The notes under the pieces are model-generated. The model was not told the origin of the DNA. It saw nothing but the letters and a program-made list of their open reading frames with translations, and did no database searches. A DNA stretch of 28,040 bases from a virus. Location: positions 1 through 28,040 of the IMG/VR virus record IMGVR_UViG_3300044639_003174; one strand, written 5' to 3'. Below, piece by piece: positions 1-28,040 of the stretch (its first letter is position 1; each line of letters opens with the position of its first letter). Made by a program: the position numbers and the translations under genes.

Positions 1-701
1 AACACTTGACAACCTTCCGACCAATTTTCAACAAAAGTTGAATCAACACCCGCTTTGTGAATATTAATTCCAAAAATACCTTCTTGAATTGTTTTTTCAT
101 CAAACATCATGTCTTTATTTGCATCACGGAACACTTTGACTGCTTTAACTTGTCTTAATGCTTCATATTTACCTTGGTGCAATCCTAATGCGTGTGAGCC
201 AATGTATTGACCTTCAACTAAACGAGCAACTCCACTTGCATTGTGATATTCTAAAACACCCTTTTTACCCGCATCTGTTGTGTTTGTCCATTCTTTGTAC
301 TGCCAAACACCATTTTCTTTATAAGAAAGCGTTAATTTGTCATCAAAAGCATTTGTAACTTTTTGACCAACAGATGAATTTCTAACTCCTACAATGTTCA
401 AAAGCATATCTTTATCATCAAACCATTTATAACCTTTTGATTTTACACCTTTTTCAATTAAATCTTTGTTGTAAGCACCTACTTTTGGTGCGGGTGCTGT
501 TGTAGTTGTTGGCTCTAAAATAATACCCATTTTTGCTAGACTTTTATCTCCAACAATTCCATCAGCAACTAAACCATTTTTAGTTTGCCATTCCTTGACT
601 GCTTTTTCTGTTTTCTCACCGAAGTTACCAACTTGTTCAACTCCTAAAACTGCTTGAATTTTTTTGACAATCTCATTGTTGTCGCCTTTTTTTAGAATCA
701 T
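1..701 (-). CDS. Endolysin-like: peptidoglycan-binding domain plus L,D-transpeptidase-like domain (C-terminus off window)
   Basis: An open frame starts at ATG 699-701 and is still open at base 1, giving 233 visible residues. Residues about 2-55 look like a PG_binding_1 domain (IQAVLGVEQVGNFGEKTEKA, then VKEWQTKNGLVADGIVG). After a Thr/Pro/Ala linker comes a domain with GIFGINIHKAG, His215, and WSEGCQ, Cys231, at the edge. His followed by S-x-G-C is the catalytic signature of YkuD-type L,D-transpeptidases. The same domain occurs in the gene at 8191-8883, so the two are paralogs. The next gene upstream is a holin candidate, which suggests host-cell lysis. The domain names are recognised by motif and the lytic role is inferred. 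A different cysteine amidase or peptidase family remains possible. Confidence 0.68.
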   Translation of the reverse strand, partial: MILKKGDNNEIVKKIQAVLGVEQVGNFGEKTEKAVKEWQTKNGLVADGIVGDKSLAKMGIILEPTTTTAPAPKVGAYNKDLIEKGVKSKGYKWFDDKDMLLNIVGVRNSSVGQKVTNAFDDKLTLSYKENGVWQYKEWTNTTDAGKKGVLEYHNASGVARLVEGQYIGSHALGLHQGKYEALRQVKAVKVFRDANKDMMFDEKTIQEGIFGINIHKAGVDSTFVENWSEGCQV

Positions 702-717
702 AATTTTTGTTCTTTAA

Positions 718-1005
718 TTAACCTAAATTTTCAGTATCAGTAGGTTCTTCTACTATTTCATCTTGTTTTTTTGCTTTTCTTGAGTGCATAATAGATTTAG
801 CTGAATTGATAAAAAATGCACCAACTGTTAAACCTAAAAAGCCTTGAAAAATCCATTCTTTAATAATAAGTTCTTTTGCCATAATCCCCGTTACAACATC
901 TACTAATAATACAACAATCATCATGTAAAATGAAACTACACCCACATAGGCTTGTTCATCTATATTATTGTTTTTTGAAATTAATTCTCTAAAAAATTTT
1001 CTCAT
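718..1005 (-). CDS. Holin-like two-helix membrane protein
   Basis: This 95-residue protein has a charged N-terminus, a membrane segment at about 22-43 (VGVVSFYMMIVVLLVDVVTG), a short polar stretch, a second hydrophobic segment at about 53-69, and a Lys/Glu-rich cytoplasmic-type tail. Size, topology and its place 16 bp before a peptidoglycan-binding lysin gene fit a phage holin. No catalytic motif is visible. Holins are too variable to be sure by eye, so a generic small membrane protein is the alternative. Confidence 0.55.
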   Translation of the reverse strand: MRKFFRELISKNNNIDEQAYVGVVSFYMMIVVLLVDVVTGIMAKELIIKEWIFQGFLGLTVGAFFINSAKSIMHSRKAKKQDEIVEEPTDTENLG

Positions 1006-1029
1006 AATTTATTTATTTAAACTGTTAAA

Positions 1030-1614
1030 TTAAAACCATTCATGTACTATTACACCTTGATTTTTAATATCTTCTACTATTTTTTGTCTTGTTTCAATAG
1101 ATTCACTAGGCATAAATCTTTCGTGAAATTCAATATATATTTCTTTTAACCTACTTATTGTTCCATCTTCAATCATTTTTCTTAAAACTAAAAATTCAGA
1201 GCCTTCTATATCCATTTTACAGATTATGTTAGAATCTTTAGGCAAGTCAGAAACAAATTTACTAAAATTTATACTTTTAACTTTAACTTTTGTGTTATAA
1301 CCTTTGTGTTTAAAGCCTATTAAATGAACCGATGAACCCCATCCATCAATATTTGATTTTCCATCTGTGGGTGAACCACTTTGACTTTCAATATGGTTTT
1401 CTTGATTGAAAAAAATAAAGCTATCTTCAACCCATACAGCAACATTATGACATTTTATAGATAATGGAATATCTTTTGTGCGTTCATTAATGTTACATTC
1501 GGGATTAGCTTCAAATGTATGAATTTCAAATGTATCATTAATAACTCCTTTATTATAAAAGTCCAATAAACCTTCACAAAGATGAGTTCCACAATCTAAA
1601 AAAATATTTTGCAT
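1030..1614 (-). CDS. FkbM-family SAM-dependent methyltransferase
   Basis: This protein of 194 residues begins with the SAM-binding loop FLDCGTHLCEG (residues 5-15), followed by an acidic strand end in HTFEANPEC. Later it has CKMDIEGSEF, the FkbM-type motif in which the methyltransferase fold places D-x-E-G. FkbM proteins O-methylate sugars or polyketides. The gene lies inside a region otherwise carrying lysis candidates, 3 bp from its upstream neighbour. Together with the glycosyl- and sulfotransferases further upstream, the likely target is a surface glycan, but the substrate is not visible. The length is near that of a bare FkbM domain. Confidence 0.75.
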   Translation of the reverse strand: MQNIFLDCGTHLCEGLLDFYNKGVINDTFEIHTFEANPECNINERTKDIPLSIKCHNVAVWVEDSFIFFNQENHIESQSGSPTDGKSNIDGWGSSVHLIGFKHKGYNTKVKVKSINFSKFVSDLPKDSNIICKMDIEGSEFLVLRKMIEDGTISRLKEIYIEFHERFMPSESIETRQKIVEDIKNQGVIVHEWF

Positions 1615-1617
1615 ATT

Positions 1618-2166
1618 TTATAATTTAATTGGAACAAGAGTTACTCTTGGTCGCTTTGGTTTTAAAATATCTCTAACCCATCCTATATGTGGGCTTTCTT
1701 TCTCATTATATGGGTCAATTGGTTCATCTGCTTTATGAAAGTGAATATCACCCGTTAAATCATTTTTTCTAACATAAAATTGACTTAAATCAACTGAATA
1801 AATCAAAGAATCATCCCATGAATAATAAATCCATGTATTTCTGATTGAAGCGTCATAAATAAAATGCTCTAACAAATCCAATCTTTTCTGCAATGAATCA
1901 TAAAAGCCCATTAAATTAGTATTATTTTCTTTAACCTCAAGCAAACTATCTTTAAAATTTAATAAACTATCTTTAAGTTTAATTTGAACTTTTAAGTCAG
2001 TAATGCTTAATTTTTGATTTTGGAAAATATCATTAATCTCATCCGCTTGTTTTTTCAATAAAATAACAACCGAATCTCCTTTAATTACTGTCTTTAGCGG
2101 GTAGTTTGATTGGCTGAAAATCAAAAACTTCACCATTAGACTGCTTAACATTAATATTTTTTTCAT
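1618..2166 (-). CDS. Secreted coiled-coil protein, outer-spanin-like candidate
   Basis: A protein of 182 residues with an N-terminal signal-like segment (MKKILMLSSLMVKFLIFSQS), then a coiled-coil region at about 35-95 rich in Lys, Asp and Leu with a repeated KDSLL, then a polar domain with several Trp and Tyr. There is no lipobox cysteine. Its first 86 bp overlap the end of the preceding membrane-anchored coiled-coil gene in another frame. That arrangement resembles overlapping Rz/Rz1 spanin genes, in which the second product spans from the outer membrane. The spanin idea rests on layout and topology only, and the C-terminal domain is not recognised. Confidence 0.5.
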   Translation of the reverse strand: MKKILMLSSLMVKFLIFSQSNYPLKTVIKGDSVVILLKKQADEINDIFQNQKLSITDLKVQIKLKDSLLNFKDSLLEVKENNTNLMGFYDSLQKRLDLLEHFIYDASIRNTWIYYSWDDSLIYSVDLSQFYVRKNDLTGDIHFHKADEPIDPYNEKESPHIGWVRDILKPKRPRVTLVPIKL

Positions 2167-2470
2167 TTGCCAATTCCTTTTTTATGTCTTTAACAATAGA
2201 TTTTGTACTATCTAAACTGCCAATAACTTCTGAAACCATTGATTCTAAATTAGCTTTGTCCTCAACAAGGGCTTCGTTTTTGGCTTTTAAGCTAGAAACA
2301 CTTTTTTTTAACCCATTATTCTGTTTTGTCAAAGATTTGTTTGCTGATGTAAGATTTACATTGTCTGTTACAACTACAACGTGCTTATGACCACTAGAAA
2401 AAATTTGAAAACATACAATTAGTATGAATCCAATTCCTAATCCTAAAATTAGTCTTTTTTTCTTCTTCAT
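2081..2470 (-). CDS. Membrane-anchored coiled-coil protein, inner-spanin-like candidate
   Basis: A 129-residue protein with a KKKKR start, one membrane segment at about 7-24 (LILGLGIGFILIVCFQIF) and a long coiled coil at about 40-105 (SLTKQNNGLKKSVSSLKAKN, continuing with Leu/Val heptads). This is the topology of an Rz-type inner spanin: N-terminal anchor and periplasmic coiled coil. It sits directly after two holin-like genes, and the next gene starts inside it. No enzymatic motif is seen. A structural membrane protein cannot be excluded. Confidence 0.55.
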   Translation of the reverse strand: MKKKKRLILGLGIGFILIVCFQIFSSGHKHVVVVTDNVNLTSANKSLTKQNNGLKKSVSSLKAKNEALVEDKANLESMVSEVIGSLDSTKSIVKDIKKELANEKNINVKQSNGEVFDFQPIKLPAKDSN

Positions 2471-2472
2471 GA

Positions 2473-2730
2473 TTATTTGTTTTTCCGTGAATCTTGACCA
2501 AACAAAGTTAAAACGGTATCTTTTAAGGAATTAGAACTTTTTACACTATCTTTAATAGTTTTAGTTAATTCTTCTCTGTGTTCACCTTCAAGTTCATCAA
2601 CTTTTTTCTTCAAGTCATCTTCACTTTTAAGAGTTCTGTTAAAAAGAATCCATACAATATATCCTAAAGCCAAAACAACTAAACCAAGAATACCATATTG
2701 GTGCAATGTGTCAAAGACCCCAAATGACAT
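2473..2730 (-). CDS. Holin-like single-TM protein, tandem paralog of the 60-residue neighbour
   Basis: Eighty-five residues. The N-terminal 35 residues (SFGVFDTLHQYGILGLVVLA, then LGYIVWILFNR) closely match the upstream gene at 2730-2912, so the pair arose by tandem duplication. One membrane segment (about 13-31) is followed by a charged, probably helical tail. The layout recalls small BhlA/UviB-like phage holins, which have a short N-terminus, one membrane helix and a charged tail. Its start codon shares one base with the upstream stop, implying coupled translation. The holin role is inferred. Confidence 0.55.
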   Translation of the reverse strand: MSFGVFDTLHQYGILGLVVLALGYIVWILFNRTLKSEDDLKKKVDELEGEHREELTKTIKDSVKSSNSLKDTVLTLFGQDSRKNK

Positions 2731-2912
2731 TATTTCTTAAGTTTTTTCTTGTTTTCTAACTCTTGTTTGATTCTATCTTGATTGTCAAGGTGTCTTTTAA
2801 AAAGAATCCACCCAACATAACCTAAAGCTAAAACGACTAGTCCTAGAACACCATAATCTCCGAGTTTGTCAAAAACCCCGAAAGATGGAACTTGTGATGG
2901 TATTGTGTCCAT
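2730..2912 (-). CDS. Holin-like single-TM protein (60 residues)
   Basis: The protein carries SFGVFDKLGDYGVLGLVVLA followed by LGYVGWILFKRHL, nearly the same as the next gene, then a short Lys-rich tail. It has one membrane segment at about residues 20-39. It is the first gene after a 144 bp non-coding stretch that contains a promoter-like box and a 13 bp inverted repeat, one arm of which covers its own start codon (ATGGACACAA). It therefore probably heads the lysis-region transcript. Holin-like by size and position only. Confidence 0.55.
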   Translation of the reverse strand: MDTIPSQVPSFGVFDKLGDYGVLGLVVLALGYVGWILFKRHLDNQDRIKQELENKKKLKK

Positions 2913-2997
2913 TATATAATAATTTAATGTATAGTAAAATCTACTTATCTATGCAAAGATAAAAAATATCTGTAAAAAATTTACATAATGGACACAA
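2903..2997. repeat. 13 bp inverted repeat flanking a promoter-like box
   Basis: TTGTGTCCATTAT (2903-2915) is repeated exactly in inverted orientation as ATAATGGACACAA (2985-2997), with 69 bp between the arms. With one gap the match extends a few bases on each side. The left arm includes the start codon of the 2730-2912 gene. The spacer contains the TAnnTTTG box at 2954-2961. It could be an invertible promoter, a pair of operator sites or an RNA structure; the sequence alone does not decide. Confidence 0.8.
2954..2961 (-). promoter_or_regulatory. Bacteroidetes-type -7 box (TATCTTTG)
   Basis: Read on the minus strand, the site is TATCTTTG, an exact match to the TAnnTTTG -7 consensus of Bacteroidetes. 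It lies about 40 bp before the start of the 2730-2912 gene. I see no good TTTG -33 box at the usual distance, so it may be weak or activator dependent. Confidence 0.45.
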
Positions 2998-3006
2998 ATA
3001 CAACTT

Positions 3007-3029
3007 TTAATCGGAATTATTCCGATTAA
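3007..3029. terminator. Perfect 10 bp hairpin between the sulfation and lysis units
   Basis: TTAATCGGAA (3007-3016), loop TTA, then TTCCGATTAA (3020-3029): a perfect stem just after the stop of the 3057-3500 gene. On the minus strand it is not followed by a run of T, so a classic intrinsic terminator is uncertain. An operator dyad or an RNA-stabilising 3' hairpin is the alternative. Confidence 0.5.
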
Positions 3030-3056
3030 TAAACTATATTTTGACAATATAACTTA

Positions 3057-3500
3057 TTATTTTCTTTTAATTCTTAAATATTTATACCATATTCTTTCAT
3101 GCAAGAAATAAATAACGGGCTTATAAGCTACCTCTCCAATTCCTATAAAAGATGCCAATTCTATTGAAGCACCTAAACAATAAGCTGTAATAAAAGTTGT
3201 TGCTGTACCTAAAATTCTGTATGAAATAGTTTTTAAAATGTGCCTTGCAAAAACTGATTCTTCTGTAACTGTTTTAACATAAGCTGTATCATCAACAATT
3301 TCTAAATAACCCTTACAACTAATATGCCATTTGTGTTCCTTAATTTCGGGAATCCAATCCATTGTAGTATAAGTATGACCATCAACAATAATATGTGCAA
3401 CCAATGTTTCCTCACCATCAATGATTAACCTCCAACGATTTGTTTCATCTGTGCTGTTAACATTAAACCTAATCTGAATTATCTTAAAATCTTTTTTCAT
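3057..3500 (-). CDS. Two-part protein: small soluble domain plus DUF2061-like membrane domain
   Basis: This protein has 147 residues. Residues about 1-78 form a soluble domain with the spaced pattern WRLIIDGEETLVAHI, T.MDW, KWHISCKG. Residues about 85-147 (RHILKTISYRILGTATTF, then ASFIGIGEVAYKP and HERIWY) match my memory of DUF2061, a small membrane domain often found near sulfate-assimilation genes. It is the last gene of the cassette with the nucleotidyltransferase, APS-kinase-like protein and sulfotransferase, 2 bp from the nucleotidyltransferase stop. The gene neighbourhood supports a part in sulfate activation or transport, but the biochemical role is unknown. Confidence 0.6.
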   Translation of the reverse strand: MKKDFKIIQIRFNVNSTDETNRWRLIIDGEETLVAHIIVDGHTYTTMDWIPEIKEHKWHISCKGYLEIVDDTAYVKTVTEESVFARHILKTISYRILGTATTFITAYCLGASIELASFIGIGEVAYKPVIYFLHERIWYKYLRIKRK

Positions 3501-3502
3501 GC

Positions 3503-3904
3503 TTATTTATTGTTAATCATTTCATATCTGATTTTAGTAGCTGAAATTGTTGCTACACTTGTTGGTGGAACGTGTTCTATAACATCATATCCAACACCTC
3601 TTCCAAACTCAACTGAACAAATATCGGGAACTAAAATTACTTTAATTTTACCCTTTTTAATTTCTTTTTTGTAAAATTCAGAAATATTTGCTTGTACTTC
3701 TAATGGTGCAAATGGATTATTTTCATTTACTTCACCATCTCTAATAGCAATACATACGTTTTTGCCTTCATTTAAGGCTTGTTGGAACAATTCCTTGTGT
3801 CCATCGTGTAAAGGTTGCCATCTGCCAATAAACAAGGCAAATTGATTAGGTTTTGATGCCATTGATGATTTAGCATGATTTATTTTATTCCAACTTGTTT
3901 CCAT
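3503..3904 (-). CDS. Nucleotidyltransferase-like (HxGH, cytidylyltransferase/NMNAT superfamily)
   Basis: A short protein of 133 residues. GRWQPLHDGHKEL (27-39) contains the HxGH nucleotide-binding motif and ISATKIR (120-126) is the matching C-terminal phosphate-binding motif. This superfamily transfers NMP to phosphate-type acceptors and is distantly related to ATP sulfurylase. Next to an APS-kinase-like gene and a sulfotransferase it could make the activated sulfate donor, although its motif looks more like NMNAT or a cytidylyltransferase than a standard ATP sulfurylase. The given start overlaps the upstream gene by 25 bp. Met15 (ATG 3860-3862) is an equally good start, just after that gene's stop. 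Confidence 0.72.
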   Translation of the reverse strand: METSWNKINHAKSSMASKPNQFALFIGRWQPLHDGHKELFQQALNEGKNVCIAIRDGEVNENNPFAPLEVQANISEFYKKEIKKGKIKVILVPDICSVEFGRGVGYDVIEHVPPTSVATISATKIRYEMINNK

Positions 3905-4353
3905 ATATAGTCTAGTATTAATTGTTTGCTTTCTTCTATTGTATGTTTATCTGTGTTAATTTTTAAACATTCTTCATCTGTTGGATATTCAAAATCCGCA
4001 ACATGATAATTTTCTCTTCCTCTTTCCTTGTCATATTCAAGGTAAACAAAAACTGCGTGGGGTTCTAATTTTCTTAAATAATCTCTAGCTTCTTTATAAG
4101 GATAAACCATTGCTAAAAAACAATATTGTAACATTGGCTTATTGCGAATGTAAAATGCAATATCAGAAGCTTTATTTAAGTTGTTAATTCTACCTTCTTT
4201 TGAATAGTCAGTATTTTTAAACAATTCTCTGAATTTATCACCATCAATTACTTCTGTGTTAAACCCAAAAAAAGGAGTTGTATGATTATTTAGCATTGAT
4301 TTCCACAATGTTGTCTTGCCCGAATTAGGCTGACCAAATAAAACTAGTATCAT
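3880..4353 (-). CDS. APS-kinase-like P-loop kinase (CysC family, divergent)
   Basis: A P-loop kinase of 157 residues with Walker A GQPNSGKTT (7-15), then VIDGDKFRELF (DGD-x-x-R, typical of adenylylsulfate kinase), YSKEGRINNLNKA (equivalent to the S-x-E-D-R..N segment) and YPYKEARDYLRK (equivalent to S-P-Y-x-x-x-R). The usual RDxKGLYxKA stretch is not obvious, so the enzyme is divergent. APS kinase phosphorylates APS to PAPS, the donor for sulfotransferases. The upstream sulfotransferase overlaps it by 4 bp, which strongly supports this role. A different small-molecule kinase is the alternative. Confidence 0.72.
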   Translation of the reverse strand: MILVLFGQPNSGKTTLWKSMLNNHTTPFFGFNTEVIDGDKFRELFKNTDYSKEGRINNLNKASDIAFYIRNKPMLQYCFLAMVYPYKEARDYLRKLEPHAVFVYLEYDKERGRENYHVADFEYPTDEECLKINTDKHTIEESKQLILDYIWKQVGIK

Positions 4354-5168
4354 TTGTTGTATCTAAAAGCTTCGTTATACCATGGATAGTTATTGTAAAT
4401 CCAATTAACTACCTCTTTTCCTAAAATATCTTTGGCTTTAGAAGGAACTACTTCTAATTTCTGTCTAATATTGTGGTCGCCAAACTCTCCATAAACTTCA
4501 TCATCTTCTTTTGTAACTTGTTCTATGTTATCAAAATCATGTTCAAAGTGAGGTATTTCTAAATAGTCATAAATTTCTTTCATTGTATTTTCGGGATAAA
4601 GACATAAGTCCTCAAACCTTACAAAAAGAATATGTTTATTATTACCTAATCTGAAAATCTCTTGTAATCTTTCCAAAGCCATACCTACGGGAACTCCTTG
4701 TGCCCAAACATCAACTCTTTTTGGTATAGATGTACCACTCATTGTTGACCAATCCACCATAGGATTATGTTTTTCGGGATTTTTTCTAAAGTTTTTCTCC
4801 ATACTTGCAAAAATATCTTTTAGGTTACGCACCATGCAAATAATTTTAGGGTTTGGTGAAAATTCATTTAAAAAATCATAGTGAATACCCCAACCCCTTG
4901 ATTTATCAACTACATATTTTTTATCTGTAATACCTTCATAAAAGCCTTTTATACCTTTATTGCAGAACTCTAAAAAGCCATTTTTCATTAATTGGCTATC
5001 TTGAGCCTTAAACTCTAAAGAACTTGTATAATTTGCTCTTGCTCCATATACCAATTCTAATACACCCGAAGTAGGTGTAGAATAAATATCGGGGTTTTGT
5101 GCCAAAATATTTTGTAACAACGTACTCCCCGACCTTGGTAGAGAAGATTGAAAAAATAATTTATCCAT
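4350..5168 (-). CDS. Sulfotransferase (PAPS-dependent)
   Basis: The protein is 272 residues, a normal length for the family. It begins FFQSSLPRSGSTLLQN, where PRSGSTLL (11-18) is the 5'-phosphosulfate-binding loop. VRNLKDIFASMEKN is the 3'-phosphate-binding stretch and VRFEDLCLYPENTMKEIYDY is the typical late helix region. It would move sulfate from PAPS to a hydroxyl, most likely on a glycan given the adjacent GT9-like glycosyltransferase. It overlaps the APS-kinase-like gene by 4 bp and follows the glycosyltransferase by 4 bp. The acceptor cannot be read from sequence. Confidence 0.88.
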   Translation of the reverse strand: MDKLFFQSSLPRSGSTLLQNILAQNPDIYSTPTSGVLELVYGARANYTSSLEFKAQDSQLMKNGFLEFCNKGIKGFYEGITDKKYVVDKSRGWGIHYDFLNEFSPNPKIICMVRNLKDIFASMEKNFRKNPEKHNPMVDWSTMSGTSIPKRVDVWAQGVPVGMALERLQEIFRLGNNKHILFVRFEDLCLYPENTMKEIYDYLEIPHFEHDFDNIEQVTKEDDEVYGEFGDHNIRQKLEVVPSKAKDILGKEVVNWIYNNYPWYNEAFRYNK

Positions 5169-5172
5169 GATT

Positions 5173-6042
5173 TTATTTGCTTAAAGATTCAATAATTGAT
5201 TTTGTGTCAAAAACATCATTTTCACTATTGTAAGGAAACTCCAAAATATCACCCGTAATATTAAACTTTGATAAATATGAATTTTTCAGTTCGGGTGAAT
5301 TATTAAATTTATTAGCCAAAATGTTATCATGCAATTCATAGCCAAAAACTTTTGGTGAATTTGCTATCCAACACACACTTGAGGGCATCTCTAATGCACT
5401 TGCAACGTGCTGTGCAAATGAATCAATTAATAATCTTTTTGTTGATTGCTGAATCAACACGCACAAACCTCTGAATGTATCAGAAACGGGTGTTGTATCA
5501 GCATATCCAATTTGGTCTTCTCTTTTAATATGAACAATATTATAATCATTTTTAAAGTGATTAATAATTTCAATTACAGTTGAGGAAGGAATATCTCTTG
5601 CCCATGAATATTTATGCTCTGTTTGAGCACCCCCATTTGTTTGTAATAACAAAATAGGCTTGTTGGATTGGAATTTATTTGAAAAATACTGAATTTCTCT
5701 ATCAGTTAGATTAATATTTGGTAATTCACCATTGTATTTTAAATCAAACATTTCACACCATGTTTTAATTAGATGCTCATTTTGTTGAATATGTGCTGTT
5801 TCTAAATATGGGTCATTAGCAAAAATCTTGAAATCTTTCCCATCAATATATTCATCATAAAAATAAGAAAGCCCATTAAAGGCAAATGACCTATGGACTT
5901 CTTTGTTATTTAAAAATACTTCGGGATAAGCTGAAACTACAATTAGTTTGGCTTTTGGATGTTTTGTTTTAATTGCTTTACAAACGGCAGTAGCCATTAC
6001 GCATTTGCCTAAACCTCCACTAATTTGGAAAATTATATTCAT
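5173..6042 (-). CDS. Glycosyltransferase, GT9/heptosyltransferase-like (GT-B fold)
   Basis: This 289-residue protein opens with IIFQISGGLGKCVMATAVCK, the N-terminal Gly-rich loop of GT9-like enzymes, followed by a Rossmann strand (AKLIVVSAYPE). The C-terminal half has IDSFAQHVASALEMPSSVCW, the sugar-nucleotide-binding region in which the conserved D/S and H-A-A-x-A-L pattern is recognisable. It is the first gene after a combined terminator/promoter region and leads the sulfation cassette. Likely transfers a sugar to a surface glycan or virion protein. Donor and acceptor are unknown. Confidence 0.75.
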   Translation of the reverse strand: MNIIFQISGGLGKCVMATAVCKAIKTKHPKAKLIVVSAYPEVFLNNKEVHRSFAFNGLSYFYDEYIDGKDFKIFANDPYLETAHIQQNEHLIKTWCEMFDLKYNGELPNINLTDREIQYFSNKFQSNKPILLLQTNGGAQTEHKYSWARDIPSSTVIEIINHFKNDYNIVHIKREDQIGYADTTPVSDTFRGLCVLIQQSTKRLLIDSFAQHVASALEMPSSVCWIANSPKVFGYELHDNILANKFNNSPELKNSYLSKFNITGDILEFPYNSENDVFDTKSIIESLSK

Positions 6043-6070
6043 ATACCTATTTTTTGTTAAATAATTTATA

Positions 6071-6103
6071 CAAATATAAACAATAATCTCTTTGCACTCA
6101 AAA
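6071..6103 (-). promoter_or_regulatory. Bacteroidetes promoter (TTTG - 20 bp - TATATTTG)
   Basis: On the minus strand TTTTG ends at 6099, then 20 bp, then TATATTTG at 6078-6071. This matches the Bacteroidetes -33 (TTTG) and -7 (TAnnTTTG) boxes at a normal spacing. The gene for the GT9-like enzyme starts about 29 bp further on, preceded by AAAAAATAGGTAT. The promoter is embedded in the terminator hairpin of the preceding unit. Confidence 0.6.
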
Positions 6104-6114
6104 AGATTATTGTT
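6079..6114 (-). terminator. Hairpin terminator after the spike cluster
   Basis: AACAATAATCT (6079-6089) pairs with AGATTATTGTT (6104-6114); an inner TTTG/CAAA adds 4 bp after one mismatch, with loop CACT. It lies 10 bp after the stop of the 6125-6454 gene. On the minus strand the stem ends in TTGTTTATATTTG, a weak T tract. Confidence 0.65.
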
Positions 6115-6124
6115 TTATTTTAAA

Positions 6125-6454
6125 TTATTTTGTAGGTTCTACATAAGCATTAATTTCAACTATTAAAGCATCAATCAATGTTATGTTTAAATCTTTAAAG
6201 TCAACTCTGAATCCTTTATCTTCTTTTGTTTTAGGCAACCAACTTGCGTTCATTTCATTGAATAAGTTAATTGCATGAAAATCAGTTGATGCAACTACAT
6301 CAGTTGGTTTTAATGAATATACATTTTGAATAACTGCATTTAAAGTTGTTAATGCTGTTGAAGGAACTTGTTTGTTTAAATCTTTTCCTATTAATTGAGT
6401 TGTTCCAAATCCAAAGATGTGGATTGTACCCCATGTTTTTTCTGTTGTTGCCAT
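6125..6454 (-). CDS. Unknown 109-residue protein, last gene of the virion cluster
   Basis: I do not recognise this protein. It is soluble, with no membrane segment or signal, and alternates beta-type stretches (TIHIFGFGTTQLIG, LNITLIDALIVEINAYV) with helices around residues 33-50. It is 20 bp downstream of the giant repeat spike gene and immediately before a terminator. A small capsid, chaperone or spike-assembly role is possible from position alone. Confidence 0.7.
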   Translation of the reverse strand: MATTEKTWGTIHIFGFGTTQLIGKDLNKQVPSTALTTLNAVIQNVYSLKPTDVVASTDFHAINLFNEMNASWLPKTKEDKGFRVDFKDLNITLIDALIVEINAYVEPTK

Positions 6455-6474
6455 TGTTTTATTTTATTAATTAT

Positions 6475-8178
6475 TTATACTATTGTTAAAATTCCCGCAT
6501 TACTATAAACAGCACCACTAGGTAAACCCGCTGATGATGTTGGTATGCTCTTAATTGAGAGGTTATTTACAAATGTAGTACCATTTCTATCTGATGTTAT
6601 ATTTGAACCAACAATAAAAGAGTCATCACAAGAAGCTATATTGTTTATTCCACCTAAAATTCCCGAATATTTACCACTTGCTGTATTCACAAGACCTCCA
6701 CTTATCGTTGAATAAGTATTACTTGCGTTATTACAACAACCACCACCAATAAATGAATAACCACCACTAGCTGTATTTTGTCTTCCACCGACAATAGAAG
6801 CACTACCACAGCTAACAATATTATTACAACCACCACTTATTGTTGAAAAATATGTATTTAAACAAATTGTATTAAAATAACCACCACTTATTGTTGAGTA
6901 ATATCCACTTGCTGTATTATTTCTTCCACCACCTATTGTTGAAAAATCACAACTAGCTGTATTATCTCTTCCACTTAAAATACCCGAAAACCTACCACTT
7001 GCCGTGTTATTATATCCACCACTTACAGTTGACCTATCGCCACTAGCTGTATTAACATATCCTCCACTAACGTTTGAAGCATAACCACTTGCAGTATTAA
7101 AATAACCTCCACTTGTCGTTGAATAAGTATTACTTGCTGTATTATTTCTTCCACCACCTATTGTTGAAAAACTATTACTAGAATTGTTTGCATTGCCACC
7201 ACCAATTGTTGAAGCATAAGCACTTGCTGTGTTGCACCTTCCTCCTCCAATAGTTGAATAATTACTACTTGATGTGTTAAATGCTCCACCACTTAAAGTA
7301 GATACATAACCGCTAGATGTATTATTTCTACCACCTCCAATAAACGCAAAATAATTACTAGCTGTGTTGCTTTGACCTCCACTAATTGTTGATTTACTAC
7401 AAATTGCTGAATTTTGATTACCTCCACTTACAGTAGAATAACTACCACTAGCTGTTTGTTTATATCCTCCACCAATAGTGGATAAATAACCATCCGCTAA
7501 ATGTGAAGCACCACCGCCAATTGTACTTAACTGCCCGTTAGCTGTATTACAATTCAAATTAAAAGGCGGACAAATACCACCTCCTCCACCAATAAAAGAA
7601 CCTAGACCACTTGCTATGTTACATAGACCACCACCTACTATTGAGCCATAACCACTTGCTGTGTTTCTTAGACCACCACTAATGGTTGAATAAGTACAAC
7701 TTGCAATATTGGAAGAACCACCACCTACTATTGAGGTATAACCGCTTGCAATATTGGTAGAACCACCACTAATTGTAGAATAGTAACTACTTGCTGTGTT
7801 AGATTGACCTCCACCTACTATTGAACCATAATCACTAGCTGTATTAAGAAGACCGCCACTTATTGTAGAAGAAATGCCACTAGCTGTGTTTAAATAACCA
7901 CCACCTATTGTTGAAAAATAATTACTTGCTGTGTTAAATGCTCCACCACCAACCATTGCACATTCACCACTTGCCGTGTTAAATGCTCCACCACTTATTG
8001 TAGAAGAAATATTACTTGCTGTATTACATTGTCCTAATGCAGTAGAATAATCACCACTTGCACAATTGTTGTTGTCAACTCGTCTTGATGAACCCGTTCC
8101 GCTATCTAAGTCTATAATACTAGTTGTTGGGGTGCTTCCACCTCCACCACCTCCCGAAAATCCAAATGTTTGATTCAT
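6475..8178 (-). CDS. YadA-head-like repetitive spike/fibre protein (567 residues)
   Basis: The N-terminus (1-44) has a run of Gly and a Thr/Ser-rich linker, probably an attachment arm. Residues 45-531 are about 32 copies of a 15-residue repeat of the form STISGGxxNTASGxY, the kind of left-handed beta-roll seen in YadA-type trimeric adhesin heads. Two copies carry insertions (9 residues with GGGICPPFN, and 2 residues with NTICLNTYF), and Cys appears at scattered repeat positions. The C-terminus (IKSIPTSSAGLPSGAVYSNA) is a tail I know from other phage fibre proteins. It is probably a trimeric receptor-binding spike of the virion. It has no signal peptide or membrane anchor, unlike bacterial autotransporters. 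Confidence 0.8.
   Translation of the reverse strand: MNQTFGFSGGGGGGSTPTTSIIDLDSGTGSSRRVDNNNCASGDYSTALGQCNTASNISSTISGGAFNTASGECAMVGGGAFNTASNYFSTIGGGYLNTASGISSTISGGLLNTASDYGSIVGGGQSNTASSYYSTISGGSTNIASGYTSIVGGGSSNIASCTYSTISGGLRNTASGYGSIVGGGLCNIASGLGSFIGGGGGICPPFNLNCNTANGQLSTIGGGASHLADGYLSTIGGGYKQTASGSYSTVSGGNQNSAICSKSTISGGQSNTASNYFAFIGGGRNNTSSGYVSTLSGGAFNTSSSNYSTIGGGRCNTASAYASTIGGGNANNSSNSFSTIGGGRNNTASNTYSTTSGGYFNTASGYASNVSGGYVNTASGDRSTVSGGYNNTASGRFSGILSGRDNTASCDFSTIGGGRNNTASGYYSTISGGYFNTICLNTYFSTISGGCNNIVSCGSASIVGGRQNTASGGYSFIGGGCCNNASNTYSTISGGLVNTASGKYSGILGGINNIASCDDSFIVGSNITSDRNGTTFVNNLSIKSIPTSSAGLPSGAVYSNAGILTIV
6586..8046 (-). repeat. About 32 coding repeats of 45 bp (15 residues)
   Basis: The repeat consensus is S-T-I-[SG]-G-G-x-x-N-T-A-S-G-x-[YF]. 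The Gly-Gly and N-T-A-S positions are the most constant, while the x positions vary (RN, YF, LL, QS, AF). DNA copies differ by many synonymous changes, so the array is old and does not look like a fresh slippage tract. Confidence 0.85.
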
Positions 8179-8190
8179 ATATTTAATTTT

Positions 8191-8883
8191 TTAAAATATT
8201 TTTTTACCTATATAAGTTTTATATCCACTATAAATAGCTACAACACCAATTGCACCTAAAACAAAATATAAACTTTTTTTCAGAAAACCTCTATTGTATG
8301 CTCTTTCGTCAATCAGAGTATATGTAAAGGAATTTCCATATAAATTTCTGTCTTTATCAACAAGTTTCATAAACTCATTAAAATCTTTTTGAGTTTGGAA
8401 TACTTGACATCCCGCACTCCACTTGCCTACTTCTTCTGAACTAGTACCCGCTTGATGGATATTAATTCCAAATAAGCCCGTTTTTGATTCTCCATTATTA
8501 AAATCAAGAATAGCATCTCTATTATAGTCAAGAATAACTGTTACGGGTTTGACTTGCACCAAAGCCTTGTATTGACCTTTGTGTAAACCAACTGCGTAAG
8601 CATCTTTATATTGACCTTGTTTTAAAAGTGATGTTCCCAATTTATTCATTGGAGATTTAAGCCAAAAAGTACCCGCATCTGTTGTTACAGAAAAATACTT
8701 TCCATCCCAATCACCATTTGCGTCTTTCCAAAAAACATATATTAAATCATCAAAAGAATTAGGAATTACTGAATTTGAACGAACACCAACTATATTTAGT
8801 TCATAGGGTCTTGTGTTCAACACATAATTATTTGTATCAAAAATTGTTAGTAAAGTTCTAATATTTTTAATTGGTACATCCAT
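8191..8883 (-). CDS. Membrane-anchored L,D-transpeptidase-like wall enzyme
   Basis: This protein is 230 residues. Its core matches the domain in the gene at 1-701: IVGVRSNSV, FDD, TTDAG, QYKALVQVK, GLFGINIHQAG with His143, and KWSAGCQVF with Cys159. His followed by S-x-G-C is the YkuD-type active-site pattern. A C-terminal membrane segment (about 206-222, SLYFVLGAIGVVAIYSG) replaces the peptidoglycan-binding domain of the other copy. The gene lies among virion membrane proteins, so it may act on the cell wall during entry. The enzymatic activity, bond-forming or bond-cutting, is not known. Confidence 0.65.
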   Translation of the reverse strand: MDVPIKNIRTLLTIFDTNNYVLNTRPYELNIVGVRSNSVIPNSFDDLIYVFWKDANGDWDGKYFSVTTDAGTFWLKSPMNKLGTSLLKQGQYKDAYAVGLHKGQYKALVQVKPVTVILDYNRDAILDFNNGESKTGLFGINIHQAGTSSEEVGKWSAGCQVFQTQKDFNEFMKLVDKDRNLYGNSFTYTLIDERAYNRGFLKKSLYFVLGAIGVVAIYSGYKTYIGKKIF

Positions 8884-9215
8884 TATCTAACTCTCAATAG
8901 AATTTTATCTAATTTCTCATCCATTAAGGATAAATTATTTTCTATTTTATTTACGTTTTCTTTTAACTCTTTAACTTCTACTTCTGAAACACCTTTGTAA
9001 ACCTCTACTTCTTGCATATTGGTTTCAATTTTTTTAACTTCTTGCTGAACTTCTTGAATATCAGTTGTGTGATTTTCAAGGGTCATTTTAGTATTGTAAT
9101 AAAAACCGTAACCTACACTTAAAGCTGTTGTTAATGCAATAAACATTGACAAAAAATTTGATGTCAATGTTGTTTTTTTTATGTGTTTCTCTAATAATGT
9201 TATTTCTTCTGCCAT
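8883..9215 (-). CDS. Single-TM coiled-coil protein
   Basis: Of 110 residues, 18-38 (TSNFLSMFIALTTALSVGYG) form a membrane segment and 45-105 a strongly predicted coiled coil (VQQEVKKIETNMQEVEVYKG, continuing with Val/Leu/Ile heptads). Its stop codon region overlaps the next start by one base (the 8191-8883 gene). The product may hold the wall enzyme or the spike to the membrane. No family recognised. Confidence 0.7.
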   Translation of the reverse strand: MAEEITLLEKHIKKTTLTSNFLSMFIALTTALSVGYGFYYNTKMTLENHTTDIQEVQQEVKKIETNMQEVEVYKGVSEVEVKELKENVNKIENNLSLMDEKLDKILLRVR

Positions 9216-9226
9216 ATTTTTGTTAA

Positions 9227-9463
9227 TTATTCTCCACCTAAAACTTCTGATAATGGTATCTCTCTAATTAATTTAGGAGCACCATTTACAAGTTTATAAA
9301 TGTAAAACTTCATTGTAAAAGTTTCATTAACGGGTTTAATCATAATGAATAACTCATTATATTTACAATTCAACTCTTCTGAAACAGATTGTAATGTTTC
9401 TTGAATCGTGTCATGTGTAATTTTTTCTTTGTCAATCAATCCTCCTAATAGTGCTCCAAACAT
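9227..9463 (-). CDS. Unknown 78-residue protein
   Basis: A small protein with a short hydrophobic N-terminus (FGALLGGLI) and then an alpha/beta pattern with beta strands NELFIMIKP and FTMKFYIYKL. No motif recognised. The start is preceded by AAAAAAATAGGTAT, the same leader as the GT9-like gene at 5173-6042. It lies between the LEA14-like protein and the coiled-coil protein in the virion cluster. Confidence 0.65.
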   Translation of the reverse strand: MFGALLGGLIDKEKITHDTIQETLQSVSEELNCKYNELFIMIKPVNETFTMKFYIYKLVNGAPKLIREIPLSEVLGGE

Positions 9464-9531
9464 ATACCTATTTTTTTAATTATTTAAACTTAAATACCTT
9501 TATTTCATCAAAAATACCTAAAATTTCTGAA

Positions 9532-10032
9532 TTATTTCAATCCCGTTAAATTCTTTACTGAATCCTCATAAGAAAAAGGAATAGTTACATTGAAAAATAA
9601 AAGTTTAACTTTTAATTTCATGTCAATTCTAATTCTTTGATTTTTTGGTAAAAGAAATAATTTGATAGGATTGATATTTAAGTTTTTACTGATTTTCATT
9701 AAATCAAAATCACCTTTTACACCAATTACACTTGTTGTATTTGGTTTAATAACATTTGTTGAATCATTTATTAATGAAGCAACATATTTATTATCAAGGA
9801 AAATATCATATTTTTGACTTACAAGAGTAATCTTTATGTCTGTATTATTAAAATAATTAAAAAATACCTCAATACCAATCTTGTTTAAGCTTAAATCAGT
9901 AATATCAAAAGAATTTATATCTACTTTATTAGATAGCATCTTTTTGTATTGCTTTCTAGCCCAAATTATTGTTGTAGCTGTTAACCCAATGGTTGCAATA
10001 CCTAAAGCATATTTTAATTTTGTTTTTAACAT
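9532..10032 (-). CDS. LEA14/WHy-like protein with N-terminal membrane anchor
   Basis: The 166-residue product has a membrane segment at about 8-24 (YALGIATIGLTATTIIW) and then a beta-sandwich resembling the LEA type 2 (WHy) domain: FFNYFNNTDIKITLVSQKYD, followed by IFLDNKYVASL, then IKPNTTSVIGVKGDF and IRIDMKLKVKL. In known LEA14 proteins the pattern is NP-x..I-x-Y-x-I-x-x-N-G-x-x-v-a. It lies in the virion membrane cluster and ends before a 68 bp gap. Probably a membrane-bound structural protein. Function is not known. Confidence 0.6.
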   Translation of the reverse strand: MLKTKLKYALGIATIGLTATTIIWARKQYKKMLSNKVDINSFDITDLSLNKIGIEVFFNYFNNTDIKITLVSQKYDIFLDNKYVASLINDSTNVIKPNTTSVIGVKGDFDLMKISKNLNINPIKLFLLPKNQRIRIDMKLKVKLLFFNVTIPFSYEDSVKNLTGLK

Positions 10033-10292
10033 CTTCCTAAAAAGTTTACTACTCCCGCACTTGCAGTAATTGTTAATTCATCTAATGGGTATTGTCCGTT
10101 TGCTGAAATAGTAACGGGTGTTCCAACAACTAAATCAATAGCCGTAGATGGTGTTCCTACATTTAATGTTCCCGTAAAAGACCCCGCACCACTAACCAAT
10201 ACCAATGAAATTGCGTTGAATCCCATTGAAGCAACTACATCAAATGTAGTGTTTGTGATTGTTTTGGTAAATATTCTTTCTGTTAAAGCCAT
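10026..10292 (-). CDS. Small all-beta structural protein (88 residues)
   Basis: The sequence alternates short strands with Gly/Thr/Ser/Asn turns (ISLVLVSGAGSFTGTLNVG, VTISANGQYPLDELTITAS) and has no membrane segment or Lys-rich tail. It looks like a small beta-barrel or jelly-roll-type virion protein such as a vertex or spike-base protein. It overlaps the start of the next gene by 7 bp. No family recognised. Confidence 0.65.
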   Translation of the reverse strand: MALTERIFTKTITNTTFDVVASMGFNAISLVLVSGAGSFTGTLNVGTPSTAIDLVVGTPVTISANGQYPLDELTITASAGVVNFLGRC

Positions 10293-10296
10293 AATT

Positions 10297-10734
10297 TTAT
10301 TTTTTTCTTGATTTTACAACTAAAATTATAATTGTAAGCAGTAATACTCCCGCACCTACTCCAATACCAATTTTAGCACCCATTGAAAGTCCTTTTTTCT
10401 CCTCTGTTGTAGCTAATGATTTTAACAATGCTTCATCTGTTGCCGAAGGCTTCAAAGAATCTTGCAACATTTTTTCTTGTTTAGCTAAAGCTTCTTGCTG
10501 TGATTTTGGCATTTGTGTTGCTTTTCTCCACATATCATCAAGAGTTCCCGCTTTTTTCATTTCTTTTTTAAGACCCTCTAAAAAGTTAGATTTATCTTCA
10601 TAACATCCATCAGCGTTAAAATAGGCTCTATCCCAAGACAATGGTTCTGCATCGGGAGAAGCATAATTAATCACTTCACCACCCGCATTAGATTTATTTT
10701 CAACTATAATTGGGTTTTTAGTTATAATTTCCAT
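10297..10734 (-). CDS. MEIIT-motif tail-anchored virion protein (145 residues)
   Basis: The protein starts MEIITKNPIIVENK, a motif shared with the genes at 16782-17246 and 18500-19336. It has a FNADGCYED segment, a charged helical middle, and a C-terminal membrane anchor (about 118-141) preceded by KKGLSMGAKIGIGVG and ended by KSRKK. The end-to-end similarity to the other two, with unrelated middles, suggests the ends are targeting or assembly signals. It would sit in the virion membrane with its N-terminus on the other side from the Lys-rich tail. Function is otherwise unknown. Confidence 0.75.
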   Translation of the reverse strand: MEIITKNPIIVENKSNAGGEVINYASPDAEPLSWDRAYFNADGCYEDKSNFLEGLKKEMKKAGTLDDMWRKATQMPKSQQEALAKQEKMLQDSLKPSATDEALLKSLATTEEKKGLSMGAKIGIGVGAGVLLLTIIILVVKSRKK

Positions 10735-11285
10735 GTTTTTAATTTTTTGTTTAATATTTTGTATAAAACAACACCTATTACAACGGTTACTATTATTGCA
10801 ACTGTGTTATCTTTTTGACCACTTCGTAATTTTGCTTCTTTATCTAAATCTTTAAGCTTGTACTTGTCAATGATTGAATTAAGTGTGTTTGCATAGTCTT
10901 TTGATTCTGCATAACCACCTTTTACCAAAGAATCTATTTGCTCTGAATAGTTTCTAGCATTGAACAAACCCGCTTTTGCATATCTCCCTTGTTTTTTTAA
11001 AAAATCCGAATGGTCTTTGATTGAATCTTGAACAGAAGAATATTTTCTAAAATAACTAACTTTATTTGCATCTTTTGGTGTTGGCAAAGCCACTTTATCA
11101 CCTTTCCAAGATGAATCAGCTTTAATCCCAAAATAATTGTTTGCTTTTTCTACCGCATAGCCTTTACCCCATCCACTTTCAAGAATCATTTGAGCCATCT
11201 TTACAGAAGGGAATAAACCCGTTCCTAAAGTAGCTTGAATTACTTCATTTTTATGTTTCTTTATAAAAGTTTCTTGAGGTGTCAT
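10722..11285 (-). CDS. GH73 N-acetylglucosaminidase-type wall hydrolase with C-terminal anchor
   Basis: A wall hydrolase candidate of 187 residues. MAQMILESGWGKG (31-42) carries the catalytic Glu36 of GH73/FlgJ-type glucosaminidases, followed by NNYFGIKADSSWKG and later YSEQIDSLVKGGYAESKDY, both typical of the family. A C-terminal membrane segment (about 160-176, TVAIIVTVVIGVVLYKI) anchors it. It cuts peptidoglycan glycan strands. Placed among tail-anchored virion proteins, it probably acts during entry, comparable in role to the membrane-associated transglycosylase of PRD1 (comparison by role, not homology). It overlaps its downstream neighbour's start by 13 bp. Confidence 0.82.
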   Translation of the reverse strand: MTPQETFIKKHKNEVIQATLGTGLFPSVKMAQMILESGWGKGYAVEKANNYFGIKADSSWKGDKVALPTPKDANKVSYFRKYSSVQDSIKDHSDFLKKQGRYAKAGLFNARNYSEQIDSLVKGGYAESKDYANTLNSIIDKYKLKDLDKEAKLRSGQKDNTVAIIVTVVIGVVLYKILNKKLKTWKL

Positions 11286-11286
11286 A

Positions 11287-11901
11287 TTATTTTACAATAT
11301 TAGCTAAAGTTGTGTAAACATTAGTTGTTTCAAATGTTTGCCCCGATTTTGCACCCGTAGAAATATTTACTTTTCTACCACCATTTGCATAAGTTCCCGT
11401 AGCATAATTTGTCATTGTTTTTTGGTCAATAATAGAAATTTTACCATCATCACCAAATGAAGCTACCATTTTGTTTCCAAAAAACGCTTGAACAATGTTA
11501 CCAAAAGATTCAGCTTTAGGATAAAATCTTGAATAAACAATTTTCAAATTACCGTTTGTAATTCCATTTAGTTTTTTCATGTAAGTAGCACCTAATAAAT
11601 TCCATGCACCCGCTGTCTTTTTACCATACAAACCATCTTCTGCTAATTGCGTACCATTTTTATTTGCATAAATTTGGAAAGCCATTACAGAATTATTATC
11701 TGCTAATTCTTTTGGTCGTGTTACTTTAGTAGAAGGTACTTGTTCTACCTCTACGGGAGTAATTGGCTCTGTTTCTAACATCATTTGTGTTTGAGCATCA
11801 GATTTTGCTTTTTTTACTCTTTTATAAATAACATAGGCAATTCCTAGCACTACTGCTACTGAACCGCCAATTATTAATTTCTTTTTTAAGTCTGCTTTCA
11901 T
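11287..11901 (-). CDS. Membrane-anchored peptidoglycan-binding-like protein
   Basis: In this 204-residue protein a membrane segment at about 8-25 (LIIGGSVAVVLGIAYVIY) is followed by a Lys-rich stop and a Thr/Pro/Glu linker. Residues about 68-105 (SVMAFQIYANKNGTQLAEDG, then LYGKKTAGAWNLLG) resemble a PG_binding_1 fold: hydrophobic core plus D-G-x-Y/F-G-x-x-T. The remainder is beta-rich (NISTGAKSGQTFETT). It lies 1 bp from the GH73 gene, so the two may form a wall-binding and wall-cutting pair on the virion membrane. Confidence 0.6.
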   Translation of the reverse strand: MKADLKKKLIIGGSVAVVLGIAYVIYKRVKKAKSDAQTQMMLETEPITPVEVEQVPSTKVTRPKELADNNSVMAFQIYANKNGTQLAEDGLYGKKTAGAWNLLGATYMKKLNGITNGNLKIVYSRFYPKAESFGNIVQAFFGNKMVASFGDDGKISIIDQKTMTNYATGTYANGGRKVNISTGAKSGQTFETTNVYTTLANIVK

Positions 11902-12107
11902 CTTTTTATAGTTTTTAAGGTTGGAGTTGACATTTTTGCTCTAATCATCTTTTCTGCATGAACACCAACTATTGCTCCTAAAGAAACAACCGCCACTTTT
12001 TTAAATATCCCGTTAATACCAAGATATTTATTGACAACCCAATAAGATAAAATAGCACCCGCTATTGCTCCTATTGGGTTGTTTTTTACATTGTCAACAA
12101 TTTTCAT
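11898..12107 (-). CDS. Small hydrophobic protein, paralog of the 59-residue neighbour
   Basis: Sixty-nine residues with two membrane segments (about 13-29 and 38-52). VKNNPIGAIAGAILSYWVV lines up with VKSNPIASILGAGLTFVAV of the gene at 12115-12294, as does the following KYLGING / KYTSINQ. The last 4 bp overlap the 11287-11901 start. Probably a small structural membrane protein. Confidence 0.7.
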   Translation of the reverse strand: MKIVDNVKNNPIGAIAGAILSYWVVNKYLGINGIFKKVAVVSLGAIVGVHAEKMIRAKMSTPTLKTIKR

Positions 12108-12114
12108 CTGAAAA

Positions 12115-12294
12115 TTATTTTAATTTAACATTATCCAAGTAAGCTGATGCTACACCACCTAATACTGTTAATGCTACTACTTTCCAAGTTTGATTTATAG
12201 AAGTGTATTTTTTCACCGCTACAAATGTTAAACCCGCCCCTAAAATTGAAGCAATAGGATTGCTTTTTACTTTGTTTACTGCTGTTGTTAACAT
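12115..12294 (-). CDS. Small hydrophobic protein (59 residues), tandem paralog
   Basis: ATG at 12292-12294, stop at 12115-12117. It begins MLTTAVNKVKSNPIASILGA and has two membrane segments, ending in YLDNVKLK. Its match to the adjacent 69-residue protein (N-P-I-x-x-I-x-G-A then K-K/N-K-Y) shows a tandem duplication and supports it as a real gene despite its size. Confidence 0.75.
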   Translation of the reverse strand: MLTTAVNKVKSNPIASILGAGLTFVAVKKYTSINQTWKVVALTVLGGVASAYLDNVKLK

Positions 12295-12324
12295 GATATT
12301 TGATTTTAATTGTTACAAATTTAA

Positions 12325-12537
12325 TTATTCTTCCGTAGAAACTGCATTAATAGTTAAAGGTTTATCATTAACTGCATATCTAAATGCACTAATACCTACT
12401 AAAATTGATACTAAAGGCATGATTGCTGACTTTACATCTTTACTTGTTAATAAAGTCATTCCCGCACCTAAAATAAGAATTGATGAACCCGCAATAGTTA
12501 CCATTCTTACACCTTGTTGAACATTTGTGTTTTTCAT
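12325..12537 (-). CDS. Small two-TM membrane protein (70 residues)
   Basis: Seventy residues with membrane segments at about 12-29 (VTIAGSSILILGAGMTLL) and 38-53, and a Glu-rich end (STEE). No family recognised. It has the same size and topology as the neighbouring duplicated pair but no clear sequence match. Likely a virion membrane protein. Confidence 0.65.
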   Translation of the reverse strand: MKNTNVQQGVRMVTIAGSSILILGAGMTLLTSKDVKSAIMPLVSILVGISAFRYAVNDKPLTINAVSTEE

Positions 12538-12555
12538 TTTTGTTGTTTTTAAAAT

Positions 12556-13044
12556 TTATACTCTATATTTAATTTTTGCTTTTTTCAAAATTGCATTAAT
12601 ATAGCCAAGTTCTGTGCTACTCAATTCATTTTGTAAAGTTGCTTCTAATCCCCATTTTGCTCTTGTTATAATATATGGGAAAATATCTCCATTATAGTTT
12701 CTAATGCCAAATGCTTTTTTAAGCATTAAAAAATCCGCATCATTTTTTAACTTTCTAAAAGTTGTGTACAATAATTGTTCATTTGTACCAATATCATTAC
12801 AAGCTGTTTCAATTGCATCTGCCATTGAATAGTAAGCTGAATTAGGATAAGATAATTTTTTAACCTCTTGTGCTGTTAAAATTTCACTTTCAACCTCACT
12901 TTGACCAATTTCAGTACCCGATTTAGGTTTTAAAAAATATTTGTATATAAGATAACCCGCACCGCCAATTACTCCAACTGCAATTACTCCTTTAGCCCAT
13001 TGTGGTAAGTCATTAAATGTTTTTGTTGCTACTTGTTTATTCAT
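12556..13044 (-). CDS. N-anchored protein with annexin-like helical domain
   Basis: This protein of 162 residues has a membrane segment at about 16-34 (WAKGVIAVGVIGGAGYLIYK), then a polar linker. Residues about 74-160 are helical with the pattern AIETACNDIGTNEQLLYTTF, LKNDADFLMLKKAFGIRNY, which resembles an annexin-type repeat: A-x-x..G-T-x-E-x-x-l, n-x-a-D-x, x-F-G-x-R. The resemblance is by eye, and a four-helix bundle unrelated to annexins is possible. The protein would face one side of the virion membrane; its function is not known. Confidence 0.55.
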   Translation of the reverse strand: MNKQVATKTFNDLPQWAKGVIAVGVIGGAGYLIYKYFLKPKSGTEIGQSEVESEILTAQEVKKLSYPNSAYYSMADAIETACNDIGTNEQLLYTTFRKLKNDADFLMLKKAFGIRNYNGDIFPYIITRAKWGLEATLQNELSSTELGYINAILKKAKIKYRV

Positions 13045-13056
13045 TTTTTTGTTTTA

Positions 13057-14901
13057 TTATGTATAAATAATATGGTCTTGAACCGCATTAAATGTACCAT
13101 TTTTAATTAAAGTAATATAATCATTTCCATTTATTCTATAAACTAAATTGTAGTTATGATTTCCTTGGTCTGAAACAATATCATTAGTTGTTGCTGTTGC
13201 TACTTGCACACTTCTAAAGGTTACGTTTTGATTTCCACCTTTAAAAATAGTAGGGAATTGTGTTGACAAATTTATAATATGCTGTACACTTGCTCCACCC
13301 GTATTTTGTAAAACGTAAACACCCATAATCTTTTGTAAGCCCGTAGGAATTGTTAAAGTATTTGTGCCACTATTCCAAACTGTTGCGTCATTAAAATCTA
13401 ATGTCCATAGAGCTGTGCTGTTTCCGTTAACGCTAGTACCGTTAATTGAATCAGCCGTAGTAATTGTCCAAACTGCGTTTAATGTAATTAAATTTTCAAT
13501 TGAACCTTGCATTGTTACAAATGTAAATTGAGAATTATTTAATTGATTGTTTTTAAAATTTCTCAAAGCTGTACCCGATACAGTAAGGAGTGATTCTGCT
13601 AGAAAGGTATTGTTATGAACAATAGAAGCACTTCCATTATTAACAATAATTAAAGTAGATTTAATTAAATTATTGTTTTTAATTGAACCTAAATTAGTTG
13701 TTATACTTGATGAAGAGTTTTTAAAACTATTATACTGAAACACACCACTATTTGTTGCAATATCTACAACTGATAAATCTATAATTTCATTTTGAAAAAT
13801 AGTTGGTAAATAAGATGGGTTTCCAATAACTAAATTGTTATTTATTCCAAAAGTTGATTCTCCACTAACAATGTTATTTTGTACTTCATTATTACCCCAT
13901 TGAAAACTGAAAAAAGCTTCATCAGTCATACCATAAGTTGTAGGATTATTATCAACTTTGTTTAGCCTTTTATCCTCTCTATATTTTATATAATTTGTTG
14001 ATACATCATAAAGAATAAAATCAATTTCTTGAATATATCCGTTTGTTACATTTTTTGCTAAAATAATCCAATTTGTAAAGTCTGAATCGGGTGGTAAAAC
14101 ACCATTTGCACCCGTTAAATTTTTATAGTGGTAATTTCTCCACATACAAACATCATTAGCAACGGGAGTTAAAGCACTTGTCCAAACACCAATATTAGCA
14201 ACAAAACCACTTACACCACTATAATTACCTATTTGTTGATAATCTGCATTTAAAAAAATACCGCTACCTTCTAAAGAAACACCATTAGTTGCTATTCCTT
14301 TTACCATAATTGGCACGGTTTCATTTGCATCAATCAAAAAGATTGCATTACTTATAAGATAATTTTGACCAATTTGAACTGCATTAGTTGAAATTAGTGA
14401 AGATAAGCTTGAGTAAGTAACAGAAATATAATTTATGCCGTTAATGGTTACGGTTACTGCATTTCCAACTGCCGTAGCATTAACTAAAGCACCAACAAAA
14501 TTCATAGAAGTTGTTGTTGGCGAAATAGAAACACCTTCATTAAGTACATCTAAAGCACTTGAAGTTATTTGATAATTAAATTCAGCTAAAAAAGAAGTAT
14601 TGCTTGAAATTCTAACAACACATTCACCATCATTTTGATTAATTGTAACAGATGATTGATTGTTTATTGTGTAGCCACTTGGGGCATTAATTGTAATGTT
14701 ATTTGTTCCCGCATTGGATGAATTATCAACAACATATAGTTTCCATGTAGTATTCCAATAATCTGCGGGTATTTCTAGTAAATTAATAACAACAGCACTT
14801 GCACTTGTATTACATAACAATACAACATCATCAGCGAACAATTGTGGTGTTCCGCTAACAATTCTACTTGGATTTTTATATGTAGTACTAAATAATGCCA
14901 T
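13057..14901 (-). CDS. Large beta-rich spike or fibre, probable beta-helix (614 residues)
   Basis: The N-terminal third is a beta domain with Thr/Asn/Ser-rich strands (TWKLYVVDNSSNAG, VTINQNDGECVVRI). The middle has Trp-rich segments (CMWRNYHYKNLTG). Residues about 340-480 show repeated Asn/Ile/Val turns with N-N-x-x-x (IGNPSYL, YNSFKNSSSS, HNNTFLAES, KNNQLNNSQ), as in pectate-lyase-like right-handed beta-helices. No signal peptide or anchor. With the second spike at 6475-8178 it makes two large candidate host-recognition proteins. Enzyme activity on a polysaccharide is possible, but no catalytic residues can be assigned. Confidence 0.7.
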   Translation of the reverse strand: MALFSTTYKNPSRIVSGTPQLFADDVVLLCNTSASAVVINLLEIPADYWNTTWKLYVVDNSSNAGTNNITINAPSGYTINNQSSVTINQNDGECVVRISSNTSFLAEFNYQITSSALDVLNEGVSISPTTTSMNFVGALVNATAVGNAVTVTINGINYISVTYSSLSSLISTNAVQIGQNYLISNAIFLIDANETVPIMVKGIATNGVSLEGSGIFLNADYQQIGNYSGVSGFVANIGVWTSALTPVANDVCMWRNYHYKNLTGANGVLPPDSDFTNWIILAKNVTNGYIQEIDFILYDVSTNYIKYREDKRLNKVDNNPTTYGMTDEAFFSFQWGNNEVQNNIVSGESTFGINNNLVIGNPSYLPTIFQNEIIDLSVVDIATNSGVFQYNSFKNSSSSITTNLGSIKNNNLIKSTLIIVNNGSASIVHNNTFLAESLLTVSGTALRNFKNNQLNNSQFTFVTMQGSIENLITLNAVWTITTADSINGTSVNGNSTALWTLDFNDATVWNSGTNTLTIPTGLQKIMGVYVLQNTGGASVQHIINLSTQFPTIFKGGNQNVTFRSVQVATATTNDIVSDQGNHNYNLVYRINGNDYITLIKNGTFNAVQDHIIYT

Positions 14902-15977
14902 TATAATAAAACTTTACTATTTCTTGCTTCCTCTATAAACACTTTTTTCAAAGAAACTTGTTTGTAGAAAAAACACATTGTAACGGAATTACCCGCTAAT
15001 ACTTTATAATTTATAACATCCATTCCATCGGGAATAAATGGTCTTCCTAATTGTTTGAACATATCAAAAAACACAATTTCATTTGAAAATTGGTCTGTAT
15101 CAATTTCAAGGTTTAAGTTAATTGGATTAACTCTTTCCATAGCCGTAATCTGTTTATTGTGCGTAAACATAGGCTGTGAAACTTGTTCATTAACATTGAT
15201 ACCGCTAAATGCAAATTTGCAATTTGGTACTAATGTTGGGTTTCCTAAAATGTTAAATAAAACATCTGAATAGCTTACGTTACCGCCACCAACAGCTATT
15301 TTACTATTCAAACTTTGTGAGGTTGAATAAAGATAGTCTAAAGGCATAGATGGGTTAAAAATTTCAACATCAAAGTCAACTCTTGATTGTGTATTGTCAA
15401 AAATTAAAATTAGTTCTTTTAACTTTTCTCCTTTGTAATAACCTATGTTTTTTAAACTATCAGCACTACCCGAAGTGTTTAAAATAAACTTATTGACACC
15501 ATCTATAATTAATGGCATATCTTGAGGTAATTGAACTGACTTAACAACTTGCTGTGTAGCTTCAATAACACCATCTTTTGATATTGTTGGGGTCATTGGA
15601 GGTAAAGAAGTTATTTGTGGCTCTACAATTGGATTAGAAGCATTAGGCAAAGTTCTGCCTTGTGTTAACAATTGATTTGAACTTTGAAACAAACTTGTAT
15701 ATCTACCAACTACGGGTTTAGCTACAATAGGATTTGCTTCAATGGGTTTTGCCACAACGGGCTTTGCCATTACGGGCTTTGCTTTAATTAAATTATTTAC
15801 TTGTGTAAATGATTGTCTAAAGGTTGTTCCATTAATTCCACTAAAATCTAAATCAAAAACAGAAGAATCAAACAACGTAGCGTCATTTGATTTAGGTTTT
15901 GACTGCTTTTTTCCATAATATTTATCACGGATTTGAGCATCAAAGTTTTCATATTCTTCTATTAATGAAAAACTCAT
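14901..15977 (-). CDS. Minor capsid protein, paralog of the candidate major capsid protein
   Basis: This protein has 358 residues. The N-terminal 160 residues are low-complexity, with a Pro-rich arm of about 5-residue period (KPVMAKPVVAKPIEANPIV at 67-85). Residues about 187-337 line up with residues 58-197 of the 22948-23679 protein: LILIFDNTQ with VIQYANTTT, KFAFSG with KWRFQS, PINLNLEIDTDQFSNEIVFF with PLNLSIMRDAYQQQSDII, and PDGMDVINYKVLAG with VDGNTFITFTLIAS. This suggests a shared beta-sandwich, probably a jelly roll. It may occupy special positions such as vertices, with the Pro-rich arm reaching towards the membrane or a spike. It overlaps the fibre gene by 1 bp. Confidence 0.65.
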   Translation of the reverse strand: MSFSLIEEYENFDAQIRDKYYGKKQSKPKSNDATLFDSSVFDLDFSGINGTTFRQSFTQVNNLIKAKPVMAKPVVAKPIEANPIVAKPVVGRYTSLFQSSNQLLTQGRTLPNASNPIVEPQITSLPPMTPTISKDGVIEATQQVVKSVQLPQDMPLIIDGVNKFILNTSGSADSLKNIGYYKGEKLKELILIFDNTQSRVDFDVEIFNPSMPLDYLYSTSQSLNSKIAVGGGNVSYSDVLFNILGNPTLVPNCKFAFSGINVNEQVSQPMFTHNKQITAMERVNPINLNLEIDTDQFSNEIVFFDMFKQLGRPFIPDGMDVINYKVLAGNSVTMCFFYKQVSLKKVFIEEARNSKVLL

Positions 15978-15990
15978 TTGTTAGTTTTAT

Positions 15991-16773
15991 TTAGTTCTTT
16001 TTAGCAAACTGCTCTTTCTCAAATTTATCAATGTAATCATTGATTTTTCTCATGCGTTCCATATTACTTTTAGTTTGAGATTTTAAAAATACATTTGCAA
16101 AAACACAAATAGCATCAATTTTACTAAATCCTAAACCTAAATAAATATACAAAGCATTTATGTCTGCACCAATTTCATTGCCAATTTGTAAACCAATTTT
16201 CGGGTTTCTGAATTTGTGTGAATATTCATGTAAAAGAATAATCACTCGCATTGGAATGGTATAAGCATCAAATTTTGCTTTAGCAACCTCAATTGTACCC
16301 GTAGTGTGCCCAATTCTTGCGGGAGTACTATTAATCTTCCCACTATCACTAATTACACCAAAGAATTTAATATTAAACTCTTTGTCTTTTGAGGAATACA
16401 ATCTTCCATTGTTTGAAGCACTTTCAAACCCACAAACTTGTGAGAATGGAATACACAAATTTAAGAAATTTTTTGTTTCAGCATCTAGCCAAACATTATA
16501 ATCCATCAATTTGCCTTCACTCAATTCAACTTTAAAATCTTTATCTTGTGGGTTTTGAATGTTACCGCAACCAACAAATAAAGTTTTAGGAGAAACGGGA
16601 AAAGAAAAATGAATAGTTCTAGTACCTACAACCTCAATTACTCTATCAGCATATTTGGAGTTCTTTTTTTGTAATTCCTCTGCCCAAATACGAAATTTTT
16701 TAGTACCCGTGCAAGTGATTTTTATAAATAAAGAAAACTTTCTGTTGTCAGAATTATATTTTTCTCCAAACAT
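15991..16773 (-). CDS. Zinc metallopeptidase-like protein (HEYSH...NEIGAD)
   Basis: The protein is 260 residues. HEYSH at 182-186 is an HExxH zinc site, and NEIGAD (Glu200, Asp204) 14 residues later supplies the third ligand of a gluzincin-type site. The preceding half is beta-rich and unrecognised. No signal peptide or membrane segment. It lies inside the virion cluster between the minor capsid protein and a tail-anchored protein, so it may process virion proteins or act on the host surface. The protease fold is well supported by the motif; the substrate is unknown. Confidence 0.68.
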   Translation of the reverse strand: MFGEKYNSDNRKFSLFIKITCTGTKKFRIWAEELQKKNSKYADRVIEVVGTRTIHFSFPVSPKTLFVGCGNIQNPQDKDFKVELSEGKLMDYNVWLDAETKNFLNLCIPFSQVCGFESASNNGRLYSSKDKEFNIKFFGVISDSGKINSTPARIGHTTGTIEVAKAKFDAYTIPMRVIILLHEYSHKFRNPKIGLQIGNEIGADINALYIYLGLGFSKIDAICVFANVFLKSQTKSNMERMRKINDYIDKFEKEQFAKKN

Positions 16774-16781
16774 ATCTTAAA

Positions 16782-17246
16782 TTATTTTTTTGCTTTGTAC
16801 ATTTTGTAACCAACAAAACTTACAAGAGCAACAGCCCCTACAATTAAACCAATTTTTAGTCCTTTTGACATTGGTTTTTTAACATCAGTTGAGCCTCCAA
16901 CAATTGTAACATCAGCGGGTTTTATAGGAGCAACCCAATTTGGATTGTTTTTTGCTTCATAGCTATCCATAGCTTGTTGTAAAGCAAATTGACCAACTTT
17001 AGTTTGACCTAATTCATAAAAGAAGTTTTTAACTTTATCAAAAACTTTTTTGTTTTCTGCTGTTTGAGGTGGTTTTGGTTTACCTATTGCGTTTCCATTC
17101 CCCTCTGCATTTGACATACCATCTTCATAAATGATTGGGTTTTTAGTTGTTTCAACCACTAAAGTGCCATCAGCACCTACAAACATATCTCTTGGAGATT
17201 CTTTCATGCCATCAAAGACAATTGGATTTGAAGTTATAATTTCCAT
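16782..17246 (-). CDS. MEIIT-motif tail-anchored virion protein (154 residues)
   Basis: Starts MEIITSNPIVFDGM, has FVGADGTLVV, and then a second copy of the motif, TTKNPIIYEDGM (about 33-44). The middle is helical and the C-terminus is KKPMSKGLKIGLIVG followed by a membrane segment and YKAKK. It shares its N-terminal and C-terminal ends with the genes at 10297-10734 and 18500-19336. The internal repeat of the motif indicates the module can be duplicated within one protein. Likely a virion membrane protein. Confidence 0.75.
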   Translation of the reverse strand: MEIITSNPIVFDGMKESPRDMFVGADGTLVVETTKNPIIYEDGMSNAEGNGNAIGKPKPPQTAENKKVFDKVKNFFYELGQTKVGQFALQQAMDSYEAKNNPNWVAPIKPADVTIVGGSTDVKKPMSKGLKIGLIVGAVALVSFVGYKMYKAKK

Positions 17247-17257
17247 ATTTATAAATT

Positions 17258-17758
17258 TTAATCTTGTTTTAATTTAATCTTTTGTTTATTTGAATTGTTT
17301 GTTCTAAATACAAAATATGCACCCGCAATAGCACCAACTAAAGCACCATACAGTTTATATTTTGAATCAGATTCACCAATCCAACCTTGTTTTTCAGCTA
17401 CAATTACACCCGTTAAACCTACAACTGCACCAATTAACATTGAATCAATGTATTTTACTTTTGGATTAGTTTCCACTTTTTGTACTTGCATAGGGTTAGG
17501 CATTGTATCTGCTGTGCCCGTAGCATTAGAAACAATCTGTTTAGTGATTACCTCTTTAACTACATACAAAGGTACAACACAAACACCATTTACTAGCAAA
17601 AATGCGGGTTTATTATTTGCGTGTTTAAGTTCACCTCTAACAATTTCTCCTTTACGGAATCTTTTTAATCTAATTTTTTGTGGATTATGTGGCAATCCCG
17701 TAGCTGTAACAACGGGCGACTTAAAATCTTCCACAAAAACATAACTCTTTAGTGCCAT
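17258..17758 (-). CDS. Beta-domain protein with C-terminal two-helix membrane hairpin
   Basis: This 166-residue protein has a basic N-terminal beta-type domain (residues 1-65, with KIRLKRFRKGEIVRGELK), then two membrane segments (about 105-122 and 137-153) and a Lys-rich tail. The 21940-22410 protein has the same plan: beta domain with K-G-x-x-x-x-G, then two hydrophobic segments with GA-x-x-G-AY. The two may be distant paralogs. A long frame on the opposite strand over the same bases is a shadow. Confidence 0.65.
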   Translation of the reverse strand: MALKSYVFVEDFKSPVVTATGLPHNPQKIRLKRFRKGEIVRGELKHANNKPAFLLVNGVCVVPLYVVKEVITKQIVSNATGTADTMPNPMQVQKVETNPKVKYIDSMLIGAVVGLTGVIVAEKQGWIGESDSKYKLYGALVGAIAGAYFVFRTNNSNKQKIKLKQD

Positions 17759-17759
17759 A

Positions 17760-17864
17760 TTAATTTAATTTAATGTTGTTTTTGGCTTTACGCATTTCTT
17801 GATACTGATGGTATATAACTGCACCAATTCCAACTATTGCTAAAATACCTAAAATCTTTCTCAT
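17760..17864 (-). CDS. Small membrane peptide (34 residues)
   Basis: ATG at 17862-17864, stop at 17760-17762; the product begins MRKILGILAIVGIGAVIYHQ and ends in a basic tail with KAKNN. It fits exactly between neighbours, 4 bp after the upstream stop and 1 bp before the next start, which supports it as a gene. It has one membrane segment, like the small structural membrane peptides of PRD1-like and PM2-like viruses (analogy). Confidence 0.65.
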   Translation of the reverse strand: MRKILGILAIVGIGAVIYHQYQEMRKAKNNIKLN

Positions 17865-17868
17865 TTCT

Positions 17869-18498
17869 TTACTTTTTTTTCACCAAAAGAAATCCACCAA
17901 TCATAACACCCGCAACACCTAATGCAATTAATGAAATTTTTAAAATTGGACTCATACCTTTAGGTTGTGATTCTTTAGCTAATTTAATAGCCATTTCATT
18001 ATCTGCTTTTTGTCTTTGTGCTAATTCATAATCAGCTTTTTGTTTTGCTATATCTGAATCTGCTTTTGCTTTAATTGTTTCTGCATCTGCCTTTGCTTTT
18101 GCTAAATCTGATTCTGCTTTTGCTTTGGCTTGTTGCTCTGCTAAAACGGATTCGGGAGTTAAACCTTTATCTGCTAGTTTTTTTTCTGCTTCGGCTTTAG
18201 CTTTAGATTCAATTAAATCACGTTCTTCTTTGGCTTTTTTTTCCTTTAAATCTTGTTCCTCTGCAATTGACAATTGGCTTGTTAAATCTTCTTGTCGTTG
18301 CTTTAAATCAGCAATTTCTTTTTGTTTGTTAGAAGCTAGTTCTTTTCTATTTGACCATTGTTGGGCGTGGTAAGCTGAACGGTCACGTTGAACATACCAA
18401 GCATCTCTAGATGATATTAAAGAATTAAGTTGTGTGTTAAATAATTCTAATTTTTTAACATTGTCTGATATTTCTTTTTGAATTTCTGCTTTTGTCAT
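17869..18498 (-). CDS. Coiled-coil tail-anchored protein (209 residues)
   Basis: Residues about 4-45 and 60-170 form long helices with Ala/Lys/Glu heptads and repeated AKAxAD motifs (LAKAKADAETIKAKADSD), then SQPKGMSPILKISLIALG leads into a C-terminal membrane anchor (about 186-204) and KKK. The KGMS-xxx-K-x-S/G-L-I start of the anchor is shared with the MEIIT-motif proteins. It may be a rod or scaffold extending from the virion membrane. Confidence 0.72.
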   Translation of the reverse strand: MTKAEIQKEISDNVKKLELFNTQLNSLISSRDAWYVQRDRSAYHAQQWSNRKELASNKQKEIADLKQRQEDLTSQLSIAEEQDLKEKKAKEERDLIESKAKAEAEKKLADKGLTPESVLAEQQAKAKAESDLAKAKADAETIKAKADSDIAKQKADYELAQRQKADNEMAIKLAKESQPKGMSPILKISLIALGVAGVMIGGFLLVKKK

Positions 18499-18499
18499 A

Positions 18500-19336
18500 C
18501 TATTTGTTTTTTCTTGATTTATAAATTAAAAAGGCTACTGCTCCAATGAAAAGAACTGAACCACCAACAATTAATGAAAATTTCATTGTTTTTGACATTC
18601 CTTTTTCTGTTTCGGGAGTTGATGATGCTACATCTTCTTTTGCATAAATAACTTCATTACCTCTTTCATCCTTGCCAATTGCAACTTCATCTTCAAAATA
18701 TTCTGTAACTAAAGATTTATTACCTTGAGCATCTGTGTCAACAAATGTTTTGTTTGGGTCAATATCTTTTTTGTCATAAAGATTACCATCTGCTCCCGTT
18801 GTAATATTTTCTTTTGGAATTACAACATCTTGACCTTTATCATCTTTTTTAACATATTTACCATCAGCTCTTTTTTGTGCTTTAGACATCATTTTTGTAT
18901 AGTGTCTATCTTGACGGTTAGCTTCTCTATCACCTCTTCTGTCTTTTCTTCTTGACTGTCTATTTGACCTACGAAGCTGTCTTGCTCCTTTATTAGCTTT
19001 AATTAAGGTTGCAACACTTTTAACACCTTGTCCAATACCTTTTCCAACAAATTTAAAACCTTGTCCAATTTTTTTGAAAAAACCTTTTACACCTTCACCT
19101 TTTGCATTATAATATTCACCATCAAATCCAACGTACAAATCTGCCCCATCAAATTTATGATATGTTTTATTATCACAAGTGTAATATAAGTCTTCATCAG
19201 CATTTCCATCAAAATCAGATATTCTGCCTTCCATGAAATTCAAATTTTCAATATACCCGCTTAAATCTTCACCTAAATTAGTGTCTAATTGTACTTTGTT
19301 TTTGTAAACAATTGGGTTTGAAGTAATTATTTCCAT
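18500..19336 (-). CDS. MEIIT-motif tail-anchored protein with Arg-rich region (278 residues)
   Basis: Starts MEIITSNPIVYKNKV. Residues 45-80 have Tyr/Asp-rich repeats (FDGADLYVGFDGEYYNAKG). Residues 84-115 are Gly/Lys amphipathic (FKKIGQGFKFVGKGIGQGV). Residues 117-156 are very rich in Arg (RRSNRQSRRKDRRGD), a possible DNA-contact region. Residues 160-245 show three loose repeats of a D-x-x-G-N/Q-x-x-x pattern. The end, EKGMSKTMKFSLIVG plus membrane segment plus KSRKNK, is the shared anchor. It could link the genome to the virion membrane. Function is inferred, not recognised. Confidence 0.72.
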   Translation of the reverse strand: MEIITSNPIVYKNKVQLDTNLGEDLSGYIENLNFMEGRISDFDGNADEDLYYTCDNKTYHKFDGADLYVGFDGEYYNAKGEGVKGFFKKIGQGFKFVGKGIGQGVKSVATLIKANKGARQLRRSNRQSRRKDRRGDREANRQDRHYTKMMSKAQKRADGKYVKKDDKGQDVVIPKENITTGADGNLYDKKDIDPNKTFVDTDAQGNKSLVTEYFEDEVAIGKDERGNEVIYAKEDVASSTPETEKGMSKTMKFSLIVGGSVLFIGAVAFLIYKSRKNK

Positions 19337-19337
19337 T

Positions 19338-19973
19338 TTATTTCTTTTTTATTTTATAAATTACAATACCAATAATTGTAACTAAAAGTACACCACCTCC
19401 AACTATTAAAGCTGTTTTAAGATTTTTAGACTGTACCTTTTTAGCTTCAACATCAGCTTGTTTTTTTTGAAGAACGGCATTGATTAATTGTTGTTTTGCG
19501 TCTGCTTGTTTTTGCAAAATATCAATTCCACCTTTAGCTATTTCTTCTTGTTTTCTTTTATTAGCTGTCAACAAATCTGTTGCTCCACTAAATAAACCCG
19601 CAATAGCGGGAATAAAATTAGATTTTGATTCATCAGAGTAATAATTTCTCATTGTTTTATAACAATTTTTTAATGATTCATCATCTATTTCATCAACACC
19701 ATCAAAGTTAACTTTTTTGTTTTTAAGCTGAATTAATAAAGAAGAGCCTAACATTAATTGTTGGTTAAGCGGAATATTAATTACAAATTTTTCAATTAAA
19801 GATATATCTGATTCATCAATTGTAGCTTTTATACCACTTGAATTAAGCAAATCTACAAATTCTTTTTTATTGGTTGTAATAATACCTCCTAATTCTTTCA
19901 ACATCAATTCATGGGCACAAACATAATCTTGTTTGTTCATGCAATTATTAAATTTTGTGTTGAAATCTTCCAT
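19338..19973 (-). CDS. Helical tail-anchored protein (211 residues)
   Basis: The N-terminal half is mixed helical with several Cys. Residues about 120-180 form a Gln/Lys/Ala-rich coiled coil (DILQKQADAKQQLINAVLQ), followed by KNLKTALIVGGGVLLVTIIG as the membrane anchor and KIKKK. It lies 4 bp from the large low-complexity protein gene. No family recognised. Topology matches its neighbours. Confidence 0.72.
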   Translation of the reverse strand: MEDFNTKFNNCMNKQDYVCAHELMLKELGGIITTNKKEFVDLLNSSGIKATIDESDISLIEKFVINIPLNQQLMLGSSLLIQLKNKKVNFDGVDEIDDESLKNCYKTMRNYYSDESKSNFIPAIAGLFSGATDLLTANKRKQEEIAKGGIDILQKQADAKQQLINAVLQKKQADVEAKKVQSKNLKTALIVGGGVLLVTIIGIVIYKIKKK

Positions 19974-19977
19974 AATA

Positions 19978-21918
19978 TTATTTCTTCATTTTGTTAATAA
20001 CAACTATACCAATAATACCTAAAACAGCACCAATACCAACACCAATTAAAGCTGTTGAAGTTGAACTACCATTAAACGCACTATAATCAATTACTTCACC
20101 CATAAATGAACTATTTTCATCTTCCATTATTGTGTTTCCTAAATCATTTTTAAATTCAGAAGGAGTAGTATTTCCTAAACTAATAACTTTTGGGTTAGTG
20201 TTTTGAATTACCATTTGTTTTGGCATTGTTCTTTTCTTGCTAGGTCGCATCATATCACAATAATTAAGCATTTTTTGGATATATTCTCTATTAGCGGGAG
20301 TTTCATAACTTTTTAATTCTCTTAAAAGTTCATTTACTCTATCTACTTTAGCAACATATTCAGCTTTTAATTCTGATTTGTCAACACCTTTTTTCATTTT
20401 TAGCATTTCTGCCATTTCTTTGTTCCATGCAATTTTAGTGCATAAATCTTTTATCATTGTTTCCATAGCGTTTGAATTTGCGTAACCATCAAAAGATGAT
20501 TCAATTTCTGTATCGGGTGCATAATTAGTGTCTATATCTACCATTAACTCATCTTGAGATGGTGAATATCCACTTGAACCTTGTTGCATCATTTGTGCTT
20601 GATTTTCAGCATCAACTTGTGCGTTTAAATCTTCAAGGCTTGTATTGTTTTGCTGTTGACCTCCTCCTTGTTGTTGATATTGAGCCATTTGTTGTGCTTC
20701 AATTTGTGCGTTTAACGCATCTAAATCAGCTGAACTATTTCCACCTCCCGTGTAAACTCCACCACCTTGGTTTGTTCCACCACCTTGATTTGGGTCATAA
20801 TTTCCTACACCTTCGTTTGTTCCTCCACCCGTATTTGTATTATTATAAGTTGTAGTAACTGCGGGTATTAAAGCATATAAAGGAAGCTTAAATTTTACCA
20901 TTGTCATTCCCGTAGCACTTGATTTTGCTTGTGGGGTAGCACTTGGGTTAGGTGATGTTTGTGTTCCCGTAGATGTGCCACTTGATGTACCTACACTTGT
21001 GGCTGTACCACCCGATGTAGCTGTTCCCGTTGCTGTTCCACTTGATGCTGTGCTTGAAGCAACATTAGTAGCGGGTACATTTGATGGGTTATTACTTGGA
21101 GAAGCTGTTGTTGTACTTGCATTTCCAACAGTTGTTGGAACTTCTGCTTGAACAACCCAATATCCACTTTTACCACCCGTTGTTGGGTTGTCAAAAGTTT
21201 GTAAATAACCTTCTAAAATTGAATCTTTTAAAAACTTTTTACTTGCAAAAGCACCATCTCTTTGTCCAAAAACATCATTAACAACTTTATAAAATCCTTG
21301 AAATAAAGGCATCAATGGTTTGTCATCTGTGTATCTTGATATTGGAGATGGGGTTAAAGTTGCAATTGTGTCTAAATATACACTTCCCGTTGTTCCCGTT
21401 GTTGCTCCCGTTGTTGTTCCCGTTGTTGTTTCCGTTGTTGTTCCCGTTGTTGTTGGTGCTATTGGGTTTATAGGCAAGGATGTTGCCATTAAATTAGTTG
21501 CAACATCTTTTGTCATAGTAGGAAATCCAATGTATGTTGCACCATCTTCAATCAATACTAATTTTACTTCAATAGGTTTTCCATTTAAAACTTTATAACT
21601 TCTAACCATTTTTAATGGTGTATCAGTTGGAAATGATTTTGAACCACCTCCTACTTTTTGCATAGTTACTGCGGTTTGACCATAAATTTTAAGAATTTTA
21701 TAATCTCTTGGGGCATCAGTTACAATGGGTAAATTAGCTGTTGCAGATGTTGAAGCTACTCCTAAAGCATCTAATTGGGCTTGAGTAAGAGTAAAGTTTG
21801 AAAATTTTTGTTTTCCTTTTTTGCCATTATAACCACCAAAAGCTTCCTCAAAAGAAGCTGAACTTCTAGTAACTTTAACACCACTAGACCCTAATTGTAT
21901 AACTCTTGCGTTTTGCAT
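19978..21918 (-). CDS. Large low-complexity tail-anchored virion protein (646 residues)
   Basis: The N-terminal about 150 residues are a beta-type domain (YKILKIYGQTAVTMQKVGG). Residues about 155-185 are Thr/Gly (TTTGTTTETTTGTTTG); 265-330 are Ser/Thr/Gly/Ala; 355-450 are Gly/Gln/Asn (TNQGGGVYTGGGN). A helical region follows (about 480-560, NAMETMIKDLCTKIAWNKEM) and the C-terminus ends with STALIGVGIGAVLGIIGIVV and NKMKK as an anchor. Such linkers suit a long flexible arm. Opposite-strand and other-frame reading frames over the repeats are by-products of the low complexity. Confidence 0.7.
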   Translation of the reverse strand: MQNARVIQLGSSGVKVTRSSASFEEAFGGYNGKKGKQKFSNFTLTQAQLDALGVASTSATANLPIVTDAPRDYKILKIYGQTAVTMQKVGGGSKSFPTDTPLKMVRSYKVLNGKPIEVKLVLIEDGATYIGFPTMTKDVATNLMATSLPINPIAPTTTGTTTETTTGTTTGATTGTTGSVYLDTIATLTPSPISRYTDDKPLMPLFQGFYKVVNDVFGQRDGAFASKKFLKDSILEGYLQTFDNPTTGGKSGYWVVQAEVPTTVGNASTTTASPSNNPSNVPATNVASSTASSGTATGTATSGGTATSVGTSSGTSTGTQTSPNPSATPQAKSSATGMTMVKFKLPLYALIPAVTTTYNNTNTGGGTNEGVGNYDPNQGGGTNQGGGVYTGGGNSSADLDALNAQIEAQQMAQYQQQGGGQQQNNTSLEDLNAQVDAENQAQMMQQGSSGYSPSQDELMVDIDTNYAPDTEIESSFDGYANSNAMETMIKDLCTKIAWNKEMAEMLKMKKGVDKSELKAEYVAKVDRVNELLRELKSYETPANREYIQKMLNYCDMMRPSKKRTMPKQMVIQNTNPKVISLGNTTPSEFKNDLGNTIMEDENSSFMGEVIDYSAFNGSSTSTALIGVGIGAVLGIIGIVVINKMKK

Positions 21919-21939
21919 AGTTCTTGTATTTTAATTTAA

Positions 21940-22410
21940 TTATTTAGATGGTGTTACCACTACTTTTTTTGACCAATCAAAAATGTATGCACCTAAATAA
22001 CCCGCTACTGCACCAACACCAATGTACATAGCTACTTTTTTCATGTCGTGTTTTTTGTATTTAGCATAGCCAAATCCCGCAATTGCACCAATAACTAGAC
22101 CCATTTTTTTAGTTCTGTTAAATGATTCAGCGGGTAATAAATCAACAACTGTTGGTGTTGTTTGACCATCTGCTCCTAATGTAATTTCTCTTGTATTCAT
22201 AGGTTCTATGTTTTTTAAAAATAATAATTCTTTGTTGTTTGTTTCAAAAAGTCTGTAAGTAAATGGTGCTCCTCTTCTCAATCCATCAATTACTTTAACA
22301 TCACCACTAATTTCTGTTCCTTTTGGAATTATTGAATTAGTTTCAACAAAGTTTTTATGCTCTGTGTTTGGTATTAAAATTTTTGAATCTTGAATAGTAA
22401 TTGCATCCAT
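21940..22410 (-). CDS. Beta-domain protein with two-helix membrane hairpin (156 residues)
   Basis: An N-terminal beta domain (MDAITIQDSKILIPNTEHKN, then IPKGTEISGDVKV) is followed by TLGADGQTTPTVV and two membrane segments (about 103-118 and 127-144) with a short Lys-rich end. It resembles the 17258-17758 protein in plan. It contains a G-A-D-G motif also seen in two of the MEIIT-type proteins. Probable virion membrane protein. Confidence 0.68.
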   Translation of the reverse strand: MDAITIQDSKILIPNTEHKNFVETNSIIPKGTEISGDVKVIDGLRRGAPFTYRLFETNNKELLFLKNIEPMNTREITLGADGQTTPTVVDLLPAESFNRTKKMGLVIGAIAGFGYAKYKKHDMKKVAMYIGVGAVAGYLGAYIFDWSKKVVVTPSK

Positions 22411-22412
22411 AC

Positions 22413-22871
22413 TTATTTGTTGTTTTTTGAAAGAAAATAAAATGTTAAGCCAATTGTTGCAAATACACCCATAATTCCTAAATATGGTTGAATTGTGTCA
22501 AGTGTGCTTTGTTTTGAGCCGTTAAATTGACTCGTATCTTGAGGGCAATCATTGTCATTAAAGTTTGACTTTGTGTCAATTACGGGAACTTCAACAATTA
22601 CTTCTTTTTCTACAATTATAGGTTCTTGAGGTAATGTTTTAAACATCCAATTTTTATGTGGATGAATTTCAGCCATTTCTTGCTCAAGAGATTTTTTGTC
22701 AGTTGTATCAAAATACAACTCGGCAAGTTTAAGTTCTAAATCTTTGTAATCTTTTGCTTTTGGTCTATTGTATTTTTCCAATAATTGTTTGGAAGCATCA
22801 GTAGATTCATAGGCAAGTATGGTCATCAAAGTAATATCGGGTTTTTTTCTTTTGTTCTGATTTGAAGCCAT
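22413..22871 (-). CDS. Helical tail-anchored protein (152 residues)
   Basis: The product starts with a basic segment (NQNKRKKP), then helices, and has a Val/Glu-rich stretch (IIVEKEVIVEVPVIDTK). A C-terminal membrane segment (about 130-147, YLGIMGVFATIGLTFYFL) ends in KNNK. It is the first gene after the capsid-gene terminator, with a start (ATGGCTTC) about 16 bp past the hairpin tail, so it may be reached by read-through or by a promoter overlapping the terminator. Confidence 0.65.
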   Translation of the reverse strand: MASNQNKRKKPDITLMTILAYESTDASKQLLEKYNRPKAKDYKDLELKLAELYFDTTDKKSLEQEMAEIHPHKNWMFKTLPQEPIIVEKEVIVEVPVIDTKSNFNDNDCPQDTSQFNGSKQSTLDTIQPYLGIMGVFATIGLTFYFLSKNNK

Positions 22872-22886
22872 GGTATTTTATGTTAT

Positions 22887-22922
22887 ATAAAAAAAGGGCG
22901 GAGCATTATTGCTCTGCCCTTC
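22887..22922 (-). terminator. Strong intrinsic terminator after the capsid gene
   Basis: Stem AAGGGCAGAGCA / TGCTCCGCCCTT on the minus strand (22894-22921) with loop ATAA and one G-T pair, followed by seven T. It is the clearest terminator in the window, 26 bp after the stop of the major capsid candidate. Confidence 0.85.
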
Positions 22923-22947
22923 TTATATTGTTGGAAAAAAATAAATT

Positions 22948-23679
22948 TTATCCTGTAATTCCTTTAACCGCTTGAGAAGTTTGGATGATTACGGGAGCAA
23001 CATTTTTACCGCTTAATCGTGGAGCACGAGCAGTATTTAAATCTTGACCTCCGTTTAATACAGCCAATCCACTTAATACAGACACTGGGAACATAGAGAT
23101 TACTAATGTAGCACTTGCAATTAATGTGAAAGTAATAAAAGTATTACCATCAACAGAAACGGGGCGAGTTACATCAATAATATCTGATTGTTGCTGATAA
23201 GCATCACGCATAATAGACAAGTTCAATGGAACTGTTTGTACTTTACCATTTGCATCAACGTGATTGATAGACAATGTTTGTTGCAATTGAGTAGATGTTG
23301 AAGATTGGAATCTCCATTTACCAATTTTGAAGAATTTGTTATTTGATTGTGCAATCAAACGACCGTAAGTACCACCTTGTAAGTTAGTAATTACAACAGC
23401 TACGGGGTTACCATAGTTAGTTGAACCGAAATAATCATTGTAACCAAATAAAATAGCAGTAACATTAGCAGTTGTAGTGTTAGCATATTGGATTACATAA
23501 GGGTCAGATACATTCATTGTATTTGAACCTCCACTTGCGTAAGAGAAGTCATCACCATCAAATGAAGATGAATCATCAAAATAAGACATATCACCTTCGT
23601 AAGAATCGTAAGAATCAAATCCACTCATTCTTTCAGTACCGCTGATATAACCATGTAGTTCTTTTTCTACCTTGTTCAT
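22948..23679 (-). CDS. Candidate major capsid protein (243 residues)
   Basis: The first 57 residues are acidic, Ser/Asp/Tyr/Gly-rich and probably disordered (SYDSYEGDMSYFDDSSSF). Residues 58-200 are a beta-rich domain of about eight strands (VIQYANTTT, VTAILFGYN, PVAVVITNL, KWRFQS, QQTLSINHV, PLNLSIM, FITFTLIAS, LVISMF), of jelly-roll size. A C-terminal arm includes APRLSGKNVAP. Its own promoter-like site, long leader and strong terminator, plus more GC-rich codons than its neighbours, suggest high expression. The 14901-15977 protein shares the domain. The major capsid assignment is inferred, and the family is not one I recognise. Confidence 0.68.
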   Translation of the reverse strand: MNKVEKELHGYISGTERMSGFDSYDSYEGDMSYFDDSSSFDGDDFSYASGGSNTMNVSDPYVIQYANTTTANVTAILFGYNDYFGSTNYGNPVAVVITNLQGGTYGRLIAQSNNKFFKIGKWRFQSSTSTQLQQTLSINHVDANGKVQTVPLNLSIMRDAYQQQSDIIDVTRPVSVDGNTFITFTLIASATLVISMFPVSVLSGLAVLNGGQDLNTARAPRLSGKNVAPVIIQTSQAVKGITG

Positions 23680-23763
23680 AATTTTAGTTTTAAAATTGTT
23701 ATTATTAATTAAATTTTCTTGTGCTGTTTTAATTTAACACACATAGTTACTAATAACAAATTA

Positions 23764-23821
23764 CCCATAATGGGCACAGCTAATTTCTTCTATTGTATTG
23801 GGAGTAAATAAAGCAAACTCC
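23764..23821 (-). promoter_or_regulatory. Two dyads in the capsid gene leader
   Basis: Within the about 160 bp leader of the capsid gene are a tight dyad CCCATTATGGG (23764-23774) and an inverted repeat GGAGT...ACTCC (23801-23805 and 23817-23821). They could be operator sites or small RNA structures controlling capsid expression. No long reading frame lies in the stretch. Confidence 0.4.
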
Positions 23822-23841
23822 TATATATTCATTGCTACTTC

Positions 23842-23943
23842 TTATTTAAGACGTGGAGCAACGAATTTTTGATGTACAGCTAAACCAACCATTACGGCAG
23901 TTAAAACTACTACAAACATTTTTCCGTTTTCTTTTGTAAACAT
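23842..23943 (-). CDS. Tiny membrane peptide upstream of the capsid gene (33 residues)
   Basis: ATG at 23941-23943, stop at 23842-23844. The product is MFTKENGKMFVVVLTAVM followed by VGLAVHQ and a basic end (KFVAPRLK). It has one membrane segment, sits alone between a terminator and the capsid gene, and ends in APRL, a short motif also found in the capsid protein's C-terminal arm. Likely a minor virion membrane peptide expressed with the capsid protein. Confidence 0.6.
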   Translation of the reverse strand: MFTKENGKMFVVVLTAVMVGLAVHQKFVAPRLK

Positions 23944-23975
23944 AAAATTGAGTTTTAATTATTATTTATCAAAAA

Positions 23976-23983
23976 CAAATTTA
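23976..23983 (-). promoter_or_regulatory. Bacteroidetes-type -7 box (TAAATTTG) for the capsid unit
   Basis: Minus-strand TAAATTTG fits TAnnTTTG. A GTTA with 17 bp spacing is a poor match to the -33 box. The site lies about 33 bp before the 33-residue peptide start and directly follows the terminator of the upstream unit, so it is well placed to drive the peptide and capsid genes. Confidence 0.5.
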
Positions 23984-24021
23984 GAAATCTAATTTTAACC
24001 TAACTTTTTAATATTTTGTGC

Positions 24022-24051
24022 ATAAAAAAAGGGCTTCAAAAGAAACCCTTA
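24022..24051 (-). terminator. Intrinsic terminator after the glycosyltransferase unit
   Basis: On the minus strand AAGGGTTTC, loop TTTT, GAAGCCCTT (24029-24050, one mismatch) followed by seven T. About 50 bp after the stop of the 24101-24847 gene. It separates the packaging/glycosyltransferase unit from the capsid unit. Confidence 0.75.
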
Positions 24052-24100
24052 ATTTATTAATGTAAATGTGTACAAATAGTGTACAAAATAAATAGTTTAA

Positions 24101-24847
24101 TTATTTAAAATCTAGCCCATAAATACCCCAATCTTGGTTATCATGTGAGCAAACAATAGATGAATCAATCCAAATAGGAATTTTGTACCTATAACAATCT
24201 TCTGCAAAAAATGAATCGGGATGGTTATTTACTCCATTAACACTTCTAAATTTTAACTTTTGTAATACTTTTTTGGAAATTAATACACAGCCTAAACCTA
24301 CATGGGCTACTTGAAGCAATTGACCATCTATAAAAATATTTTCCATATTTGTTTCCAAATTGATGCTACCAATAAGTTTTGGTGTTATTTCAACATTAAG
24401 CTGAATCATTGGCGACCTATAAATGCCACTATTAATATGGTATAATCCACCCGCAACATTTTTTTTGTGAAACATTAACCTTTCAACAACATCTTTTGGG
24501 GGAAATACATCTGATTCCAAATGAAACAAATAGTCAAAATTATTTTCAAGAGTTGCATCTCTACAATCATTATGCGACAATGCCATTTTTTCAATTATAT
24601 TCATTGGTCTGCTAACATTATTAAGCAACAATGAATTAACCGCTAAAAATTTACCATCTTCACCGTAATGTTCTTTGTAATAATCATTATAGTATTTTAC
24701 ATTTACCCCTTCGTCATTTGTATTATCACAAAGATAAACTTGGTAGTTAGGGTATGTAAAATTCATAACATTTTTTAACCACGCTTCAAAGCAATAGTTT
24801 TTCACAACAGCTGTTGGACAAGAAATTAAAACTTTAGGAAAATCCAT
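24101..24847 (-). CDS. GT-A type glycosyltransferase (248 residues)
   Basis: Begins KVLISCPTAVVKN, then YPNYQVYLCDNTNDEG as in family 2-like enzymes. FDYLFHLESDVFPPKDVVER contains an acidic E-S-D-V equivalent to the metal-binding DxD. HPDSFFAEDCYRYKIPIWI is the late acceptor-side region. No membrane anchor. It shares 1 bp with the upstream coiled-coil gene and ends the unit. It is likely to add a sugar to a virion or host surface polymer. Confidence 0.72.
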   Translation of the reverse strand: MDFPKVLISCPTAVVKNYCFEAWLKNVMNFTYPNYQVYLCDNTNDEGVNVKYYNDYYKEHYGEDGKFLAVNSLLLNNVSRPMNIIEKMALSHNDCRDATLENNFDYLFHLESDVFPPKDVVERLMFHKKNVAGGLYHINSGIYRSPMIQLNVEITPKLIGSINLETNMENIFIDGQLLQVAHVGLGCVLISKKVLQKLKFRSVNGVNNHPDSFFAEDCYRYKIPIWIDSSIVCSHDNQDWGIYGLDFK

Positions 24848-25308
24848 TAGTTCAAAAATGCTTTAACTTTTTTGTAAAAATATAAATGTGCTTCTTTGTT
24901 TTCTAGCAATTCTTTAGTTTGCTTACTTAATAACCACTTTAATTGTGGTTTCTTATATGCTAACTTGTTTGCCCGTTCAATAACTTTGTCAAAATTTTCC
25001 AAACATTCCTTATACTCAATATCAAATTGTTTTGAAAACTTCTCAAAATAGTGCATTTTTTCTGCAATTACTTTTTTCAAAGTTTCTGCTTCTGATGTAA
25101 TCTTAATTTTTGAGATTTTAGAATTATTAATAAATAAAGCATTTTCTAAAAAATCTTTTGATGTAATGGGTATTTTTAATTGGTCTTTTAGTACCATTTT
25201 AATCAATGAATCATTAAGAACAATACTATCCTCTAACAATTTAAGCAATTCTGTTTGTGAGGAAATAGATGCTTTCAAATCATCTAAATAGGGCTTAAAA
25301 TCTTCCAT
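24847..25308 (-). CDS. Unknown helical protein (153 residues)
   Basis: An all-helical, charged protein with probable coiled coil at about 10-35 (KASISSQTELLKLLEDSIVL) and a Lys-rich C-terminal half (KKPQLKWLLSKQTKELLEN). No membrane segment and no family recognised. Its start and stop codons overlap those of its neighbours by one base each, so it is translated with the glycosyltransferases. Confidence 0.65.
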   Translation of the reverse strand: MEDFKPYLDDLKASISSQTELLKLLEDSIVLNDSLIKMVLKDQLKIPITSKDFLENALFINNSKISKIKITSEAETLKKVIAEKMHYFEKFSKQFDIEYKECLENFDKVIERANKLAYKKPQLKWLLSKQTKELLENKEAHLYFYKKVKAFLN

Positions 25309-25721
25309 TAGTCCATTGGTTCAAATTCGTCAAACTTATCTTCTAATACAACCTTTTTAGGCAATAACTTAATTTCAGCATCATTCATTGATTTAATTGA
25401 ATCTTCTAGCTTTTTAATTTTTAACAAGCTTGCACTTACAAAGTCAGAACTAATACTGTAATCATTATCCTTGTTTGCAAAAACATAATATTTGCAATTG
25501 GCATTATCAATTAACCATTGTTTTGTTTCCTCAAGCGATTTTTTATCATTCATTGACCAAAATACACGCACTCTTGAACGGCTCTTTCTATGCTTATCAA
25601 TTTGCTTTTGTAAATTTTCATTTAATTCTTTTACTTTTGATTTGTTCTTTTCAGTTCCATAAACTAAAACCTCTAAAAGAATTTTTGATACTTTTTGGGT
25701 TATTTCGGGTACATTTTCCAT
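25308..25721 (-). CDS. Unknown charged protein (137 residues)
   Basis: A helical N-terminus (VPEITQKVSKILLEVLVYG) and a Lys/Arg-rich segment (QKQIDKHRKSRSRVRVFW) are followed by helices. It is not recognised. It shares one base with the downstream gene. A DNA-binding or assembly role is conceivable from its charge only. Confidence 0.6.
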   Translation of the reverse strand: MENVPEITQKVSKILLEVLVYGTEKNKSKVKELNENLQKQIDKHRKSRSRVRVFWSMNDKKSLEETKQWLIDNANCKYYVFANKDNDYSISSDFVSASLLKIKKLEDSIKSMNDAEIKLLPKKVVLEDKFDEFEPMD

Positions 25722-25727
25722 AATTAT

Positions 25728-26423
25728 TTATTTTATAAATTGGGTGTTTTTAAACATTTGTTTAATTTCTTGTTTGAAAGCATTAATACCATCAATTGTT
25801 TTAGTTGGATTAATATTTTCATCTGATAATGGTAACTCAATTATTTGTTGGTTTTTAATATAAAAGTTTTGATAGCCCATCATTCCAACTCTAAAACTAA
25901 AATCATTTTTAAAAAAAGCTTGTTGACAATTAGGGTCAAATTTTCCTACTTCATCTGAAATTGTTTTGTGAAAAAATAAAATACCATCAATAAAGTTGTT
26001 TTCCTCTTTGTACACCACTTTTAGGACATCTTCTGAACCTTGTGTTGTTTTATGCAAAATAGTTGTTGTTTCAAGCTTTTCAAAACCCGTAGGTATAGAT
26101 ATAACTCCACTTTTTTCAACTTTTTCATAAGTAATCACTAAATCTTCTAGCCAAAAATCATTTACAATAGCGTTAATAGGCAAAATTACAAAGTAATCTG
26201 CATCGTTAAGTAATAGTTCATTATAGCATTGGGAAATAGAATTATTTGTCTGAATTATACCACCTTCTGTTTTTTCAGCAATAGATTTGCAAAACTCAAA
26301 GTTTTCTTCATCACAATTAAAAAAGTAGTTAGCAAATAGAAATGTTTTTTCAAGAGCATTGTTTATAGCGAATTTCACTAATTCAGAATTACCTTTAGCA
26401 ACAACACAAATTGAAATATTCAT
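25728..26423 (-). CDS. Family 2-like glycosyltransferase (231 residues)
   Basis: Starts MNISICVVAKGNSELVKFAI, with an inner NNSISQCYNELLLNDADYFV that places Asp residues at the nucleotide-sugar site. ILFFHKTISDEVGKFDPNCQ and FKNDFSFRVGMMGYQNFYI match the acceptor-side strand and ED/ND motif of GT2-like enzymes. No membrane segment. The classic DxD is not clean, so activity is less certain than the fold. Confidence 0.65.
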   Translation of the reverse strand: MNISICVVAKGNSELVKFAINNALEKTFLFANYFFNCDEENFEFCKSIAEKTEGGIIQTNNSISQCYNELLLNDADYFVILPINAIVNDFWLEDLVITYEKVEKSGVISIPTGFEKLETTTILHKTTQGSEDVLKVVYKEENNFIDGILFFHKTISDEVGKFDPNCQQAFFKNDFSFRVGMMGYQNFYIKNQQIIELPLSDENINPTKTIDGINAFKQEIKQMFKNTQFIK

Positions 26424-26436
26424 ACTTATTTATTTA

Positions 26437-26664
26437 TTACAAAGATAACAATTCTTGTAAATCTGTTTGCTTTTGAATTAATTTTTTATCCAACTCCAAT
26501 AATTTTAAAAATGTTTCATGTGAAACAATTTCAATTTCATTTTTTTCAAACTCTGATTTTTTAGCAAAACCATCCTTAATCCAAAACATCCGAAGCTTTA
26601 AACACTCTTTTATCTTTTTCAAGCTAAAAATTTGTGCAATTAAATCTGAAACAAAATCATTCAT
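26437..26664 (-). CDS. Unknown small helical protein (75 residues)
   Basis: I place the start at ATG 26662-26664 (MNDFVSDLIAQIFSLKKIKE), which overlaps the end of the upstream gene by 8 bp. The longer frame to 26721 would run 65 bp into that gene and begins with an unlikely HQFHFHYL stretch. The product is Lys/Leu-rich and helical with a Gln/Leu end. No family recognised. Confidence 0.6.
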   Translation of the reverse strand: MNDFVSDLIAQIFSLKKIKECLKLRMFWIKDGFAKKSEFEKNEIEIVSHETFLKLLELDKKLIQKQTDLQELLSL

Positions 26665-26887
26665 TGTCATTATTATTTTTTTCAATGTGAGATAATGAAA
26701 ATGGAATTGATGTAGGTACAACTACAAATATTAACATTAAAAAAACAAACCACCAAATTGATTTAGGTTTATTTAAAAATTTATTCCAATCACTATATAT
26801 TTCTGTTTTATCACTTCTTAATGTAATTAAATACAAAGCAATTGAAATAAGCATTAACCAAACGGCTATAAAGATTAAAATATTCAT
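26657..26887 (-). CDS. Small two-TM membrane protein (76 residues)
   Basis: Two hydrophobic segments (about 3-23, ILIFIAVWLMLISIALYLI, and 45-65, IWWFVFLMLIFVVVPTSI) separated by a charged loop. It lies between the packaging ATPase and a small helical gene. Possibly a membrane partner for packaging, inferred from position only. Confidence 0.65.
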   Translation of the reverse strand: MNILIFIAVWLMLISIALYLITLRSDKTEIYSDWNKFLNKPKSIWWFVFLMLIFVVVPTSIPFSLSHIEKNNNDNE

Positions 26888-26894
26888 ATACTAA

Positions 26895-27737
26895 TTATTT
26901 GTTTCCATAATATTGGTCAAAATATTGTCTTGATTGACCTTTAATTGCTTCCTCTTGAGTACAACTATTCATTTCTCTATACTCCTTAATTTCACGTTTG
27001 TTAAGCTTTAAATATTGGGCTGACGCATCTAGAAATTCTTTTTTAGTGAATTTACCCTCAATTTTGTTTGCAAAGTTATGTATGTAAACATAGAATCTTT
27101 TATCACCATTGAAATACCTATTGTTAACAATGTTTTGTGCTATTTTGTATAAAGTTGGATTTGTAACCTTATTTTTAATATCATTTACATTATCTGCTTG
27201 GTAGTGCATACGCACCCATCTAGCATTTTGCCAAATTCTTGGCTCAACGGGTCTTAATGATTGATAAGAAATTAAAATATCTACTGCTCGGTGTCTTAAA
27301 TTTACTAATCCACCAACAATTTCTTCCATGTGAGTTACATTTAAGATATAAGTGTTAATATCCTCAAGTACTAACATTCCATTTCTGAAATATCTAATAC
27401 AATATTCAATAATTTCTTTTTTCTCTTTTAACCCAACATTTTTAGCATCAATTCTTCTGCAATCTCCACCCGCTGTTTTTGACCAATCGGGAATATCTTT
27501 TAATGCAATTAATTTTGGTGAGAAATCAGCAACATCATTTCTAGTAAATTGTTCTTTTGTATATTCACCATTTGTGTCCATGATAAGGCATTTTCTTCCT
27601 CTTACTTTATTGTAAAATTTATCTTTTACATAGTCAGCAATAATGTGCATATTTAAGTAAGTTTTACCAACTCCTTGAACACCCGTTAATACCATCATTC
27701 CCGCTTCTCTTTGAGATTTTGGTGCTGTTTCTTTCAT
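26895..27737 (-). CDS. HerA/FtsK-like genome packaging ATPase (280 residues)
   Basis: Walker A GVQGVGKT (19-26), KCLIMDTNGEY as the strand/loop typical of the HerA-FtsK group, Walker B GMLVLEDIN (120-128), and VDILISYQSLRPVEPRIW with Gln159 as the sensor-type position. Short length and lack of a nuclease domain exclude a large terminase. This type packages DNA in tailless, membrane-containing viruses. It lies just downstream of the gene at the right edge and upstream of a two-TM protein. A filamentous-phage Zot-like ATPase is a possible alternative, but the rest of the gene set does not fit that. Confidence 0.78.
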   Translation of the reverse strand: MKETAPKSQREAGMMVLTGVQGVGKTYLNMHIIADYVKDKFYNKVRGRKCLIMDTNGEYTKEQFTRNDVADFSPKLIALKDIPDWSKTAGGDCRRIDAKNVGLKEKKEIIEYCIRYFRNGMLVLEDINTYILNVTHMEEIVGGLVNLRHRAVDILISYQSLRPVEPRIWQNARWVRMHYQADNVNDIKNKVTNPTLYKIAQNIVNNRYFNGDKRFYVYIHNFANKIEGKFTKKEFLDASAQYLKLNKREIKEYREMNSCTQEEAIKGQSRQYFDQYYGNK

Positions 27738-27740
27738 CTA

Positions 27741-28040
27741 TTATTCTTTAGTTTCTATTACTTTCTCAATAATCAAATCATCATCATCAGTTGATATTTC
27801 CTCTTGTGGTTGTGCTATTGGTTGTGCAATTGGCTGTGAAACTTCTTGTGTTGGTGCTTGATAAGTAGGCTCTTCCGTAGGCATATCATCATAGTTCATT
27901 GGTGCATTACCACTATTCATTTCACGCAATTGACCCAATAATGCGTTTGTTTGTGATTTCAAAGATAGTAAAGAAATTGCTTGTGCTCCAAAGATTTTGA
28001 AACCAATTAAAATTAATTCTTGTGAAGATGTTGGTGCAAT
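27741..28040 (-). CDS. C-terminal part of a membrane-associated protein (start off window)
   Basis: The frame is open to base 28040, so 99 residues plus the stop are visible. A TTG at 27960-27962 is not convincing as a start because reading upstream continues as a plausible protein (SSQELILIGFKIFGAQAISL). Visible parts are a hydrophobic or amphipathic stretch, a Gln/Leu helix, then a Pro/Gln-rich acidic end (IAQPIAQPQEEISTDDDD). It precedes the packaging ATPase by 3 bp, and identity cannot be given. Confidence 0.65.
   Translation of the reverse strand: MAPTSSQELILIGFKIFGAQAISLLSLKSQTNALLGQLREMNSGNAPMNYDDMPTEEPTYQAPTQEVSQPIAQPIAQPQEEISTDDDDLIIEKVIETKE

Follow-up and report, generated by a model that had tools for sequence, protein, structure and literature searches.

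Anchored proteins with shared ends and unrelated middles in an undescribed phage group, and a possible code for their sorting and maturation

Three proteins encoded in a phage fragment (the window; 28,040 nt of IMG/VR record IMGVR_UViG_3300044639_003174) share a short N-terminal leader and a C-terminal transmembrane (TM) anchor around middles that are unrelated, and we are in practically no doubt that this bookend architecture, which recurs in relatives of the window, is real. We tentatively propose, with the balance just short of even, that these are virion proteins governed by a leader, cleavage-site and anchor code in a phage probably of the internal-membrane, single jelly-roll type. A lineage-specific leader (here MEIITxNPIV) would first recruit each precursor to the assembling particle. 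The leader would end at a processing site, (D/E)-[FYM]-S-x-[A/hydrophobic]-x-G, common to both capsid N-arms; a phage-encoded zincin would cut there, and acidic propeptides would leave capsid and internal proteins together. The anchor (G[ML]S-xxxK-hydrophobic-KR) would then hold the middle, mature and in many cases basic, at the membrane of the particle. Because leader, site and anchor would carry the function, the middle would be free to change.

The virus group

With the ATPase gene of the window (Table 1) as query, 18 related IMG/VR contigs were found, giving a 19-contig set with 2148 proteins. One relative (G001) is 94-96% identical to the window, and contigs of the group are up to 169 kb long; none is a complete genome, and terminal repeats were not found. 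Neither cultured phages (INPHARED) nor one-per-species GTDB genomes yielded a relative of the window or a host, a Bacteroidota-type promoter pattern occurred at chance level only, and cultured phages and PHROGs gave no sequence match, nor was kinship to known Singelaviria members found. The lineage of the window and its relatives is an undescribed phage group.

The group is probably membrane-containing, as judged from its predicted proteins. Capsid proteins 1 and 2 are homologous (hhalign probability 92.8%, E 4e-7), and the model of capsid protein 1 is confident in the core only, with a predicted jelly roll whose fold matches are weak. The packaging-type ATPase resembles DUF87/HerA at E 0.0039, which is below the cut-off, and no relative of it was found in the PDB. 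Because two homologous, predicted jelly-roll capsid proteins occur together with a weakly HerA-like ATPase and many TM proteins, it is plausible that the bookend proteins belong to an internal virion membrane.

Table 1. Features of the window discussed in the text
Feature	Position	Strand	Remarks
Bookend protein A, 145 aa	10297..10734	-	leader MEIITKNPII 10705-10734
Protein A motif variant YFNADG	10606-10623	-	
Protein A anchor	10300-10404	-	KKGLSMGAKIGIGVG...KSRKK
Capsid protein 2, 358 aa	14901..15977	-	homologue of capsid protein 1
Capsid protein 2 motif DxDFSxxxG	15828-15845 (FSGING)	-	in N-arm
Candidate maturation protease	15991..16773	-	beta-sandwich + minigluzincin-like zincin
Zincin D204	16162-16164	-	
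Zincin E200	16174-16176	-	third ligand
Zincin HEYSH	16216-16230	-	
Bookend protein B, 154 aa	16782..17246	-	leader MEIITSNPIV 17217-17246
Protein B anchor	16785-16880	-	KKPMSKGLKIGLIVG...KAKK
Protein B motif MSNAEG	17100-17117	-	
Protein B second leader copy	17127-17153	-	ETTKNPIIY
Protein B FVGADG	17166-17183	-	
Coiled-coil protein	17869..18498	-	anchor end only (PKGMSPILKISLIALG...VKKK, 17872-17964)
Bookend protein D, 278 aa	18500..19336	-	Arg/Lys-rich middle; leader MEIITSNPIV 19307-19336
Protein D anchor	18503-18607	-	EKGMSKTMKFSLIVGG...KSRKNK
Protein D motif variant YYNAKG	19097-19114	-	
Conserved anchored protein	19338..19973	-	KNLKTALIVGGG...KIKKK
Long anchored protein	19978..21918	-	motif YSAFNG (20068-20085) directly before TM
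Conserved membrane protein	21940..22410	-	leader-like first strand (MDAITIQDSKILIPN); LGADG motif variant
Capsid protein 1, 243 aa	22948..23679	-	predicted jelly roll residues 60-201
Capsid protein 1 motif DDFSYASG	23530-23547 (FSYASG)	-	just before jelly roll
Packaging-type ATPase	26895..27737	-	weak HerA/DUF87 similarity

Shared ends and unrelated middles

The initial annotation had described a MEIIT[KS]NPI[IV] start and a membrane anchor with a K/R tail in proteins A, B and D, and all three have both: each ends in one TM helix, of the G[ML]S/PMS type, followed by a basic tail (KGLSMGAKIGIGVG...KSRKK in A, KPMSKGLKIGLIVG...YKAKK in B, KGMSKTMKFSLIVGG...KSRKNK in D). BLAST likewise bears out that the middles are unrelated, as the similarity of A to D is confined to residues 1-14 (E 1e-4) and that of B to D to the last ~40 residues (E 8e-5), with nothing below E 0.1 among the middles. 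The anchors had also been called near-identical; they are similar, but with their last 96 bases at 36-39% identity (ungapped DNA) this was an overstatement. The second leader copy lies in protein B as annotated (TTKNPIIYEDGM), GADG does recur (residues 24-27 of B, and as LGADG in the membrane protein at 21940-22410), and the coiled-coil protein shares the anchor end alone (KGMSPILKISLIALG; E 0.002 against D, anchor only). Evidence for a domain common to the proteins at 21940 and 17258 is weak: BLAST aligned pieces at E 0.016 and E 0.045, and hhalign gave a probability of 2.5%.

The leader pattern opens 34 of the 2148 proteins, as against 9 of 7406 internal Met positions, and a TM helix is present at the C terminus of 31 of the 34, compared to 16.8% of all proteins. 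When ends and middles were scored across the relatives, as had been suggested, the ends lay far above composition-matched shuffles and the middles did not: within genomes the median z was 6.9 for the N end (a value partly selected, since the proteins were chosen by leader pattern), 0.1 for the middle and 7.2 for the C end (not selected by sequence), and between genomes the corresponding values were 3.5, 0.4 and 5.9. Of 28 leader proteins, 18 have a G[ML]S signature ahead of the TM helix, where 1.5 would be expected; among motif-only proteins the count is 13 of 51, and among other anchored proteins 5 of 122. The genome is A+T-rich and its proteins are K/I/S/N-rich, so helical, low-complexity membrane proteins might look alike by composition or chance; with the shuffle controls and the anchored control proteins near zero in the same scoring, we reject this explanation as having a negligible probability. 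Between the window and G001, synonymous/nonsynonymous changes numbered 2/2 in the N end, 20/19 in the middle and 11/5 in the C end, too few for a selection test. The leader is short and not hydrophobic, and its reading as a secretion signal was rejected.

Distant relatives have the same architecture with a different leader and anchor, homogenized within each genome. DNA-level duplication does hold for the anchors of G017 (L117), where five genes have anchors 85-95% identical in DNA and some also share middles, so that duplication or gene conversion does occur. These genes are what would favor plain paralogy, in which an ancestral anchored protein was duplicated, its middles diverged or were swapped, and the ends are relics or generic membrane-insertion signals that have no binding or processing role in common. 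We nevertheless consider paralogy quite improbable, because the motif described below also occurs in the capsid proteins, to which the anchored proteins are not paralogous, because leader residues are kept while codons differ (B and D are identical at 10 of 11 residues, with four synonymous differences), and because leaders and anchors change together between lineages. For the ends in the window, recent DNA-level duplication was unsupported, given the low DNA identity of the anchors and these synonymous codon differences.

A motif common to anchored and capsid proteins, and its candidate protease

The GADG loop is a divergent copy of a longer motif, (acidic)-[FYM]-S-x-[A/hydrophobic]-x-G-(basic), of which C-anchored proteins contain 51 strict sites versus 1.0 expected and none of the reversed form. 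Both capsid proteins have the motif in their N-arms as well. In capsid protein 1 the arm (residues 1-58) is acidic and predicted to be disordered, A48 and G50 are invariant, and the predicted jelly roll begins about 10 residues further on; the N-arm of capsid protein 2 is variable apart from the invariant F, S and G of the motif. Among the anchored proteins, several orthologues of the 19338..19973 protein have FSNAGG/YSNAGG-type motifs, and the gene at the position of 19978..21918 in relatives (cluster 24) encodes an N-terminal EEAFGEFSEARG-RGRARR, often with a second motif before the TM helix. That the motif is functional appears very likely.

A tally of 109 sites from 80 proteins gave 12-44% acidic residues at positions -1 to -12 and 16-34% basic residues at +6 to +15, and 73 of these sites fall within the first 60 residues. 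The constraint is wholly N-terminal to the G, as at prohead-type sites, which are cut after a motif constrained likewise on its N-terminal side. In G004, G005, G006, G007, G008 and G010 there are proteins whose leader runs straight into the motif (e.g., MISVETTNPVYSNANG), and the leader of G017, though different, still has [FYI]S[DNQ]A[IG]G at its end. Because the motif occurs in both capsid proteins, many leaders end at it and a conserved zincin is encoded in the block, we prefer to interpret the N-terminal end as a putative cleavable capsid-targeting propeptide rather than as the membrane-orientation signal first suggested, the anchor being the membrane part; the cassette with a free centre stands as anatomy, across the relatives as well. 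We lean slightly toward the motif being a cleavage site. Counted against cleavage are motif copies in mid-protein or 11-18 residues before the TM helix, where cutting would free the body from its anchor, the degenerate copies in A and D, and a capsid-like protein adjoining the zincin in G017 and G018 that has no N-arm.

The same distribution could reflect uncleaved docking, with the [FY]S.A.G peptide and the MEIIT-type strand binding an inner-capsid groove also filled by the capsid arms and so stapling the membrane vesicle to the shell. Presence of the motif in both capsid arms and membrane proteins would fit this, tandem copies at 7-8 residue spacing would suit avidity, the arms of capsid protein 1 contain octapeptide repeats (e.g., DDMSYFDN-DDMSYASG), and in the vertical single-barrel viruses HCIV-1 and HHIV-2 one capsid protein has its N-terminal residues beneath the adjacent barrel, while proteins anchored at the C terminus are proposed to position capsomers (PMC6414509). 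Docking alone, however, does not predict the charge asymmetry, the position of the motif at the border of disordered arm and folded domain, or a conserved protease gene in the block, and we regard it as unlikely, although a serious competitor to cleavage.

The putative zincin, encoded between the two capsid genes and the sole protease recognized in the block, is kept in every relative that has the block and is as widely conserved as the capsid proteins. Its pattern is HExxH…E..AD, and H182, E183, H186, E200 and D204 are invariant in 15 sequences down to 36% identity. The predicted model (pLDDT 93) combines a beta-sandwich/CBM-like N-domain with a selecase-like catalytic half (PDB 4qhf; TMt 0.54, 21% identity, foldseek E 0.05), and in Pfam the matches were M56 (0.024) and SprT (0.21) only. 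With selecase and minigluzincins it shares HExxH, a downstream E and a compact catalytic half, but differs in the additional N-terminal domain and the phage virion-block context. Among 12 contigs there was no match to S78 (PF04586; control genomes did match), S77 (PF03420; one control genome matched, below the curated cut-off) or adenoviral C5 (PF00770), while C48 (PF02902) matched nothing, control genomes included, and is hence uninformative. Zincins of the thermolysin type commonly choose their site by the residue that follows the cut (P1' hydrophobic). Because the constraint ends at G, unlike P1' selection, cutting by the zincin might occur ahead of F/Y/M or A, or the enzyme might be another. 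As the protease acting at the motif the zincin is a reasonable candidate, though we lean somewhat against it. Alternatively, a host protease or an unrecognized phage gene product might cut the propeptides, and the zincin might be an entry enzyme or minor capsid protein, as its N-domain and the poor fit of P1'-type specificity to the site would allow; this appears improbable given the lack of a C5, S78 or S77 match and the location and conservation of the zincin gene.

Known systems and biological meaning

The closest parallel to the proposed code is the capsid targeting sequence (CTS) of phage T4, a short N-terminal leader of the internal proteins IPI, IPII and IPIII, which otherwise are highly diverse and in many cases basic. 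The CTS (10 residues of IPIII suffice) directs them to the prohead and is cut off by the maturation protease gp21, which also cuts shell proteins (PMC9026906, PMC3012670). Here, too, a short leader is common to otherwise unrelated putative virion proteins and ends in a consensus also present in capsid protein. T4, however, is tailed and has a serine protease (gp21) and soluble internal proteins, whereas this group has C-terminal membrane anchors, a predicted single jelly-roll capsid and a zincin as candidate protease, with targeting and cleavage predicted only. Jumbo phage SPN3US, with head-maturation protease gp245 and an AXE motif (PMC10052503), is similar in having a P-side consensus common to capsid and internal proteins, N-terminal propeptides and several motif copies per propeptide, but its enzyme is a tailed-phage prohead protease and its motif AXE rather than [FYM]SxAxG.

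Members of Singelaviria/Helvetiavirae (P23-77, SH1, HHIV-2, HCIV-1) resemble the group in their many small TM proteins and have two single jelly-roll capsid proteins, as is predicted here, and in vertical single-barrel viruses C-terminally anchored proteins have been proposed to position or organize capsomers (PMC6414509). The present group differs from them in contigs that reach 169 kb, in capsid arms that are long, disordered and carry the motif, and in a zincin in the block, and shows no sequence match to them. In adenovirus and poxvirus maturation, proteins of the capsid, the membrane and the basic core have one short Gly-containing motif in common. Poxvirus genomes include a gene for a predicted metalloprotease as well, G1 (PMC1420270). 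No C5-type protease was found here, and motif and hosts differ; the likeness to this type of core maturation is at most convergence.

Taken at its fullest, the proposal describes an undescribed lineage of single jelly-roll membrane phages in which a zincin would mature the virion by reading a single six-residue code shared by capsid, membrane and basic core proteins; a leader and anchor particular to each lineage, and uniform within a genome, would allow exchangeable cargo. We hold this picture possible but doubtful. If true, it would be a second answer, independent of the T4 CTS, to the question of how many unrelated virion proteins can be loaded and trimmed with one address tag, and one found in a tailless, membrane-type phage using a metalloprotease. 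It would also provide a compact code of natural origin by which membrane-anchored cargo is loaded into phage particles, and the homogenized ends in L117 suggest that this code is kept uniform inside one genome. By this motif the virion proteins of the uncultured group can be recognized in sequence alone.

Conservation of the ends in the bookend proteins

The 28,040-base window is a complete IMG/VR record without terminal repeats, and nearly all of its genes (called as longest ATG frames) lie on the minus strand. The ATPase gene retrieved 15 related contigs (G001–G015, or L001–L015) and the metalloprotease gene three more (G016–G018, or L110, L117 and L118), two of the latter being distant (36–42% identity); G001 is a sister contig, with 94–96% DNA identity across the shared stretch. 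No relatives were found among 50,697 phage records or among GTDB genomes. The contigs, 22 to 169 kb long, are fragments sharing descent; none of those tested is a closed genome, and one carries a DnaB helicase among its replication genes. Ortholog clustering identified a conserved virion block containing capsid proteins 1 and 2, the metalloprotease, several transmembrane (TM) proteins and the bookend proteins.

The initial annotation held that bookend proteins A, B and D join a common start and a near-identical anchor to unrelated middles. All three do begin with the MEIIT[KS]NPI[IV] leader and close with one TM helix and a Lys/Arg tail, and pairwise BLAST matches their ends only, but the anchors resemble one another without being near-identical. 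Also as described are a second copy of the leader (TTKNPIIYEDGM) and the coiled-coil protein with the anchor end alone. Within the window the leader is conserved as protein despite differing codons, proteins B and D sharing 10 of 11 leader residues with four synonymous differences.

Across the contigs, the leader pattern occurs at 34 of 2148 protein starts versus 9 of 7406 internal methionines, and 31 of the 34 leader proteins have a C-terminal TM segment, versus 16.8% of all proteins. The comparison of ends with middles that had been proposed gave high ends and middles near zero: shuffle-corrected alignment scores for the N end, middle and C end were 6.9, 0.1 and 7.2 within genomes and 3.5, 0.4 and 5.9 between genomes (about 0 for anchored controls), the N-end score, not the C-end score, being partly circular because the leader was used to select the protein set. 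Of 28 leader proteins, 18 have a G[ML]S-type signature ahead of the TM segment (1.5 expected), compared with 5 of 122 anchored proteins lacking leader and motif. Contig L117 has leaders of different sequence (M..LDLLNAxGLDES[FI]SxAxG) and five genes with nearly the same end (KFLGMPKA[IV]GITVA[IV]VGGLAL[IV]VGGIFLVKK[LI]RK), whose anchor-coding DNA is 85–95% identical while several middles are unrelated, a product of recent gene conversion or end duplication. The ends are therefore uniform inside a genome and replaceable between genomes.

Locations of the features discussed (window unless another contig is named)
Feature	Position	Strand	Content
Bookend protein A	10297-10734	-	
Bookend protein B	16782-17246	-	
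Bookend protein D	18500-19336	-	
Coiled-coil protein	17869-18498		
Metalloprotease	15991-16773	-	
Capsid protein 1	22948-23679	-	
Capsid protein 2	14901-15977	-	
Hairpin	22894-22921	both	strong 12-bp stem, terminator-like, immediately 3' of capsid protein 1
Conserved membrane proteins	21940-22410; 17258-17758	-	leader-like first strand (ITIQDSKILIPN; FVEDFKSPVVTA)
Anchored protein	19978		
Three adjoining genes (by eye)	3503-5168	-	nucleotidyltransferase-like (GRWQPLHDGHKELF), P-loop kinase-like (GQPNSGKTTLW), sulfotransferase-like (PRSGSTLLQNILAQNP)
Repeat protein	6475-8178	-	567 aa, NTASGxxSTISGG repeats
Diverged pair	3-701; 8191-8883	-	NIVGVR...GxxAxGLHxGQYxAL
Five like-ended genes	L117 (G017) 1330-7405		
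Armless jelly rolls	G005 10765-11370; G015 103573-105080		capsid protein 1 type, without motif

A motif common to anchored and capsid proteins

The G-A-D-G loop noted earlier does recur, but it is a degenerate form of a fuller motif that had been missed, [FYM]-S-x-[A/hydrophobic]-x-G. Among proteins with a C-terminal anchor, 39 hold a total of 51 copies of its strict form, [FY]S.A.G (1.0 expected), and none holds the reverse. The broad form has 109 sites in 80 proteins; all these site counts are non-independent because the contigs are fragments with common descent. The broad form has an acidic N-terminal and a basic C-terminal side; 73 of the 109 sites fall within the first 60 residues and 10 lie at most 30 residues from the TM segment. 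Several relatives fuse the leader directly to the motif (MISVETTNPVYSNANG, MNIITDKPVIFSNAEG), and in the Arg-rich proteins positionally matching the window's 19978 gene it precedes the basic region (EEAFGEFSEARG-RGRARR), often with a second motif immediately ahead of the TM segment. Behind the first strand of the two conserved membrane proteins come a small region, probably rich in beta structure, a GADG/SNATG motif and TM segments; a domain of this kind may be the origin of the leader.

Both capsid proteins, which are homologous (hhalign 92.8%, E 4e-7; fold matches weak), carry the motif. F45, S46 and G50 are invariant in capsid protein 2, in an arm otherwise variable in length and sequence, as are A48 and G50 in capsid protein 1, whose arm is predicted to be disordered to residue 58, with the jelly roll starting at residue 60. 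The latter arm contains tandem octapeptide-like copies in the window and relatives (e.g., MSYFDNDD-MSYFDNDD-MSYASG in G008), only the final copy fitting the A-x-G consensus. The additional armless jelly rolls are perhaps vertex or minor capsid proteins.

Other genes of the window

The three adjoining genes possibly form a phage sulfation cassette, and L110 likewise has sulfotransferase- and kinase-like genes. The repeat protein resembles YadA-type adhesin heads, recurs in G005, G016 and G017, and is likely a fibre or spike. One member of the diverged pair has a peptidoglycan-binding-like N-terminus and the other a C-terminal TM segment. The hairpin may set high capsid mRNA levels.

Candidate protease and precedents

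The metalloprotease gene is found in every contig having the virion block, and its HExxH and downstream E and D are invariant across 15 sequences. A confident structure model (pLDDT 93) comprises an N-terminal beta-sandwich and a C-terminal half whose closest match is the minigluzincin selecase (TMt 0.54, 21% identity, foldseek E 0.05). Searches for S78, S77 and C5 proteases found none. The sequences show the architecture and its statistics, the presence of the motif in the capsid proteins as well, and the catalytic residues; we infer that the leader targets these proteins and that this zincin would cleave them at the motif, at a putative cut position. Zincins usually read the P1' side, whereas conservation of the motif stops at G, which is the strongest objection to such cleavage. 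The strongest rival reading is an uncleaved docking peptide, for which vertical single-barrel viruses offer a structural precedent (PMC6414509); the phage of the window is at most a candidate member of that lineage, Singelaviria. For a processing site, head maturation in jumbo phage SPN3US follows the same logic, although its sites are AXE, including repeated sites within propeptides (PMC10052503). The diverse internal proteins of T4, which its maturation protease trims, have only a capsid targeting sequence in common, ten residues being needed for incorporation (PMC9026906, PMC3012670). This targeting sequence is the nearest working precedent for the bookend architecture, in which the leader would serve as an address, followed by a putative processing site, a free middle and a membrane anchor.
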